From positions 1-64,000 of the forward strand of contig NJBN01000008.1 of NCBI GenBank assembly GCA_005223185.1: 64,000 bases of DNA. Direction: 5' to 3'. Source of the stretch: a candidate division LCP-89 bacterium B3_LCP. Its GTDB lineage: Bacteria > Electryoneota > B3-LCP. Position numbers and translations under genes: made by a program. Below, in pieces: positions 1-64,000 of this stretch (the stretch's first letter is position 1; the number at the start of each line of letters is the position of its first letter). The notes beneath the pieces are model-generated. The model saw only the letters and a program-made list of their open reading frames with translations, made no database searches and was not told where the DNA came from.

Positions 1-1
1 G

Positions 2-1381
2 GTTTTCGGAGAAACCCATATAGGCGGATCGGTCTCCGGTGTTTGGACAGAAGGTGATAGTCCTTACATCGTCGAGAGTACTCTGACCATAGAGTCAGGT
101 GATACTTTAATAATTCAACCGAGAGTCGCTGTCCAATTCACCTCCAACGATACTCTTAGAGTTTTCGGGACACTGCTTGCTAAGGGCGCAGCGGGTGACT
201 CTATCTTCTTTGTCGGTAGTGACTTGTCCTCGTGGAAGGGAATCTGGTTCTATAATGAAACCGCCAGCACTTCAGAATTAGAATATGTCTCCATTGAAAG
301 ACCGCTGTACGGGGTGCGTGCTCAATATTGCAGCCCTTTAATTAGGTTCTGCACAATAAAGGCACATTCTGCGGGTGTTTATGCCTACTACGCAGATTTT
401 GAATTATTCGAATGTGATATCGACGTCGAAGGTTTGGAAGTTAATGGTGTAAGGTTGCGGGGTTCTAACGTTTCTGTCAATCGGTGCAACATCTCAGCTA
501 AAAACTTAAGCCCCACTCGCCTTGCTGTTGGTATCAGAGCCTACCTGTCAGAACCTGAGGTTTATAATTCCACCATCAACGTCGATGGAGTGGGTATTTC
601 GTTTGGCTGCTGGCTGGATTACGTCGATAAAGCAGTGTTCTCCTATAATCTAATAAATGTAATTTCCCAGAGTCAATCTCAGGGTGTTTTCCTCTTTGAA
701 AGTAGATATCCGGTATTCGTGAACAATACCATCGCCGTAGCATCTGGTCACTACGCTGATAAGTGCATCTATGCCTACCAGAACTCGCATCCCACGATTG
801 AGAATTGCATTCTCTATGGCGATAAATTCTCCAACGGTGTAGTAGCCAGCGATGGCTGCAATCCTTTAATTGGCTACACGGATATATACAACCATACAGA
901 TAATCTGATTGGATGCTCGGTGGGACCGGGATGCATTAGTCAAGACCCACTTTTTGTGGATTCTGATAAAGGTGATTTCAATCTTATGGTGCATTCCCCA
1001 TGCATCGATGCCGGTAATCCCGCCGCCCCCTTTGATCCGGATAACACCGTAGCTGACATGGGCTGTTACCCAGTTACGCAGGTGACCTATGTACCCCCTC
1101 AGGATTTGTCCAACCCCTTAGACTATTATCTAGTTGAAGCTTATCCCAATCCCTTTAATCCAACAATCCGTCTTCAGATTAATATTCCTACCAGGCAAGA
1201 GGTTAACCTGTCCATATATAACCTGAACGGTGAACTGGTAAGGGAAATAGTCGCAAGCACTTTAGATGCCGGGATGCATCATTTTACCTGGAATGCAGTG
1301 AATTCAGCTTCGGGGATTTACTGGGCTGTTCTTGCTACTGATGAAACCCGCAATGCGCTCCAGCTTATCCGTTTGAAATAA
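2..1381 (+). CDS. Secreted beta-helix protein with T9SS-type sorting domain (5' truncated by window)
   Basis: The frame is already open at the left edge and runs unbroken from base 2, so the real start lies outside the window and the internal ATG at 224 is not the start. The 459 visible residues are Asn/Gly/Ser-rich with short rung-like repeats (for example NSTINVDGVGISFG, NCILYGDKF), typical of right-handed parallel beta-helices, up to about residue 350. A C-terminal module follows, starting AYPNPFNPTIRLQI and ending LQLIRLK. This matches the type A sorting domain of type IX (Por) secretion, or the related FlgD-like Ig modules. I infer an exported, surface-attached protein. No catalytic residues can be named, so enzyme versus binding protein is open. 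Confidence 0.8.
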   Translation, partial: VFGETHIGGSVSGVWTEGDSPYIVESTLTIESGDTLIIQPRVAVQFTSNDTLRVFGTLLAKGAAGDSIFFVGSDLSSWKGIWFYNETASTSELEYVSIERPLYGVRAQYCSPLIRFCTIKAHSAGVYAYYADFELFECDIDVEGLEVNGVRLRGSNVSVNRCNISAKNLSPTRLAVGIRAYLSEPEVYNSTINVDGVGISFGCWLDYVDKAVFSYNLINVISQSQSQGVFLFESRYPVFVNNTIAVASGHYADKCIYAYQNSHPTIENCILYGDKFSNGVVASDGCNPLIGYTDIYNHTDNLIGCSVGPGCISQDPLFVDSDKGDFNLMVHSPCIDAGNPAAPFDPDNTVADMGCYPVTQVTYVPPQDLSNPLDYYLVEAYPNPFNPTIRLQINIPTRQEVNLSIYNLNGELVREIVASTLDAGMHHFTWNAVNSASGIYWAVLATDETRNALQLIRLK

Positions 1382-1403
1382 TAGAATCTGCCTGCTAATG
1401 TTT

Positions 1404-1425
1404 GCCGGCTTTTGCCGGCTTTTTC
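1404..1425 (+). terminator. Rho-independent terminator after the beta-helix gene
   Basis: GCCGGC (1404-1409), loop TTTT, GCCGGC (1414-1419), then a run of T. It lies 23 bases after the stop codon at 1381. Confidence 0.8.
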
Positions 1426-1545
1426 TTCTCTGTGCAAAATTTTCAGTATTTGGTGATATTTTCCGAATTTCACTTGTAATGTGTGCAAATAATGATTAAA
1501 TTCCCCACTGAATTAAATGGTTAAAATACCCATATAATTAGGATT

Positions 1546-2568
1546 ATGTGGAATTTACGCCATATTTGCGTCATCTTCTTGACGTTGACAATCTTCGCAT
1601 GTGATGCGCCCCGGGACAATCCCTATGATCCTGAATCCGGGAACTATATTGGGCCTGTTGGTGAAATTGATTCTGTTGGTTCTATAAGTGGGACTGTCAC
1701 CAGCCTGGGCTTCATAGCACTGCCGAATGTTCTCGTGTTAACCTCTCCTGGATACATCGGTGCGGTGACCAATTCCAACGGAGATTACCTGATCGAAGGA
1801 ATTAGCGCGGGCGATTATCAGGTTTTTTGTAATCCTGAAGGTTTCGAACCTGATACGCTGGACATTTCCGTGAATATCGGCCAGGTAACCGAGGCTGATT
1901 TCCGGCTTGATGCATTGCCAGTCATTGAAGATTTCCAGGTCATCTCACAATTCGTCCACCAAATAAATCCACCTGTACCACCCGAATATCACATAATTTT
2001 CGCCCAAACACTTCTCACCGAACCGGACGGATTAAATGATATTGTGAGCGTTACCTTACATATTGAAGATTTCCTTGATACCCTTATGTCCTATAACCCG
2101 GATTCGAGTTCTGGCGGCTCTTTTTATTATGATTTTTATCTTCCTGAGGAACAGTTCCCTTACGGAAATGTGGACAGCATCCGGTGGAAGCACTTCTCTT
2201 GCACCGTCGAAGACACATCGGGGAACAGCAGCGCTACTGAACCCATTCCTGTAATGCGCTTCTTTGAAACCTACCCCATTCCTACGAGTCCTATCGATGA
2301 TGAGGTGGTTGGACCACCAGAGGTTGCACTGATCTGGGAAGAATTTGACCAGACGTTCTTTTTTACGTATGATGTGAGAGTCTATAGAGAGATAGGTTCC
2401 AATGTATATTCGCTGTTCTGGCAACAATCCGGAATATCTGCTTCCGTAACCACCGTTACGGTTAATAGTAGTTTTGTCAATGATGAGTATTACTGGGAAC
2501 TCTGGGTCTTCGATGAATACGAAAATTCCGCTCGCTCTGCTAAAGCACACTTTGTCTATCAACAGTAA
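1546..2568 (+). CDS. Lipoprotein with carboxypeptidase-regulatory-like and Fn3-like domains
   Basis: 340 residues. The N-terminus (MWNLRHICVIFLTLTIFAC) is a lipoprotein signal peptide with lipobox TIFAC, so Cys19 would be lipidated. The mature start DAPRDNPYDPESGNY is common in surface lipoproteins of FCB-like bacteria. Residues about 45-125 (GSISGTVTSLG...GDYQVFCNPEGF) resemble a carboxypeptidase regulatory-like/CarboxypepD_reg beta-sandwich. The last 90 residues (YPIPTSPIDDEVVGPPEVAL...YYWELWVFDEY) look like a fibronectin-type fold. No enzyme motif is present. It lies 28 bases upstream of the sigma-54 activator gene and is probably co-transcribed with it. A TATAAT hexamer at 1533-1538 is so close to the ATG that a leaderless mRNA is possible. 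Confidence 0.75.
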   Translation: MWNLRHICVIFLTLTIFACDAPRDNPYDPESGNYIGPVGEIDSVGSISGTVTSLGFIALPNVLVLTSPGYIGAVTNSNGDYLIEGISAGDYQVFCNPEGFEPDTLDISVNIGQVTEADFRLDALPVIEDFQVISQFVHQINPPVPPEYHIIFAQTLLTEPDGLNDIVSVTLHIEDFLDTLMSYNPDSSSGGSFYYDFYLPEEQFPYGNVDSIRWKHFSCTVEDTSGNSSATEPIPVMRFFETYPIPTSPIDDEVVGPPEVALIWEEFDQTFFFTYDVRVYREIGSNVYSLFWQQSGISASVTTVTVNSSFVNDEYYWELWVFDEYENSARSAKAHFVYQQ

Positions 2569-2596
2569 ATCAGGTGTTTTGTTAGCTTGAACCATC

Positions 2597-4096
2597 ATGA
2601 ATGAATCTGGCAACGAACTCAGTCCCGAACAGCAGCAAGCGCTTCTCGATATCGGACAGGCTATTAACTCCATACCTCAGAAGCAGCCACTGCTGGAAAA
2701 GGTCATGGATATAGCCGCAGAAGCGATAAAAGCTGAGCGCGGTTTCTTAGTTCTGAAGGATGGAGATAGCAATACCTTGCGGATGTCAGTTGCATTAAAC
2801 ATGACCGAAGGCGCGGCTGACAGCATTATCAAACCATCTGCGAGTGTGGTCAACAAAGTGCTTCAGGAAAATACTCCCTTGTGGACGGTTGATGCCCAGG
2901 ATGATCCCCGTCTGTCCGGGTCCCAGTCAATAGTCAATCTGAAGATCACTGCTGTCGCCTGTGTGCCGCTCATCCTGAAAGGTGAAACTATCGGAGTTAT
3001 TTATTTAGATAGCACTATTAACAGACAGCGCTTTAACGAATCAACCCTTAGTTTTCTGCAAGCCTTTGCCAATCAGGCTGCGCTGGCAATTGAAAATGCC
3101 AGGCTAATTGAAGCTCTGCAGATAGAGAATAGAATGCTGCATACTGAATTGCAGCGCACCTATGGCTTTCCTGAAATCATAGGAAACAGCACCAAAATGC
3201 AGGCTGTTTTCGACATGATGAGCAAGATTTTACATTCAGATATTTCCGTTCTGCTTGAAGGTGAATCCGGTACCGGCAAGGAACTGGTAGCTCGTGCTAT
3301 TCACTATAATGGTCACAGGCGCGACTATGCGTTTTTGGCACAGTTCTGCGGAAACTTATCGGAAAGCCTTCTGGAAAGCGAGCTGTTCGGTCATAAGAAG
3401 GGCTCCTTCACCGGCGCTATTTCTGATAAGCGGGGCCTCTTTGAAATAGCCGATAATGGCACCTTTTTCCTGGATGAAATAGCTGATATCAGCCCTACCA
3501 TACAGGCGAAGTTACTTCGAGTTCTGCAGGAAGGGATATTCCGGCGGGTGGGAGATACTGAAGATCGCAAGGTAGATGTGCGCATAATTTCTGCCACCAA
3601 TAAAAACCTAAGAATCGAAGTTGAAAAAGGAAATTTCAGAGAAGACCTCTATTACCGCTTAAATGTAATTTCAATGACAATGCCGCCACTGCGGGAACGA
3701 AGAACGGATATCCCCGTATTGGTTCACCACGTTCTCAAAAGGATAGCTGAAAAGTCCGGTCAGAAAATCAGGAAGATAGAAGCTAATGCATTAAAAGCTC
3801 TAACTCGCTACAACTGGCCCGGCAATGTCAGGGAACTGGAAAATACCATCGAACGTGCCGTGGTCCTGGCTGATAACAGCAGCATCACCACAAACGATCT
3901 GCTCATCCCTGAATCAAGTGCTGAAGGACTGACACCCAGAACTCTCAAAGAGCAGGAAAAAGAGATTGTCTTAAAAACATTAGAAGAATGTGAAGGCAAT
4001 AAGACCAGAACGGCTGACGTGTTAGGTGTGTCGCTCCGCTGGCTGCACTATAAACTATCCGAATGGAACGCGGGAAAAACGAAGCAACAAGCTTAA
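2597..4096 (+). CDS. Sigma-54-dependent transcriptional activator (GAF-AAA-Fis HTH)
   Basis: 499 residues in classical enhancer-binding-protein order: an N-terminal GAF-like sensor (about 20-175, ending in the helix NQAALAIENARLIEAL), a AAA+ domain with Walker A GESGTGKE near residue 222, the sigma-54 contact loop as GSFTGA (variant of GAFTGA), Walker B GTFFLDEIADI, and the NWPGNVRELEN segment, then a Fis-type helix-turn-helix at the C-terminus (NKTRTADVLGVS...YKLSEW). The first AAA region AFLAQFCGNLSESLLESELFG departs from the usual VNCGAL pattern. It should drive transcription from -24/-12 promoters with RpoN in response to a small ligand or to the neighbouring kinase. The kinase gene starts 43 bases downstream, and a GAAA-capped hairpin (about 4102-4117) sits between them. 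Confidence 0.9.
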   Translation: MNESGNELSPEQQQALLDIGQAINSIPQKQPLLEKVMDIAAEAIKAERGFLVLKDGDSNTLRMSVALNMTEGAADSIIKPSASVVNKVLQENTPLWTVDAQDDPRLSGSQSIVNLKITAVACVPLILKGETIGVIYLDSTINRQRFNESTLSFLQAFANQAALAIENARLIEALQIENRMLHTELQRTYGFPEIIGNSTKMQAVFDMMSKILHSDISVLLEGESGTGKELVARAIHYNGHRRDYAFLAQFCGNLSESLLESELFGHKKGSFTGAISDKRGLFEIADNGTFFLDEIADISPTIQAKLLRVLQEGIFRRVGDTEDRKVDVRIISATNKNLRIEVEKGNFREDLYYRLNVISMTMPPLRERRTDIPVLVHHVLKRIAEKSGQKIRKIEANALKALTRYNWPGNVRELENTIERAVVLADNSSITTNDLLIPESSAEGLTPRTLKEQEKEIVLKTLEECEGNKTRTADVLGVSLRWLHYKLSEWNAGKTKQQA

Positions 4097-4139
4097 GAAT
4101 CAGGCGAAAGCCTGAACTTCTCTCCTTCGGTGTTTTCCA

Positions 4140-5921
4140 ATGAATTCTGAAGTAGAATTTGAAGGTTTCCGAATAGATGAAGTGCTGTCGAGAAGCAGCA
4201 CTACGAGTGTTTACCGTGCTTTCCAACACTCTCTGCAGCGACCAGTCCTGATCAAAGAGCTGCGCCCGGAACTCTTCCAGGATGAGGATTTAAGGGAACG
4301 ATTTGAACGAGAAGCACGGGCATGCGCTCGCATTAAGCACGAAAATATCGTTGATATCTACGAACTTTCCTCCAGTTCAGAGCGAATTTTTCTGGTGATG
4401 GAATTCATTGATGGTTGCTCTTTGGCAAATCTCATACATGAACATTCCCCGCTGCCCATCAACTTAGTAAGCGCACTGATTATGCAAACTCTCCGTGGGT
4501 TGGCTTGTGCTCATTCGCAAGGGGTGGTTCATCGGGATATGAAACCCGAAAACATCCTTATCTCCAGGGATGGCTGGGTGAAAATTTCGGATTTCGGTTT
4601 GGCGAGATTTGAAGGGATATCCTCTGTAACTCGCGCCGGAACTGTGGTTGGGACTCCTGCATACCTGTCACCTGAAGCAATCAGCGGGGGAAAAGTCGGA
4701 CCGGCAAGTGACATATTTTCACTTGGTGTGACCTTTTACCAGGCGTTCACTGGTGAAAATCCCTTCCATGCCGAGCACTTCTCTGACAGCTTGAACAAGG
4801 TTCTTTCTGTAAACCCTAAAAAACTCAGTCTGGTGCGTGATGATGTACCGGTGGATTTCGATCGCATCCTGCAAAAAATGCTTGAAAAACAGGTCTCTAA
4901 AAGATGGAATGCCTGTGAAGATATTATAAATGAATTGGGTAAAATTGATGCGGTTGTAGCTTTAGGTCCTCCAAAATTCGAAGTACTCAAATTCTGGGGG
5001 AAACCTGATGATCAGGATTACAGAACGCCAACCGAGAGCGTAGATGTTTCTATTATAGGGAAATCTGCAAAGAAAAAGCCATTCGTTTGGATTGGCTTGA
5101 GTGTATCGATTGCTTTATTTATTCTCCTCTATTGGTCAGGAATTTTTCAGGGGAAGCAGAAAGATGAAATCTCCCAATCAGTAGCAAATAATAGCAGTTT
5201 GGCTGCAATGGTAGTCGATACTGCATATTCCAAAGCTGATTCCGTTGAGGATTTTCCTGGGATGAAAAGTTTAAAAAACAGCGACGAAAATTTACCAGTA
5301 GAGGAAGAGGAATCTATCGATGATGATATTGTCGTTTCAGGAGATAGAATAACAATAGTTGAGAAGATTGAACCTGAGGAAGTTAGTACTGTGAATCTTC
5401 AGAAACAGGTAGATGTACCGGTAGAAGGGGAACCGGTCGATGAAGATTCCCAATCTGAAATGCTTATTTCTGAATTGGTCATTCCTGACGTTCCCGCGCG
5501 TGTCTTTATTCAATGTGATCCTTGGGCAGACGTGTATGTGGATGAAGTGCTTAAAGGGAAAACTCCCCTTGATTACGTTCAGATTGACCCCGGTGAACAT
5601 CAGTTAGTCTTTCGTCATCCCCAATTTGCTCCGGCTGTTCGCAACGTAGAACTGAAACCGGGTGAAGACCTGGTTCTAAAAATCAATTTTTGGGAATCTG
5701 TTGGACGAATTGTGATTCTCGTGGATTCCTGGGCGGAAGTGTATGTCGATGGTAATTATATAGATGTCACACCTTTGAAAGAACCGCTGGTCGTGCCCTT
5801 GGGAACGACTACTATAACTTTGAAGAACCCCGCTTCACCCATTTGGGAAGAGAAAATTCGCTTTCACAAAGGTGATCCCCCTTGCACACTGCGTGTCAAC
5901 TTGAAGCCGTACGATGGATAA
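4140..5921 (+). CDS. Transmembrane Ser/Thr protein kinase with two PEGA domains
   Basis: 593 residues. The N-terminal Hanks-type kinase (about 10-265) has the ATP-binding lysine in VLIKEL, the catalytic loop HRDMKPENILI near residue 131, the DFGLARF loop near 150 and GTPAYLSPE. A single membrane helix follows near 314-336 (WIGLSVSIALFILLYW). An acidic linker leads to two tandem PEGA repeats at about 452-522 (VFIQCDPWADVYVDEVLKGK) and 523-590 (VILVDSWAEVYVDGNYI). The kinase faces the cytoplasm and the PEGA repeats face the periplasm or cell surface, where PEGA domains are thought to bind surface layers or glycans. It overlaps the next gene by 8 bases. Placement after a sigma-54 activator suggests a shared signalling pathway, which is inference. 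Confidence 0.9.
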   Translation: MNSEVEFEGFRIDEVLSRSSTTSVYRAFQHSLQRPVLIKELRPELFQDEDLRERFEREARACARIKHENIVDIYELSSSSERIFLVMEFIDGCSLANLIHEHSPLPINLVSALIMQTLRGLACAHSQGVVHRDMKPENILISRDGWVKISDFGLARFEGISSVTRAGTVVGTPAYLSPEAISGGKVGPASDIFSLGVTFYQAFTGENPFHAEHFSDSLNKVLSVNPKKLSLVRDDVPVDFDRILQKMLEKQVSKRWNACEDIINELGKIDAVVALGPPKFEVLKFWGKPDDQDYRTPTESVDVSIIGKSAKKKPFVWIGLSVSIALFILLYWSGIFQGKQKDEISQSVANNSSLAAMVVDTAYSKADSVEDFPGMKSLKNSDENLPVEEEESIDDDIVVSGDRITIVEKIEPEEVSTVNLQKQVDVPVEGEPVDEDSQSEMLISELVIPDVPARVFIQCDPWADVYVDEVLKGKTPLDYVQIDPGEHQLVFRHPQFAPAVRNVELKPGEDLVLKINFWESVGRIVILVDSWAEVYVDGNYIDVTPLKEPLVVPLGTTTITLKNPASPIWEEKIRFHKGDPPCTLRVNLKPYDG

Positions 5922-6753
5922 GCATGACTACAAAATGTGTCTGATTCATATTATCAGGCTCCCTCTCTTTTCTATAATCGGTATCGCCGTATTCTATTTG
6001 TTTATTGTGAGTTCGGCTGACGCTCAAAATTCAGAATCGGAAATCATCCAAAGCGTCATCTCTCTATATGCTGAAGGTAAATTCAAAGATGCTGAAATCA
6101 CGGCTTTAAGGGCTCTGCAGAATGATGAAGTTTTGGCTAAGATAGACCGGGCGGAACTATACCGTATTCTGGGTTTCGCCTATGTTGCCCAGGGTGAAAA
6201 TGAGAAGGCTAAGAGGCAGTTCATATCTTGGTTGGAAATTGACTCACTGGCAAATCTGAATCCCCTCTATATATCACCCAAGATCAGAAATGTCTTCAAT
6301 CAGGCTCATGAAGAATATATTTTAAAAAAGACCGAAAGTCCACCCCTTGATTATTCTGGTATGCAGCGGCAGCTTAATGCTGTTAAGCGTTCCTTATTTT
6401 TCCCCGGATTAGGGCAATTGTATCGAGGTCAGCAAGTGAAGGGTTATACCTTACTGGTTTCAGAAATCGCCCTGCTGGGTACTTTCGCCTACTGCCAGGT
6501 GAACTATAATAATGCCCGCGACCGCTACCTGGCAGAACGTGATCCAACGCAGATGCAGGAGTTGTACGATGAATATAATGCCTATAATTACGGTCGCATC
6601 GCTTCCGCCGCCGCCGCTGTGGGTGTTTACCTGTATTCGCTATTTGATGCTCTATATGCCTCTGATAAATCAGACCAAGACGATTCCTTCACCATCTCCG
6701 TTTCCCCTGCTCCCAGGTACTTTGTCACCTTAACCATCCCCTTAGGAAACTAA
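5914..6753 (+). CDS. DUF5683-like membrane protein with TPR-like N-terminal region
   Basis: 279 residues. The N-terminus has a hydrophobic signal segment (LPLFSIIGIAVFYLFIVSSA) ending before ADAQ. ATG 5914 overlaps the kinase stop; ATG 5935 is an alternative. Residues about 45-120 form paired helices resembling a TPR (SLYAEGKFKDAEITALRALQ, YVAQGENEKAKRQFISWLE). The C-terminal part has the motif RSLFFPGLGQLYRGQQVKGY and two further hydrophobic helices, typical of DUF5683 proteins, whose function is unknown. It is translationally coupled to the PEGA kinase gene, so it may help position or present the kinase complex in the envelope. Family call moderately sure, role unknown. Confidence 0.75.
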   Translation: MDKHDYKMCLIHIIRLPLFSIIGIAVFYLFIVSSADAQNSESEIIQSVISLYAEGKFKDAEITALRALQNDEVLAKIDRAELYRILGFAYVAQGENEKAKRQFISWLEIDSLANLNPLYISPKIRNVFNQAHEEYILKKTESPPLDYSGMQRQLNAVKRSLFFPGLGQLYRGQQVKGYTLLVSEIALLGTFAYCQVNYNNARDRYLAERDPTQMQELYDEYNAYNYGRIASAAAAVGVYLYSLFDALYASDKSDQDDSFTISVSPAPRYFVTLTIPLGN

Positions 6754-7013
6754 CTAGAAAGCTGCACACTCTGCACCAACCTTGCAAGGATTGCCAATTC
6801 ATGGCATAAGAATCAACCGATTTCCCCCTGAAAACTTCTGGCACGGTGTTTGTCCTTATCTAAGTACAGATTATAGAAACCTCCTGAATGTTTTGGAGGT
6901 TAATGCACTGAGGAAGCTACTGGGCGCAACCTCATTGATATGGTAGAGATTACTGCTTGCTTTGAACTGCAAATACTGCACGGGCTAATTTAATTGAATC
7001 GACTCTGCCGATG
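6754..7013. other. Gene-free stretch with several short hairpins
   Basis: No ORF with convincing coding character. Visible structure: the palindrome CCTTGCAAGG (6780-6789), TGCCA/TGGCA (6792-6806), a 7-bp stem AACCTCC/GGAGGTT (6878-6884 and 6895-6901), then the terminator at 7014-7048. It could be a long 3' UTR or an unrecognised small RNA. I compared it mentally with 6S, tmRNA, SRP RNA and RNase P RNA hallmarks and saw no match. Confidence 0.35.
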
Positions 7014-7048
7014 CACCGGTGTATAGTGATATATGCCGGTGTTTTTTT
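7014..7048 (+). terminator. Rho-independent terminator
   Basis: Stem CACCGG (7014-7019) with CCGGTG (7036-7041), then seven T (7042-7048). It lies 260 bases beyond the DUF5683-like gene, so it ends that transcript or a separate small RNA. Confidence 0.65.
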
Positions 7049-7166
7049 ATGTGCTTTCAGACGCTCTCCTCTGATAGTTCTCTTCATGCGATTGACTCCC
7101 TGAAGTCGATTGTTTCAGAAATGGGGGATTTCCATATTCTCAAAGAAGCATAATTTTTTTTTCGTC

Positions 7167-7195
7167 TTGCATTGTGGAGAAATTTTTCGTATATT
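7167..7195 (+). promoter_or_regulatory. Possible sigma-70 promoter for the C25-like gene
   Basis: TTGCAT (7167-7172), 17-base spacer, TATATT (7190-7195). The -35 box is weak. It leaves a leader of about 135 bases before the ATG at 7338. Confidence 0.35.
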
Positions 7196-7337
7196 ATACA
7201 GATTCTGTATCGTCCGATCAGTTCGACGATAAGAAAAGAAGAAAAATCGAATGTAAGTTGAGAGGGCTTTGGCGCAGCATCGCACGCGCTGCACCACTCA
7301 CCTAATTACTACTTAATCCAACATGGGAGATGTGCGC

Positions 7338-10300
7338 ATGAAAATCCGTCAAATCATGATATGTCTGGTAGTGCTGCTTCTTGGGCTTACTGTAGCGCAC
7401 GCAGAATATTTACAACTCCGTGCTGATGTTCAGGACGACAGATCGCAGATAAATGTTCTGCAGCACGATAACAACCAGGTACAAATAGAAGTCCGTTTAG
7501 CAGGGCTTGAACTCTTCGAAGGCGCTTTAGACGGCCGCAACTGGGATCGAGTTATGATTCCCGGCGGTGGATTTAATCTGGAGCTGGGCTGTCCTGAAGT
7601 TCCCCATTTCACACGCCTCTTAGCCATACCTGACCGTTCCGGGGCGCGAGTTGAGTTCGAAGCATTAGAAACCACAGTCTTGACCGGAATTGATCTGATG
7701 CCCGCGCAAGGGGTTGAACCGGAAGAGCATGAAAAGCATAAAACCGCCTCAAGTTATGATGAAGGCGTATATTCGCAGGATGCTCTATATCCAGTAATTG
7801 AAGCGGTTACTGGCGAACCGGCTATCATACGAGGTTTACGAGTTATTCCGGTGCAGATGAACCCCATCCGCTACAACCCGGTTACCGGCGAACTGCATAT
7901 CATTCACAGGTATAAGATCACTATCCATTTTGAAGGAACTGACCTCCGTAACGTGCCCCAACGCCCCATGCGTTCAGTTTCCCGAGCCTGGTATCGGACA
8001 ATGGGCAATATGATAATGAACTTAGACCAACAGGGTCTGGATGAAATTAAACTGGGATCCTATCTCATAGTTTGTGAAAATAACAATAATCTAGTCGATA
8101 ACCTCCTGCCGGCCTTGGTGGACTGGAAAATCCGCAAAGGGCATACTGTCGCAATTGAGACATTCTCTCCAGGATCATCGAATAATACCATTAAGAACAT
8201 TATACAAAATGCCTATAATACCTGGGAGGTTCCCCCTGAATACGTTCTCCTCTTTGGTGATACCGCCGGTGATTACAGTTTACCAGGTTGGAGTCCTGAC
8301 GGTATCGATCATCCCTATTCGCAATTGGATGGGGGGGATATCCTGGCGGATGTGGCTGTTGGACGGCTCCCAGCTGATGATGATTACGAAGCTGCCGTGA
8401 TGATTAACAAGGTTCTATTCTATGAGAAAATGCCCTATACCGCCAATAGCGATTGGTACCATCAGGGTTGTTTAGTTGCAGGATCTTCATCTGGAGGATT
8501 CTCTTCTATCATGACCAACCGGTGGATTAAGGCTAGAATGGTCGATCGAGAATACACCCGCATCGATACTTTCTGGCACTGGATGAGCGGTTCTGTTGCA
8601 ACTACCCTTAACAATGCCATCAACGATGGTGTACTCTATGTCAACTACCGTGGATATTGGGGTATGGAAAACTTCACGACCTCCATGATCAATAGCTTGA
8701 CCAATGGTCGTAAGCTTCCGTTTGTAGTTACAATCACGTGCGACACAGGCGGGTTCGATGGTTATAGTGAATCCTTCATGGAACGATTTTCCAATGTCGG
8801 ATCACCTACAACACCGAAAGGAGCAATCGGTGCAATAGGGACTGCTACTACAGGCACTCATACGAAATATAATAATACCGTAGCCGATGGCATTTATGCT
8901 GGTATCTTCGATGAGGGAATCACACAACCTGGAAATGCATTGAATCGAGGCAAATTGGAGATGTACAATGCTTACCAGGCACATCAATCTGGGACTGTTG
9001 AAAATTACAGCAAATGGAATGCCCTTGCGGGAGATCCTGGTCTCGAACTGTTCACACATGCCATTCAGTATATGGAATGCACTATTCCTACGACAGTCAG
9101 TTGGGGAGAGAATTCCCTCACGCTTGCAGTAAGCGAAACGGGCGTGGGAGCGCTTGAAGATGCCGTTGTCTGTTTCTATAAGGAATATGACCTGCACGAT
9201 GTAGGACTGACAGATGCTGCTGGACAGATAACCCTGCCTTTAGATTTGATCTCAGCTGGCAATGTGAAGATAACCATCACCAAGCAGAATTTCTATCCCA
9301 TAGTGGATTCACTAGACGTCGTACAAGCGGCTGTTGCTGTGGGTTATTACGACCACTCAGTGGATGATGATAACAACGGTACGAGTTCAGGTGATAATGA
9401 CGGTATAATTAACCCCGGTGAAACGGTTGAACTTCCTCTGACGTTCAAGAATTTCGGCTCCTCTACCACTGCAACCTCTGTTAGCGTTACCGCTACAGAA
9501 TCTGACGATTTCGCGACACTGGGTGACGATTTTGAGACCTTCCCCAACATCTCTGCCGGATCTACTGCCAACAGTCAGGATGACCTGGATATTGACATCG
9601 CAGCCGATTGCCCCAATGGTCACGTGATCCAACTGATACTGGATACGCAGACAGATCAGGGTTCCTGGGATGGACTGCTGGAACTTGAAGTTGTTTCCTA
9701 TGACATGATGGTGCGTTCAGCATATGCTACTGGCAGTGATACCCTTCTATCCCCAGGTGAAACGTCAGATTTTGTCCTGGAAGTAGGGAATATCGGTGAT
9801 AAGACAGCATCTTCGCTCAGTGCAACGGTTACTTCACTTAGTTCCTATGTCACAGTCAATGATGATTATGCTAGCTTTGGTACCGTAAATGTGGGTGTGA
9901 CTGCAACCTGCAGCGGTAATCCTTTCAATCTAACGGCATCAGAAGAAACGCCACCGGGATTCTTAGCTAACCTTGAAGTGGTTTTTACCAGTTCGACTGG
10001 TGCCACACAGACAGATACTATCACCATCGCGCTGGGCGTTAAAACTATGAACGACCCATCAGGGCCGGATGAATACGGCTACTACTGCTTCGATAATAGC
10101 GATTATGCATATCCCAAAGCCCCGACGTATGACTGGGTTGAAATAGATCCAAGTTACGGCGGGTCTGGTTTCCAACTGGTCATTTATGACAGCTACGAAA
10201 ATGACGATATGTCCATCACTCTTCCTTTACCGTTCACCTTTAGGTACTACGGTGAAGATGTCGATGTAATTACTGTTTGCAGCAATGGATGGATCTCATC

Positions 10301-11471
10301 CAATGCCGATGCCGCATTTGCCAACTTTGCCAACTATCCCATACCTTCGTGCATGGGACCGACTGGTTTGATTGCTGGATTCTGGGATGATTTGATTACC
10401 GGTTCAAACGGATACGTCTTTGCAAAGGATGACACAGAAAACCACCGTGTTATAATCGAATGGTCTCGCATGCGGAATATGGATGATACCTGGGTCAGAG
10501 AAACATTTGAAATTATTCTCTTCGATCCGGTTCATTACCCGACTCCTACTGGTGATGGCGAGATCCTCTTTCAGTACTATGACATTACCGAAACCAGTGG
10601 TGATCCGCAAGACAATCCCTACTCCACAGTGGGCATCCAAAGCCCGGATCATCAGGACGGTATAGAAGTCGTTTACTGGAATACTTATAACGATCCAACG
10701 GTGGCACATGTACAAAACGGTCGAGCTTATCTCTTTACTACCGACTTCGATTACACTCCACCTGGTGCTCCCGAGATGGTAGTAGAAGTTGACTATGTTT
10801 CCGGTTCGCCAGTACCTGCAGGTGGAGGTAACCTTTACTACGGCATCTGGGGTGAAAATCAGGGCACAACGGCCATTGATTATGACATCTGGATTGACAA
10901 GATTTACGAAAGTAGCGACACTACCACGCTTATCTTGCGTGAAATAACAAATTACCAACCCGGATGGCAAATCAACCGCCCGGACGCCTGGTATCCGATT
11001 CCTAGCAATTGGCCCGGTGGTAGCTATGAACTCCGAATCTATTCTGGGTGGCATCCGGAATACGACGTTTGGGATACAGATGCTTTCTCCTGGTCGAAGT
11101 CTGGTGCGGTTGACCTTGATTTCGACTTTGAAGCCAATCTACCTACATGCAGTTTCCCAGATCCGTTTGAAATAGTAACCGAGACGAAAACTGCAACGGT
11201 AATACCGACCGAGTATGAGCTGTTGAGTAACTATCCCAATCCGTTCAATCCGGTTACTAACATTAGTTTTGCTCTGCCTGAGGACGGTAAAGTAAATCTG
11301 GCGATTTACAACATATCCGGCGCCCTGGTGGAAACCCTTGTGGATGGACACAGAACAGCAGGCGTCCACGACGTGACATTCGATGCATCCGACGTGGCTT
11401 CTGGAATCTACTTCTACAAGCTGAATGTGGGTGATTTCAACGCCACCGGCAAGATGGTGCTGATGAAGTAA
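7338..11471 (+). CDS. Gingipain-like (peptidase C25 family) secreted giant protein with sorting domain
   Basis: 1377 residues from ATG 7338, chosen over ATG 7323 because GGGAG (7325-7329) gives a proper ribosome-binding site. Signal peptide MKIRQIMICLVVLLLGLTVAHA. Residues about 25-225 resemble the C25 propeptide. About 240-560 is a C25 core (GSYLIVCENN, VLLFGDTAGDYSLPG, VAVGRLPADDDYEA). The expected catalytic Cys is present as TITCDTGGF (Cys468), but the catalytic His of the family's GHG motif is replaced: NYRGYWGM (Tyr440). CARDB-like beta domains follow (PGETVELPLTFKNFG; LSPGETSDFVLEVGN), then a further beta-sandwich, and a C-terminal YPNPFNPVTNISFALP sorting module ending KMVLMK. Probably exported by type IX secretion. 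Proteolytic activity is doubtful given the missing His. Confidence 0.85.
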   Translation: MKIRQIMICLVVLLLGLTVAHAEYLQLRADVQDDRSQINVLQHDNNQVQIEVRLAGLELFEGALDGRNWDRVMIPGGGFNLELGCPEVPHFTRLLAIPDRSGARVEFEALETTVLTGIDLMPAQGVEPEEHEKHKTASSYDEGVYSQDALYPVIEAVTGEPAIIRGLRVIPVQMNPIRYNPVTGELHIIHRYKITIHFEGTDLRNVPQRPMRSVSRAWYRTMGNMIMNLDQQGLDEIKLGSYLIVCENNNNLVDNLLPALVDWKIRKGHTVAIETFSPGSSNNTIKNIIQNAYNTWEVPPEYVLLFGDTAGDYSLPGWSPDGIDHPYSQLDGGDILADVAVGRLPADDDYEAAVMINKVLFYEKMPYTANSDWYHQGCLVAGSSSGGFSSIMTNRWIKARMVDREYTRIDTFWHWMSGSVATTLNNAINDGVLYVNYRGYWGMENFTTSMINSLTNGRKLPFVVTITCDTGGFDGYSESFMERFSNVGSPTTPKGAIGAIGTATTGTHTKYNNTVADGIYAGIFDEGITQPGNALNRGKLEMYNAYQAHQSGTVENYSKWNALAGDPGLELFTHAIQYMECTIPTTVSWGENSLTLAVSETGVGALEDAVVCFYKEYDLHDVGLTDAAGQITLPLDLISAGNVKITITKQNFYPIVDSLDVVQAAVAVGYYDHSVDDDNNGTSSGDNDGIINPGETVELPLTFKNFGSSTTATSVSVTATESDDFATLGDDFETFPNISAGSTANSQDDLDIDIAADCPNGHVIQLILDTQTDQGSWDGLLELEVVSYDMMVRSAYATGSDTLLSPGETSDFVLEVGNIGDKTASSLSATVTSLSSYVTVNDDYASFGTVNVGVTATCSGNPFNLTASEETPPGFLANLEVVFTSSTGATQTDTITIALGVKTMNDPSGPDEYGYYCFDNSDYAYPKAPTYDWVEIDPSYGGSGFQLVIYDSYENDDMSITLPLPFTFRYYGEDVDVITVCSNGWISSNADAAFANFANYPIPSCMGPTGLIAGFWDDLITGSNGYVFAKDDTENHRVIIEWSRMRNMDDTWVRETFEIILFDPVHYPTPTGDGEILFQYYDITETSGDPQDNPYSTVGIQSPDHQDGIEVVYWNTYNDPTVAHVQNGRAYLFTTDFDYTPPGAPEMVVEVDYVSGSPVPAGGGNLYYGIWGENQGTTAIDYDIWIDKIYESSDTTTLILREITNYQPGWQINRPDAWYPIPSNWPGGSYELRIYSGWHPEYDVWDTDAFSWSKSGAVDLDFDFEANLPTCSFPDPFEIVTETKTATVIPTEYELLSNYPNPFNPVTNISFALPEDGKVNLAIYNISGALVETLVDGHRTAGVHDVTFDASDVASGIYFYKLNVGDFNATGKMVLMK

Positions 11472-11491
11472 AACTGATGGAAAGATGAAAT

Positions 11492-11523
11492 AATAAAAGG
11501 CGATTACTGAATCGCCTTTTATT
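11492..11523. terminator. Strong, bidirectional hairpin terminator
   Basis: Perfect 14-bp stem AATAAAAGGCGATT / AATCGCCTTTTATT with an ACTG loop. The A-run on one side and T-run on the other let it work on both strands: after the C25-like gene on plus and after the tRNA on minus. Confidence 0.85.
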
Positions 11524-11601
11524 ATGTGCAATATTAATTTCTACTTTCGCGGGGCTGGTTTATTCTTGATGAAAATAATTATTATCAGCCGCTCGCTTTT
11601 G

Positions 11602-11674
11602 CTCCTCGGGAGGGACTTGAACCCCCAGCCTAGTGGTTAACAGCCACCCGCTCTACCAATTGAGCTACCGAGGA
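11602..11674 (-). tRNA. tRNA-Asn(GTT)
   Basis: On the minus strand the 73-base sequence folds as a complete cloverleaf: acceptor TCCTCGG/CCGAGGA, D-arm GCTC..GAGC, anticodon loop CTGTTAA with anticodon GTT, T-arm with GGTTCAAGTCC, discriminator G. The 3' CCA is not encoded (next bases read CAA). The sequence closely follows the bacterial tRNA-Asn pattern. Confidence 0.95.
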
Positions 11675-11699
11675 AAGTAAACTAATTATTCTTGCTTTC

Positions 11700-11775
11700 T
11701 CAATTAAAGATTTGAACCCCCATCAGTCGGCTTAGTAATAACAGCCAGCCGCTCTACCAATTGAGCTAGTTAAGA
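11700..11775 (-). pseudogene. Decayed tRNA copy (tRNA-Asn-like)
   Basis: Just upstream of tRNA-Asn on the same strand lies a second tRNA-like sequence that keeps the D-arm block (AGCTCAATTGGTAGAGCGG), a GGCTGTTA anticodon region and GGGGGTTCAAAT of the T-arm. The acceptor ends no longer pair properly (TCTTAAC versus TTTAATTGA) and the anticodon stem is broken. It looks like a tandem duplicate of the neighbouring tRNA that has degenerated. Confidence 0.7.
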
Positions 11776-11906
11776 ATTCGCATAATTTAATATTTTTAAG
11801 TTCACTTGTCAAGTAAAGAAAGGAAAACTTACTTCAATGATTATTTTACATGCTTCAATAAATAATATATTGTTATAATATGAAACACAGTTATCTTGTG
11901 CTATGA

Positions 11907-11936
11907 AAAGAATGCTGGCAACTGCCAGCATTCTTT
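11907..11936 (-). terminator. Hairpin terminator of the IclR-type gene
   Basis: Inverted repeat AAAGAATGCTGGCA / TGCCAGCATTCTTT, 12 bases beyond the stop of the minus-strand regulator gene, with T-rich sequence following on the minus strand. Confidence 0.75.
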
Positions 11937-11948
11937 AAGTTGATTATT

Positions 11949-12731
11949 TTAGGGCTGGATATAACCGAGTCGCCGCGAAACTTCATCCGCAGATTTCTGT
12001 ACCAATTTTGCATATTTGGTACTGGTTGTTTTTGTACCGCGATGCGCTGGCCAGAAAATGTCGATCAATCCCACAATTTCGCCCGATTCGCCACGAACAG
12101 GAGCGGCCACATTGTTGATGTTCTCATCATCGATCTGGCTCTTGTCGTAGGCGTAGCCCGTTTCTCTAACTTGACCTAAGTCCTTGCGGAGCTGAGAAAA
12201 GGAATAGGATTTATCGTCCAGGACGGTTTTCCGTCCTTTGTCATCCATCAATTCCTTGATTTCACTATCAGTCAAGTTAGCGAGGAATACCTTCCCCGCT
12301 GCAGTCCTGGACAATGAAACGGATTCACCCAGGTGAGTACGTACCTGGACCGGTTTTGAGGTTAGAACCTCATCACATACAATCAGGCGCGCAGAATCGT
12401 GATCCGGGACGATAAATCTCGCCGATTCTCCGGTTTCCTCTACTAATTTATCCAGGAAAGGCGCGACTGTTTTTGTTGGGCTTACATTGTTTAGAACTCT
12501 GCGTGAAATTTCAAATAATTTGAAACTCAGGCGATAACGCCCCTTCCGCTGATCCTGTACAACGTATTGCTCATGAACGAGTGTTGTGCAAATCCGGTGA
12601 ACGGTACTTTTATTCATATTTACGCGATCACCGATTTCGGTCACTCCCAAACCTTCGACTTCATCAGCAAGAACATCCATGATAGCCAGAGATTTGATGA
12701 GAGACTGTACTAAATGATAAGTTGGTGCCAT
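11949..12731 (-). CDS. IclR-family transcriptional regulator
   Basis: 260 residues, start supported by AGAGAG upstream on the minus strand. The N-terminal winged helix (about 8-70) reads LVQSLIKSLAIMDVLADEVEGLGVTEIGDRVNMNKSTVHRICTTL, the standard IclR HTH pattern. The C-terminal effector domain (about 80-255) contains SARFIVPDHDSARLIVCDE, the SRTAAGKVFLA motif and APVRGESGEIVGLIDI. IclR proteins bind a small organic acid or aromatic ligand and usually repress nearby catabolic genes. Here no catabolic operon is adjacent, so the target is unknown. It stands alone between the tRNA and the repeat protein gene. Confidence 0.92.
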   Translation of the reverse strand: MAPTYHLVQSLIKSLAIMDVLADEVEGLGVTEIGDRVNMNKSTVHRICTTLVHEQYVVQDQRKGRYRLSFKLFEISRRVLNNVSPTKTVAPFLDKLVEETGESARFIVPDHDSARLIVCDEVLTSKPVQVRTHLGESVSLSRTAAGKVFLANLTDSEIKELMDDKGRKTVLDDKSYSFSQLRKDLGQVRETGYAYDKSQIDDENINNVAAPVRGESGEIVGLIDIFWPAHRGTKTTSTKYAKLVQKSADEVSRRLGYIQP

Positions 12732-12889
12732 TTTCTCTCTCTTCTCTTAGATTAGATTTAATTAATTTTATTTATCTGATAGATATAATATATTAAAATT
12801 AAATTAAGAACTCAAGTACTTATTTTAAAATCTATTTTACCAAAAAAGTTTTCTCTGTAGCATAAAACTTGCAATATATCTAATAGAAT

Positions 12890-12912
12890 GGGGCGCTGTC
12901 TGGCAGCGCCCC
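12890..12912 (-). terminator. Hairpin after the repeat-protein gene
   Basis: Perfect 9-bp stem GGGGCGCTG / CAGCGCCCC with a 5-base loop, 9 bases beyond the minus-strand stop. The T-tract is poor (ATTCTATT), so termination may be weak. Confidence 0.55.
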
Positions 12913-12921
12913 GAAAAACTC

Positions 12922-15900
12922 CTATTTCAACAGCACAATTTTTTGTTGCTGTGTTTTGCTTTCAGCTTCAAGTTGCACTAAGTAGAGACCAGACGCAAAC
13001 CCATTGGCATTCCAGCTAATTTGCTCAATGCCTGCCTGACGCCATCCCTCTTCGACAACATCTACTAATCTGCCGGAAATATCATAAATCGCGACTTTGA
13101 CGAAAGCCGGTTTCTGCATTTCCAACAGAAATCTTACCTCAGGGTTGAAAGGGTTGGGATAGGGTGTATGAAGTTTAAAGGCAAATGGCACTGTTTCCCT
13201 ATCACCCTCAGGCGCAATACCCACTTCATAACCATTCAGACGCTGCATGTACAGATCGACAACTTCTTCCTTGCCTGATGCACGCTTGTCAAGCCAGATA
13301 CAGATCATTCCATCCGATCCGTCATTCACAGCAACGGGGTTTGTCTGTTTCTGGTAAGCATCGTTCATTACATTGCCATCCTCAACCCAGACAAATTCAT
13401 CTTCAAGATTCCCATTGGCATCGAGGTGCACGCCATAGATGTCAGAGCTTGGAACCTGCCGGAAATCTCCCCAGACAGTGTAACTTCCACCCAATCCATC
13501 GGCGATAATATAGGGACTTGCCTGATCACCAACCGCTCCGCAAAATATTATCCCGTTGGGGTCGAAGAGGAAATTGCCATTCACGTCCATTTTCTGAATA
13601 TACAGGTCTGTATTTACACCGCTGCGGTAATCTTCCCAGATGATATAGTAGTTTCCCGCACCGTCAGAAGCCCAGTCTATAGATGACTGGTCGTTAGCCG
13701 CATCGCACAGTACACGCCCATTAGGTTCAAATTGAGGAGTGCCACTGGCGTCAACCTTTTGAACGTATAAATCCCTGGCGCCATCACGCTCATCTTCCCA
13801 AAGGAAGATAGCTCCATTTATGCCTAAACTGATTACGCGGGGATTCAATTGATGGTCAGTTGTGTCACAAACGACAATTCCATCAGCGCCCCAAACCAGG
13901 TTCCCAGTTCCATCCACCCACTGAGCGCCAATGTTGAAGTCTTCTGAACCATTTTCATAGCAGATATAAGCGCCCCCCGCGCCATCAGAAGCCATGTCTT
14001 TTAATTCATCGTCGTTATCGGTGTTGATTATTTCAACCGACCACTGAACAGTGCCTGAATTATCCAAACGTGCTGCACTCACATGCGAAAGATACCAGAT
14101 GTTGTATTCACCCCAGGCAGTTACTACACCACCACCGCCGTCTTCGACGACTTGAGGCGTATTCTGTGCTCTGATGTATTCTGATACGTACACACCTGCT
14201 GGTTCCCAGTCTAAAGAACCATTAGCATCGATCTTCTGTGCATAGATCTGAGATGAAGCAGAATTACTGTCCCGGTGATCCTCCCATACTGCAATGGCGC
14301 CTGTGCCACCATCACTGCAGGCATCGACCCATTCCTGTCCCTTTACCTCTGTGTATTCAGGATTGGGACAGATTCGTTCGCCGCCGTCATCCAGATAGGT
14401 ATTTCCATTGCCATCGACAATCTGCATAAAAGCAGCAGCGCCGGCAGTGCCATCACGCTGATCTTGATAGAAGATGAAAATTTTGCCATCATTGTTATTA
14501 ATTAGTACGGGATTCTCAGCATTCCCGGAAATCCCCCATACCAGTGTATCCCCATCCACCGCCAGAGTCGGCGTACCAGCCGTGTTATCAAGCTGTTGAT
14601 ACCAAATCCCTTTGGAGCCGGTTCTCTCATCAGCCCAGGCTAAGAAGGAATAATCCGAAAAAGCGCGGATCAAAGGCTTTTCCTGCAAACCGTCTGCCTG
14701 GCATACCGGCATACCTCCCTCATCCGCTGCTGTCCAGAGAGTATGACCTTCAGAATCCAGGCGCTGGGCAAAGATGTCAGTTGTCGTGGCGTTTTCCCAA
14801 CTGCATACTGCGCCGCCAGTTCCGTCTGCGTTGGCCCGAGCCTGTCGCTGGTTTTCCTGTGCACCGGATTCGGTACAGACGGGCATACCTTCCGCATCCC
14901 AGAGCAGGGTGCCGTTTGCATCAACTTTCTGTGCGTAAATATCGTTTTGCAGAGGGTCATTACGCGTATCCAACCAGATTATGATAGCGTTACCTGAACC
15001 ATCAGCAACAATACGCGGTTCAATCTGATTCTGTGCGAGGGTGATTAACGGCTTGCCCTGCGGTTCGGGGAATGCCATCGTTCCGTTGGACAACACGTGA
15101 TGGAAGTAGAGGTCGCCATCAGATCCTTCGCGTTCATCTTCCCAGACAATGTACGCTCCGTCAGCGTCGTCAGGACACAATTTCGGTGAATTCTGATGTC
15201 CTGTCGTATCGCAAACCGCTACACCTTCCGGATCCCAGGCGACTATGGCATCCATAGTGACATGCTGAATAAATATATTATTTAAAGTATTTTGTGGGTT
15301 GATATTATCCATCCAGCCCACCAAAGCGCCGCCTGCTCCGTCAGTATCCACGGTCAGTTGCCGCTGTCCACCGGAAGAGCGCTTGACTTCCAAACCATCC
15401 GCAGGCCATTCGGGCGGAATCGTTCCATCAGCGGTTACCCTGATTGCGTATATATCACCTTCATTACCGTTGCGCAATTCGTTCCATAAAACAACTGCGC
15501 CACCTTCGGTATCAGCGACAATGCGGAATACCGCTGGAGAATCGAAATCGCCAGTTGAAAGCAGATAACCTTGCGGAGCCCACTGGACTATACCATTGGC
15601 ATTAACTTTCTGTGCGTACAGGTCGCCTTTTTCCGTGTCGTTGCGGAAATCATTCCAGATGAAGATGAAATCACCGTTAGTGGTAGGAATCAACGCTGGG
15701 TCTTCTTGACGCCCCGGAGCGCTGACTATTTGTACTCCTTCATTGCCCCACAAGATATTTCCATTGGAGTCAACCCGCTGTGCATAGACGTCGCGGTCGC
15801 CAAAGCGCGTATCCGACCAGGCATAGACTACGCTGCCATCGGACGTCTTCTCTGCCGCACGTTGCCATTCAATATGATAGCCCTGTCTGACGGAAACCCC

Positions 15901-15996
15901 TTCAGAATCCCACATCATAGGACCGATATCTCCACTGGCGGTCATAAAGCTAATTGCCAACAGAACTGTAACCCCCAAGCAGTAACGCTTCCTCAT
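12922..15996 (-). CDS. Secreted repeat protein (about 16 repeats) with T9SS-type sorting domain
   Basis: 1024 residues from the ATG at 15996, preferred over the ATG nine codons upstream because AAGGA lies 9 bases before it. Signal peptide MRKRYCLGVTVLLAISFMTASG. The body is about sixteen imperfect repeats of roughly 50-60 residues with core D.YAQKVDANG...W...G..VC....Q..P....DG.GG....WED.R.G. Examples are DVYAQRVDSNGNILW, DIYAQKVDANGTLLW and DLYVQKVDASG. The spacing suggests a beta-propeller or a stacked beta solenoid. The Asp/Asn-rich turns could bind calcium, which is inference. The C-terminus LHTPYPNPFNPEVRFLLEM...QKIVLLK is a sorting module. Likely cell-surface adhesin or structural protein; no catalytic motif seen. 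Confidence 0.8.
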   Translation of the reverse strand: MRKRYCLGVTVLLAISFMTASGDIGPMMWDSEGVSVRQGYHIEWQRAAEKTSDGSVVYAWSDTRFGDRDVYAQRVDSNGNILWGNEGVQIVSAPGRQEDPALIPTTNGDFIFIWNDFRNDTEKGDLYAQKVNANGIVQWAPQGYLLSTGDFDSPAVFRIVADTEGGAVVLWNELRNGNEGDIYAIRVTADGTIPPEWPADGLEVKRSSGGQRQLTVDTDGAGGALVGWMDNINPQNTLNNIFIQHVTMDAIVAWDPEGVAVCDTTGHQNSPKLCPDDADGAYIVWEDEREGSDGDLYFHHVLSNGTMAFPEPQGKPLITLAQNQIEPRIVADGSGNAIIIWLDTRNDPLQNDIYAQKVDANGTLLWDAEGMPVCTESGAQENQRQARANADGTGGAVCSWENATTTDIFAQRLDSEGHTLWTAADEGGMPVCQADGLQEKPLIRAFSDYSFLAWADERTGSKGIWYQQLDNTAGTPTLAVDGDTLVWGISGNAENPVLINNNDGKIFIFYQDQRDGTAGAAAFMQIVDGNGNTYLDDGGERICPNPEYTEVKGQEWVDACSDGGTGAIAVWEDHRDSNSASSQIYAQKIDANGSLDWEPAGVYVSEYIRAQNTPQVVEDGGGGVVTAWGEYNIWYLSHVSAARLDNSGTVQWSVEIINTDNDDELKDMASDGAGGAYICYENGSEDFNIGAQWVDGTGNLVWGADGIVVCDTTDHQLNPRVISLGINGAIFLWEDERDGARDLYVQKVDASGTPQFEPNGRVLCDAANDQSSIDWASDGAGNYYIIWEDYRSGVNTDLYIQKMDVNGNFLFDPNGIIFCGAVGDQASPYIIADGLGGSYTVWGDFRQVPSSDIYGVHLDANGNLEDEFVWVEDGNVMNDAYQKQTNPVAVNDGSDGMICIWLDKRASGKEEVVDLYMQRLNGYEVGIAPEGDRETVPFAFKLHTPYPNPFNPEVRFLLEMQKPAFVKVAIYDISGRLVDVVEEGWRQAGIEQISWNANGFASGLYLVQLEAESKTQQQKIVLLK

Positions 15997-16270
15997 GGTT
16001 TTATTCCTTATTTTATTTGACATAGATTCTACGTTTTACCAACACGAAAGTTTCTAAAGAACCGGACAGATGCATCTTTTGCAAGTGAAAGAAAATCGTG
16101 CTTGGAAAAACTTCAATTTAATGCATTTGTTAACATAACGCAAGAGATATGCCTGAAAAGTTAGAACATTTCCGAATGAGAAATGGTTTGCATACTAACT
16201 TAGAGTTTTTTATCTTAGTTCAAGGATATACATTGGCGTTCAAACAAATGCAGTGCGAATTCTGATCTAA

Positions 16271-18928
16271 ATGATTCCGCTAAAATCCTCAAATTCATCT
16301 ATGCCACCTTCCTTCTGGAATGGCCGTTTGTTGCCGTTATGTTTAATGCTGACGTCTGCAATGTGGTTATTTAAACTGCCCATTTATCTTCCTGTATCCG
16401 CATTCCCATTTTCCCGGATAATAGGCATCATTATCCTCATTCTCCTCTTCATGAGGGTGTTAAGTAGAAATCGGGAGCCCTGGACGGAAAGATTATTAGA
16501 GCCCCGTTGGGCGCCACTCCTCGGTGCAGCAGTAAGTATGGCTGCTTTCCTTTATCTTCCCGATCCCTATAATATTGGTTTACTTCCACTGGTTGTCGGC
16601 TGGATCATTTTACCCTTTACCCGGCGTCATTCCATCGGCAGATATACGGGAACTGTGATTCTGCAGTTTGGCCTACTACTCGTTTTCAGCGCGGCGGTAT
16701 TGCCCTTTATAATCGCATGGTCAGCGCGAATACACGAACTGTCCCTGCTATCAACTATATTCACTCCGCTGCTTTCTTGGGGATTAACCGCAGTTGGCAT
16801 TGCGGTAAATTTCGCTGACGGTACACTCCAACTCTCAACTTTTGAAGATGTTATCTCCCAATCACTGAGTAGTGAAAAGGTGCTGCCACTTCCTCTAATC
16901 CTTTTTACAGCTCTCTGGTCCATGTTCATCGTTCTGCGCAGTGAACACAGCAGGTTGGAAAGGCTGGTCTTCTTCTGGATAATCAGCTTTTCATATACCT
17001 TCTGCCGCTATGCGATTTTATTCCTCGTAACCATCGAGAGGGTTAATCCTTCCTGGTATTGGGATCCTCTAATGATACTCGTCTCACTGGTTCCTCTGGT
17101 AGCTTTGACGAAGGAACCGGATGATTTACCCTCCAAAAGAACACCATCCAATCAATCCACCAGAGCAGGCAAAACACCAAGGTGGAGCTTTTTTATGGGA
17201 TTGGCTTTCGGCATTTCAATTATATTCGCCTTCAGTTTCAGAGATCCGGGGAAACCATCGTATGGCAGCGTATTGATAAACGAACATGGCTCCGACTGGG
17301 AATGGACCACTGAGCCTTTAGATACTGTTAATTTCAGTGAGAAAACCACCTATAACTACTATTGTCTGGCACAATTCCTGGATTACTTCTATCAGGTTGA
17401 TGCTAACTTCGAACCGCTTTCAACTGAACGGTTGAAGAACGTGGACGTTCTGATCCTGAAAACCCCCACGCAGGCTTTTAACGATGAAGAGATCGCCGCA
17501 GTTGTGGAATTTGTAGAGCGGGGGGGAGGATTGTGGGTCATCGGTGATCATACCAACGTTTTCGGCAGTTCCAGTTACTTAAATCCTCTGTTGAAACGAT
17601 TTGGACTAAAGCTCAATTATGATTCAACGCATGACCTGCAGACTGGCAAACTGAGTCTATACCGAAAACCGTCAATCTTTGCCCATCCAACAGTTCAACA
17701 TCTTCCTCATTATCTTTTCGCAACGTCTTGCACGATTTCCGCGCCCTGGAGGGCGGATGGCGCCATCATAGGATACGGTCTGCGGTCTGATAAGTTAGAT
17801 TATTCTCAGAAGAACTTCTTCCCTGACCGTTCCCGTAAGCTTTTCGATAACGGCTTTGGAATTTTTCTGCAACAAGCGGCGCTCAACTTTGGTAAAGGAC
17901 GCATTTTACTCTACACTGACAGCACCACTTTCTCCAATTTCTTCACCTTTATCAAGGGGAAACCTGAACTTATATTGGGCTCCATAAGCTGGCTGAATAG
18001 AACCAACTATTTAGGTTGGATTAAGAGTGTGGCGTTGGTTACGGCAATACTATTTTTATTAGCCATTATCTTAACTTCAAGGTGGAATGGCGCTTCCTTT
18101 GCAGGAATGTTGTTGGGTTTGATCATATCCACATGGTCAGTTCAGACCATATCTATAAAGACATATCCACTTCCAGAACCCACAAAAGACGTCCCCTGGG
18201 TGAACTTTGAAAGAGAGCATTCTGGCTACTTTCTACCCACCTTACGTTTAGCAGAAAAAGGCGATAAATCCTATCTGACGTTCTTCGTCTGGACTCAGCG
18301 CGTGGGCGCTGTCCCCCGCGAAATGGATGATCTCTCAGAAGCTGCTGCCCAGAAATATCCGATGGTTATGATAGATCCAGCAGCTCCCTTTACCGATGTC
18401 GAGAGGAGGGAACTGCAACGCTACCTTCAGCGTGGCGGCAAGCTTCTCTTAATTAATAGTGCGGACAACATTCCGGAAGCTGCCAACCAACTGCTGATGG
18501 AATATGGTGTTGAATTAATTGTCCACCCAGTTTTATCAGATTTTGTCTCCACGCTTACATTGGCGGGCAGGCAGTTTCCTCTGGTGATTGACGGTGAGTA
18601 TTCTTCAATCAGAGGAGGAACCCCATTCCTGAAGTCAGATCAGGGCGACGTTATCGGTGTTACCCTACCGGTGGGGAAGGGTAAAATATGGGTGTTCTCC
18701 TGCGGTCATCTGTTCCGTAACGAATTCATGGGGCACACCACCGTTACGCCTGACGAAGGTTTGAAAGCGCTGTACAGGATAGAATTCGATTTGATCAGAG
18801 ACCTTATCTTCCAAACGGAAGCTGAATCTTTAGGGGAAATACAGAAAACTAAAAACGATAATCTTAGTGATGAGGCGGATGGTGGGCAGACTACAGATCC
18901 GGTCATGCCCTTTGGCGGGATGAATTAG
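16271..18928 (+). CDS. Large membrane protein with two GATase1-like (DUF4350-type) domains
   Basis: 885 residues. The N-terminal third (about 15-275) carries six to eight hydrophobic helices. A soluble domain near 391-460 (DVLILKTPTQAFNDEEIAAV, GGGLWVIGDHTNVFG) has the strand/helix pattern of class I glutamine-amidotransferase-like or DUF4350 domains without a catalytic Cys. Two more helices lie near 582-626. A second similar domain follows at about 697-740 (VMIDPAAPFTDVERRELQ, GGKLLLINS), then KGKIWVFSCGHLFRNEFMG near 802-821. GldG-like and DUF4350 proteins have comparable architectures, but I do not recognise this one. The stop overlaps the stop of the convergent glycosyltransferase gene. 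Start weakly supported (no clear RBS). Confidence 0.65.
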   Translation: MIPLKSSNSSMPPSFWNGRLLPLCLMLTSAMWLFKLPIYLPVSAFPFSRIIGIIILILLFMRVLSRNREPWTERLLEPRWAPLLGAAVSMAAFLYLPDPYNIGLLPLVVGWIILPFTRRHSIGRYTGTVILQFGLLLVFSAAVLPFIIAWSARIHELSLLSTIFTPLLSWGLTAVGIAVNFADGTLQLSTFEDVISQSLSSEKVLPLPLILFTALWSMFIVLRSEHSRLERLVFFWIISFSYTFCRYAILFLVTIERVNPSWYWDPLMILVSLVPLVALTKEPDDLPSKRTPSNQSTRAGKTPRWSFFMGLAFGISIIFAFSFRDPGKPSYGSVLINEHGSDWEWTTEPLDTVNFSEKTTYNYYCLAQFLDYFYQVDANFEPLSTERLKNVDVLILKTPTQAFNDEEIAAVVEFVERGGGLWVIGDHTNVFGSSSYLNPLLKRFGLKLNYDSTHDLQTGKLSLYRKPSIFAHPTVQHLPHYLFATSCTISAPWRADGAIIGYGLRSDKLDYSQKNFFPDRSRKLFDNGFGIFLQQAALNFGKGRILLYTDSTTFSNFFTFIKGKPELILGSISWLNRTNYLGWIKSVALVTAILFLLAIILTSRWNGASFAGMLLGLIISTWSVQTISIKTYPLPEPTKDVPWVNFEREHSGYFLPTLRLAEKGDKSYLTFFVWTQRVGAVPREMDDLSEAAAQKYPMVMIDPAAPFTDVERRELQRYLQRGGKLLLINSADNIPEAANQLLMEYGVELIVHPVLSDFVSTLTLAGRQFPLVIDGEYSSIRGGTPFLKSDQGDVIGVTLPVGKGKIWVFSCGHLFRNEFMGHTTVTPDEGLKALYRIEFDLIRDLIFQTEAESLGEIQKTKNDNLSDEADGGQTTDPVMPFGGMN

Positions 18929-19764
18929 AGGCTGTTGTTTCGGGATGGTTTATCGGTGTGAAGCATCAGATAGAGCTTAAGCAGCAAATTGCAGAATATC
19001 CCCTTATGTTTCTTGTAATACAGCCTCTGTGATTGCCTGTAATAAGAACCGATTTCTTTCGATAATCCCCGCCCCGATAACCCACGCAAGTGCATTATGC
19101 CGAATGAAGGGTCGAACAGTACCGAATAACCGGCATTGCTGACTCTTTTACAGAGGTCAATATCCTCATAATACAAGAAAAACTCTTCATCAAAACCGCC
19201 CATCTTTTGGAACAGTGACCGCTTGATAAAAAAACATCCTCCGGTCACCCAATCAACTTCTTTAGGCTGGTTGTGTCTGTTATTGATAAAATCTTCATTT
19301 AACCGACCCGAAGCCACATTTTGCTTCATAGACGTCATGCGGTATTCCGCTAATATTCCGGGGAACTCACCCCAGGAAAATTCCGGTTTCCCGTCACCAT
19401 CGACGATTCTGGGACCGACAATTCCCACCCCTTGGTGGTTCGTTATACGGTCGATGATCTTCGCTGGAGAACCGGCGGTGAATTCACAATCCGGATTGAT
19501 GAACAACAGTACTTCTCCATTGGAAACCGCCGCCCCTCTGTTGCATCCCGCCCCGAAGCCGATGTTGCTTTCACTCTCAATTACCTGCAAAGATACTCTA
19601 TTATTTACCGTTTCTGACAGAAACGAGAGGTCATCAGACGGGGAATTATTCACCACTATCCATTCGCAGGGGAGCAGGTCTTCTATTTCGAACATCGATG
19701 CCGCCAGACTCTGGCAACTTTCTGAAGAATTATAGTTGACGGTGATGATACTTACGGCTGTCAT
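18925..19764 (-). CDS. GT2-family glycosyltransferase
   Basis: 279 residues. GT-A fold, family 2: SIITVNYNSSESC at the N-terminus, the nucleotide-sugar segment VVNNSPSDD, NIGFGAGCNRG, the metal-binding FINPDCEF (variant DXD), VDWVTGGCFFIKRSLFQKM and the acceptor-region FFLYYEDIDLCKR. These features are typical of rhamnosyl- or related transferases of surface polysaccharide synthesis. It overlaps the upstream GT4 gene by 4 bases (ATGA), so it is the third gene of a flippase-GT4-GT2 operon on the minus strand. The sugar donor cannot be deduced. Confidence 0.88.
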   Translation of the reverse strand: MTAVSIITVNYNSSESCQSLAASMFEIEDLLPCEWIVVNNSPSDDLSFLSETVNNRVSLQVIESESNIGFGAGCNRGAAVSNGEVLLFINPDCEFTAGSPAKIIDRITNHQGVGIVGPRIVDGDGKPEFSWGEFPGILAEYRMTSMKQNVASGRLNEDFINNRHNQPKEVDWVTGGCFFIKRSLFQKMGGFDEEFFLYYEDIDLCKRVSNAGYSVLFDPSFGIMHLRGLSGRGLSKEIGSYYRQSQRLYYKKHKGIFCNLLLKLYLMLHTDKPSRNNSL

Positions 19765-20876
19765 GCTATCTCCCGGCAGAAATCAACGGCTGTTTGGGCG
19801 TGCCTGATCCAGTTGAATTCTTCTCTGGCTCTCTTCAGGCAATACTGCGATTTCGCCTGGTAATATGAATGATCCGCAACGAATCTGCATATCTTTTCCC
19901 TGAGTTCAGAAATATCACCCTCCTTGAAGATCAATTCTGGATCGCCAATCACCCAGGGTATGGAACCGGAATCAGAACCTATAACGGGGATGTCCATCGC
20001 CATAGCTTCCACCGCAGCCCTGCCGAACTGTTCAGCCCAGCGTCCCGTGGTTCGCGAAGGCAGGATGAAGAGATCGGTCCCTCTCAAAACATCAGGTAAC
20101 TTGGGCTGATCTACACTGCCCGTAAAAGTGCAATCCAAACGATTGTCGACTGCAAATCCTTCCAACTGTTTGCGGTAAGGTCCTTCACCGATGATGATCA
20201 CCCTGACGTCATGCAGATCCTTGACAGCTTTTAATATGTCCATTATTCCTTTGGCTCGGTCGAGTCGTCCCACATAGACAACGGTGAATTTCTCGGAAGA
20301 TTTCTCCTCCCGTTCTTGAAATAGATCCGTATCCACTGCCCAGGGTATGACTTTTACGGGAATATTTAGATTGCGGTTTGTCAGGATCTCCCGTGCCTCT
20401 GGATTTCTGGCGGCGATGCCATCAGCTATGGTTATCACTGTTTTTTCCAGAAAAGAATCCAAGACGTAGAGGAGAACGTTTGCTTGAGGGTGCGACTTCA
20501 TGGATTTCTGCTGATTTTCCCACGCCTGAACGATCAGTTTGCTTTTTGGTGTAATTATCCCTTTCGTAAGAGCGATCTGCAGGGTAAGTAGGTGGTCGGT
20601 GTCCGAATATGCCAGAATGACGTCAGGACGCTTTTGAAGGCATTTTACCAGTTCCGTCAGGAAAATGGTGCGGTTGGGAAATTTCCCCGTTACCCGTCCA
20701 ATATGTAAATTCACATCTTCGATATTCGACTGTTCAATACGCACTTCGCGCGTGCCGTCCCGCTGAACGTTCCCGGTCAGCACGGTCAGATCGATATCGC
20801 CTATCCCTGCGAACGCCCTTATTTTGGCAGCTTCACCCGGGTGGGGCAGGGTGGGGTCGATTAAGAGCAGTTTCAT
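19761..20876 (-). CDS. GT4-family glycosyltransferase
   Basis: 371 residues with a GT-B fold. N-terminal Rossmann half MKLLLIDPTLPHPGEAAKIRA; C-terminal half with VVYVGRLDRAKGIMDIL, VIIIGEGPYRKQLE, the FTGSVDQPKLPDVLRGTDLF segment and the nucleotide-binding EQFGRAAVEAMAMDIPVIGS (the E-x7-E motif). The family transfers sugars from nucleotide donors with retention. Four-base overlaps with both neighbours show translational coupling within the polysaccharide operon. Donor and acceptor unknown. Confidence 0.9.
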   Translation of the reverse strand: MKLLLIDPTLPHPGEAAKIRAFAGIGDIDLTVLTGNVQRDGTREVRIEQSNIEDVNLHIGRVTGKFPNRTIFLTELVKCLQKRPDVILAYSDTDHLLTLQIALTKGIITPKSKLIVQAWENQQKSMKSHPQANVLLYVLDSFLEKTVITIADGIAARNPEAREILTNRNLNIPVKVIPWAVDTDLFQEREEKSSEKFTVVYVGRLDRAKGIMDILKAVKDLHDVRVIIIGEGPYRKQLEGFAVDNRLDCTFTGSVDQPKLPDVLRGTDLFILPSRTTGRWAEQFGRAAVEAMAMDIPVIGSDSGSIPWVIGDPELIFKEGDISELREKICRFVADHSYYQAKSQYCLKRAREEFNWIRHAQTAVDFCREIA

Positions 20877-22345
20877 TCTTGGCGGTTTGTTATAATTTTA
20901 ACCATCTGCCGGACATGAGCGATTCTCAAGATTCCGGTGAAATGCAGGGCTGAATAAAATCCGCCTGCGGTGAGAAGACACGCAGCAGCGAGGGGGAAGT
21001 GAAGAGCTTTGGCAATCCCACCCAAACCGATTGCTATCGCCAGCGGTATGAAGAACTCCCTCCAGAATGACAGACTCTGTCCCCTTATCGTGGGAATGAA
21101 GACAGCTATCGTCAAACCTAACCCATAGGATACCACGGTCGCCCAGGCAGCGCCGGCAATACCGTACTGAGGAATGAATATCAGATTAAGGATAATATTG
21201 GAAAGAGCCATGAGTGCCGCTAACAGTCCGGTAAATCGCTGTTTGCCGCATGCGACTAAAGAATTATCGAATACCAAACCTCCATATACGAAGATTTCCG
21301 CGAATATCAATATCTGCAAGGCGGCAGCCGACGGCGCATAATCCTCACCGTACAGCAGTCTGATGACTTCGACTGAATAGAAAGCTATGACGCCTACGAT
21401 GGGAAGGATCACTGCCAGTAACAGACGAAAGCTAAGTCGCACTCTGCGGAAAAAAAGCCCCACATCCTCACGGAAGGATCTTGAAAACAGTGGCAATGCT
21501 GCAGTCATAAACACCGTAGGCACGATAGCCAGTGCGTCCACCAGACGCATGGATACGGCGTAGTATCCAACTTCAGTGCTGTTGCGCAGCCATTGTAAGA
21601 AGAGGATGTCTATCTTTGTGTAAACCATAATAAACGTACCCGCAATGGCCACCGGCCAGCTCTGTTTAATGATGTAAGTGAATTTCTCTCTATCCCAGCT
21701 CGGGCGTGGCAAGTAATCTCTTCGCCTGGCTAAAAAAATCAGCAATAATAATCCGGCGGTTTCTGACACCAATCCAGTAATTATAGCATATCCGATGGTA
21801 ACGCCCTGGTGTAGTCCAACAATAATAAAGATGAGGAACAGAGTGCGGACAACCAGGAAGATCGCCGAAGGCAGCTCCATGCGATAATCAATCTGAAAGG
21901 GTATCTCGAGATAAGTGCGGAAGGAATGAAAGGAATAGGAGGTAATCAACATCAGGCATGAAAGCAGAGCATAACCGCGCAGCTCTAAGGGTAGATCAAT
22001 AATGAAGAAACCTGCTCCAGCCATTATTGTAGCCAGGGAGGTAAAAACAACCTTTAGAAATAAGCCGCTGCTTAAGAAACCTAAGCGTTCAGCAGGACTG
22101 GCAGAAGCGTCTCTTATCACTATTTCATTGATTCCGAAGCTCACTACCAGAGTGAAAAAGACCAAGAACCCCAGGATGTATGAATACTGCCCGTAATCAT
22201 GCGGTCCCAGCGCCTGAGCCAGAACTACCAGAGTGATGAAGGTAACGCCCTGACTCAAGAGGCGAAAGGTAAACATTGTGCTGGTGCTTCTACCGATCCG
22301 CCCTAAATCGGATTTTTCAGACGTCGTGTGGGGTGAATTCATCAT
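20873..22345 (-). CDS. Polysaccharide/lipid-linked oligosaccharide flippase (Wzx/MVF-like)
   Basis: 490 residues with about 12-14 hydrophobic helices across the length, beginning after RSTSTMFTFRLLSQGVTFITLVVLAQALGP, with the conserved FGINEIVIRDAS and GHDYGQYSYI-like GPHDYGQYSYILGF of the RfbX/Wzx (MATE/MOP) superfamily. It would move lipid-linked glycans across the inner membrane. It is the first gene of the minus-strand operon with the GT4 and GT2 genes (4-base overlap). Start is either of two adjacent ATGs (22345 or 22342), with no strong RBS visible. Upstream is an 840-base regulatory interval shared with the wecG-type gene. Confidence 0.88.
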   Translation of the reverse strand: MMNSPHTTSEKSDLGRIGRSTSTMFTFRLLSQGVTFITLVVLAQALGPHDYGQYSYILGFLVFFTLVVSFGINEIVIRDASASPAERLGFLSSGLFLKVVFTSLATIMAGAGFFIIDLPLELRGYALLSCLMLITSYSFHSFRTYLEIPFQIDYRMELPSAIFLVVRTLFLIFIIVGLHQGVTIGYAIITGLVSETAGLLLLIFLARRRDYLPRPSWDREKFTYIIKQSWPVAIAGTFIMVYTKIDILFLQWLRNSTEVGYYAVSMRLVDALAIVPTVFMTAALPLFSRSFREDVGLFFRRVRLSFRLLLAVILPIVGVIAFYSVEVIRLLYGEDYAPSAAALQILIFAEIFVYGGLVFDNSLVACGKQRFTGLLAALMALSNIILNLIFIPQYGIAGAAWATVVSYGLGLTIAVFIPTIRGQSLSFWREFFIPLAIAIGLGGIAKALHFPLAAACLLTAGGFYSALHFTGILRIAHVRQMVKIITNRQE

Positions 22346-22631
22346 TTGGAGTTACGCGTGCATTTATCCGCTTTTTTGTGAACGCCATAAAGATAGGTCT
22401 TTTTAAGCAAAAGCTCAAGCGAAAACGAGACTGGATGTCTTTCACAAATTGCCTTCTATATGCAGGAATACTAAAATAATGTCTCTCAGTTTAGTTCACA
22501 GCAAATTTCAGTGTTTTTCAGAATCATGGTTGAAAAAAAGTTGAATTAAGGCTTGAATTGTGATTCAAATCACATATATTATAGACTACAGGGAGTTTTA
22601 AATCACAATTGATCAGAAAAAATAATTATGC

Positions 22632-22660
22632 TTGACTTTTAGGATTTTTATCCTTATTAT
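22632..22660 (+). promoter_or_regulatory. Near-consensus sigma-70 promoter
   Basis: TTGACT (22632-22637), exactly 17 bases, TATTAT (22655-22660), with predicted transcription start near 22667. It is followed at once by the structured unit described next. Confidence 0.65.
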
Positions 22661-22666
22661 ATAAGA

Positions 22667-22763
22667 AAAACAGGATTACATCATCATGAAAACCATCGGA
22701 ACTTGGCTGGAGAAATGGTGTCCCCTCCCAACATTTCGCCTTTAAGTCTCCGGTGGTTTTTAT
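22667..22763 (+). ncRNA. Putative small structured transcript or attenuator leader
   Basis: About 95 bases between a consensus-like promoter and a terminator-like hairpin. The outer stem AACCATCGGA (22691-22700) pairs with TCCGGTGGTT (22749-22758), ten pairs with one G-U. The inner stem GAAATG (22712-22717) pairs with CATTTC (22732-22737), and TTTTT follows (22757-22761). The whole hairpin can also be drawn on the minus strand, but the promoter favours plus. It contains a 19-codon ORF. It could be a free sRNA or a leader that gates read-through towards the wecG-type gene 425 bases downstream. I recognise no known riboswitch class. Confidence 0.5.
22686..22745 (+). CDS. Possible 19-residue leader peptide
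   Basis: ATG at 22686 is preceded by AGGA (22672-22675) at 10 bases and encodes MKTIGTWLEKWCPLPTFRL, with two Trp codons and a Cys. A ribosome translating it would open the hairpin in which it is embedded, as in translation-controlled attenuators. Too short to judge coding potential, so its reality is uncertain. Confidence 0.3.
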   Translation: MKTIGTWLEKWCPLPTFRL

Positions 22764-23187
22764 AAATATTTTCCTCTGTAGTTACTATTTGCTGTAATTT
22801 GTTATATTACAATGTGATAAGAGCGAACTTTACAGCGTAATACCTTTAATCAGAGTGCACTCCACTTGACTTGATGTACACGGTCTTATAAAGTTGACTC
22901 TTTAAAGAAAAGTAAATATTTTAATAAAAATCACGTATTGTGTCTTACATCACTGATTCAGCCCCTCAGTTTTGTGTATAATAGGCGAGTCACCAACAAG
23001 TAACTAATAGGAGAATACGCGGATAACCATTGTGATAGCTTCAGTTTTTTACCCAACAAATCTTTCCGAACTACCACACTACGGATACCCGCGTTAAAAC
23101 TTCTAATTTCCACACGAAATATTTTCACCATGGAAGTTGCTTATCAAAGGAACATGAACTGGATACATCCTAATAATGGGGGGATAG
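22764..23187. other. Gene-free leader region of the wecG-type gene
   Basis: No ORF. A perfect TATAAT occurs at 22977-22982 without a good -35 box. Further on, ACGCGG (23017-23022) can pair with CCGCGT (23089-23094) across a long loop. The last bases before the gene carry the ribosome-binding site GGGGGGAT. If the TATAAT box is used, the mRNA leader is about 200 bases. Confidence 0.35.
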
Positions 23188-23949
23188 ATGGATATTGCTA
23201 AAGCTTCTTATTTAAAAGTACGTGTTGACAAAGTTTCTCTGGATGATACTCTGGATCACTGTGAAGAGTTCATTCATACGCGCGTACCGCACCAAATCGT
23301 GGTGGTCAACGTCGCCAAATTGGTCAAAGCCCGGCGAGATCCTTTCTTAAAACAAATCATCAATGAATCTGACTTGGTTGGAGCTGACGGTGTTCCTTTA
23401 GTGTGGATTTCAAAGCTCCTTGGAAATCCCATTCCCGGCCGAGTCAACGGCACCGACTTGATGGAACAATTAGTTAAACGAGCCGCAGAAAAAGGTCATT
23501 CGATCTTTTTCTTAGGCGCCAAGGCTGAAGTTGTCCAGAAAGTGGTGAAGATTTTCACTGAAAAATATCCCGACCTCAAGGTAGCTGGATACCGTGACGG
23601 GTATTTCCGGCATGAAGAAGAGGACCAGGTTGTCGATGAGATTCGCTCCAGTAATGCTGACATCATCTTCTTGGCTTTCGGATCTCCGAAAAAAGAGATC
23701 TTCGTGAAGAAGTACCTCTACCGGATGAACGTTCCTGTCGTCCATGGAGTAGGTGGAAGTTTTGACGTTGTAGCTGGTGTAACCAAGCGAGCGCCTGCCT
23801 GGATGCAGAACTGCGGGATGGAATGGTTCTACCGCTTCCTGCAGGAACCACGCCGTATGTGGAAGCGTTACCTGGTCACCAATGTGAGATTTGTAGGAAT
23901 GCTGACTGTGGAACTCTTCCGAAGAACCTTAAATCCACAGAAAGCTTAA
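23188..23949 (+). CDS. wecG: WecG/TagA/CpsF-family glycosyltransferase
   Basis: 253 residues, the usual length for GT26. Diagnostic segments: VVVNVAKLVKARRDP, ESDLVGADGVPLVWISKLLG, RVNGTDLMEQL, SIFFLGAKAEVVQKV, IIFLAFGSPKKEIFVKKY and the C-terminal GGSFDVVAGVTKRAPAWMQ. Members transfer ManNAc(A)-type sugars to an undecaprenyl-linked acceptor during surface polysaccharide synthesis, acting at the inner face of the membrane. It is preceded by GGGGGGAT as ribosome-binding site and followed by a strong terminator, so it is monocistronic. The flippase and GT genes diverge upstream. Confidence 0.9.
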   Translation: MDIAKASYLKVRVDKVSLDDTLDHCEEFIHTRVPHQIVVVNVAKLVKARRDPFLKQIINESDLVGADGVPLVWISKLLGNPIPGRVNGTDLMEQLVKRAAEKGHSIFFLGAKAEVVQKVVKIFTEKYPDLKVAGYRDGYFRHEEEDQVVDEIRSSNADIIFLAFGSPKKEIFVKKYLYRMNVPVVHGVGGSFDVVAGVTKRAPAWMQNCGMEWFYRFLQEPRRMWKRYLVTNVRFVGMLTVELFRRTLNPQKA

Positions 23950-23974
23950 ATATAGGAATTAGATGATAGAACGG

Positions 23975-24006
23975 CCGGATCGATTTGATCGATCCGGTTT
24001 TTTTTT
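23975..24006 (+). terminator. Rho-independent terminator of the wecG-type gene
   Basis: Perfect 9-bp stem CCGGATCGA / TCGATCCGG with a TTTGA loop and nine following T. Confidence 0.92.
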
Positions 24007-24131
24007 ATTTGTTCAAGGATGCTTCTACCTTCTGGAAAAACGGAAAAATAGCTTGAAACATGTAATGAAATTTTCTATATTTATAGCTTAAATAGAAATT
24101 TAGTTAATTTGTCAATATAAGGGAGGTCCAA

Positions 24132-24878
24132 GTGAATATACTGGTCTGCGTCAAGCACGTTCCTGATACGGAGACGGCTGTGAAAATTGGTGCAGATGGA
24201 AAATCAATCCAGACGCAGGACGTCAATTTCATTCTCAATCCATACGATGAGTTCGCCCTTGAAGAAGCGCTTAAGATTAAGGAAGCTAAAGGAGGCGAAG
24301 TTACTCTAATAACTGCCGGCCCGGAAGAAGCCAAGAAGAGTTTGCGCACCGGATTGGCGATGGGCGCTGATAAGGCAATGCACATTCTCTGCGATGAGTC
24401 ACATGATAGCTTAGCCCTTGCTTTCTGTCTGGCGGAAGGGATCAAAGACGAATCTTTTGACCTGATACTTTGCGGGAAACAGGCAATGGATGAAGATAAT
24501 GCTCAGGTTCCCATCATGCTGGCTGACAAGTTGGGACTACCCAATATTTCTGCTGTTATCAAGCTGGAAATAGGGGATGGCACGGCTACCGCTCACCGCG
24601 AATTTGAGGGTGGCACTGAAGTTGTTGAAACCAGTCTGCCTGCTGTGATTTCTGCACATAAGGGTTTAAACGAACCCCGCTATGCTTCTTTAAAAGGAAT
24701 CATGATGGCTAAGAAGAAAGAGATAAAAGACGTCTCTTGTACATGTGCAGAATCAGGCCTGGAAATCTTGGACATGGCCTATCCACCTTCGCGCGCTGGC
24801 GGTAGAATTGTCGGTGAAGGAACCGATGCTGTTCCTGAACTTGTCAAACTGCTGCGCGAAGAAGCCAAGGTAATCTAA
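24132..24878 (+). CDS. fixA: Electron transfer flavoprotein beta subunit (FixA/EtfB)
   Basis: 248 residues from a GTG start with GGGAGG five bases upstream. MNILVCVKHVPDTETAVKI, FILNPYDEFALEEALKIKE, the DLILCGKQAMDEDNAQVP segment and YASLKGIMMAKKKEI are classical EtfB signatures. With FixB it forms the FAD-binding electron-transfer heterodimer in the cytoplasm. The presence of fixB, fixC and fixX immediately downstream marks this as the EtfABCX/Fix type, which bifurcates electrons from NADH to quinone and to a low-potential acceptor (ferredoxin or flavodoxin). First gene of the operon; a GC-rich hairpin (24940-24955) lies between it and fixB. Confidence 0.93.
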   Translation: MNILVCVKHVPDTETAVKIGADGKSIQTQDVNFILNPYDEFALEEALKIKEAKGGEVTLITAGPEEAKKSLRTGLAMGADKAMHILCDESHDSLALAFCLAEGIKDESFDLILCGKQAMDEDNAQVPIMLADKLGLPNISAVIKLEIGDGTATAHREFEGGTEVVETSLPAVISAHKGLNEPRYASLKGIMMAKKKEIKDVSCTCAESGLEILDMAYPPSRAGGRIVGEGTDAVPELVKLLREEAKVI

Positions 24879-25036
24879 CTTACAAAAAAAATGAATCATT
24901 CTTCCGGTAAGTGAACAATGATAATCTTAGTAGGTAGCGCGGGGGCTTGCCCCCGTTGGCGGTAACCAGATACTATACTACCAGTTAAGATATTAAGGTC
25001 AGATTTGTTTACCGGAGGCAGAATACAGGAGGAAAA

Positions 25037-26005
25037 ATGAAGGTTTTGGTTTTTGCGGAACAACGTGCTGGGGAATTTCGTAAAGCTGCCATAGAGGCAA
25101 TCTGCGCGGCTCGCCGGTTGGATGGTGATGGCGAAGTTGTGGCAGTAGTCATCGGCAAGGGTATCGCTGACAAAGCAGGTCAATTGGCAGCCTATGGAGC
25201 TGACAAAATCCTTTCAATCGAACATGATCTTTTAGATCTATATTCGACTGACGGCTATACTACGTCACTGCAGAAAGCTGTCGAGAGCGAAAATCCTGAT
25301 GCTGTGCTTTTGGCTGCCACTGCTATGGGGAGAGATCTGGCGCCGCGGCTGGGCGCCCGTCTTGATGTGCCTGTTTTAGCCGACGTTACGGAGTTATCCT
25401 GGGTTGACGGAAATCTACAAGCCGTGCGTCCGGTGTATGCCGGTAAGTTGATGATGACCGTTAAGAGTAATAAAACTCCAGGAATTGCAACTACCCGCCC
25501 TAAAGCTTTTTTAGCCAGTGAACCCGACCAGGGGAAGACAGCTTCGGTCACCTCATTTGATGTAAGCCTATCGGAAGATGATCTGAAAGCCAAAGTCAAG
25601 CAGATTCAGTCTGAAGCTGAAGGGATGATTGAACTAACTGAAGCCGATTTCATCGTTTCCGGTGGTAGAGGCATGAAAGCTGCTGAAAACTTCACAGTTT
25701 TGGAAGACCTGGCAAAAGTCCTAAATGCTGCTATCGGCGCTTCTCGAGCGGCGGTTGATTCTGGCTGGCGAACCCACAGCGAACAGGTAGGACAGACCGG
25801 CAAAGTGGTAGCGCCGACACTCTACATCGCCTGTGGTATATCCGGAGCTATCCAACACCTGGCGGGTATGACTTCATCAAAAGTGATCATTGCGATTAAT
25901 AAAGACCCAGACGCACCCATCTTCAAAATTGCAGATTACGGTATCGTGGGTGACGCCATGGAAGTCGTCCCCGCGTTGACAGAAGCGATAAAAGCTGCAA
26001 AATAG
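25037..26005 (+). CDS. fixB: Electron transfer flavoprotein alpha subunit (FixB/EtfA)
   Basis: 322 residues with an AGGAGG ribosome-binding site. The C-terminal FAD-binding region is well preserved: SGGRGMKAAENF, GASRAAVDSGWRTHSEQVGQTGK, ACGISGAIQHLAGM, and the end INKDPDAPIFKIADYGIVGD. It forms the heterodimer with FixA and carries the FAD that passes electrons to FixC/FixX. Eight bases separate it from fixC. Confidence 0.95.
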   Translation: MKVLVFAEQRAGEFRKAAIEAICAARRLDGDGEVVAVVIGKGIADKAGQLAAYGADKILSIEHDLLDLYSTDGYTTSLQKAVESENPDAVLLAATAMGRDLAPRLGARLDVPVLADVTELSWVDGNLQAVRPVYAGKLMMTVKSNKTPGIATTRPKAFLASEPDQGKTASVTSFDVSLSEDDLKAKVKQIQSEAEGMIELTEADFIVSGGRGMKAAENFTVLEDLAKVLNAAIGASRAAVDSGWRTHSEQVGQTGKVVAPTLYIACGISGAIQHLAGMTSSKVIIAINKDPDAPIFKIADYGIVGDAMEVVPALTEAIKAAK

Positions 26006-26012
26006 GTTTATT

Positions 26013-27320
26013 ATGTCCGAAGAAGAAAAATTTGATTGCATAATTGTCGGTGCGGGACCGGCAGGTCTCTCAGCCGCCATAACGCTGGCAAAAGCAGGCG
26101 TTGAAGTGGCAGTATTAGAGAGAGGTGAATATCCCGGTGCCAAGAACGTCATGGGCGGGATACTGTTCACCACCATCTTAGATAAACTGCTGCCTGACTT
26201 CTGGGAGAAAGCTCCGGTTGAACGCCATATCACCCACAGGCGTTTTTCCCTGCTGTCCAAGGATAGTGAAATCGCTCTGGACTTTAAAACCGCGGGGTAC
26301 AATGAACCACCCTACAATCATACCTGGTCAGTGCTGCGTGCCAAGTTTGACCGCTGGTTCGCTGAACAGGTAGAAGAAGCCGGAGCTATGATCATCCCTG
26401 GAATGATGGTTTCTGAATTGCTGATGGATGGTGACAGGGTCGTAGGTGTCAAAACCGAACCCGGCGGTGATGAACTGAACTGCGATGTGGTGATATCCGC
26501 TGAGGGCGTCAACTCCTTTTTAGCTGAACAAGCGGGTCTGCGCAAGCAGCACGATCCCGCTCACATGGCGGTGGCTGTAAAGGAGGTTATCAGTCTTCCG
26601 CAGGAGACTATCGAAGATCGCTTCCATCTGAACGATTCCGAAGGCTGTGCTTATGAGATATTCGGTCAGGCTGTGCAGGGAACTTTTGGATCGGGATTTG
26701 TATATACCAACAAGGATAGCCTTTCCATCGGTGTCGGTTCCACCATCCACGACATGAAACGGCATAAGCTCAATCCCAATGACGTATTGGAAGGGTTCAA
26801 GAAGCATCCAGCTATTGCGCCTTTGGTTCGTGGTGCTGAAAGCCAGGAATATGCTGCTCACATGATACCTGAAGGCGGTTTCCATCATCTGCCCAAACTC
26901 ACCACCAACGGCCTAATTCTCACAGGTGACGCGGCAGGATTAATTAACGCCAGTCATTATCATGAAGGGTCTAACCTGGCTATGGCGTCCGGTGTGATGG
27001 CGGCAGAAACGGTTATCGCAGCGAAAGAGAAAGGCGATTTTAGCGATGCGTCACTGTCAACGTACAGACAGAAGCTTGATGACAGCTTCGTTCTGAAGGA
27101 TTTGAAGAAATTTCAGAACCTGTCCAAGTTCCTAAACGAAAATCCGCACCTGCTGCGTGATTATCCTGATATTATTTCAGGTATGCTGAAAGACTACTTC
27201 ACCATAAGTGAGAAGCCGAAAGCCGTAATCGAAAAAGAGGTAATGGCTAAGTTCAAAAAAGAGATCGGAATCTGGAATATCGGTAAGGATCTCTACAAGA
27301 TATGGAGAGCGATGCGATGA
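26013..27320 (+). CDS. fixC: FixC, electron transfer flavoprotein-quinone oxidoreductase
   Basis: 435 residues. The N-terminal dinucleotide-binding motif IIVGAGPAGLSAAITLAKAG is followed by LERGEYPGAKNVMGGILF and, near residue 300, GLILTGDAAGLINASHYHEGSN, all typical of FixC flavoproteins (related to geranylgeranyl reductase and ETF-QO). It should carry electrons from the flavoprotein dimer to menaquinone at the inner membrane, in line with the MenA gene at 56.4-57.4 kb. The stop overlaps the fixX start as ATGA. Confidence 0.93.
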   Translation: MSEEEKFDCIIVGAGPAGLSAAITLAKAGVEVAVLERGEYPGAKNVMGGILFTTILDKLLPDFWEKAPVERHITHRRFSLLSKDSEIALDFKTAGYNEPPYNHTWSVLRAKFDRWFAEQVEEAGAMIIPGMMVSELLMDGDRVVGVKTEPGGDELNCDVVISAEGVNSFLAEQAGLRKQHDPAHMAVAVKEVISLPQETIEDRFHLNDSEGCAYEIFGQAVQGTFGSGFVYTNKDSLSIGVGSTIHDMKRHKLNPNDVLEGFKKHPAIAPLVRGAESQEYAAHMIPEGGFHHLPKLTTNGLILTGDAAGLINASHYHEGSNLAMASGVMAAETVIAAKEKGDFSDASLSTYRQKLDDSFVLKDLKKFQNLSKFLNENPHLLRDYPDIISGMLKDYFTISEKPKAVIEKEVMAKFKKEIGIWNIGKDLYKIWRAMR

Positions 27321-27634
27321 GTGATGATCAGGTTGTACCAACGGAAAACTCCCCGCTGAAAGAAACCATCGAAGATAAACTATTCCTGGTGAAGTACAAA
27401 CCCGATAAGGATTCTCATATCGAGGTCGATCAGGAGAAGTTTAAAGCCGATACGTTGAAGGCAGTACTCTTCATATGTCCTGCCAAAGTATATGAACTGA
27501 ACGAAGAGACAGGTGAATGCATGGTTGCGTTTGAAAACTGCCTTGAGTGCGGAACCTGTTATGTATCCTGTCCTGAATACGTCGTGTGGAAATATCCGCG
27601 AGGTGGATTCGGAGTGCAGTATCGTTTCGGTTAA
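27317..27634 (+). CDS. fixX: FixX, ferredoxin-like protein
   Basis: 105 residues from ATG 27317, chosen over 27302 because it makes a 4-base ATGA overlap with fixC. Cysteines fit a single cluster-binding set: FICPAKVYEL plus CLECGTCYVSCPEYVVW, then the family end YPRGGFGVQYRFG. It is the iron-sulfur partner of FixC. It completes a fixABCX operon without any nif structural gene in the window. Confidence 0.92.
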   Translation: MSDDQVVPTENSPLKETIEDKLFLVKYKPDKDSHIEVDQEKFKADTLKAVLFICPAKVYELNEETGECMVAFENCLECGTCYVSCPEYVVWKYPRGGFGVQYRFG

Positions 27635-27695
27635 TATCTGTCTTGTAGAGTTGCAATAGCATACTCTTTAAGAGTAAATACGTTTTTGGGAGTGT

Positions 27696-27717
27696 TTCGG
27701 GGTCGAAAGACCCCGAA
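27696..27717. repeat. Perfect hairpin in the fixX-GT39 gap
   Basis: TTCGGGGTC, loop GAAA, GACCCCGAA, a perfect 9-bp stem. The GGGGTC...GACCCC ends resemble the dispersed palindromic repeats near 43.2, 47.4, 52.7 and 54.4 kb. No T-run follows, so it is not an intrinsic terminator on plus. Confidence 0.5.
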
Positions 27718-27756
27718 GCTACGAGTTTAATGAATATTCTGACGAGGTAAATAAGG

Positions 27757-29205
27757 TTGAATTGGATCAGGAATTATTGGTCGAAGTTGGACGATAGTAC
27801 TAAGAGATATCTCCTCATTCTCGTTCTCTCAGCACTAACTTTGAGACTTATATACGCCTTTTCAGTGGATCTGATTCCGCAGGATGTGAATGGTATTGAT
27901 CTGGATGCTGTGGAATATGATCACCTGGGTTGGAGTATAGCTCAGGGTCACGGCGCTGTGGATGTTTTCGGTGGTCCAACCTCGTATCGATTTCCGGGGT
28001 ATTTGTACTTCCTGGGTTTGATCTATTTCATCTTCGGGCATCATCACACCGTCGTACTCATTTTCCAGGCGTTAATAGGTGCCTTCACACCACTATTCAT
28101 CTATTTTTCCGCCCGCTATCTGCTTTCCGAAAGAATCAGTCGTATTGCCGGTTTGCTGGCAGCAGTATATCCGGTTTTCATCTATTATGTAGGTTGGTTG
28201 ATGACAGAAAACCTGTTCCTGTTTCTGTTGAACCTTCTGATACTCCTTACCATCAGCCTTACCGCGACCAATTCCAAAAAGAAACTTGCCTCCATCGGAT
28301 TAATCATAGGACTGCTGGGTTTAACGCGTGGTGTTGGACTCCCATTTTTTGGAATAATTCCCATCTATGTGTTCTTCAAAACCCATGGAAATTTCGGTAA
28401 AAAAGTCATAGATGCACTAATCATTGTAACAATAGCAATCGTAACACTTATCCCCTGGACGATCCGTAATTATGTGACATACGACCGCTGGATGCTTCCT
28501 TCCAGTGAGGGTGGAGGCGTGCTGTGGATGTCCTTTTATCGCATTAACTTTCAGGATTACTACAACGTTGAACCGGCATTTACATACCTTGATGAAGTGG
28601 GTAGAGACAATGCCGAAAGTGAAGAGTTTTATCAGATCCTGTTAGAAAATAACCTCTTCGGTCTAACGGGCATGCGACAGATATTTAAGGACTACTATCC
28701 GGATGAGCCTTTACCACAGAGCGAGCCGGAAGCAACCGAACGATTGGGCAATAAGGCTATGGCTTTATTGATTGAAAAACCTGAAATTTGGATGGTCAAA
28801 TCGTTCACACAGATCTTTAGATTCTGGCATGTTCTGGATGAGAGGGGGCGTTATGTGAACGGATACGCCTTTATTTTACCGTTCTTTCTATTCGGAGTAT
28901 GGCAGTTGCGCAGGAGGTTCTGGGAATTCCTGCCGTTGTACCTGTTTCCTCTGATGATCTATTCAGTGAGCGTCATCTTCTTTGCGGATGCGCGTTTTCG
29001 CATGCCTTTCGAAGGTGTGTTCATCATTGTTGGTGCTTTCGCAGTAGATCGTTTTTTGGGGCTTTTCAAACGCGTTTACATAGGTTATGCTATAGTAGTT
29101 CTGTTTTTCATGCTTAACTATTTCCTCCGTTTTCACTCGATGGAGATCAGGTTGGCAATTCGGGCTTTTGCGAGTATTATTGGACTTCAGGTAAGCGATT
29201 TGTGA
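27757..29205 (+). CDS. GT39-type membrane glycosyltransferase (ArnT/PMT-like)
   Basis: 482 residues from a TTG start with GAGGT upstream. About ten membrane helices. The first periplasmic loop carries the acidic pair typical of dolichyl/undecaprenyl-phosphate sugar-dependent transferases (NGIDLDAVEYDHLGWSIAQG), followed by PTSYRFPGYLYFLGL. Later helices include FIYYVGWLMTENLFLFLLN and IPWTIRNYVTYDRWM. Such enzymes move a sugar from a polyprenyl phosphate to lipid A, protein or another acceptor on the periplasmic side. First gene of a likely operon with the radical SAM protein and SUMF-fold lipoprotein. Confidence 0.82.
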   Translation: MNWIRNYWSKLDDSTKRYLLILVLSALTLRLIYAFSVDLIPQDVNGIDLDAVEYDHLGWSIAQGHGAVDVFGGPTSYRFPGYLYFLGLIYFIFGHHHTVVLIFQALIGAFTPLFIYFSARYLLSERISRIAGLLAAVYPVFIYYVGWLMTENLFLFLLNLLILLTISLTATNSKKKLASIGLIIGLLGLTRGVGLPFFGIIPIYVFFKTHGNFGKKVIDALIIVTIAIVTLIPWTIRNYVTYDRWMLPSSEGGGVLWMSFYRINFQDYYNVEPAFTYLDEVGRDNAESEEFYQILLENNLFGLTGMRQIFKDYYPDEPLPQSEPEATERLGNKAMALLIEKPEIWMVKSFTQIFRFWHVLDERGRYVNGYAFILPFFLFGVWQLRRRFWEFLPLYLFPLMIYSVSVIFFADARFRMPFEGVFIIVGAFAVDRFLGLFKRVYIGYAIVVLFFMLNYFLRFHSMEIRLAIRAFASIIGLQVSDL

Positions 29206-29252
29206 TATTGTAACTTTAACGTATTCTGTTACCAGATAGCCGGATGAAATAA

Positions 29253-30701
29253 ATGAAAATACTGCTGCTTCGACCTGATTCTGAAGTTTACACTTCCACG
29301 CCTCCGTTGGGATTACTCTCCCTTGCTTCTTACTTTAGGGAGAGAGGAAACCACTTAGTGGAAATCTTTGACGGGCGCGCTAAAGCTGCGACTATAGCGC
29401 AGATTATCGAAGAAGTGCATCGTTTTCAGCCGGATGTGGTTGGAATCAGTCTCTTCGCTATGGAGCGCCTTGAAGGACACGAAGCAGCGCATGAAATAAA
29501 GAAAGTTTTCCCTGATGTTACCATAATCTGCGGTGGAGCTTATCCTACCACCGAATTAAGAGAGACCCTTTCCAATCCAGCTATCGACTTCGCCGTCGAA
29601 GGCGAAGGTGAAATCAGCGGTTTGGAACTATTGAAGGCTATTGAAGGTGATTCACTGCCAGAAACCATGCCAGGTGTAGGTTGGCGGAGAGATGGGAAGA
29701 TTGTAACCCCGCCATCACAGCCATTCATCGAAGATTTGGATCAACTGCCGCAGCCGGCGTGGGATCTGCTGGACCTGGAATCGTACTTTTACAACCAGCA
29801 TAAACCCGCCCCCATGAACCTCTACCAGAAGAACCCGCGATCAGCGCCGATTATTTGTTCGCGAGGTTGTCCCTACCGCTGCACATATTGCCACAAGCTG
29901 TTCGGTAAAAAAGTGAGACGGCATTCAATTAAATATATTGTCGATCAAATCAGTTATTTACACCACGAAAAAGGGGTAGAAGAGATCGAAGTGGTGGATG
30001 ATATATTCAACGTCGATCCAGAATGGACCAGGGATTTTGCGTTGGCAATCAAGGAACGCAATCTCAAACTGAACTTCAGCTTTCCTAACGGTTTGCGTGC
30101 CGACCGCATGACAGAAGAGATTATTGATGATTTAGTTGATATCGGTACTTATAGAGTTGTTTACGCTATTGAAACCGGTTCCCCCAGAGTACAGAAGGCG
30201 ATTCGCAAGAACGTGGATCTCGATAAAGCCCGCAAGTATATCGAATACACCGCTAACAAGAAAATATCCATTGGCGCATTCTTCATGATAGGGTTTTTAG
30301 ATGAAACCGAAGAAGAGATGAAACAGACTATCAATTTTGCCTGCAGTAACAGGATCAGCACCGCATCATTCTTTATATTGACGCCTTTCCCGGGTACGGA
30401 AGTCTATGAACAGGCTAAGGAACGCAACCTGCAGGTTGAGGGAGCTAATTATACACATTATTATGCCTTGAGCGCCAATCTCAGTAAAGTGCCAGAGAAG
30501 AAACTGCTGCGTCTGCGGTTGTTCGCCTATCTGCGCTTCTATGGTAATCCTTTCAGGCTGGTCAGAATGTTCAGGACGACGCCGGTTCACAGTTACTTCT
30601 TCAAAACCCTATGGACGGCATTTCTGTACTTTGTGATTTCGCCAAAAAATAAGCCGCGCCGGGATATTTCGGACTTCCTCACAATCGAAAAAGAGACTTG
30701 A
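29253..30701 (+). CDS. B12-binding radical SAM protein (BchE-like)
   Basis: 482 residues. N-terminal cobalamin-binding Rossmann domain (about 1-140: PPLGLLSLASYFRERG, VVGISLFAMERLEGHE, IICGGAYPTTELRE), then a radical SAM barrel with the cluster motif CSRGCPYRCTYCHKLFGKK (CxxxCxxC) near 208 and VDDIFNVDPEWT, YAIETGSPRVQKAIRKNV. Members are often methyltransferases or ring-forming enzymes on lipids, carotenoids or bacteriochlorins; the substrate here is unknown. The neighbourhood (GT39 upstream) hints at an envelope lipid or glycan. It overlaps the frame of the next gene at its stop. Confidence 0.9.
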   Translation: MKILLLRPDSEVYTSTPPLGLLSLASYFRERGNHLVEIFDGRAKAATIAQIIEEVHRFQPDVVGISLFAMERLEGHEAAHEIKKVFPDVTIICGGAYPTTELRETLSNPAIDFAVEGEGEISGLELLKAIEGDSLPETMPGVGWRRDGKIVTPPSQPFIEDLDQLPQPAWDLLDLESYFYNQHKPAPMNLYQKNPRSAPIICSRGCPYRCTYCHKLFGKKVRRHSIKYIVDQISYLHHEKGVEEIEVVDDIFNVDPEWTRDFALAIKERNLKLNFSFPNGLRADRMTEEIIDDLVDIGTYRVVYAIETGSPRVQKAIRKNVDLDKARKYIEYTANKKISIGAFFMIGFLDETEEEMKQTINFACSNRISTASFFILTPFPGTEVYEQAKERNLQVEGANYTHYYALSANLSKVPEKKLLRLRLFAYLRFYGNPFRLVRMFRTTPVHSYFFKTLWTAFLYFVISPKNKPRRDISDFLTIEKET

Positions 30702-30718
30702 TGGATTTGACAGGTGAT

Positions 30719-31645
30719 ATGAAAATCCATAAGATAGAATTCAGTCAGATTCTGGACTCTGCCAGAATGACTGAATTCTGGAACAGAGCATTTGTATCGT
30801 TGCTGTTCACCGCAGTAATTTTGCTGGTTGCATCCTCCTGTAAAAACGAAGACCAATTCCTGCTGCCGACGCCTGATCCCATTATTGTGGAAGACCAGGT
30901 GTTGGTGCCAGCCGGAGAAGTCGTATTGGGGAATGATCCGGAAGGTTGGGGCAATTACCAGCTTGCAGTGGGTCTAAACCCCGTGTATTTAGATTCCTTC
31001 TACATAGACCGTTTTGAAGTTTCCAACCAGCAGTATGCCGACTACCTGACGACGATGTGGAATGCCGGGCTCATATACATGACCGGTCCTGGCGACGTTT
31101 ATCAGGACATAACCAATTATCTGTTAATCGAGATAACTTCGGAAGATTGTCCCATAAGATACAACTCCTCAGTTCAGGGGTTTGAGGTTGAGGTAGGATC
31201 TGAGGAATTGCCTGTAGTAATGGTAACCTGGTATGGAGCATCCTTCTACGCTCAATATTACGCCAAACGTCTGCCCACCGAATCCGAATGGGAGAAAGCC
31301 GCTCGGGGAGTAGTTGACGTTTTCGGTACTGTGGCTGGAGTAGGAGTCGGTTATCCCTATCCCTGGGGTGACGCCATCCCCACAGAATCGCTGGCTAACT
31401 TCGGTGATATAATCGGCAGTCCGGTGGATGTCGATTCCTATACCGCCGGCATGAGCTGGTTCGGAGCTTTCAATATGGCGGGTAACGTGCGGGAATGGAC
31501 TGCTACATCCATCGGTGGAGCTAAAATACACCGGGGCGGCAGTTTTCTCTCATCTGCAGACCTTCTGAAAACCGCCATGCGCACCTTCTCTGACCCCCAA
31601 ACCACCGATAAAACCATCGGTTTTCGGTGTGTGGTGGATATGTAA
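30719..31645 (+). CDS. SUMF1/formylglycine-enzyme-fold lipoprotein
   Basis: About 308 residues; the start is uncertain (30701, 30719 or 30767). The lipoprotein signal FVSLLFTAVILLVASSC gives lipobox VASSC. Starting at ATG 30767 would give the most typical signal length, but that ATG lies inside a palindromic repeat. The body has the FGE/SUMF fold: VPAGEVVLGNDPEGWG, FYIDRFEVSNQQYADYL, LPVVMVTWYGASFYAQYYAKRLPTESEWEKAARG, MAGNVREWTA and TIGFRCVVD. The copper-binding Cys pair of true formylglycine-generating enzymes is absent (GGSFLSSADLLKTAMRT instead), so I expect a non-catalytic, sugar- or protein-binding surface lipoprotein. Last gene of the GT39 operon. Confidence 0.82.
   Translation: MKIHKIEFSQILDSARMTEFWNRAFVSLLFTAVILLVASSCKNEDQFLLPTPDPIIVEDQVLVPAGEVVLGNDPEGWGNYQLAVGLNPVYLDSFYIDRFEVSNQQYADYLTTMWNAGLIYMTGPGDVYQDITNYLLIEITSEDCPIRYNSSVQGFEVEVGSEELPVVMVTWYGASFYAQYYAKRLPTESEWEKAARGVVDVFGTVAGVGVGYPYPWGDAIPTESLANFGDIIGSPVDVDSYTAGMSWFGAFNMAGNVREWTATSIGGAKIHRGGSFLSSADLLKTAMRTFSDPQTTDKTIGFRCVVDM
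30737..30778. repeat. Palindromic repeat inside the 5' coding region
   Basis: GAATTCAGTCA(GA)TTCTGG pairs with CCAGAATGACTGAATTC, a 17-bp stem with a two-base GA bulge. The same core with the same bulge recurs at 54359-54400 and 61177-61217, both intergenic. Here it is translated as part of the N-terminus of the SUMF-fold lipoprotein. Confidence 0.75.
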
Positions 31646-31735
31646 GATTTCTCACAATACCTGCATATATCGACATATAATACCTCCTGCACACAATCCC
31701 TGAATCCTTAAAAAATCAAAAAATAATAATTTCAC

Positions 31736-31764
31736 TTGATTTTTAATAAATCTTGTTGTATATT
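31736..31764 (+). promoter_or_regulatory. Sigma-70-type promoter for the kinase/receiver operon
   Basis: TTGATT (31736-31741), 17 bases, TATATT (31759-31764). The start codon of the kinase follows after about 50 bases of leader. AT-rich surroundings. Confidence 0.55.
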
Positions 31765-31820
31765 ACGCAACAAAACTGTTTTCAGGTTCTATTAAGAATC
31801 CTAAATCCAAGGGTTACGGA

Positions 31821-34301
31821 ATGCCGATAGTTTATAACAAAAATTTTAGGAAGATAGAAGTTCCGGATGAAAAACTGTACTGTATAAACTGCGGTGAACA
31901 ATTCATGTTTACCCCGGATGAAGAGCTTTTCTTACGTTACCGCCATCCCGCTCAGGAATGTCCAGGAAAAATTAAAGAAGGTGAAGATGGCGAAGATGTT
32001 AAAGAATGCGGTTATGAATTCCACACGTTCGCGGACTACTTCGCGGCTGATAAGTTTTTCAAAGAAATTGCCAGCACCGGTGCTAAGCGGATTTTTAAAC
32101 ATATAGTTACAGGTCAATGGTTTGTGCACTTTATTTTCAAGGAAACCAAGCCGATAACAGAAGTTAAGTGGACTACACTTTTTCCCAAGGAGGTTTTACA
32201 ACTCTGGTCAACCGGTATGACCGAGGAGACTGGGACCGGGATTCACATTATAATTCCCGAGCGAGTAGTAAACCCTGGTTGTTTTCAAGAGATATTGGGA
32301 AGCGAGTTCTCTTCTGTAAAACCCGCCAATCAGAGTACTTACCTTCATAAAGCCTGTAATAAGACAGCCGGAAAGAATAATATATTCTGCAGCGTCTGCC
32401 GCCATTTTGAATACTCTTGGGCTGAAAGACTGGGTGAAGATGCTCCATATACTGCCGGAATTTGTGCAGATCGAGGCATACACTGGATATTCCCTATCTG
32501 GGTGGAAAAAATCCTTATGGGAGTGATTACTGGCGGCGCCGTCAGGTATTCCTCAGAGGATGAAGTAATTGAGCTCGCAAAGCAGTTGACATCAAATTAT
32601 GATTTTTCAGAATATTTAGAAAAGTCGCGAGAACGTATAAGCAAGATGTTTGAATTCATCAGTGAAAAGACTGCTAGATTAAATGAAGAGTTCAGTAATT
32701 CATCGGAAGGTGAGATTCGAAAGGAAATAGGGCAACTACAAGATTGGCTGAACAGCTATGAACAAAAGAAAGAAGGATTGATTTACCTGGATTCTGTAAC
32801 CAATTGGTTATTCAATGCAAAAGATCCTACTATAGATGCAGAAGTACTTTCAAATATTGAGATTGAACTTTCACTGAGAGATAAATCCACGTTACCGAAA
32901 GTTAGAGATGGTAAATACAAACAAGCGAGCAATCACGTTGAGAAGATAAAAGAGGTAACCAGAGAAAGCTATAGAGCAAAAGAACTGCACGTTGACAATG
33001 AACTGTTGCATGAGGTTTCCTCGTTGTACGAACAGAAACATGATGCTTTAGTGGATCTAAATTGGTGCTGGGATAGAATAGAGCGTGTTCTAACACATGT
33101 TTTGAGATACTTGGGTATTGATTTTGCTGTAGTTCTTTCGAATGAGAAAATTGAGAATGTTTTAGAAGTTAAGAAATTTGTCTGGAAATCAAAGAGTACC
33201 GATGAATTTATTGATCCTGACAAAGCGGAAATCGGGACAAACAGAAATCTAGTGAAGTTTTTTCAGCAGTCCCAGGAGATATTCTTCCCCAAAGTTATGC
33301 GGAAAAACAAACTGTATAGTGGTTCACCGATGTCTATTCGAGAGACTTTTAGAACTATACTTAGAAAAGAGAATAGAAACAGCAAGGTTATCGCTGCTCT
33401 ACCATTCTCCATGTCCACCAATATGCGTGAGAACAAGTGGGCGGTTGTTTTGTTATTCTGTAAACAAGATAATATAGATTTTGATAAAAGGACCTGGATT
33501 TATAGTCGGATATATCGCAGGTTACAGGTCATGTTTAATTTTGTCAGATCGGAAGAACAGTTGAACGAATATATAGGCAGTTTGGATCATGAGATATTAA
33601 AACCCATTTATGGGATTGAATCGTGTAGGAATTATTTAATTAGAAAGGTAGAATGGAAATTATTTGAAGGTGTTGATCCTTATTCTGAGCGTCTGCTAAA
33701 GCGTAATTTGGGATTTATAAAAGATTATACAAAAACCTTCGAATTGATAACGAAGAATCTTCTGGCTACTCGCACCGAGAAACCCATATATAAACGCTTC
33801 CGATTATATGAAGAGGTGATAGAACCCATCATGAGATTACATGGGAGAGAATACGGAGTAAAACGGATCAAAATTGATATCGGAAACGTTAAAGAAGCCG
33901 GAACTATGGAAGCTTCATTACCGGATCTATTCCAGGTCTTTAACAATGTCTTTTACAACGCAGTTAAATACTCATGGCGAAATACAGTAATAAGATTGCA
34001 GTATGAACTTTTACCGCAATCTCATAAACCTTCAGGTCAACAGCTTCATCTATCTGTTAGAAATCAAGGATCTGAAATACCGTTGGAGGAGGAAAAAACC
34101 ATCTTCCTTTTCGGAGTTAGAGGTTCCGAGGCTAGATCCAAAGACGTAAAGGGAATAGGATATGGATTACCTGCATCCCGTACTATTTTGAGGAGATTGG
34201 GAGGAGAAATTTGGTTTAGGAGAAAGAGCCCTACAAATGTCATAGAATTTCATTTTAAATTTCCTGTATTAACCGTAAAGGAGAAGAAAAATGGGAAGTA
34301 A
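31821..34301 (+). CDS. Cytoplasmic histidine kinase with zinc ribbon and PocR-like sensor
   Basis: 826 residues, no membrane helix. An N-terminal zinc ribbon (about 18-60: CINCGEQFMFTPDEE, then CPGK...CGYEF) resembles the zf_trcl type. Residues about 150-260 hold a Cys-rich sensor (KACNKTAGKNNIFCSVCRHF, YTAGICADRGIHWIFPIWVE) like a PocR domain, which binds small ligands or metals. A long helical region (280-400) and a GAF-like stretch follow. The H-box is LDHEILKPIYGI near 586, the N-box NNVFYNAVKYS near 706, then VRNQGSE and GIGYGLPASRTILRRLGG. The G1 box has NQG where DxG is usual. It overlaps the first receiver gene by 11 bases and heads a four-gene operon that looks richer in A+T than its surroundings, suggesting transfer. 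Confidence 0.78.
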   Translation: MPIVYNKNFRKIEVPDEKLYCINCGEQFMFTPDEELFLRYRHPAQECPGKIKEGEDGEDVKECGYEFHTFADYFAADKFFKEIASTGAKRIFKHIVTGQWFVHFIFKETKPITEVKWTTLFPKEVLQLWSTGMTEETGTGIHIIIPERVVNPGCFQEILGSEFSSVKPANQSTYLHKACNKTAGKNNIFCSVCRHFEYSWAERLGEDAPYTAGICADRGIHWIFPIWVEKILMGVITGGAVRYSSEDEVIELAKQLTSNYDFSEYLEKSRERISKMFEFISEKTARLNEEFSNSSEGEIRKEIGQLQDWLNSYEQKKEGLIYLDSVTNWLFNAKDPTIDAEVLSNIEIELSLRDKSTLPKVRDGKYKQASNHVEKIKEVTRESYRAKELHVDNELLHEVSSLYEQKHDALVDLNWCWDRIERVLTHVLRYLGIDFAVVLSNEKIENVLEVKKFVWKSKSTDEFIDPDKAEIGTNRNLVKFFQQSQEIFFPKVMRKNKLYSGSPMSIRETFRTILRKENRNSKVIAALPFSMSTNMRENKWAVVLLFCKQDNIDFDKRTWIYSRIYRRLQVMFNFVRSEEQLNEYIGSLDHEILKPIYGIESCRNYLIRKVEWKLFEGVDPYSERLLKRNLGFIKDYTKTFELITKNLLATRTEKPIYKRFRLYEEVIEPIMRLHGREYGVKRIKIDIGNVKEAGTMEASLPDLFQVFNNVFYNAVKYSWRNTVIRLQYELLPQSHKPSGQQLHLSVRNQGSEIPLEEEKTIFLFGVRGSEARSKDVKGIGYGLPASRTILRRLGGEIWFRRKSPTNVIEFHFKFPVLTVKEKKNGK

Positions 34302-34779
34302 TAATGGAGGTCACATATACTTCATAGATGATGATATCATCGACATGGAGTTCGCTATTTCACTTTTGAAAGACGACGGCATTGAAGTCACTTCACATGG
34401 ATTTCTAGCGGACGCTTTTCCTTTTTTACGTTCGGACAATGCTAAGGATATAGACGTTTTTGTAGCAGATTTTGCCATTGCTTATGGACAAGTGGATAAA
34501 GATCAACCAAAGGAGGACACCTTCACTGCCGGTGAGACGGGTAATGGTAGATACACAGGTGCCAGGTTATTAAGAGCTATTAGGAATGGTGAAAGAAACA
34601 TCAACGTAAATCGTAGTGTGCCTGCAATATTCTACACCAATCTTCGTTTAGATCCTGAAATACATAGACTTGCAGAGGAATTAAAAGCAAAAGTATGTCT
34701 GAAATTAGAAGGTGGGTACAGTGAATTATATCAACTGATCACTGGATTTCTTAGAGAGAAGGAGGATAAAAGTGAGTAA
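34291..34779 (+). CDS. Stand-alone atypical receiver protein, copy 1
   Basis: 162 residues, RBS AAGGAG inside the end of the kinase gene. CheY-like landmarks: IYFIDDDIIDME (acidic pocket Asp13-15), DIDVFVADFAIAYG with Asp60 as phospho-acceptor, FYTN with Thr116 and KVCLKLEG with Lys138. Thr to Lys spacing (22) equals that of CheY, but Asp to Thr spacing is 56 instead of about 30, so about 26 extra residues lie after strand 3 (VDKDQPKEDTFTAGETGNGR region). There is no output domain. It presumably accepts phosphate from the kinase upstream and signals by protein contact. Paralogous to the next gene. Confidence 0.75.
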   Translation: MGSNNGGHIYFIDDDIIDMEFAISLLKDDGIEVTSHGFLADAFPFLRSDNAKDIDVFVADFAIAYGQVDKDQPKEDTFTAGETGNGRYTGARLLRAIRNGERNINVNRSVPAIFYTNLRLDPEIHRLAEELKAKVCLKLEGGYSELYQLITGFLREKEDKSE

Positions 34780-35257
34780 GGCACAAGGTTTACATGTGTA
34801 CTTTTTAGATGATGACCTGTCTGACATGGAGATCACAATAGCCTTTTTAAAGGAAGATGGAATTGAAATCACAGCGCATGATGTTCTGGCAGACGCCTTT
34901 CCTTACTTGCGTTCGAGCCGTGCAACTGAGATAGATGTTTTTGTTGCTGATTTAGCTTTCGCATATGGAAAAGTGGATAAAGATCAACCGGATGAGGATA
35001 CTTTCACTGCCGGTGAGACGGGTAATGGTAGATACACAGGCGCCAGGTTATTAAGAGCTATTAGGAATGGTGAAAGAAACATCAACATAAATCGTAGTGT
35101 GCCTGCAATATTCTACACCAATCTTCGTTTAGATCCCGAAATACATAGGCTTGCAGAAGAATTGAATGCAAAGGTGTGCCTAAAATTGGAAGGTGGGTAC
35201 AGTGAACTATATCGTCTTATCAATGGTTTTCTCAGAGATAAGAGAGGTGAGAGATGA
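34772..35257 (+). CDS. Stand-alone atypical receiver protein, copy 2
   Basis: 161 residues from a GTG start with AAGGAGG upstream, overlapping copy 1 by 8 bases. Landmarks match copy 1: VYFLDDDLSDME, Asp59 in VADLAFAYG, Thr115 in FYTN, Lys137 in VCLKLEG, and the same insertion of about 26 residues. From the TFTAGETG codons to the LRLDPEIH codons the DNA is almost identical to copy 1, while both flanks have diverged clearly. This points to tandem duplication with later gene conversion. Two receivers for one kinase suggest a branched or phosphate-sink arrangement. Confidence 0.75.
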   Translation: MSKAQGLHVYFLDDDLSDMEITIAFLKEDGIEITAHDVLADAFPYLRSSRATEIDVFVADLAFAYGKVDKDQPDEDTFTAGETGNGRYTGARLLRAIRNGERNININRSVPAIFYTNLRLDPEIHRLAEELNAKVCLKLEGGYSELYRLINGFLRDKRGER

Positions 35258-36102
35258 AGAAATTACAAAAAACATCCACGTATGCTTCGTTAGGTTTAAT
35301 ATTTGCTTTTATGCTGATCGCTTCCATTTATTGGAATATTCAGAATAGTTCTCTGTTGTCAAATAGGGAAGAAGACAATCCTAAAATTACTACGGTTACA
35401 AGGAAGAATATTCTCAAAACTTGTCCCGATCAGATAATGGTGGATTCGTTACAGGTGACCACTAAAGAGACAGCTTCGAACGATTTTAATAAATGGACTT
35501 TACTCATTAGCAAGAATACTGAACTTGTTAATACTGTAAGCGTTGTTCTTGTATTAGGAACGCTATTCATAGCTGTAGTTAGCCTAGTGTTTTTTCTCCA
35601 AATACATAAGATAGAAGATTACGTTGATAAGGAGATTGAGAAACGCATGCATAAGGCTACCGAATACAGTCTTGAAATGAACAAACGTATTTTACACGCA
35701 GCTAGTTTGCAACTGACAATGATGCAACATTATAATGAATTGATATTTGTGGCGAGTAAGCCTACTGATGAATCTTCTGATGACGTTAAGATAAAAATTA
35801 AGAGTGCTCAACTCTTTGAACGGTCTATGAGAAAATTTGTTGAAAGGTTGAAACATCACCGTTCCCAGTTCCTTCTCCTGTCCCAAACAGAGAAGGAGAT
35901 CAACACAGGTATCCACAATCTAAAAGGAATACCACTTGATCGTGGTTCTGACCTGGAGTTGATAGAATTTGTTGTCAAAACCTGGGAAGAGTATCATCCA
36001 AAAAAGTTTAAAAAGATCGATGAGTCTGCTGTCAAACGCATCTTAAAGGGTTTGAGAGAGCTGAAGAAAGAAATACATCAAGAACTGCGCAATAAAGCGT
36101 AG
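35254..36102 (+). CDS. Membrane protein of the kinase/receiver operon, unknown family
   Basis: 282 residues, ATGA overlap with the second receiver gene. Two hydrophobic helices: about 12-31 (LGLIFAFMLIASIYWNI) and about 93-117 (VSVVLVLGTLFIAVVSLVFFL), with roughly 60 residues between them that would be periplasmic. A long, charged, helical cytoplasmic region (about 118-282) follows and could form a coiled coil (IHKIEDYVDKEIEKRMHKATE). No known domain recognised. By context it is the membrane input or output partner of the soluble kinase and receivers. Base composition looks AT-rich, like the rest of the operon. Confidence 0.7.
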   Translation: MKKLQKTSTYASLGLIFAFMLIASIYWNIQNSSLLSNREEDNPKITTVTRKNILKTCPDQIMVDSLQVTTKETASNDFNKWTLLISKNTELVNTVSVVLVLGTLFIAVVSLVFFLQIHKIEDYVDKEIEKRMHKATEYSLEMNKRILHAASLQLTMMQHYNELIFVASKPTDESSDDVKIKIKSAQLFERSMRKFVERLKHHRSQFLLLSQTEKEINTGIHNLKGIPLDRGSDLELIEFVVKTWEEYHPKKFKKIDESAVKRILKGLRELKKEIHQELRNKA

Positions 36103-36116
36103 TGCCCCCCGAATCT

Positions 36117-37016
36117 CTACTTCTCCCCCCACCACAGATAATAGGTCGCCAACCCGCGGTAGGGGCGCCAATTCTCTGCTATTTTAAGCAGTTCATCTTC
36201 AGTGGGTTTGCGGGAAAGTCCGTAAGCCCTCTTCACTCCGTTCAGCAGTCCCGCATCACCCACCGGCAGGGTATCCCATCGTCCCAGACCGCGTATAAGA
36301 GCATATTCCGCCGTCCAGGGACCGATTCCGCGCATCTTTACCAGTTCTCGGGCAACTTCGGCGTCGGGCAGCTTTCCTAATGCTTCCAAGTCGAACCCAT
36401 CCTGTATCTTTTCCGCCAAACCAATGATATATTCCGCCTTGCGCCGCGAGCACTTGAACTCCCGCCATTCATCGGGATCAAGACCGCATATTTCCGCTGG
36501 CATGGGGTAGTGATAGAAAGTATGCCCATCTACATTCCAGCGTCTGGCGAATCTTTTCAGCATGCCCTCTTTCACCTGGCAGGCAAACCGCAGGTTGACC
36601 TGCTGACCGATGATAGCCCAGGTTATCGTTTCGAACAGATCCGGTTCCAACACCGGTCTAAGCCCTCGGTTCTTCAGACAGATTGCATGAAGCGTGGGAT
36701 CACTTTTAACCATCTCGTAAAAATCCAGCAGATCCAGATCAAGACAGAACGCCTTTCTGATCTGTGCTTCGCAAGACGTCAAATCTTCAGCCGTCAGTTC
36801 TGGCGCTTCCATAGTTAGCCCCAACTGCGGGCGTTCAACGGTTCCTTTCGATTCAATGCTGATCAAGCAGGAGCTGCCGTTATTCATCGGCCAAACGCGC
36901 CGGAACACCTTTCCGTCAAAATGCACTATGGGATCCGGACGATTTGGGCTCAAATAAGCGAAGGAAAGATCGAAGTCGTACGGTGAAGTGGGACTAAGTA
37001 GGATTTCTTTACGCAT
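36117..37016 (-). CDS. alkA: DNA-3-methyladenine glycosylase II-like (AlkA)
   Basis: 299 residues from ATG 37016, preferred over an ATG 19 codons upstream because the extension has no family character. The N-terminal AlkA_N-like domain (LSPTSPYDFDLSFAYL) is followed by an HhH-GPD domain: FETITWAIIGQQVNLRFA, the helix-hairpin-helix LVKMRGIGPWTAEYALIRGLG, and the catalytic Asp in DTLPVGDAGLLNGV. It excises alkylated purines from DNA, starting base excision repair. It is convergent with the receiver operon, only 14 bases from it, and no terminator is seen between them. Confidence 0.88.
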   Translation of the reverse strand: MRKEILLSPTSPYDFDLSFAYLSPNRPDPIVHFDGKVFRRVWPMNNGSSCLISIESKGTVERPQLGLTMEAPELTAEDLTSCEAQIRKAFCLDLDLLDFYEMVKSDPTLHAICLKNRGLRPVLEPDLFETITWAIIGQQVNLRFACQVKEGMLKRFARRWNVDGHTFYHYPMPAEICGLDPDEWREFKCSRRKAEYIIGLAEKIQDGFDLEALGKLPDAEVARELVKMRGIGPWTAEYALIRGLGRWDTLPVGDAGLLNGVKRAYGLSRKPTEDELLKIAENWRPYRGLATYYLWWGEK

Positions 37017-37186
37017 CGGTTCTCTTTGAAGAATAAGATGTGTACATAAATTCACTGAAGCTTCAATATACAAAAGAACGCCGATCTTTCCCAGGATGTA
37101 AAGTAAAATTATTCAAATTCCCCTTGCTTTTATGTCGTACTTTATGTATATTAAGATAAACCGTATCCGAATTATCCTAAATCATC

Positions 37187-37663
37187 ATGCAGTTCTCAAC
37201 AGGTTGTGAATACGCCATCCATGGTCTGCTCTTCATGGCTACACGCCAGGAGGATGAGATCATATTGGTCAGTGATATCGCCAAAGCACAGAATCTGCCT
37301 GAAAGCTATCTCGCCAAGGTGTTTCAACTTTTAGCCAAAGCGGGATTTTTAAAATCTTTTCGGGGGGCGCGGGGGGGATACGCTCTGGCTATGCCACCTG
37401 ACAAGATAACGCTCAGGGATGTCACGCTGGCTATTGAAGGAAGCACGCCGCTGTTTAAGCCTTTGAGCAATAAAAGGAACTGTGACTTTGCTGCAGACTG
37501 CTTGATCAGAGAAACGTTCGTACGAGCGGAAAAGCTTATGTTTGATGAACTTGAAAAGGTTACTATACAAAATATGGTTGATAAAGCCTGCAATTCACCG
37601 GAACGTTTGGAATGGCTTAATTTGGCAAATTGTAAAGAAACTCCATCTATAAATAAGGAATAA
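37187..37663 (+). CDS. Rrf2-family (IscR-like) transcriptional regulator
   Basis: 158 residues. Rrf2 winged helix: MQFSTGCEYAIHGLLFMATR, VSDIAKAQNLPESYLAKVFQLLAKAGFLKSFRGARGGYALA. In the cluster-binding region it has Cys-x5-Cys (NCDFAADC); the third Cys of IscR at the next expected position is missing, though Cys residues occur near 133 and 149. Rrf2 proteins often sense Fe-S clusters, nitric oxide or thiol state. It sits 6 bases before mrp at the head of an Fe-S assembly block, so autoregulated control of that block is likely. Confidence 0.9.
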   Translation: MQFSTGCEYAIHGLLFMATRQEDEIILVSDIAKAQNLPESYLAKVFQLLAKAGFLKSFRGARGGYALAMPPDKITLRDVTLAIEGSTPLFKPLSNKRNCDFAADCLIRETFVRAEKLMFDELEKVTIQNMVDKACNSPERLEWLNLANCKETPSINKE

Positions 37664-37669
37664 TAAAAA

Positions 37670-38731
37670 ATGAATGATACTGTAAATCCTGAAGAAATTG
37701 TATCAGAACTTTTAAAAAAAGTCAAGTTTCCCGGGTATTCGCGAGACATCGTTTCCTTCGGTATGTTGAAAGGAGTCTATCTGGATGATGGAAAACTAGT
37801 CGTAAAAATAGTCATGAATGACGTCGAGGACGGAAACGCTCAACAGATAAAAGAAGACGTCAGATACGTCCTTGAAAAGGAATCAGGCTATGATAATATC
37901 CAGTTGGATATTGAGAACAAGACGAAAGAAGTAAAACAGGATCAACCCCTGGATGCGAAGCAAATATCTGACCCACAGCCGTTGAAAGGTATTAAAAAGA
38001 TCATAGCGATCTCATCAGGCAAAGGCGGTGTGGGTAAATCCACGGTTGCCGTCAACTTAGCTTGCTTAGCTGCCAAAGCGGGGAAGAGCGTGGGCATCTT
38101 TGATGCCGACATCCACGGACCCAGCCTGCCCACTCTGTTGGGGATAAACCAACATCCGGAAGCTACCGAAGATGGGATGATCCCGGTCGATAAGCACGGT
38201 GTAAGATCTATGTCCATCGGCTTTATCGTGGAAAAAGGACAGCCTCTGATCTGGCGCGGTCCCATGTTGAATAAAGCTCTTGAACAGATTTGCGAGGGGA
38301 CGAAATGGGGCGAACTTGATTACCTCTTCGTCGATCTGCCTCCGGGAACGGGGGACGTGCAGTTATCCCTGGCGCAGAAATACAAGGTAGATGGCGCCAT
38401 TATTGTCACCACTCCGCAGAATCTGGCGCTCGAAGACGTTCGCCGGGGAACCATGATGTTCAAACAGACTAACGTTCCGGTACTGGGCATAGTGGAAAAT
38501 ATGAGCTATTATCAATGCCCTAATTGCAATGATTTATCGCATCCGTTCGGGGAAGGCGGTGGCGGCAGGGAAGCAGAAAGCATTGGAGTACCGCTGTTGG
38601 GGAAACTACCCTTAGATCCTCAGACGCTGGTCTTGGCAGATCAGGGAACTCCCATAGTGATAGCTGAGCCTGATTCTGACACTACCATGAACTACCTAAC
38701 AATCTGGCAGACTATCGAAAGGATGTTATAG
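37670..38731 (+). CDS. mrp: Mrp/ApbC-type Fe-S cluster carrier ATPase with N-terminal DUF59
   Basis: 353 residues. An N-terminal MIP18/DUF59 domain (about 5-85: EEIVSELLKKVKFPGYSRDI) leads into a ParA-like P-loop ATPase: GKGGVGKSTVAVNLACLAAK near 118, DADIHGPSLP, DLPPGTGDVQLSLAQ, and the cluster-binding CPNC in YYQCPNCNDLSHPFGEGGG. The dimer carries a bridging 4Fe-4S cluster at that CxxC and delivers it to apo-proteins in the cytoplasm. Tight spacing with the Rrf2 gene upstream and the stand-alone DUF59 gene 12 bases downstream. Confidence 0.95.
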   Translation: MNDTVNPEEIVSELLKKVKFPGYSRDIVSFGMLKGVYLDDGKLVVKIVMNDVEDGNAQQIKEDVRYVLEKESGYDNIQLDIENKTKEVKQDQPLDAKQISDPQPLKGIKKIIAISSGKGGVGKSTVAVNLACLAAKAGKSVGIFDADIHGPSLPTLLGINQHPEATEDGMIPVDKHGVRSMSIGFIVEKGQPLIWRGPMLNKALEQICEGTKWGELDYLFVDLPPGTGDVQLSLAQKYKVDGAIIVTTPQNLALEDVRRGTMMFKQTNVPVLGIVENMSYYQCPNCNDLSHPFGEGGGGREAESIGVPLLGKLPLDPQTLVLADQGTPIVIAEPDSDTTMNYLTIWQTIERML

Positions 38732-38743
38732 GAGATCGGAAAA

Positions 38744-39046
38744 ATGGTGGAAGAAGATTCGGTATTATCAGCTTTGGCGGCGGTAATTGATCCTGAACTT
38801 GACGTTGATATAGTCAGCATGGGTTTTATTTACAATGTTGAAATTGAACAGGATCAAGTCAAAATTGCTATGACTTTAACTACTCGTGGCTGCCCCATGC
38901 ATTCTACCTTGAAGAAACAGGCTGAAGATACTGTCAAGAACCTGGACGGCGTAACTGATGCCCAGGTCGACATCGTTTTCGACCCACCCTGGAACACTGA
39001 TATGATGAGTACATTCGTCAGGGAAAAGCTGGGGATTAGCAGTTAA
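38744..39046 (+). CDS. Stand-alone DUF59/MIP18 (SufT/PaaD-like) Fe-S assembly factor
   Basis: 100 residues covering one DUF59 domain: VLSALAAVIDPELDVDIVSMGFIYNVEI, then TTRGCPMHSTLKKQAEDTV with the conserved reactive Cys, and VDIVFDPPWNTDMMST. Stand-alone DUF59 proteins help mature Fe-S enzymes. Co-operonic with mrp, whose N-terminus is the same domain, and three bases from the PP-loop gene. Confidence 0.9.
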   Translation: MVEEDSVLSALAAVIDPELDVDIVSMGFIYNVEIEQDQVKIAMTLTTRGCPMHSTLKKQAEDTVKNLDGVTDAQVDIVFDPPWNTDMMSTFVREKLGISS

Positions 39047-39048
39047 AG

Positions 39049-40101
39049 ATGGATAAACCTGAAAAAATACGCGCATTGGGACTCATCTCCGGTGGTCTGG
39101 ATAGCACTTTAGCGGCTCGGCTGCTGATTGAGCAGGGTATCGAAATACGCGGCGTTTACTTCAGTACCGGTTTTTGCATTTCTGATCCCAGCCGTCCCGG
39201 TCGCAATGGAGGAGACGAGACTGGTAACCTGTGCCATGAAGCGTTACAAGTTGGTAACGATTTAAAATTTGCCGTGCAGGTCGTGGACGTTTCCGATGAA
39301 TATTTGGGAATAATTACCAATCCTCGCTGGGGTTATGGGAAGAACGCCAACCCTTGTGTTGATTGTAGGATCATGATGCTGCGTAAAGCGAAGGAAATGA
39401 TGGAGGACTTGGGAGCGAATTTCGTCTTCACTGGTGAGGTTTTAGGGCAGCGCCCCATGACCCAGCATCGTCCTACTTTACGCCAGTTGGAAAAGCAGAG
39501 TGGACTTGATGGTTTCTTACTAAGACCGCTTTCTGCAAAGCTGATACCGGAAACTGAAGTCGAACGGCGTGGTTGGGTGAATCGGGACAAATTGAAGGGA
39601 TTCACGGGCAGATCCAGAAAGCCGCAGATAGCGTTAGCCGGAGAGATGGGATTGACGAAATACCCCCAACCCGCCGGTGGATGCTGCTTCTTGACCGATC
39701 CTGCTTATGGCAACAAGTTCTTCGACTTCTTAAAATATCGGAACAGCGATTCGCCCGTTACACTGGAAGATTTCTTGATTCTGAAAGTAGGACGCCACCT
39801 GCGCCTTGATGACAAGCTGAAGATCGTCGTGGGACGCAATGAATCAGAAAACGATCTTCTAGAACAGTTCCGACCCAAACGCTGGGCGTTGACTGCAGTT
39901 GACGTCGAAGGACCTTTAGCGCTGTTGGACAACAGTATCGAGGTGGAAGAGCTGCCCAAAGCAGCACGTGTTGTCGCCCGCTACAGCGACGGTCGTAATA
40001 GGTCTTCTGTTGATATAAAATGCGAGAAAAACGGTACCACTGAAGTTTTATCCGTGAAGCCGATGTCTCCTGAAGAATCATCCAAATACATCTTAACTTA
40101 A
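39049..40101 (+). CDS. PP-loop sulfurtransferase-like protein (ThiI/MnmA-related, DUF814/NFACT-R end)
   Basis: 350 residues. The PP-loop SGGLDSTLAARLLIEQG near residue 14 adenylates the substrate base in tRNA-thiolating enzymes. NPCVDCRIMMLRKAKEMM and FVFTGEVLGQRPMTQHRPTLR follow, with PAGGCCFLTDP near 215. The C-terminal 120 residues (DFLILKVGRHLRLDDKLKIVVGRNESENDLL) resemble the NFACT-R/DUF814 RNA-binding module. Together with the NifS gene two genes further on, this suggests a sulfur relay for a tRNA modification; the modified base is not known to me. It could also thiolate a different RNA or metabolite. Confidence 0.8.
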   Translation: MDKPEKIRALGLISGGLDSTLAARLLIEQGIEIRGVYFSTGFCISDPSRPGRNGGDETGNLCHEALQVGNDLKFAVQVVDVSDEYLGIITNPRWGYGKNANPCVDCRIMMLRKAKEMMEDLGANFVFTGEVLGQRPMTQHRPTLRQLEKQSGLDGFLLRPLSAKLIPETEVERRGWVNRDKLKGFTGRSRKPQIALAGEMGLTKYPQPAGGCCFLTDPAYGNKFFDFLKYRNSDSPVTLEDFLILKVGRHLRLDDKLKIVVGRNESENDLLEQFRPKRWALTAVDVEGPLALLDNSIEVEELPKAARVVARYSDGRNRSSVDIKCEKNGTTEVLSVKPMSPEESSKYILT

Positions 40102-40106
40102 AAATC

Positions 40107-40409
40107 ATGAATACTAGTATTAAAGATCCATTCGAATCCTTCGCTGATAGCGGTGACTATGGCAAGTTAGTTAAAGATAAACTTGAACATGTTTTGATGG
40201 AAAAAACACCGCAGCAATTAGCGCCTGTGATCCGCAAAGTGATCGAAAATCTGGTCATCACGGAAAGGCTGGCAGAAGCTGCAGGATTAAGTATTGAGGA
40301 TAGCGCCAAGAATGAAATCCTGCAGAAAGAATACGCTGACATTCAGTCCGAAGTTGACCGAGCGGTGGGAGTCTTCGTCGGTTCACTTTTATCATGCGAG
40401 GGCGGGTGA
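40107..40409 (+). CDS. Small conserved-looking helical protein, unknown
   Basis: 100 residues, acidic, predominantly helical (QQLAPVIRKVIENLVITERL, LQKEYADIQSEVDRAVG). No Cys cluster except one near the end, no membrane segment, no domain I recognise. It fits perfectly between the PP-loop gene (5-base gap) and queH (TGATG overlap), so it is a real gene in the operon and probably a partner of one of them. Confidence 0.6.
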   Translation: MNTSIKDPFESFADSGDYGKLVKDKLEHVLMEKTPQQLAPVIRKVIENLVITERLAEAAGLSIEDSAKNEILQKEYADIQSEVDRAVGVFVGSLLSCEGG

Positions 40410-40939
40410 TGCGTTTGCTGCTGCACGTCTGCTGTGCTCCTGACGTTACTGTCGCCTTAGAACGTCTGCCGGAAACGGAACGTTTTTGCTTGTACTTTGA
40501 CAACCCCAACATCCATCCGGCAGAAGAGTACGCCCGGCGTTTGGCTGCCTTTTATCAGGTAATCTGCAATTCCGGAGTGGACTGTGTTGTGGGCGGGTAC
40601 GATCCCGAATTCTGGCATGAACACGTTAAGGATCATGAAGAAGATGAAGAGGGCGGGGAAAGGTGCAGTGAGTGCATCGCCTATCGGCTGGAACGCACCG
40701 CAAAAAAGGCTAAACTGCGTGAATTTGATACTATTGGTTGTGTGTTCTCCACAAGTCCTCACAAAAACGCTGAACTTATCAACAGGATAGGTAAAGAGAT
40801 AGCTCAGAAGCACAGCTTGGATTTCCTGGAATCGAACTTCAAGAAAAAAGAAGGCTTCAAGCGATCGGTTGAAATCAGCAGGCAGTTGGGTATATATCGC
40901 CAAAATTATTGCGGATGCATTCATTCTAGTAAGCAGTAG
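40409..40939 (+). CDS. queH: Epoxyqueuosine reductase QueH
   Basis: 176 residues from ATG 40409, chosen over 40394 because GAGGG (40398-40402) is well spaced and the ATG overlaps the previous stop. QueH (DUF208) signatures: LLLHVCCAPDV with the paired Cys, YFDNPNIHPAEEYARR, ERCSECIAYRLERTAKKA, TSPHKNAELINRIG, and the C-terminal YRQNYCGCIHS. The enzyme reduces epoxyqueuosine to queuosine in tRNA wobble positions using an Fe-S cluster and a second metal. Its need for clusters fits the surrounding Fe-S genes. The palindromic repeat at 40950 separates it from nifS. Confidence 0.93.
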   Translation: MRLLLHVCCAPDVTVALERLPETERFCLYFDNPNIHPAEEYARRLAAFYQVICNSGVDCVVGGYDPEFWHEHVKDHEEDEEGGERCSECIAYRLERTAKKAKLREFDTIGCVFSTSPHKNAELINRIGKEIAQKHSLDFLESNFKKKEGFKRSVEISRQLGIYRQNYCGCIHSSKQ

Positions 40940-40949
40940 ATACTAAGCT

Positions 40950-41042
40950 TGTCATTCTGAACGAAGCGAAGAGTCTCTATTTAGTCATAATTCTATGATA
41001 AACAAGAGATTCTTCACCCCAATGAATTGGGGTGAAGAATGA
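40950..41042. repeat. 93-bp palindromic repeat with terminal inverted repeats (family C)
   Basis: Begins GTCATTCT (40950-40957) and ends AGAATGAC (41035-41042). The left half reads GTCATTCTGAACGAAGCGAA and continues to GAGTCTC; the right half holds a perfect 15-bp hairpin (41008-41022 with 41025-41039, loop GA). The same left and right halves flank a different centre at 43163-43267. Looks like a non-autonomous, MITE-like or REP-like element. Confidence 0.75.
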
Positions 41043-41093
41043 CAACATTATGCTTATTCATAATCATAACAAAACGAAAAACACGGAAAAATA

Positions 41094-42320
41094 ATGGAAG
41101 ATAAAAAGATATATTTCGACAATAACGATACCACCCCCATGGTGGAACCGGTCTTCAATGCCATGAAGCCCTATTTTATGGAAAACTTCGGCAACCCGGC
41201 TTCGCTTCATGAATATGGCCTTGAAGCGGAGGAAGCGGTCGGTAAAGCTCGCGAAGATATAGCTAATCTGATAAACGCCACGCCAGAGGAGTTGATCTTC
41301 ACCGGCGGCGCCACGGAGGCTAATAATTTAGCGCTCTTCGGTTTAGCCCGGATGGCTCCCGAAAAGAAGCGACATATAATCACCAGCAAGGTTGAACATC
41401 ACGCCATCTTGAATACTGTCAAGCGGTTGGGAAAAGAAGGCTTCAAAGTTACCTTCCTGGAAGTTGACAGGGAAGGCTTCGTCGATCCCGATGATCTGAA
41501 GAAAGCCATCACTCCGGAAACTTTCCTGGTTACCGTGGTACACGGCAACCATGTGGTTGGAACCGTGCAGGATTTGAACGCCCTTGGACAAATATGCCGG
41601 GACAGTGGCGTACTGTTTCATACTGATGCTGCTCAGAGCTTCACCAAGGTTCCCTTGAACGTTAAGGATACACCCATTGACCTGATCTCACTTAATTCCC
41701 ACAAGATTCACGGACCCAAGGGGGTCGGAGCACTCTACATGAGGAAAGGTGTTAAGATAGGCAGGTTGATGGAGGGCGGTCCTCAGGAGAACAACCGCCG
41801 CCCCGGTACTGAAAACGTGCCGGGAATTATGGGATTTGCTGAAGCTGCCAGGATTGGTATCGCCCAGCAGGAAGAGAACAATCAACATATATGCAAAATT
41901 CGGGATCGTCTGCTGGATCGGTTGCTGGAAATTCCCCATACGCATATCAATGGTCCACAAGGCGATAAGCGCCTTTCCACCAATGCCAACATAACCTTCC
42001 TCTACATCGAGGGTGAAGCTATTTTAATGCATCTCTCCATGAGGGGTGTGTTCGTGTCTTCAGGATCCGCATGCTCTTCCATAGCTCTTCAGCCTTCCAA
42101 CGTACTGACCGCCATTGGTTTGAAGCATGAAGAGGCGCACGGCAGCATTCGCTTCTCCTTTTCAAAGCTGAATACGGAGGAAGAGGTTGACATAGCCGTA
42201 GGACACATGCATGCGGTGGTAGATCAATTAAGATCGATGTCAGCATTTATACCCGAAGAACATTCCGAAATCGAAGGCAAGGGCACCACCTTTTATAAAA
42301 AGAAGAAAGACGAGTTTTAA
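41094..42320 (+). CDS. nifS: Cysteine desulfurase NifS/IscS
   Basis: 408 residues. Class V PLP enzyme: IYFDNNDTTPMVEPVFNAM, FTGGATEANNLALFG, HVVGTVQDLNALGQICRDSG, FHTDAAQSFTKV, the PLP lysine in SLNSHKIHGPKGVG, and the mobile catalytic Cys in SSGSACSSIALQPSNVL. It removes sulfur from cysteine as a persulfide and hands it to scaffold proteins. The downstream nifU-type gene is its natural acceptor. The PP-loop protein upstream is a possible second acceptor. A slightly extended C-terminus (about 20 charged residues) follows the core. Confidence 0.96.
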   Translation: MEDKKIYFDNNDTTPMVEPVFNAMKPYFMENFGNPASLHEYGLEAEEAVGKAREDIANLINATPEELIFTGGATEANNLALFGLARMAPEKKRHIITSKVEHHAILNTVKRLGKEGFKVTFLEVDREGFVDPDDLKKAITPETFLVTVVHGNHVVGTVQDLNALGQICRDSGVLFHTDAAQSFTKVPLNVKDTPIDLISLNSHKIHGPKGVGALYMRKGVKIGRLMEGGPQENNRRPGTENVPGIMGFAEAARIGIAQQEENNQHICKIRDRLLDRLLEIPHTHINGPQGDKRLSTNANITFLYIEGEAILMHLSMRGVFVSSGSACSSIALQPSNVLTAIGLKHEEAHGSIRFSFSKLNTEEEVDIAVGHMHAVVDQLRSMSAFIPEEHSEIEGKGTTFYKKKKDEF

Positions 42321-42374
42321 ACGGCTAAATATACTACAATGCATTCCGGTTAAACTGAAAATACGGAGCACCAA

Positions 42375-43061
42375 ATGGCGATCAAGTACTCACAAACGGT
42401 CATTGAACACTTTACCAACCCGCAGAATGTTGGCGAAATCGAAGATGCAGATGCCACGGCCACTGAAGGTTCGCCTGCTTGCGGAGATATGCTTACCTTT
42501 ACTTTGAGGGTGAATCCTGAAACACATATCATCGATGACGTGCGCTTTCGTTCGTATGGATGCGCTTCTAATATATCCACCGCTTCTATGGCAACCGTGC
42601 TGGCGAAGGGTAAGACCATTGAAGAGGTAAAACACTTCAACGCCAAAATCGTGGCGGAAAAACTGGGTGGTCTGCCTTCTACTAAGATGCACTGTTCCGT
42701 GCTGGCGGTCAACGGTCTGAAAGCAGCTATCAAGCAATGGGAGATAAGCCAGGGCTTAGCTGAGGAGGAAGCCATTCAGTGCAATGAGGATACCATCAAG
42801 AAACTGCTGAAGAGCGTGATCAATCCTCACACAGGTAAGTCCATCATTTCCAGCGAGATGGTGAGCTACATTAAGGTTGATGGCGCCAAAGTGTTCGTGG
42901 AAGTGAATCTGGGTGACACCGATGAAATGTACGCTGAAAACATCCGTGAAGAGGTAACCGAGACCATAGAATCGATGAAATGCGTGGATGAAATCATCGT
43001 GAGGATTCTGGACCGGGAAAAATTCGAGCTGAAGAACGGGGAGAACAATAACGGGGAATAA
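42375..43061 (+). CDS. nifU: IscU-type scaffold fused to a C-terminal DUF59 domain
   Basis: 228 residues. The N-terminal IscU domain (about 1-125) has all three cluster ligands and the conserved Asp: SPACGDML, RSYGCASN and KMHCSVLAV. The C-terminal domain (about 135-222) does not look like the Nfu domain usual in NifU, since it lacks CxxC. It reads TIKKLLKSVINPHTGKSIIS and VFVEVNLGDTDEMYAENIRE, the pattern of a MIP18/DUF59 domain. So scaffold and DUF59 delivery factor appear to be fused. It lies 54 bases after nifS and a repeat follows it. Confidence 0.88.
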   Translation: MAIKYSQTVIEHFTNPQNVGEIEDADATATEGSPACGDMLTFTLRVNPETHIIDDVRFRSYGCASNISTASMATVLAKGKTIEEVKHFNAKIVAEKLGGLPSTKMHCSVLAVNGLKAAIKQWEISQGLAEEEAIQCNEDTIKKLLKSVINPHTGKSIISSEMVSYIKVDGAKVFVEVNLGDTDEMYAENIREEVTETIESMKCVDEIIVRILDREKFELKNGENNNGE

Positions 43062-43162
43062 TGGCTATTATCTATTCATATTAACACATGGAGGAGGTTG
43101 TCCTAAAAGCTAAGTAATGTCATTGCTCCATAGGAGTCCCTACGGGACGAACCCTAATTTAT

Positions 43163-43267
43163 TGGAGTGAAGAATCTCTTATTTTCTGTAAATCCCGTAA
43201 TCGGGGTCGCCTGCGCCTATGGTGCCCCTGACCCCAATATGAGACTCTTCGCTTCGCTCAGAGTGAC
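43163..43267. repeat. Composite repeat: family A palindrome nested in family C ends
   Basis: In reverse orientation the outer parts match the 40950-41042 element (GTCACTCTGAGCGAAGCGAA at the right end, GAGATTCTTCACTCC at the left). Its centre is a 33-bp palindrome-like unit at 43203-43235 starting GGGGTCGCCTGCGCCTATGG and ending GACCCC, which also occurs at 47.4, 52.7 and 54.4 kb. A simple reading is that the A unit inserted into a C unit. Confidence 0.75.
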
Positions 43268-43319
43268 ACTTTTGGGACACCCCCATATTCAGACCCAAAT
43301 ACTTTCAAATAGAGCTAAA

Positions 43320-43679
43320 ATGTACACTAAAGAATACATGAGGCATTTTTCCAACCCGCAAAACGTCGGTGACCTGGAGAACCCTGACGCTGTTGAAGAC
43401 GTCTACTATAAAGGGGGCGGATGTTTCGATAAAGTGCGCATATTTATAAAGATAAATGACGGCAAAGTCAGCGAAGTTACTTACCGAACCAGGGGCTGTT
43501 CAGGAACCATCGCAGCGTGTTCAGCCATGTCGGAAATGGCTGTGGGAATGGATTTGGATCGTGTTGCTGAGATCACCGGCGATAATATAGCCGATTCTCT
43601 TGGTGGTGTACCTGAAAAGAAACAGCACAGCATGGATCTCGCTGCGGAAGCCTTACGTTCAGCAGTATTAAAATTGTAA
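43320..43679 (+). CDS. Short IscU-like protein lacking the third ligand Cys
   Basis: 119 residues from ATG 43320. An ATG at 43167 would add 51 residues, but those are only the translation of the composite repeat, so I reject it. The IscU pattern is clear (YTKEYMRHFSNPQNVGDLEN, GGGCFDKVR, YRTRGCSGTIAACSAM, ADSLGGVPEKKQHS). The first two cysteines are present, but the third (HC in IscU) is missing: KQHSMD. It may be a specialised or regulatory scaffold, or bind a cluster with another ligand. It is the last scaffold gene of the Fe-S block, and cobO follows after 9 bases. Confidence 0.8.
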   Translation: MYTKEYMRHFSNPQNVGDLENPDAVEDVYYKGGGCFDKVRIFIKINDGKVSEVTYRTRGCSGTIAACSAMSEMAVGMDLDRVAEITGDNIADSLGGVPEKKQHSMDLAAEALRSAVLKL

Positions 43680-43688
43680 CCCGAAGAA

Positions 43689-44219
43689 ATGAAAAAAACC
43701 GATAAAGGTTTCGTTCAGATTTACACCGGTGACGGTAAGGGCAAGACCACTGCGGCTTTGGGGTTAGCCCTACGTGCAGCCGGAGCCGGTTTGCAGGTCA
43801 GGATTGTCCAGTTCATGAAAGGTCAGTCCTACAGCGAATTGGAAGCTCTAAAACGCTTCGAAGACTTGATCCAGATTTTCCAGACCGGAGGTTTGAAATG
43901 CATCCGCAAGGAAGAAGTCACCGAAATTGACCGCCGAGAAGCGGCACGCGGCTTGGACCTGGCACACAAGTTTCTAAAAGATGATAGCGTAGATATACTG
44001 ATATTGGATGAAATCCTGGTGGCGCACTGGTTTGAACTTGTTGACTTGGGTGCTATCCTGGAAATAATTGAACTCCGCCCTGATAGTATGGAATTGGTCT
44101 TGACCGGCCGCAAAGCGCCTTCCGAACTGATCGAAAAAGCCGATCTCGTCAGTGAGATAAAGGAAGTTAAGCACTATTATCAACAAGGAGTACCCGCCCG
44201 CAAGGGTATTGAGAGTTAA
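43689..44219 (+). CDS. cobO: Cob(I)alamin adenosyltransferase (CobO/BtuR)
   Basis: 176 residues. P-loop GDGKGKTTAALGLALRAAG near residue 13, then VRIVQFMKGQSYSELE, LILDEILVAHWFELVDL and LVLTGRKAPSELIEKADLV, all typical of the CobA/CobO/BtuR family. It transfers the adenosyl group of ATP to cob(I)alamin, making coenzyme B12. The organism encodes at least two B12-binding radical SAM proteins in this window. No cobalamin riboswitch is visible upstream. Confidence 0.95.
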   Translation: MKKTDKGFVQIYTGDGKGKTTAALGLALRAAGAGLQVRIVQFMKGQSYSELEALKRFEDLIQIFQTGGLKCIRKEEVTEIDRREAARGLDLAHKFLKDDSVDILILDEILVAHWFELVDLGAILEIIELRPDSMELVLTGRKAPSELIEKADLVSEIKEVKHYYQQGVPARKGIES

Positions 44220-44229
44220 AGGAAGATAA

Positions 44230-44997
44230 ATGATATTATTCATCTCTGACGCACATTTGGGCACTGGCAGTCTCGAAAGCCAGCAGAAGCGCAAACTATT
44301 GCTCAAAGAGCTCTTTGATCACTATGCACCCAAGCTGGACAGGATGGTGATCATAGGTGATCTCTTCGACTTCTGGTTCGAATGGAAGCATGTTATATTG
44401 AAGAAACACTTTCAGGTACTCTTCTGGTTGAAGGAATTACATGAAAGAGGCGTTGAAATCCATTTCTTAGCTGGGAATCACGATTTTGCGCTGGGTAGTT
44501 TTCTTGCAGAAGAGGTAGGTGTTCAGGTTCACATGAATGAGTACAGTTTCAACTACGATGGCAAGAGCTTTTTCGCACTCCACGGTGATGGGTTAGCTCC
44601 TGCTGACTGGGGATACCGCATATTGAAGAGAGTCCTGCGCAGCCGCTTCAATCAGAAGCTGTATTCATATTTGCACCCTAACTGGGCTGTTGATTTAGCT
44701 TTAAAATCGAGCCGCCGCAGCCGTAATTACAGCGGTCGCCGCTGGGACATCGATGGATGGGCATATTCAGAGGCGGCGGAAAAGTACATCCGCCAGGGTA
44801 ATGATTACGTTCTCTTCGCACATAACCACGAATCAATTTTGAAACCTATGGGGGATGGCATCTACGTCAATACAGGCGACTGGATGAAACACTTCTCTTA
44901 CGCTGAATATGCGAATGGAAAAATGGAGTTGAAGTATTGGGGCAAACCCTTCATCAAAGCAGTAGAACCCTCCAAAGTGGTGACGACCACTCCATAG
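44230..44997 (+). CDS. lpxH: UDP-2,3-diacylglucosamine hydrolase-like phosphoesterase (LpxH family)
   Basis: 255 residues. Calcineurin-like metallophosphoesterase motifs in order: FISDAHLG (DxH), IGDLFDFWFEW (GD), LAGNHDFALG (GNHD), LHGDGLAPADWGY, and the late AHNHESILKPMG (HxH-like). FDFWFEW and the GDGL segment are typical of LpxH, which cleaves UDP-diacylglucosamine to lipid X in lipid A synthesis at the membrane surface. That implies an outer membrane with lipid A. A general phosphoesterase role cannot be ruled out. Confidence 0.85.
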   Translation: MILFISDAHLGTGSLESQQKRKLLLKELFDHYAPKLDRMVIIGDLFDFWFEWKHVILKKHFQVLFWLKELHERGVEIHFLAGNHDFALGSFLAEEVGVQVHMNEYSFNYDGKSFFALHGDGLAPADWGYRILKRVLRSRFNQKLYSYLHPNWAVDLALKSSRRSRNYSGRRWDIDGWAYSEAAEKYIRQGNDYVLFAHNHESILKPMGDGIYVNTGDWMKHFSYAEYANGKMELKYWGKPFIKAVEPSKVVTTTP

Positions 44998-45136
44998 GAA
45001 CCAGATTTAGGTTATTTCGTTTACAAAGCAACGGGTATAAAGCTGAAGTAACGATTTTCTTCCCGTTATCTGATCCCTTCCCCAACCAACCCTTGTAAGC
45101 TGGAACAATCGTTTGATAATTTACAGGTGAATAGAA

Positions 45137-47308
45137 TTGTCTAACAACAAGAACAGTACTGATTCTTCTTTCTTCTTGTCCCTTCTGAAAAAGACCGGGA
45201 AACTTATACTGTGGAGTGCATTGCTCACCTTGATCTTTGCCACTGCCTTCAGTGTGTACCTGGCTTTTTTAGCGCGAGATCTACCCTCACTTGAACAATT
45301 GGAACATTACGATCCACGTTTGACCACCACCGTTTTATCGGCAGATGGTAAAGTTATAAAAGAATTGTTCACGCAGCGCAGGATCTATGTTCCTTATGAC
45401 CAGTTACCGCAAGATCTCACTCAGTCAATTCTGGTTACTGAAGATCACCGTTTTTACGATCATTGGGGTATGAACATGGCGCGGACTTTACGGGCAGCCG
45501 CGATAAATTTTACCTCCATGTCCATACGCCAGGGAGCATCCACCATAACCCAGCAGTTAGCCCGCAATCTGTACTTGAGTTTCGAACAGACATATTCTCG
45601 AAAGCTGAAAGAAGCTCTGACTGCATTGCAGATAGAACGTACCTATTCCAAGCGTGAAATCCTGGAGATGTACCTTACTCAGTCTTATTTCGGTCACGGC
45701 GCTTACGGAATAGAAGCCGCCGCTCAGCGGTATTTCAACAAATGCGCTGAAGACTTGAATCTTCAAGAATCAGCTCTTTTGGTGGCACAACTAAAAGCGC
45801 CTTCACATTACTCGCCATTTAAGAAACCGGAGTCTGCCAAAGGCAGGAGAAACTTGATACTAAGTTTACTGCGGAACAGCGGTTATTTAACTTCAGCGCA
45901 ATATGAACGCGTTGCCAATGCACCCCTGGGCGTGCAGATTGAACGGAAGGACGATCATCGGAATGTTGCCCCTTATTATTCTGAAATGGTGCGCATCCAG
46001 CTGGAAGAACTAGGCGAAGAGATAGGATTTGATTACTACAAAGACGGACTGACCATATACACCACACTAGACAGCCGTCTGCAATTCTGTGCTGAAGAAG
46101 CAGTTAAAGGACATTTGGATACTCTGCAGGCTAAATTCTGGCATAAATTCGTCAGCAAAGATGTTCCGAAACTCATCAAGGAAAAATACCCGGACTTCTC
46201 CGAAGAGGAAATAACGGATCTCTTAGCTGATTCCACTGCACTAGATTCGATCTTCGCCGATCAATGCAGAATTCAGGTTGCGTTTGTGGTTCTGGATCCG
46301 GCTTCTGGTCGCATTCTATCCTTGATCGGAGGACGTAATTTCGATGAATCCAAGTTCAATCGCGCCGTGCAGGCTATTCGTCAGCCCGGTTCGGTATTTA
46401 AGGCGTTCGTCTATTCCACCGCCATTGACAACGGCTACCCTCCGACCTACCAACTACTGAATCAAGACGTCGTCGTGCATATGCCTGACGGATCACGCTG
46501 GACGCCGCCAAATTATGATCACAGTCGGGGCGGTATGACTACTCTGCGCCGTGGATTGAAGAAATCTTTGAATCTGGTTACAGTGCGGTTGGTTCAGGAA
46601 ATCGTGCACCCTCGCGATGTCGTTCGTTATGCACGTCAAATGGGAATAACCACCAGGCTTGATGCTGTCGATGCTATCGCTCTGGGTAGCAGCGGCGTGC
46701 TGCCCATCGAATTGACCGCTGCCTACGGAGCGTACGCTAACCGAGGTGTTCACTGCCAACCGTTTGCCATTGTGCGTATTGCCAACAGAGAGGGTGATGT
46801 TCTATATGAACATACTCTCAAAAGACGCGTAGCTTTATCCGAAGAGACCGCCTATATCATGACTGACATGCTGCGCAGCGTTATGGTCGGTGGAACGGGT
46901 GTATCAGCGCGGTACAAATACGGTTTCAATCGCCCCTCGGGGGGTAAGACCGGCACGACAAACGATTACACCGACGCCTGGTTTGTAGGATTTACGCCAC
47001 AACTGGTTGCCGGCGTCTGGGTGGGTTTGGATGATCCTGCTATAAGTCTGGGTGAAGGACAATCGGGAGCGCGAGCTGCCCTGCCGATATGGGCTACCTT
47101 TATGAAAACCGCCTACGATACACTGAAATGGGAAGTCGCTGATTTTGTCATACCCACCGGTATTGTGAAGATGGAAATCTGCGCTGATTCCAACCAGAAA
47201 GCCAGAGACTTCTGCCCCAATATCATCGAAGAAGTATTCCGAATCGAAGATGCTCCCATGGAAATGTGCCCGGTACACACTGGTTTTTCGCATAGTGATG
47301 AGTGGTAG
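45137..47308 (+). CDS. Class A penicillin-binding protein (PBP1A type)
   Basis: 723 residues from a TTG start with AGGTGA six bases upstream. One N-terminal membrane anchor (LILWSALLTLIFATAFSVYLAFLA). The GT51 transglycosylase domain has the catalytic Glu in TEDHRFYDHWG, GASTITQQLARNLYLS and KLKEALTALQIERTYSK. The transpeptidase domain has SVFK (GSVFKAFVYSTAI), SLN and KTG (GGKTGTTNDYTDAWFVG). It polymerises and cross-links peptidoglycan in the periplasm. The last 40 residues have three Cys, possibly a disulfide. It stands alone after lpxH (139-base gap). Confidence 0.95.
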   Translation: MSNNKNSTDSSFFLSLLKKTGKLILWSALLTLIFATAFSVYLAFLARDLPSLEQLEHYDPRLTTTVLSADGKVIKELFTQRRIYVPYDQLPQDLTQSILVTEDHRFYDHWGMNMARTLRAAAINFTSMSIRQGASTITQQLARNLYLSFEQTYSRKLKEALTALQIERTYSKREILEMYLTQSYFGHGAYGIEAAAQRYFNKCAEDLNLQESALLVAQLKAPSHYSPFKKPESAKGRRNLILSLLRNSGYLTSAQYERVANAPLGVQIERKDDHRNVAPYYSEMVRIQLEELGEEIGFDYYKDGLTIYTTLDSRLQFCAEEAVKGHLDTLQAKFWHKFVSKDVPKLIKEKYPDFSEEEITDLLADSTALDSIFADQCRIQVAFVVLDPASGRILSLIGGRNFDESKFNRAVQAIRQPGSVFKAFVYSTAIDNGYPPTYQLLNQDVVVHMPDGSRWTPPNYDHSRGGMTTLRRGLKKSLNLVTVRLVQEIVHPRDVVRYARQMGITTRLDAVDAIALGSSGVLPIELTAAYGAYANRGVHCQPFAIVRIANREGDVLYEHTLKRRVALSEETAYIMTDMLRSVMVGGTGVSARYKYGFNRPSGGKTGTTNDYTDAWFVGFTPQLVAGVWVGLDDPAISLGEGQSGARAALPIWATFMKTAYDTLKWEVADFVIPTGIVKMEICADSNQKARDFCPNIIEEVFRIEDAPMEMCPVHTGFSHSDEW

Positions 47309-47390
47309 TTGGAAAATAGCATTTCAATCGTGTAGGGTAGGCTAAGCCCCGACTTGTTGGAATGCAGTCTATCAATTGATCAAGAGAAAG

Positions 47391-47471
47391 GCGTCAGGTC
47401 ACCGCTACTCTAAGTACCTGACGCAATAGACTAAGCCAGCATCGCCTGCGCCTATGGTGCCCCCGACCCCC
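47391..47471. repeat. Hairpin plus family A repeat in the pbp-otsA gap
   Basis: GCGTCAGGT (47391-47399) pairs with ACCTGACGC (47416-47424), followed by a family A unit (47441-47471, starting ATCGCCTGCGCCTATGGTGC). No gene in the 297-base interval. A TTGACT hexamer at 47535-47540 lies about 65 bases before otsA and could be a -35 box, but no good -10 box is at the right distance. Confidence 0.6.
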
Positions 47472-47605
47472 GCCAATCGCACCCTCAACCTCACCAAAAA
47501 CCACCAAAAGGGTATCAAAATCCCTTAATTTAGCTTGACTTGTTGAAAATAAATAGTAGTTTATAGATGCAAATCAACCACAAGGAAGAAGACTGATACA
47601 TTGTA

Positions 47606-49024
47606 ATGATTTCTGATCGCGAACGGCGGTTGATCGTTGTCTCCAACCGAGCCCCCTATTCCTTTCGTAAAATCGGTGGTAAAATACAACCGGTAAAATC
47701 GATTGGTGGGTTGGTTACTGCGATGGAACCGGCGGTAATGTCACGGCGGGGAGCGTGGATTGCCTGGGGAACCTCAGGGAGAACCCGAAAGCTGAATATG
47801 CCTGTCGCACTGCCTGCTACGAATCCAGCCTACACTTTCTATCCCGTTCCACTTTCTGCCGATGAAGTTTCCGACTTTTATTACGGATTTTCCAACAGCG
47901 TCCTCTGGCCGCTCTGTCACTACTTTACTGACAACCTGGATATCCAGATTCCCGAACGGCGCGCTTATGCACGAGTAAACAGTCGTTTCACCGACATAGT
48001 TTTACAGGTTGCTCAGGAAGAGGACTTCATCTGGGTACACGATTACCAGTTGGGATTGGTACCGGGGCTGGTGCGCCAAAGGCTTCCCAATGCCAGGATT
48101 GGCTTCTTCTGGCATATACCTTTTCCCCACGTTGACGTTTTTAGTATTCTTCCCGGAGCCCGTGGGTTTTTAGAAGCGCTTTTAGGAGCTGACCGCATCG
48201 GATTTCACGTTCCGGATTACGTGGAGAACTTCCTGAAATCCGTCGAAACACTGACTTCGCATACAGTCGATTTCGAAAATAACGAAGTTGAAATTAATGG
48301 ACGGCGAGTCCAAGTGGGCGCCTGGCCCATATCGGTGGATTTTCCGTACCTTGAGGGTTATGCCAGCAAGATCAGGTATCAGAAGAAAGCCCAGAAAATC
48401 AAGGACGGCATTTTCGCTGACCGTATTATCTTAGGCGTGGACCGCTTGGATTACACCAAGGGGATTTTAGAACGGTTATATGCTATCGATAGATTCTTCC
48501 AGAAGCGGCCCAAATATAGAGGCAAGGTAAGTTTCCTGCAGATTGCCGCGCCCAGTCGCAGCCAGGTCGGTTCTTACCGACACCTTAAAGATAGAATCGA
48601 TCAGGTTGTCGGTGACATAAACGGTAAGTATGCTCAGTTAGGTTGGACGCCGGTGCACTACTTTTACAAGGGGTTCAGTTTCGAAGAGGTCATTCATCTG
48701 TACATGGCAGCGGACATTGCCCTGATAACTCCTCTCATTGATGGCATGAACCTGGTAGCCAAAGAATACGTCAGCACCAGAGTGGATAACACAGGCGTGC
48801 TGATCCTTTCTGAGAGAACCGGTGCTGCTAAGGAACTCAGGGAGGCCATCCCGGTCAACCCGTATGATGTTGAAAACACAGTGGATGCGTTATCCAACGC
48901 TATCAAGATGTCCCGCCGAGAACAGCGTAAGCGAATGACTGCCCTGCGTTCCCGTGTGCGAGAGTGGGATATCTTCAGGTGGGCGGATGATTTTCTTTCG
49001 GGAGAACCAGCATCTTTTAGTTGA
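47606..49024 (+). CDS. otsA: Trehalose-6-phosphate synthase (OtsA, GT20)
   Basis: 472 residues. GT20 signatures: LIVVSNRAPYSF, the glycine loop KSIGGLVTAMEP, FIWVHDYQLGLVPGLVRQ, GFFWHIPFP, IILGVDRLDYTKGILERL and, at the donor site, LITPLIDGMNLVAKEYVSTR. It joins glucose from UDP- (or ADP-) glucose to glucose-6-phosphate. Its stop overlaps the start region of otsB. First gene of the trehalose operon. Confidence 0.96.
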   Translation: MISDRERRLIVVSNRAPYSFRKIGGKIQPVKSIGGLVTAMEPAVMSRRGAWIAWGTSGRTRKLNMPVALPATNPAYTFYPVPLSADEVSDFYYGFSNSVLWPLCHYFTDNLDIQIPERRAYARVNSRFTDIVLQVAQEEDFIWVHDYQLGLVPGLVRQRLPNARIGFFWHIPFPHVDVFSILPGARGFLEALLGADRIGFHVPDYVENFLKSVETLTSHTVDFENNEVEINGRRVQVGAWPISVDFPYLEGYASKIRYQKKAQKIKDGIFADRIILGVDRLDYTKGILERLYAIDRFFQKRPKYRGKVSFLQIAAPSRSQVGSYRHLKDRIDQVVGDINGKYAQLGWTPVHYFYKGFSFEEVIHLYMAADIALITPLIDGMNLVAKEYVSTRVDNTGVLILSERTGAAKELREAIPVNPYDVENTVDALSNAIKMSRREQRKRMTALRSRVREWDIFRWADDFLSGEPASFS

Positions 49025-49029
49025 TAAGT

Positions 49030-49839
49030 ATGGCTGTAGAATTGATAAATATATTAGACGCACGAGATATTCTATCCGAAGCGATAAGTGGATCAGATCG
49101 GGTTCTACTTGGACTGGATTTCGATGGTACTTTATCCCCGATAGTAACTGATCCGGCAGCAGCTCGAATGTCAACTGAAAATCGGGAGTTTTTACAAAGG
49201 ATATGTTGTAATAATAAAACCGACGTTGCGATTCTCTCAGGCAGGTCGCTGGATGACCTTCGCAGTAAGGTAGATTTAGATGGCGTTTTCCTGGCAGGAG
49301 ATCATGGTCTGACTATCCGGAATCTGGATGGAAGCGTCTTTTGTCCTGAAGGCATAAAACCTCACGGTGATCTTCTGGCTCAGATCGAACACATAGAATC
49401 TTTAACCTCAACGATAGCCGGATTATATCTTGAACCGAAGGAGTTTTCCTTAACTGTACACTATCGGCAAGCCTCAATCGATACTGGTGAGAAGTTGAGA
49501 CCGATACTGAAGAAAATCGTAGAAGGCACTGATTTTCAGCTTCAGTCTGGCAGAATGTGCTGGGAGATCAATCCCATTATACGCTGGAACAAAGGTGATG
49601 CCTACAACTGGGTAAGAAATCATTTAACCAGTGAAAAAGAAAATCTCTGCCAGTTGTATGTGGGTGATGACCGTACCGATGAAAACGTTTTTGCGGTGAT
49701 TCCTTCCGAAGGATTTGCGATTCAGGTAATGTCTGATGAAAAACTTAAATCCAGCGACGCTAACTATAAACTGGATGACCAGGCGGAAGTAGCCCTTTTA
49801 TTAGAAATAATAGAACAACAGTTGAATGATAGAAATTAG
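49030..49839 (+). CDS. otsB: Trehalose-6-phosphate phosphatase (OtsB)
   Basis: 269 residues from ATG 49030; a TTG at 49021 overlapping the otsA stop is the alternative. HAD-superfamily motifs: LGLDFDGTLSPIV (nucleophile Asp in DxDGT), AILSGRSLDDL, and LYVGDDRTDENVF (acidic motif). The cap-domain segment LEPKEFSLTVHYR matches trehalose phosphatases. It releases free trehalose from the OtsA product. Seventeen bases before the DUF5752 gene. Confidence 0.94.
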   Translation: MAVELINILDARDILSEAISGSDRVLLGLDFDGTLSPIVTDPAAARMSTENREFLQRICCNNKTDVAILSGRSLDDLRSKVDLDGVFLAGDHGLTIRNLDGSVFCPEGIKPHGDLLAQIEHIESLTSTIAGLYLEPKEFSLTVHYRQASIDTGEKLRPILKKIVEGTDFQLQSGRMCWEINPIIRWNKGDAYNWVRNHLTSEKENLCQLYVGDDRTDENVFAVIPSEGFAIQVMSDEKLKSSDANYKLDDQAEVALLLEIIEQQLNDRN

Positions 49840-49856
49840 CTTTACCGAAGAGAGAC

Positions 49857-50516
49857 ATGGCAGATCCATTTAAGATATGCTCAGAAGTAGGCTTGGTCGT
49901 CCATACCAATTATAAGGCTGAAAGCCTGAAGTCCTTCCTGAATGGGCTGAAGAAGGTTTCCGGTTCTTCCATCTTTTATCACGTTCACCATGCGTTACTT
50001 CGACGGCATTTTGCCACCAGCGATCACATGAATGACTTCGCCCGCTGGGTGCTGGAAGCTTTGGGGCAATCCATTCTATCGGAGCGCTTAGCTTCTGTTG
50101 ACCCTATGGGCACTCGTTCTGTTCGGGAAGCGCGCAATCAACTAGTTAGTTTCGTGAGTGAGTACGTAGGAGGAGGCGAGCTGTTTTTCCGGGTTGCCGA
50201 AGGGAAGGAATTCCATTTCCTGGAACTGCACAGCCTCATCGTGCCACTAAAGACGGTTGAACCTGATCTGGAATCATTTTACCATGCACTAAAAAAGGCA
50301 ACTTTAGGAACCTTCTTCTTTCACATGATAGAAGCGCCTATCAGATTGGCTAAACATTCCAACGATTTTTCAGAATGGTTGATAACTGATCTGGGTGAAG
50401 ACGAGCTGGCAGCAGAAATTGCTCATCTGAACCCTTATATGTATAATCTGTGGGAACTGAAAGCTAAAGTCCTTCAGTGCGTCAGGAAGAGATTAAAGGA
50501 AGACTGGCAACAATGA
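49857..50516 (+). CDS. DUF5752-like protein of the trehalose operon
   Basis: 219 residues with two related halves: FKICSEVGLVVHTNYKAESL...FYHVHHALLRRHFATSDHMNDFARWV and LHSLIVPLKTVEPDLESFYHAL...FFHMIEAPIRLAKHSNDFSEWL. I recognise this as the DUF5752 type, which accompanies trehalose synthase genes; the biochemical role is unknown. The paired His-rich segments (YHVHHALLRRH, FHMIEAP) might bind metal, which is inference. ATGA overlap with treT. Confidence 0.78.
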   Translation: MADPFKICSEVGLVVHTNYKAESLKSFLNGLKKVSGSSIFYHVHHALLRRHFATSDHMNDFARWVLEALGQSILSERLASVDPMGTRSVREARNQLVSFVSEYVGGGELFFRVAEGKEFHFLELHSLIVPLKTVEPDLESFYHALKKATLGTFFFHMIEAPIRLAKHSNDFSEWLITDLGEDELAAEIAHLNPYMYNLWELKAKVLQCVRKRLKEDWQQ

Positions 50517-51742
50517 AAGATTTGGATCGTTACGTTACCATCATCGGAAAACCCGAAATAGACGAAATAAAGTCACTGGGGAAGTATTTAAAAGGGCGCA
50601 GGGTGCACCATATCAATTCCACCAAATCGGGCGGTGGAGTTGCTGAGATTCTGCAGCGCTTGGTGCCGTTGATGGAAAGTTTGGGCATTAAAGCTACCTG
50701 GGATGCAATCGAAGGGAACGCTGAGTTTTTCGATGTCACCAAGATGATTCATAACGCCATGCACGGGCAGGAAGTGGACTTCAGCCCGGAACAGATGGAG
50801 ATCTTAGAACAGACCAATAGGCAGAATGAAAAACTACTTGATGAACCCGCTGATATAACCATAATCCATGATCCCCAGCCATTGCCATTAGTGACCTTTC
50901 GCAGAGAGAAGAAACGACCGATTTGGTTATGGCGCTGCCATATCGATCTATCTGAAGCCGATTACCGCGTTTGGGGAGCATTGCGACATTACGTTGAACA
51001 GTTCGATGGATCACTTTTCCACCTGCCGGAATACAGCAAGGGTCTGGGGATTCCTCAATATATCCTCCCACCTGCCATAGACCCGCTTTCAGAGAAGAAT
51101 ATGGAATTGACGCTGGAAGAAGTGCAGACCACAGTGGATAACTTCGGTATCGATCCGGAAAAACCGTATATTATTCAAGTTTCAAGATTCGATCGCCTGA
51201 AGGACCCCGTGGGAGTAATAGAAGCTTTTCGCATGGTGCAGGAATGGCACGACGTTCAACTGGTTTTAGCTGGTGGAAGCGCCAGTGACGATCCCGAAGG
51301 CGTCAAAGTGCTGCAGGAAGTACGGGAAGCGGCTGATAATGATCCGGATATTCACATTCTGGATCTGCCGCCTACCAGTCACATAGAAATCAATGCACTA
51401 CAGCGAGGAGCACGAATAATTATTCAGAAATCGCTGCGTGAAGGTTTCGGTCTCGTCGTTACGGAAGCCATGTGGAAGGGCAAACCGGTCATCGGCGGAG
51501 CTGTCGGCGGTATAAAAACACAGGTCATTCATAACGTTACCGGCTTTTTAGCTTCGACCATTGAGGGGACTGCTTATCGAATCCGTCAGCTTCTAGCTAA
51601 TCCGGGATTGTCTGACCGTTTAGGACATGCCGCCAAGGAATATATCAGGTCGAATTTCCTCCTCCCCAGTTATCTGAAGAACTGGTTGCTTCTTCTACTA
51701 CAGCAGGAACACATGGGGGAGAGGATTACTTTTTTGGATTAG
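50513..51742 (+). CDS. treT: Trehalose glycosyltransferring synthase-like GT4 (TreT)
   Basis: 409 residues from ATG 50513 (overlapping the previous stop; the longer frame from 50477 only adds the end of DUF5752 in another frame). GT-B fold: RRVHHINSTKSGGGVAEILQ, ATWDAIEGNAEFF, DITIIHDPQPLPLV, WRCHIDLSEAD, VSRFDRLKDPVGVIEAF, QKSLREGFGLVVTEAMWKGK, GGAVGGIKTQV. This is the TreT pattern: reversible formation of trehalose from NDP-glucose and glucose. It gives a second trehalose route beside OtsAB. A terminator follows. Confidence 0.9.
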   Translation: MKDLDRYVTIIGKPEIDEIKSLGKYLKGRRVHHINSTKSGGGVAEILQRLVPLMESLGIKATWDAIEGNAEFFDVTKMIHNAMHGQEVDFSPEQMEILEQTNRQNEKLLDEPADITIIHDPQPLPLVTFRREKKRPIWLWRCHIDLSEADYRVWGALRHYVEQFDGSLFHLPEYSKGLGIPQYILPPAIDPLSEKNMELTLEEVQTTVDNFGIDPEKPYIIQVSRFDRLKDPVGVIEAFRMVQEWHDVQLVLAGGSASDDPEGVKVLQEVREAADNDPDIHILDLPPTSHIEINALQRGARIIIQKSLREGFGLVVTEAMWKGKPVIGGAVGGIKTQVIHNVTGFLASTIEGTAYRIRQLLANPGLSDRLGHAAKEYIRSNFLLPSYLKNWLLLLLQQEHMGERITFLD

Positions 51743-51763
51743 AGCGTATATGTGTGGGAGTGG

Positions 51764-51790
51764 CCCGACCTCTTCAGGGTCGGGTCTTTT
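51764..51790 (+). terminator. Terminator of the trehalose operon
   Basis: CCCGACC (51764-51770) pairs with GGTCGGG (51778-51784), followed by TCTTTTCT. A near-identical TGGCCCGACCTC / GGGTCGGGTTT hairpin stands at about 61140-61165, so this is also a dispersed motif. Confidence 0.75.
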
Positions 51791-51838
51791 CTATTCGTAG
51801 ATAGGATCACCTGCTCTTGTAACCCCCGACTCCGACAT

Positions 51839-51868
51839 AAAAAAGCCCACCATTTGGTGGACTTTTTT
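51839..51868 (-). terminator. Terminator of hsp20
   Basis: On the minus strand AAAAAAGTCCACC / GGTGGGCTTTTTT with an AAAT loop (one G-U pair), 18 bases beyond the hsp20 stop. Confidence 0.85.
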
Positions 51869-51886
51869 ATCGTTATTCACTGTGAG

Positions 51887-52303
51887 TTAATTGATCTTCA
51901 CTTCCACGGTCTTGGGAAGAGCCTTCTTAGCTTTCGGCAGCACGATCTCAAGAACGCCCGCATGGTACTTCGCGCTTATCTTTTCAGCTTCGATTTCATC
52001 TCCCAAACGGAAGCTCCTGCGATAGGTTCCAAACTGTCGTTCAGAACGAAATACCTGCTCATCATCACTCTTTTCCTGCTGGAATTTCTTGCCAGAAATC
52101 GTCAGCAGACCATTCTCAACTTCCACCTTGAAGTCGTCTTTGGAAATGCCGGGAATTTCCGCCGTAATGACGTAGTTGTTTTTCTTCTCGGCTATATCGG
52201 TTCGAGGAAGAATTGCGCATTCTTCATCGTTTCGGTTCGTACGCCAGGCTTCATTAAAGAAGGGGGCGATCAATGAACTATGTGGCTGATACTTTACTAA
52301 CAT
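51887..52303 (-). CDS. Small heat-shock protein (Hsp20/alpha-crystallin)
   Basis: 138 residues from the ATG at 52303, which has AAGGAG upstream; the longer frame to 52390 is rejected. Alpha-crystallin domain about 30-130: PRTDIAEKKNNYVITAEIPG, EVENGLLTISGKK, YRRSFRLGDEI and AKYHAGVLEIVLPKAK (the GVLxIxLPK signature), C-terminus TVEVKIN. ATP-independent holdase protecting unfolded proteins in the cytoplasm. Its upstream region has an 11-bp inverted repeat. Its own terminator follows, so the gene is monocistronic. Confidence 0.95.
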   Translation of the reverse strand: MLVKYQPHSSLIAPFFNEAWRTNRNDEECAILPRTDIAEKKNNYVITAEIPGISKDDFKVEVENGLLTISGKKFQQEKSDDEQVFRSERQFGTYRRSFRLGDEIEAEKISAKYHAGVLEIVLPKAKKALPKTVEVKIN

Positions 52304-52409
52304 TTCATTCTCCTTTTTATTTATTTCTGTTTGAATATCTATAATGCAACAGGCATGCCAGAATCGTAAAATCAATAATAACAATATCAAATAATGCTCT
52401 TATGCAGAT

Positions 52410-52460
52410 ACTGCCACACTTATCTCCCTTTTCATGTAAATATGACAGTAGTGTGGCAGT
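52410..52460. promoter_or_regulatory. Inverted repeat upstream of hsp20
   Basis: ACTGCCACACT (52410-52420) and AGTGTGGCAGT (52450-52460), a perfect 11-bp inverted repeat with 29 bases between, about 107 bases upstream of the hsp20 ATG. It is not a CIRCE element. Could be an operator or an RNA stem in the hsp20 leader. Confidence 0.45.
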
Positions 52461-52815
52461 GTATGACATAATCGTATTGTCGGGGTCGTCCCTGACCTCG
52501 GGCATGGCCCGATCATGATTTCCTTTATGTTACGATAGAAAATAATAAACTGCTGGTTTCTCCAGGAGCTATCGGGTCGATTTAAAATCTCCGAAGAGGC
52601 AAGCAGTCCCTACACGCGTAGAGGTCGATCTTGTGTCGACCCGCAAATTAGTCCTGATTTTTCATAGTCGAGGTCGCCTGCGCCTTCGGTGTCCTTGACC
52701 CCGATTAGATCCCTGGAGGGGTCAAATCATCTTGGAATGACCTTGCTTTATCACCGCTGGAAATTTAACTTTATGTTTCAAGGAATTTAAATGTTCTACA
52801 CACCCTGGGGGGAAT
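52461..52815. other. Gene-free interval with palindromic repeat
   Basis: No ORF with coding character. It contains a GGGGTC.../...CCGA-type imperfect palindrome near 52481-52512 and a family A unit at 52669-52703 (start CGAGGTCGCCTGCGCCTTCG, end GACCCCG). The end carries the GGGGGGAA ribosome-binding site of the next gene. Confidence 0.5.
52669..52703. repeat. Family A palindromic repeat
   Basis: Same core as 43203-43235, 47441-47471 and 54424-54456, with a few substitutions (GCCTTCGGTGTCC in the centre). Confidence 0.65.
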
Positions 52816-54327
52816 TTGCGAGTATTGTTAATTCAACCGTCAAGTATTGTTACCAGACGTGGAGCAGATAATGCTATCCCTTATCTGCCCTTGGGGCTCG
52901 GATCAATAGCATCTGTATTAAGAAAAGCTGACCATGAGGTTCAAATACTCGATGCATTGACGGAAGGATGGGGAAAGAGAGGCAAAATTGATGATGATTT
53001 AATTGAAATCGGACTCAGTGAAGAAGAGGTTGCCGTTGAAGTCCGAGCTTTTAGCCCTCAGGTTGTGGGTATTTCCGTGCCCTTTACTTCCCAGGCACCA
53101 CGGCTGCGTTCTATTGCCCGCTGGGTAAAAGCCATTCATCCGGAAATATTCGTAGTTTGCGGAGGAAATCACGCCACGTCAGCTCCACATGACGTAGCTG
53201 AAATCCCTGATATAGATATGGTGTTTTTGGGGGAAGCTGAGAGAAGCTTTGCTAAGTTTTTGAGCAAGTTGGAAAAGGGTGAAATTGACGTAAATATCAA
53301 AGGGATTGCCTATCGTGATGTCCACGGTGGTGTCGTCGTTAAGCCGAAGATGAAATTCAGGGACGATTGCGATAGTTTACCTTTACCGGCTTATGACCTG
53401 ATGCCCTTGAAGAAGTATTTTAAGGCTATCGGCAAGCGCAGCATGCCTGTCTTTGTTTCGCGGGGATGCGAAAAAACCTGCAGTTACTGTACTACCTCAA
53501 AGATATTCGGCAAGAAGACCAGGTTTATACCATACGATGCGGTTGTTGACAACATAAAGCACTTATTACAATATTATGGTACCCGTGAATTCACTTTCGA
53601 AGATGACAGGCTTTTAAGTAATTCTGACTACGCACACAATCTCTTCGATAAACTAATTGAAGAGAACTTGAATATCCAATGGGTTGCCAGAAATGACGTG
53701 GATCCATCGCATTTGGATGATCAGCTTCTCCTGAAGATGAAAAGATCCGGAGGTAAACGGCTCCACTTCGCTCCACAGTCAGGCAGCCGCAGAGTTCTTA
53801 AGAAGATCTTGAAGAAACCGGTCGATCTCTTCATGCTGGAAAAAGCGATTGAACGTTCCCTCGCAGTCGGGTTCAAAGTAACCTGTCATTTCATTTTGGG
53901 TTCCCCCGGTGAAACTATTGAAGAGGTCTATAACAGTCTGAACTTCGCCTGGAAATTGCGTAGTCTAGGTGCGGATGAGTTCCATTTTTCTTTGGCTACA
54001 CCCTACCCAGGTACTGGAATCAGAGAACAGGCTGAAACGTTGGATGGGATTTATCAGTTTAATGAATTCAGAGCTACGCCCTACGAGGGCTCCATCTCTA
54101 CGGATGAGATAAACGCTGCTGAAATCGTGCGGATTCGGGATAATGCGGACCGTGAATTTAACAGCAGAGGTCTGGTGATGGGCTTACGTCAGCGGGTAAA
54201 TACAGCACCAAAACCTAATAAGCGGCTTGAAGAGCGGTTCTTCCATTCAGTAGCGCCTCAGCAGCCTAGCAAGGAAGTTCCATTAGATAAAAGAATCGCG
54301 CTTACCCTTGTAGAAGAGAGCGCCTGA
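52816..54327 (+). CDS. B12-binding radical SAM protein
   Basis: 503 residues from a TTG start close behind GGGGGGAA. N-terminal cobalamin-binding domain (VLLIQPSSIVTRRGADNAIP, LPLGLGSIASVLRKADHEV, VVGISVPFTSQAPRL, VVCGGNHATSAPHDV), then radical SAM with VSRGCEKTCSYCTTSKIFGKK (CxxxCxxC) near residue 218 and FTFEDDRLLSN. The C-terminal region has QSGSRRVLKKILKKPV and FILGSPGETIEEVYN. Substrate unknown; related to the protein at 29.3-30.7 kb but not a close copy. It stands alone, with a strong terminator after it. Confidence 0.9.
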   Translation: MRVLLIQPSSIVTRRGADNAIPYLPLGLGSIASVLRKADHEVQILDALTEGWGKRGKIDDDLIEIGLSEEEVAVEVRAFSPQVVGISVPFTSQAPRLRSIARWVKAIHPEIFVVCGGNHATSAPHDVAEIPDIDMVFLGEAERSFAKFLSKLEKGEIDVNIKGIAYRDVHGGVVVKPKMKFRDDCDSLPLPAYDLMPLKKYFKAIGKRSMPVFVSRGCEKTCSYCTTSKIFGKKTRFIPYDAVVDNIKHLLQYYGTREFTFEDDRLLSNSDYAHNLFDKLIEENLNIQWVARNDVDPSHLDDQLLLKMKRSGGKRLHFAPQSGSRRVLKKILKKPVDLFMLEKAIERSLAVGFKVTCHFILGSPGETIEEVYNSLNFAWKLRSLGADEFHFSLATPYPGTGIREQAETLDGIYQFNEFRATPYEGSISTDEINAAEIVRIRDNADREFNSRGLVMGLRQRVNTAPKPNKRLEERFFHSVAPQQPSKEVPLDKRIALTLVEESA

Positions 54328-54358
54328 AAGAAATCAACCGGAATCCTCATTAATGATT

Positions 54359-54400
54359 AAAAAGCGTCAGATTCTGGACTGTGCCAGAGTGACGCTTTTT
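54359..54400 (+). terminator. Hairpin terminator made from a family B repeat
   Basis: AAAAAGCGTCA(GA)TTCTGG pairs with CCAGAGTGACGCTTTTT, ending in five T, 31 bases after the radical SAM stop. Same bulged palindrome as 30737-30778 and 61177-61217. Confidence 0.85.
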
Positions 54401-54423
54401 GTTACAGTGCTATTCCTGTAGTT

Positions 54424-54456
54424 GGGGTCGCTTGTGCCTATAGTGCCCCTGACCCC
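54424..54456. repeat. Family A palindromic repeat
   Basis: Starts GGGGTCGCTTGTGCCTATAG and ends GACCCC; lies between the terminator and the tldD remnant. Confidence 0.65.
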
Positions 54457-54463
54457 GACATGA

Positions 54464-54808
54464 TTACCCACCTGCACCAATTCCCACCGTCACACCCTTA
54501 AAAAGCGCGGGGCTGGTTCCGTGCGACATCTCCGCAACCTGCATCGGTTGTCCTTTTCCACAGTTATGAACTCCCCAGAGAACCCATGAATCCGCATTGG
54601 CGATGGCTTCGCAGGATCGCCAAAACTCGTAAGTTATGCCTTGATAGGTGGGATTCTTCAGCATTCTGCCGATCTTTCCTCCCTTGATCTCCCAGGCGAT
54701 TTCACAGCCAAACTGGAAATTGAGCCGCTTCTGATCAATTGACCAGGAACTGCTCGAGATCCGCATGATGTCGTAGCCTTGCGAATAAGTTATCGGCCCG
54801 TTGAACTC
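54464..54808 (-). pseudogene. C-terminal remnant of a TldD/PmbA-like protein
   Basis: Reading from 54808 down, the frame gives EFNGPITYSQGYDIMRISSS, then FQFGCEIAWEIKGGKIGRML, WVLWGVHNCGKGQPMQ and ALFKGVTVGIGAGG, the C-terminal part of a TldD/PmbA-type metalloprotease subunit. There is no start codon upstream in frame and the first two thirds of the protein are missing. It is the downstream half of a gene whose N-terminal part lies at 56082-56402; the middle is replaced by the cassette at 54809-56069. Confidence 0.8.
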
Positions 54809-54836
54809 ACTGATTAGGAATTATCGATTGAACGGT

Positions 54837-55541
54837 TCACAAGCCACTGATGGGCAAATAGTCTAAACCAATTTCCATGTCGCTCTTGAAGCACCTCATT
54901 ACTTTTCTTGATAATCCTTCACCACAACGTGCTGCTACATAATTAACATATTTCGTGGTAGATGTCTCATCCTTTAAATCGAGTGATAAGAAGGATCCGA
55001 TAGACTTATCTTCGACATAGTGCTTATATTTATAAGCCTGTTCCAGGACTTTAAAACCCATTGTTTGAAAAAACTGTGCCGCATCTAATGACGTAGAGGC
55101 AATCATATAACTCGCTTGCAAGGTCTTCGCAAGTAGCAACCGATACCAATGAATTGCAGCAGCATATCCACAATGTCTGAACTCGGGAAGGACTGACAGA
55201 GCTGATACCTCACATAAAGACGTTTCGTCAGCGAAGAACTTAGACAAGCAAATACTAGATGATACTCGAAATCCCAAGTCACCAGGTTTCCAGATCAATC
55301 GCCCTGCGCCCACTAATTTATCTTTAAGAAATAGACCAGCGTAGTGTGAAATTGAATCCCATGAATCTTGTATAGTGCTGATGTCGTCATCAGTGCGAGT
55401 AGTCATTGTGCGTAACTCCGCTAATTCTTTTACAAAGACGTGATATTGTATTTGCAGGGCGGATGTTATTTCGTCAACTGTGCGCAACAGACGTACTTCG
55501 ACATCGTTATGAGTAACATTATTGATATTTGTTCCATTCAT
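54837..55541 (-). CDS. GNAT-fold N-acyltransferase-like protein
   Basis: 234 residues from ATG 55541, placed 11 bases after the stop of the membrane-protein gene; the longer frame to 55616 would overlap that gene. GNAT features: IQYHVFVKELAELRTM, VGAGRLIWKPGDLGFRVSSS, CEVSALSVLPEFRHCGYAAA with the RxxGxA CoA-binding turn, and FFQTMGFKVLEQ. The layout recalls the N-acyl amino acid synthase or acyl-homoserine-lactone synthase branch rather than plain acetyltransferases, but the match is only to the fold. Substrate unknown. Second gene of the cassette. Confidence 0.7.
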   Translation of the reverse strand: MNGTNINNVTHNDVEVRLLRTVDEITSALQIQYHVFVKELAELRTMTTRTDDDISTIQDSWDSISHYAGLFLKDKLVGAGRLIWKPGDLGFRVSSSICLSKFFADETSLCEVSALSVLPEFRHCGYAAAIHWYRLLLAKTLQASYMIASTSLDAAQFFQTMGFKVLEQAYKYKHYVEDKSIGSFLSLDLKDETSTTKYVNYVAARCGEGLSRKVMRCFKSDMEIGLDYLPISGL

Positions 55542-55552
55542 TCTGATGCACG

Positions 55553-56032
55553 TTATTTTCTTAATAGGAATAGATTGCCAATCAGGGGTACCAATACCAA
55601 CAGGCCGAACCACCAAGATAAATGAAATGCAAGAGCTACCCAGGCAATAGAAAAGGTATAAACACAGAAATAGATTAAAACAGTCACAGTCAATCCCAAG
55701 AAATTACTACTAATTCCTAATTGTACAATTGACTCACCTTTTCCTATTATCTCTTCTGTTAATACAATGCGTTCTGTAGCGAGGCTTACTAGATTCGTAA
55801 ACACTATTGCGATTATTAAACCTATCAGCGGATAGATATAATATAGAATATTATCTAATTCCCTCCCTCTACTGATATCCTCCAATAAAAGCCGTGGCAT
55901 GTAGGACACCAATAGACCAGATATCGCTAGATAGGTGGCAAAGTACTGCCAGCGTCTCGAAACAAGTGCTAGTTGATAGTCGTATAGTTTTTCGAGGCGT
56001 GTAGGATTGATTTCATGACGAGTGGAGGCCAT
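55553..56032 (-). CDS. Four-helix membrane protein, unknown
   Basis: 159 residues, ATG with GAGGAA upstream. A charged N-terminus (MASTRHEINPTRLEKLYDYQ) precedes four hydrophobic helices near 29-48 (YFATYLAISGLLVSYM), 63-86 (ILYYIYPLIGLIIAIVFTNL), 106-128 (FLGLTVTVLIYFCVYTF) and 132-155. I recognise no family. Small multi-helix proteins of this shape act as effectors or as anchors for a partner enzyme. It is co-transcribed with the acyltransferase-like gene inside the TIR-bounded cassette. Confidence 0.7.
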   Translation of the reverse strand: MASTRHEINPTRLEKLYDYQLALVSRRWQYFATYLAISGLLVSYMPRLLLEDISRGRELDNILYYIYPLIGLIIAIVFTNLVSLATERIVLTEEIIGKGESIVQLGISSNFLGLTVTVLIYFCVYTFSIAWVALAFHLSWWFGLLVLVPLIGNLFLLRK

Positions 56033-56081
56033 GTTCTATTCCTCTCTCTATATAACGATTCCTAACAGTAAATCGTATGTT

Positions 56082-56402
56082 TTACAGCAGGTACAACGGC
56101 AGCAGCTCAAGATTGTCGTTCTGCTGAGCAGCTATCTTTTTGGCGTTAGCAACTACTCGTTTTAGTGATTCCCGGTCGAACTTGTCAGTGGTAGCACGCC
56201 CGACCTTTGATCCTAAATGCACTTTAACCGTTAATTCCACCGTACTTCGCGATACGTTCTGGGATATGGCGTTGTCGCTGAAGCGGGTGAGGTCCTCATT
56301 TTCACCAGCAAGAAGAACTTCGGTTTCGTCCGCATCGGAAAGTGATAAAGTCTTAGCAACTAAGGACTGTGCCTCTTCATGATCCATGATATGATCTCTC
56401 AT
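56082..56402 (-). pseudogene. N-terminal remnant of the TldD/PmbA-like protein
   Basis: 106 codons: MDHEEAQSLVAKTLSLSDAD, ETEVLLAGENEDLTRFSDNA, VELTVKVHLGSKVGRATTDK and VVANAKKIAAQQNDN match the first domain of PmbA/TldD proteins. It stops after LELLPLYLL, just outside the cassette end. A shift of one base near 56094 would let reading continue as VPAVKHTIY up to the cassette, so a frameshift may have come first or later. The start (56402 or 56387) is 5 bases after menA, so the gene was once in a menA-tldD operon. Confidence 0.75.
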
Positions 56403-56407
56403 CGCTA

Positions 56408-57361
56408 CTAAAATATTGCAGCCAATATATAACCGACCGTCATCAGTAAACCGGTTGTCAGATGTATGGCGATAGTTGCTGCGTTTGCTGGTACCAATTC
56501 TGGTGTTTCGGAATGATGTTTTCTGGTTATCTTGACCGCCTTGATTGCTTTAGGTACAGTCAACAGAGCTAGCAAGGTGTACGGGGTGAGTACTCCAAAA
56601 GCAACACCCGCTATAATGGAGAGGTACGTGAGCGCTATTATGGCAACATATCCGCTGGCGGCACGCTTACGACCCATGCGCACTACCATGTGACGCTTGC
56701 CGCTGTCACGATCAGCGACGTAGTCGGGAAACTCGTTGATGTAGAGAACGCCTGCTATTAACAGCGTTACCGGGATGGATGCAACGATGACTTCCGTGCT
56801 GAAGGTTTGTGCTTGAACGTAATAAGCGCCCAGCATCATCAATGTGCCGAAGCATAGACCTACCAGGAATTCTCCTATGCCGCGTGCGGCTAAATTGAAG
56901 GGCGGCAGTGTATAGAAAATTCCGCAGAAGGTGCCGGCTAATCCCAGATAGAAGATAGGCATACCCTTCAACGCAACCAGAAGTAATCCCAGAGCAGTAC
57001 TTATGATGAAGAGTATAATCGAACCGGTCAGCACTTCTTTAGGTGATAGAGTTCCATTCTGTATCAGGCGGCTGCCGCCGGTAAAGGGACGCACGAATTC
57101 TTCATTGCGCGCATCACATCCGCTCAGGTGATCGCCGTAATCGTTGACTACGTTAGTCCCCGCATGAATAAGCACAGAAGCCAGCAGGGTTATGAAGAAG
57201 TAACCTATCTGGATGGGATAACCGTGCTGCCAGGCCATCACAGATGCCAATAGTACCGGTACCAGTACTGCAGTGAAGAATGGGGCTCTGATTTCCTCAA
57301 GCCATATCTGGATTTTTCTTCCTGGCATCGCCGCCGCGAATTCTGATTTTGCTGCTATCAT
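56408..57361 (-). CDS. menA: 1,4-dihydroxy-2-naphthoate polyprenyltransferase (MenA, UbiA family)
   Basis: 317 residues, eight to nine membrane helices. The first Asp-rich motif NVVNDYGDHLSGCDARN and the second YINEFPDYVADRDSGKRHMV bind the prenyl diphosphate through magnesium. RPFTGGSRLIQNGTLSP and the overall order fit MenA more than UbiA or chlorophyll synthases. It attaches the isoprenoid tail to DHNA, giving demethylmenaquinone in the inner membrane, the likely electron acceptor of FixABCX. No other men genes are nearby. Confidence 0.9.
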   Translation of the reverse strand: MIAAKSEFAAAMPGRKIQIWLEEIRAPFFTAVLVPVLLASVMAWQHGYPIQIGYFFITLLASVLIHAGTNVVNDYGDHLSGCDARNEEFVRPFTGGSRLIQNGTLSPKEVLTGSIILFIISTALGLLLVALKGMPIFYLGLAGTFCGIFYTLPPFNLAARGIGEFLVGLCFGTLMMLGAYYVQAQTFSTEVIVASIPVTLLIAGVLYINEFPDYVADRDSGKRHMVVRMGRKRAASGYVAIIALTYLSIIAGVAFGVLTPYTLLALLTVPKAIKAVKITRKHHSETPELVPANAATIAIHLTTGLLMTVGYILAAIF

Positions 57362-57473
57362 TTTTATTTAGTTCCTCGCGTTTATTGATTATATTACTTT
57401 TTGTGTTCGAAAACCGCTTGACTTTTAAAATTAAAGGAGTTATTTTAAGAGTAGAAACAGCATGGAGATAATC

Positions 57474-57686
57474 ATGAACAATAGCGGTCCGATAACTGCG
57501 GATATGACCATAGCAGAAGTGCTACAGCGTTATCCGGAAGCTGAGAAGACGCTGGATAAATACAAACTACACTGTGTCGGCTGTGAAGTGGCTTCGCTGG
57601 AAACGGTTGCGGTTGGAGCAGCCACCCATGGTGTTGAAGACTTGCAAGAGTTGCTAAAAGATTTGAACGCTGCGATAAATTCGTAG
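57474..57686 (+). CDS. DUF1858 domain protein
   Basis: 70 residues from ATG 57474, which has GGAGA (57464-57468) as ribosome-binding site. ITADMTIAEVLQRYPEAEKTLDKYKLHCVGCEVASLETVAVGA is a complete DUF1858 domain with a CxxC pair, a family of small redox-disulfide proteins often near hybrid-cluster or Fe-S proteins. Divergent from menA, monocistronic with its own terminator. Exact role unknown. Confidence 0.88.
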   Translation: MNNSGPITADMTIAEVLQRYPEAEKTLDKYKLHCVGCEVASLETVAVGAATHGVEDLQELLKDLNAAINS

Positions 57687-57715
57687 ATTTCTAAGAGCAG
57701 AATTAATCTTACTTT

Positions 57716-57744
57716 AGGGATCGTTACAATAGCGATCCCTTTTA
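57716..57744 (+). terminator. Terminator of the DUF1858 gene
   Basis: AGGGATCG (57716-57723) pairs with CGATCCCT (57733-57740), followed by TTTT. The A-T pairs outside let it serve the convergent ansA gene too. Confidence 0.8.
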
Positions 57745-57759
57745 TTTGTGTTTTTCAAA

Positions 57760-59265
57760 TTAATAATCCGCCTCTGCAAACAGAGCCAAATACAGACCAT
57801 CAAACCATATTTTTACTCCGTCCTGTGGAACCACAGAGAGGATAATTTTCCCCTGGCTGATGACGGTTTTGGTTTTTCTGCTGGCAATTTCCTGAATAAA
57901 ATTCAAAGCTTCCCCATCCCATTCAGCCTGAAGCTCTGCCACGCAACGTTCGTTATCTCTTGGTGTTTTAGCAGTAGCGGCGGGTTTGTTCATAAAAATC
58001 CGCACAGTGATAGTATCGCCAATAGAGGCGCCCGCTATGCGAACTCCACATAAACGCACCACGGCGCGGCTGATCTTGCGCCAGTCCAGTCGGTAATCCG
58101 GTATCTTAGTGGCTCTGAATATATCTACCGGTTGCCCTTCGCTGCCACCCTTACCATAGCTCAAATTGAATAGATTTTGACTCTGTTCGCCCCTCTGACT
58201 GATCTGCAGTTGTTCGCTGCGTCCCCCTTCCAATTGAGTGCCTAAAGTCCAGTATAATTTAGCCATGGCGGCTTCTTCAGTCATGTCCAGACCACTTAAT
58301 ACACCGCTTTCAAGAAGCCCGCTGCTTGCCGCATACCGCCCCATTTCCACCATGCCTTTTCTGCACTGAGTAACACTTAAGATCAGACATTCGCTTTCAC
58401 CGTGAATGGCGGAATCTATAGCCTGCAGAAATTCAGGATCACCGGGTGCATTCCCTGCTCCAAAAGTACGGAGAACAACGCCCTTGACGTTGGGCAGATT
58501 GAGCATGGTTTCTAACTGAGAAGCTTTGAAACCGGGAAACAGACCGATGTTCAGCACCTCCGCTTTCTGCATAACCTCCCAGGCTAATTCTTCACTGATG
58601 AAGAAATTCTGCCCATCTTCAGGCATTGGCCTGATCAATTTTTCATTTATCTTTATCTGTTTGCCTATTGAACCAAGCGGTGGGAAATTAGGCGAGTCGA
58701 AACCGATATAGTCAATCGTGCTCACTTTAGTGGCTCTACAGCCACGCAGAATCCTATCGGAAAAACACAATATAACTTCAGGTATAGGCGGAATTCCGAA
58801 AGCTTTATATCCTGCTAAATAGATTGCGGAGACTAAATTCTGCACCGCATCCGTGCGGATCGCCGAAATGGGCAATTGCGATCCGGTAATCACCACCGGT
58901 TTAGAAAGATTGTTGAGGATAAACGCCAGACCCGATGCAGTGAAAGCCATCGTGTCCGTGCCATGAAGAATGACGAAACCGTCGTATTTATCGTAATTCT
59001 TTGCGATTATTCGCGCCATTTCGACCCAGTGCAAAGGCGCAACGTTCGAAGAATCTAAAGGCGTGTCGAAAGCGGCTTCGTAATGGATTTCAATCTGCGA
59101 TTGTATCCGTTCCAGGCGGGGAGCATACTGCAGTAACTCGTCCAGCGGTGCGGGCGTGAGAGGACTGGCGGGGTTGTCCGCATCTTTGGGCGTCATACCG
59201 ATAGTTCCACCAGTGTAGATGATCAGTACGTTGGTTTTGGTTTGAATTGAACCGTTAGACGTCAT
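57760..59265 (-). CDS. ansA: Type I L-asparaginase with C-terminal extension
   Basis: 501 residues. Residues about 10-345 form a complete asparaginase: VLIIYTGGTIGM (first catalytic Thr), FVILHGTDTMAFTASGLAFIL (second Thr-Asp pair), VVITGSQLPISAIRTDAVQN, and VVLRTFGAGNAPGDPEFLQ. It hydrolyses asparagine to aspartate and ammonia, presumably in the cytoplasm as no signal peptide is visible. Usual type I enzymes are about 330-350 residues. The last 150 residues (VDIFRATKIPDYRLDWRKIS, SIGDTITVRIFMNK, KIILSVVPQDGVKIWFDGLY) are an extra, probably beta-rich domain I do not recognise. Located 112 bases after asnA on the same strand. Confidence 0.9.
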   Translation of the reverse strand: MTSNGSIQTKTNVLIIYTGGTIGMTPKDADNPASPLTPAPLDELLQYAPRLERIQSQIEIHYEAAFDTPLDSSNVAPLHWVEMARIIAKNYDKYDGFVILHGTDTMAFTASGLAFILNNLSKPVVITGSQLPISAIRTDAVQNLVSAIYLAGYKAFGIPPIPEVILCFSDRILRGCRATKVSTIDYIGFDSPNFPPLGSIGKQIKINEKLIRPMPEDGQNFFISEELAWEVMQKAEVLNIGLFPGFKASQLETMLNLPNVKGVVLRTFGAGNAPGDPEFLQAIDSAIHGESECLILSVTQCRKGMVEMGRYAASSGLLESGVLSGLDMTEEAAMAKLYWTLGTQLEGGRSEQLQISQRGEQSQNLFNLSYGKGGSEGQPVDIFRATKIPDYRLDWRKISRAVVRLCGVRIAGASIGDTITVRIFMNKPAATAKTPRDNERCVAELQAEWDGEALNFIQEIASRKTKTVISQGKIILSVVPQDGVKIWFDGLYLALFAEADY

Positions 59266-59377
59266 CGGCTTTTAAAAGGCATTCCCGAGGTATAGCAGGA
59301 TGTAACCTCATGCGTACCAACCCCGGGAATACTGTTTGTTATTATGGTCGTTATATAGATTCGATGCTTCAGTAATC

Positions 59378-60508
59378 CTATTCAAGCACGAAAATCTTCT
59401 TCTGTGCGCACAGATCTTTCAATATCTGCGGCCATACAGTTACACTGCATTCACCTAAATGAGCTTTTCTGAGCAGATACATATAGGTACGGGACTGCCC
59501 GATACCACCACCGATACTCTGAGGAATCTCATCGTTCATAATAGCCTTGTGGTAGGGCATATCCAGGAAATCCAGCTGATTGGTCATCTCAAGCTGTATT
59601 TTAAGTGTCTCTTTGGTGACGCGGACACCCATCGACGTCAACTCATGGCGGCGCTTCGTTATCGGATTCCATACTAAGATGTCGCCGTTCAAGCCGTGCA
59701 TGGGTCTGCCGTCTTTTGAAACGGTCTCGGTAACCCAGTCATCGTAATCCGCAGCTCGCATTTCGTGTGGGTAACCGTCTGCCAGCGTCCAGCCGATACC
59801 ATAGATGAAAACGGCGGGATATTTCTTCAGTACTTCCGTCTCACGCTGTTTACGAGGCAGATCGGGGAACATTTCCAGGATCTCTTCAGCGTGCAGGAAA
59901 GTCAACTCTTCCGGAAAATCGGGGTATTGGGAGGAATTAAGCTTGGGGAACAGCTCATTGGCGTGCATGCCGGCTCCATAGATAACTTTCCAGATTTTCT
60001 TAATTGTGTCCGTCAAGTAATTCATGTTACGCTGATCGGGCGTGATAACCTTCTCCCAGTCCCACTGATCCACGTAAGCGCTGTGGTCATGGTCTAAGAA
60101 GTAATCCTTGCGCACAGCGCGCATGTCGGTGTAGAGTCCTTCGCCGACCTGCATCTCGAACTGCTGCAAGGCAACGCGCTTCCACTTGGTAGCCGCTTGC
60201 ACTACCTGTGCATCCACCGGATTTTTATCGTAATCATTGGATATGTGGAAATCGATGGGAGTGCGGGAACCATCACGGTCTAAATAATCATTCACGCCGC
60301 TGTTCACGTCAACGATCAGTGGGCTTTCGACGCGTATCAGGTTGAGTTCTCGACAAAGACCCTCTTCGATGTAGTTTTTAACTGCGGTGATAGCCTGCTG
60401 CGTTTCCTTCTTAGTCAGCAGGGATTCGTAGTCATTCGGTAAAACTTTTTCCAGGTCCTCATAATTACCAATTCCTGGTCCAGCCAGGTCTGCCTTCTTG
60501 TCTGACAT
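59378..60508 (-). CDS. asnA: Aspartate-ammonia ligase (asparagine synthetase A)
   Basis: 376 residues with GAGGAG before the ATG. AsnA signatures in order: KKETQQAITAVKNYIEEGL, NLIRVESPLIVDVNSGVND, KWKRVALQQFEMQVGEGLYTDM, HSAYVDQWDWEKV, AADYDDWVTETVSKDGRPMH, GLNGDILVWNP and SIGGGIGQSRTYMYLL. It makes asparagine from aspartate, ammonia and ATP and is related to class II aminoacyl-tRNA synthetases. About 40 residues longer than the E. coli enzyme, mostly at the N-terminus. Directly upstream of the asparaginase gene. Confidence 0.96.
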   Translation of the reverse strand: MSDKKADLAGPGIGNYEDLEKVLPNDYESLLTKKETQQAITAVKNYIEEGLCRELNLIRVESPLIVDVNSGVNDYLDRDGSRTPIDFHISNDYDKNPVDAQVVQAATKWKRVALQQFEMQVGEGLYTDMRAVRKDYFLDHDHSAYVDQWDWEKVITPDQRNMNYLTDTIKKIWKVIYGAGMHANELFPKLNSSQYPDFPEELTFLHAEEILEMFPDLPRKQRETEVLKKYPAVFIYGIGWTLADGYPHEMRAADYDDWVTETVSKDGRPMHGLNGDILVWNPITKRRHELTSMGVRVTKETLKIQLEMTNQLDFLDMPYHKAIMNDEIPQSIGGGIGQSRTYMYLLRKAHLGECSVTVWPQILKDLCAQKKIFVLE

Positions 60509-61176
60509 GTGATAACTCCTCTAACTGCTTAAATTATTTAGTCTTATTATTTATAATTATTACGATCGTTGATGTAAATTATTGCTATAATGATTCCGCC
60601 CGACGCGCGATTTACTTCAATTTGCTAAGATATAAAAAAAATCTTCCGAAAGCAAGTAAAATCTGTAGATGGTGTGAAGGGAAGATTAACCTACCCTCAC
60701 TGTTGCGTCGGGTCTTAGTCATCGAAGGTGTGTACGGCTTGACGCAATGGTCAATGCAGGGAAAGTGACAGATTTGGCGGACAAATTGTGGCGGTCAATT
60801 TTGTCTGACATATTTGTCATGCAATTTGTGCTGGAATTGGGTGGGTGATTTTTGGGGTGGCGACATTATTGACGCAACGGGGTGATGGCAGTAAATGGGC
60901 GTGGTGCATTGTCGGGATTAAATTTGGGGAAGATTTTAAGGATAAGGAACTGTGGGGAGTTTAGGGCTCTTGTATATAATATACAACATTTGGTGAGAAA
61001 AAGCAAGGGAAATTTGGGGAATATCAGGTAGTAGCCGGAACATCCTGACTTCGTCAACCCCTTCGGGGAAGCTGTCCCGGCCACCCATCCAGGTACTTCC
61101 CCAATGAGTCAGGCAAGAATGCCTAACATCCCCGGAGGGTGGCCCGACCTCATTAGGGTCGGGTTTCATATATACT

Positions 61177-61217
61177 AAAAAGCGTCAGATTCTGGACAAG
61201 ACCAGAATGACGCTTTT
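61177..61217. repeat. Family B palindromic repeat
   Basis: AAAAAGCGTCA(GA)TTCTGG pairs with CCAGAATGACGCTTTT. Same bulged structure as 30737-30778 and 54359-54400. Here it is far from the end of any plus-strand gene. Confidence 0.75.
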
Positions 61218-61276
61218 GGTTTAATCACTGGATTCCAGATCAGCTTAGTTATCCGGAATGACAATACGGGATAAAG

Positions 61277-61338
61277 GCCACCCGGCCTGGAACATGCTTC
61301 GTTTCCGCTGAAGCGGAAACAGAAGCATGCCACCCGGC
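61277..61338. repeat. Hairpin flanked by direct repeats
   Basis: CATGCTTCGTTTCCGCT (61293-61309) pairs with AGCGGAAAC-A-GAAGCATG (61312-61329), one bulged A, loop GA. The 10-base GCCACCCGGC stands directly on both sides. Confidence 0.65.
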
Positions 61339-61377
61339 GGAATGACAATTAATCAGGATATATTTATCCTTCATCCT

Positions 61378-62568
61378 TTATGCTTTATACTTTTTCAACC
61401 CCTGAGCTAATCTTTTAATCCCTTCCTCTACCTCTTCCAAAGAAGCAGCGAACGATAAGCGTAGATGTTCATCGTCACCGAAAGCCATTCCCGGAATGAC
61501 GGCTAACTTGTGCTCTTCGATCAGGTAATGAGCCAGATCCAGGATTCTCCCTTGAGATTCTTCACCGGGGTGGGAGGGAGGCAGGTATGCCGATACGTCC
61601 GGGAAGAGGTAGAAAGCCCCTTCCGGAGGGTGGCATTTGACGTCCGGTATCTCTGTCATCAATTCAAGGGCACGATCCCGTCTGGTTTGGAAGGCTTTCA
61701 GCATGGGCTCTAACTCAGCTGTCGGTCTGCCTATTGCTGCTAACGCCGCCTTCTGGCTGATGGAACAGGGCGAAGAGGTCATCTGGGACTGCAATGTAGC
61801 CATCTTCCTGATAATATCCGGGTGACTGATAGCCCAACCGCACCGCCATCCGGTCATGGAATAGCTCTTGGATACGCCACTACACACGATCACCTGGTCG
61901 CGAATTTCAGGATAAGACCCCAAGCTGACGTGTTCCCTGCCGTCAAACAGCAGTTTATCGTATATTTCGTCGCTCAGAATCATTATTCCAGATTCTTTCA
62001 GAAGCGGAACCAGCAGATCGAAATGCTCCCTGCCGTAAGCCGCTCCGGTGGGATTTGAGGGGGAATTCAGAAATATCAACCTGGGATCGGTGGCTAATCC
62101 AGCTTCCAACTGCGCAGGAGTCAACCTGAATCCGTTTTCCTGCGATGTGGGTAGTTCTATAACTTCACCTTGAGCTATATGCACCATCTCCGGATAGGAA
62201 GTCCAGTACGGCGTCGGCATCAGAACCCTGTCTCCCGGATTGACGCAAACCAGAATCGAACTGGACAGTGCATGCTTGGAACCGCTGGATATGACCACCT
62301 CATCCGCTGTTCTCTGTATGCCGGTCTCTCTGCTGAATTTATCCGCTACAGCTTCCCTCAGTTCAAGGATACCAGCACCCGCGGTATATCTGGTGAAGTT
62401 ACTGTTTATAGCTTCTATTCCCGCGTCCTTGATGGGATCGGGAGTGGAAAAATCAGGTTCTCCCACCGACAGATTGATGACTTCGGGATTGCTGCGTGCC
62501 TGTGCCGCTATTTCCAGTATCATGGATGGCGTCAAACGACTTATCCTGTCAGCCGCCTTGAATGCCAT
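61378..62568 (-). CDS. Class I aspartate aminotransferase
   Basis: 396 residues with GGAGG before the ATG. PLP fold-type I: INLSVGEPDFSTPDPIKDAG, TRYTAGAGILELREAVADKF, SNPTGAAYGREHFD, ILSDEIYDKLLFDG, the PLP lysine in GVSKSYSMTGWRCGWAIS, and LRLSFAASLEEVEEGIKRL with the substrate-carboxylate Arg. Interconverts aspartate/oxaloacetate with glutamate/2-oxoglutarate. It lies between asparagine metabolism and PEP carboxykinase on the same strand, fitting a carbon flow aspartate to oxaloacetate to PEP. Confidence 0.94.
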   Translation of the reverse strand: MAFKAADRISRLTPSMILEIAAQARSNPEVINLSVGEPDFSTPDPIKDAGIEAINSNFTRYTAGAGILELREAVADKFSRETGIQRTADEVVISSGSKHALSSSILVCVNPGDRVLMPTPYWTSYPEMVHIAQGEVIELPTSQENGFRLTPAQLEAGLATDPRLIFLNSPSNPTGAAYGREHFDLLVPLLKESGIMILSDEIYDKLLFDGREHVSLGSYPEIRDQVIVCSGVSKSYSMTGWRCGWAISHPDIIRKMATLQSQMTSSPCSISQKAALAAIGRPTAELEPMLKAFQTRRDRALELMTEIPDVKCHPPEGAFYLFPDVSAYLPPSHPGEESQGRILDLAHYLIEEHKLAVIPGMAFGDDEHLRLSFAASLEEVEEGIKRLAQGLKKYKA

Positions 62569-62590
62569 TGTTGTTAGCCTCCAAAGTTAT

Positions 62591-62632
62591 AAAAAACCAT
62601 CCGGACTAAGGATTTGCCTATGTACGGATGGT
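62591..62632 (-). terminator. Terminator of pckA
   Basis: ACCATCCG / CGGATGGT stem with a 21-base loop. On the minus strand it is followed by six T, 23 bases after the pckA stop. Confidence 0.75.
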
Positions 62633-62655
62633 AAAGTTATACGTTTAAATTGCGT

Positions 62656-63999
62656 TTATCGCTTTGGACCAGCTGCAATCACTTCAGGAGTACAGCCCGC
62701 TTCGTACTTCTTGAAATTTTCGATGAACCGCGTCGCCAGTTCCTTGTACATCTGCATATAGACCTCCCTGTCGGGCCAGGAACTCGCTGGATCCAGCACC
62801 TGATCCGGTACGCCAGGGCAGGTTTTCGGCACTGCAAATCCGAAGACCGGATCAGTGGTATATTCAACGTCCAGAAGCTTTCCATCCAGCGCGGCGTTTA
62901 GCAGCATCCTGGTGTACTTGATGCTGATTCGTTTACCTACACCGTATTTTCCTCCAACCCAGCCGGTATTGACCAACCAGCAGTTCACGTCATGCTTCAA
63001 GATTTTTCCTTTCAGCAATTCCGCGTAGTGGGAAGGGTGATGCACCATGAAAGGCGCCCCGAAACAGGAACTGAAGGTGATCTCTGGCTCTTTCCCTAAG
63101 TCAACTTCGGTGCCAGCGATTTTCGCCGTGTATCCCGATATGAATTGATAGAGAGCCTGATCGGGCGTAAGTTTGGCAATCGGAGGAATTACACCCGACG
63201 CATCACAGGTCAGCAGGATGATATTCTTGGGATGTGTGCCCATTTTTTCAGGCACAGCGTTATCTATATACTCCAGAGGATAGGACGCGCGTGTGTTTTC
63301 AGTAAAGCTTTCATCGTCCAGGTCTATCATTCTGGTTACCGGATCATAAGCAACGTTCTCGAGGACCGTTCCGAACTTGCGCGTACAAGCGTAAATCTGC
63401 GGTTCAGCCGACGGTGACAGGCGGATGACTTTGGCATAGCAACCAGCTTCAAAGTTGAATATGCCTTCATCGCTCCAGCCGTGCTCATCGTCTCCAATCA
63501 GGCTTCTGGCAGGATCAGCGGAAAGAGTAGTCTTACCCGTACCCGACAGTCCGAAGAAAAGGGCGCTGTTGCCATCACTACCGATATTAGCAGAACAGTG
63601 CATGGGCATGATGCCTTGCTGTGGAAGCAGGAAATTCAGTACGGTAAACGCCGATTTCTTTATTTCGCCAGCATAAGCACTGTTCCCTATAACGCACATC
63701 TTGGCGTCGAAATTGAGCACGATGAAAGTCTTGGAAACCGTGGAATCTATCTGTGGGATGCCTTTAAATGAAGGAATACATAAGATAGTGAATTCCGGTA
63801 CATGGCGGCGGTATTCTTCGTTTGTTTTGGGTAGTACAAACATGTTACGCACGAAGTGGGCGTGCCAGGCGTGTTCACAGATTACGCGTATAGGCATGGC
63901 GTAGTTGGGATCAGCACCGGCATAGCAATCCTGCACAAAGAGGTCGCGACCCTGCAAAAAACCCTGCATACGGTTGAATAGATCGTTGAACTTCTCCTG
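62656..63999 (-). CDS. pckA: Phosphoenolpyruvate carboxykinase (ATP), 5' end outside window
   Basis: The frame is open to the right edge (codons for QEKFNDLFNR precede the internal ATG at 63969), so the N-terminus lies beyond the window. About 447 residues are visible. Diagnostic: FVQDCYAGADPNY, the kinase-1a P-loop GLSGTGKTTLSADPARSLIGDDEHGW, CYAKVIRLSPSAEP, PKNIILLTCDASGVIPPIAKLT and VNTGWVGGKYGVGKRISIKYTR. It converts oxaloacetate and ATP to PEP and CO2, starting gluconeogenesis. A terminator follows, so aspC has its own transcript or depends on read-through. Confidence 0.96.
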   Translation of the reverse strand, partial: QEKFNDLFNRMQGFLQGRDLFVQDCYAGADPNYAMPIRVICEHAWHAHFVRNMFVLPKTNEEYRRHVPEFTILCIPSFKGIPQIDSTVSKTFIVLNFDAKMCVIGNSAYAGEIKKSAFTVLNFLLPQQGIMPMHCSANIGSDGNSALFFGLSGTGKTTLSADPARSLIGDDEHGWSDEGIFNFEAGCYAKVIRLSPSAEPQIYACTRKFGTVLENVAYDPVTRMIDLDDESFTENTRASYPLEYIDNAVPEKMGTHPKNIILLTCDASGVIPPIAKLTPDQALYQFISGYTAKIAGTEVDLGKEPEITFSSCFGAPFMVHHPSHYAELLKGKILKHDVNCWLVNTGWVGGKYGVGKRISIKYTRMLLNAALDGKLLDVEYTTDPVFGFAVPKTCPGVPDQVLDPASSWPDREVYMQMYKELATRFIENFKKYEAGCTPEVIAAGPKR

Positions 64000-64000
64000 G

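Follow-up and report, generated by a model that had tools for sequence, protein, structure and literature searches.

A probably foreign and somewhat unusual two-component operon in a candidate division LCP-89 bacterium

On what does a two-component system act when its receivers carry no output domain and a membrane protein is encoded beside them? The question arises from four genes in the 64,000-nucleotide stretch of contig NJBN01000008.1 of candidate division LCP-89 bacterium B3_LCP (the window). The genes occupy positions 31821-36102 on the plus strand. Their open reading frames overlap by 11, 8 and 4 nt, exactly as a first-pass annotation of this DNA had described, and form a single operon:

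31646..31820, plus strand: AT-rich upstream gap, which must hold the promoter (from sequence; a promoter scan of it does not rise above chance)
31821..34301, plus strand: soluble histidine kinase, 826 aa (Pfam HATPase, PocR and zf_Tbcl matches; catalytic positions)
34291..34779, plus strand: REC1, stand-alone receiver, 162 aa (receiver profile; Foldseek with a weak model)
34772..35257, plus strand: REC2, stand-alone receiver and paralogue of REC1, 161 aa (receiver profile; 77% identity)
35254..36102, plus strand: orphan protein with two transmembrane helices (2-TM protein), 282 aa (hydropathy; low-confidence model)

The ribosome sites of the last three genes are strong and purine-rich (aaaggag for REC1, gaaggagg for REC2, agagaggtgag for the membrane protein) and sit within the preceding gene, which is consistent with translational coupling; the 4-nt overlap of REC2 with the membrane protein gene likewise implies coupled expression. 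The single promoter that had been proposed at 31736-31764 does not survive scrutiny. It is a 9/12 match, and since shuffled DNA yields more such matches (14.0 +/- 4.0) than the region itself (11), it counts for nothing. On the other side, an AlkA-type glycosylase gene (36117-37073; HhH-GPD, E 8e-13) runs convergently, its stop lying 14 nt from that of the fourth gene.

The operon is foreign to its surroundings in composition. The AT-richness first noticed by eye is borne out by a GC profile: at 38.6% the operon falls below every one of 630 windows of equal length drawn from 395 kb at 20 places in the same genome (mean 46.2%, sd 2.1, minimum 39.5%). Four relatives belonging to the same family keep the AlkA-Rrf2-Mrp-MnmA-NifS block, and all four are missing the operon. 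Relative G003 also has the glycosyltransferase and etf genes found ahead of the operon in the window, and its interval from glycosyltransferase to AlkA holds one unrelated secreted-protein gene only. A search with the kinase at E 1e-15 matched 0 of 38 other genomes of the phylum. Horizontal gain, already suspected in the first-pass annotation, is therefore well supported, both by a GC content below that of all sampled windows and by insertion into a syntenic block of operon-free relatives; gain in this lineage is a simpler reading than loss in the relatives. Near the operon we found no insertion machinery, adjacent tRNA, long flanking direct repeats or Rfam element. Between the glycosyltransferase and the operon lie genes for a B12-binding radical SAM enzyme and an FGE-sulfatase-domain protein (29253-31645), which have no counterpart at the corresponding G003 site. 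The GC content of the FGE gene is normal, so that these genes either entered separately or were lost in G003.

The sensor side of the operon is composed of recognizable parts. The kinase shows no evident membrane helix, and its domains are arranged as a zf_Tbcl-type ribbon (residues 16-63), PocR (about 130-275), linker helices, a probable GAF domain (about 420-575), a putative DHp region with H590, and HATPase (702-815). The HATPase is clear (Pfam E 3e-12), with N, G1, F and G2 boxes at 707, 746, 761 and 778. The other Pfam matches fall short of their cut-offs: PocR (PF10114) scores 21.0 bits on a fragment against a cut-off of 23.9 (E 3e-4), and zf_Tbcl (PF13451) reaches E 3e-3 on a fragment. 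The PocR region is, however, also found by a profile made from 26 PocR domains. Its cysteines C179, C193 and C215 align with cysteines in 26/26, 25/26 and 24/26 of these, and P225, I226 and G239 match the P-I / G motif; on the strength of the profile match, the aligned triad and these three residues we take the predicted domain as real. At the N-terminus, DEKLYCINCGEQFMFTPDEELF can be aligned with small zinc-ribbon proteins of the zf_Tbcl-like kind encoded in several genomes and has the C-x-x-C-G-x-x-F-x-F-x-x-x-E core of the family. The second CxxC pair of zf_Tbcl is absent, C47 and C63 being 16 apart, which makes the ribbon zf_Tbcl-like and no full member. The cytoplasmic kinase with zinc ribbon, PocR and HATPase that had been described is thus upheld by fragments, profile and alignments together. 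To that description we add the GAF domain, which we read by eye and regard as probable, and a clear H-box (HEILKP, H590), seen by eye at the expected place between PocR and HATPase; neither GAF nor HisKA is matched by Pfam in this protein.

How ordinary is such a kinase? A locus from another phylum (L055:4516-7119) encodes a PocR-GAF histidine kinase of 712 aa, followed by a stand-alone receiver of 137 aa and a dgkA-like membrane gene. It shares with the present operon a soluble PocR sensor, GAF, kinase core and adjoining output-less receiver, and the kinase-plus-receiver half of our operon is therefore ordinary. What sets the operon apart from that locus is the zinc ribbon fused at the kinase N-terminus, present in 0 of 42 PocR open reading frames examined, together with two divergent, insertion-bearing receivers and a 2-TM partner.

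Searches for closer relatives came back empty. The kinase (residues 1-580 and 1-290) found no specific homologue in 386 genomes spread over families, and the N-terminal matches that were aligned proved to be small zinc ribbons or chance. The receivers found no specific homologue in 61 and 386 genomes; among the candidates from that search, two real matches were generic receivers of hybrid kinases and one was noise. The 2-TM protein had no homologue in the 386 genomes, and nothing specific to the operon appeared in plasmids, phages or viral contigs (IMG/VR). Short exact peptide patterns from the receivers returned nothing specific across 84,980 species, in scans that need exact matches of 7-8 residues and so miss distant relatives. 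The parts are of known types, and the whole four-gene set has no relative among the searched genomes, plasmids and phages. We take this to mean that the operon is rare or diverged, not that a recurring system is disproved; the link between the membrane protein and the signalling genes is known from this single genome.

The two receivers are divergent enough to escape Pfam, Response_reg being unmatched in either even at E 1. A profile that combines receivers of this genome with those of relative G001 recognizes both, its score being reached by 0/2000 shuffles of REC2 and 4/2000 of REC1. In hhalign the alignment is colinear over beta1-beta4 and opens a gap of some 22 residues past the phospho-Asp, where the receivers have an insertion after D60. 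The catalytic set (D13/D14, D60, T116, K138) is complete in both. The AlphaFold model of REC1 has a pLDDT of 41 and is usable for secondary structure only; with this weak model the six best PDB matches in Foldseek are all response regulators. Profile and Foldseek agree with the original description of stand-alone receivers lacking an output domain. In this they resemble CheY/Spo0F/DivK-like regulators, which are also receiver only, keep the catalytic residues and are expected to act by protein contact; they differ from these in the insertion of about 22 residues and in being too divergent for the Pfam family.

REC1 and REC2 are also paralogues, 77% identical, a relation that the first-pass annotation missed. 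Their likeness is unevenly distributed, and one segment is nearly the same in both:

34531..34662, plus strand: gene-conversion tract in REC1, codons 81-124 (3 nucleotide differences in 132)
35012..35143, plus strand: gene-conversion tract in REC2, codons 81-124, the partner copy (same comparison)

Elsewhere the two genes differ at about 1 position in 3.7, and the length of the tract at two or fewer differences was equalled in 0/5000 shuffles. Outside codons 81-124 dS is 1.28 and dN 0.20, whereas dS inside is 0.065. High dS outside and low dS inside point to an old duplication followed by partial homogenisation through gene conversion, over a segment reaching from the last part of the insertion across alpha3 and beta4. 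The dN/dS of about 0.16 between the sisters indicates that purifying selection has kept both functional.

The fourth product is the least familiar of the set, with no relative in Pfam, NCBIfam, PHROGs or PDB. Hydropathy supports the two membrane helices previously ascribed to it, as two hydrophobic segments (TM1, about 7-30; TM2, about 88-117) separated by a loop of about 56 residues on the outer side (about 31-87) and followed by a cytoplasmic helical tail of about 165 residues (about 118-282). By the positive-inside rule the topology is probably N-in. Its AlphaFold model has a pLDDT of 52, rising to 72-79 around the membrane helices only; it too is usable for secondary structure only, and a Foldseek search with it is meaningless.

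The tail contains HNLKG-x5-G at 221-231, with a glycine at +10 as in HPt domains, a spacing found in about 0.02% of 20,000 shuffles; we picked out this motif only in hindsight. The HPt profile (PF01627) nevertheless gives a score that 586/2000 shuffles equal, hhalign aligns 12 columns only, and Pfam Hpt is unmatched even at E 10; we set the HPt domain aside, keeping the motif as no more than a lead, and the multi-step phosphorelay proposed earlier finds no support in these tests. A full relay from kinase to REC1, to an HPt-like H221 in the tail and on to REC2 would account for two receivers, which a relay requires, and the low-confidence model does put helices at the motif, but with a proline following the motif and an unexceptional profile score we hold this reading to be very improbable.

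The reading that we prefer, at roughly even chances, is that of an imported two-component cassette in which the kinase signals to two receivers that work through protein contacts, the simplest partner being the tail of the 2-TM protein. The predicted ligands of PocR, according to the passage of PMC1592074 that cites Anantharaman and Aravind (2005), are simple hydrocarbon derivatives or growth substrates. Here the cysteine triad, perhaps with the zinc ribbon, would sense a small ligand, a metal or a redox change, and the signal would travel through the helices and the GAF domain to the kinase core. H590 would then be autophosphorylated and its phosphate very likely passed to Asp60 of either sister receiver. 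Lone receivers are thought to act mainly through protein contact (archaeal survey, PMC5847659), and the lack of an output domain suggests the same of REC1 and REC2; the simplest target of the phosphorylated pair might be the helical tail that the co-translated 2-TM protein extends into the cytoplasm, and this protein may anchor or change something at the membrane. What we infer here of ligand class, phosphotransfer, receiver contact and the role of the 2-TM protein draws on family knowledge for the earlier steps and on gene order for the contact with the tail, a contact that the predicted structures are too poor to model.

Receivers of this kind may instead act on host partners encoded elsewhere, like DivK and MrrA, with the 2-TM protein serving on the input side, where it would recruit or gate the kinase as its anchor or co-sensor. 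The kinase is soluble and has no membrane anchor of its own, the outer loop of the 2-TM protein could sense, and lone-receiver hubs are known (PMC5964349). The genome itself yields 55 receiver matches, so that a signalling network is present. A foreign cassette would nonetheless require compatible partners in its host, and the kinase already has two or three sensor domains; we regard this alternative as possible but rather unlikely.

Unlikely, too, is a defensive or stress-triggered membrane effector under two-component control, in which the zinc-ribbon/PocR kinase would drive the receivers to switch the coiled 2-TM protein directly, without transcription (or, less likely still, a membrane-anchored HPt phosphorelay). 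In Detocs, DtcC joins a receiver to PNP or to some other effector. Detocs is a three-gene family of defensive two-component systems (PMC11249213) and offers a precedent for a mobile-looking, self-contained operon of kinase and receivers. By analogy, the kinase would sense phage infection, one receiver would buffer the signal and the other would convert the 2-TM protein to an effector that damages the membrane. The sporadic occurrence of the operon, its foreign composition, its self-contained layout and its two receivers fit such a role; a weak PADLOC match, to the HATPase alone, points the same way. Against it, the operon fuses neither receiver to an effector, lacks PNP and every other known effector, has another sensor and carries an extra membrane gene. 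PADLOC, NCBIfam and PHROGs detect nothing in it beyond a generic HATPase. The immediate neighbourhood shows no defence genes, and PocR and the zinc ribbon make a metabolite-type sensor. We therefore consider a Detocs-like role quite unlikely.

Should the 2-TM protein prove to be the output, the operon would offer phospho-signalling as a small and portable module that acts at the membrane and bypasses gene regulation. Its receivers, which have stayed distinct though partly homogenised, would then lend themselves to the study of how receiver paralogues evolve. Should it not, the operon would be one more orphan two-component system from an under-sampled phylum.

Some features of the surroundings deserve mention in their own right. 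In G001, a few genes past AlkA (L011:16213-18970), we noticed by eye open reading frames resembling a PLD-like nuclease and a DNA methyltransferase, which suggests a neighbourhood that may vary and bear defence genes. A second AT-rich patch of the window (54837-56032, minus strand; GC 0.39-0.41) encodes a 159-aa protein that Pfam does not match and, next to it, a FeeM-like N-acyl amino acid synthase/GNAT (FeeM, E 5.5e-5). At 7323-16023, C-terminal Por secretion (type IX) sorting domains are carried by two proteins, a gingipain-type C25 peptidase of 1382 aa and another of 1033 aa.
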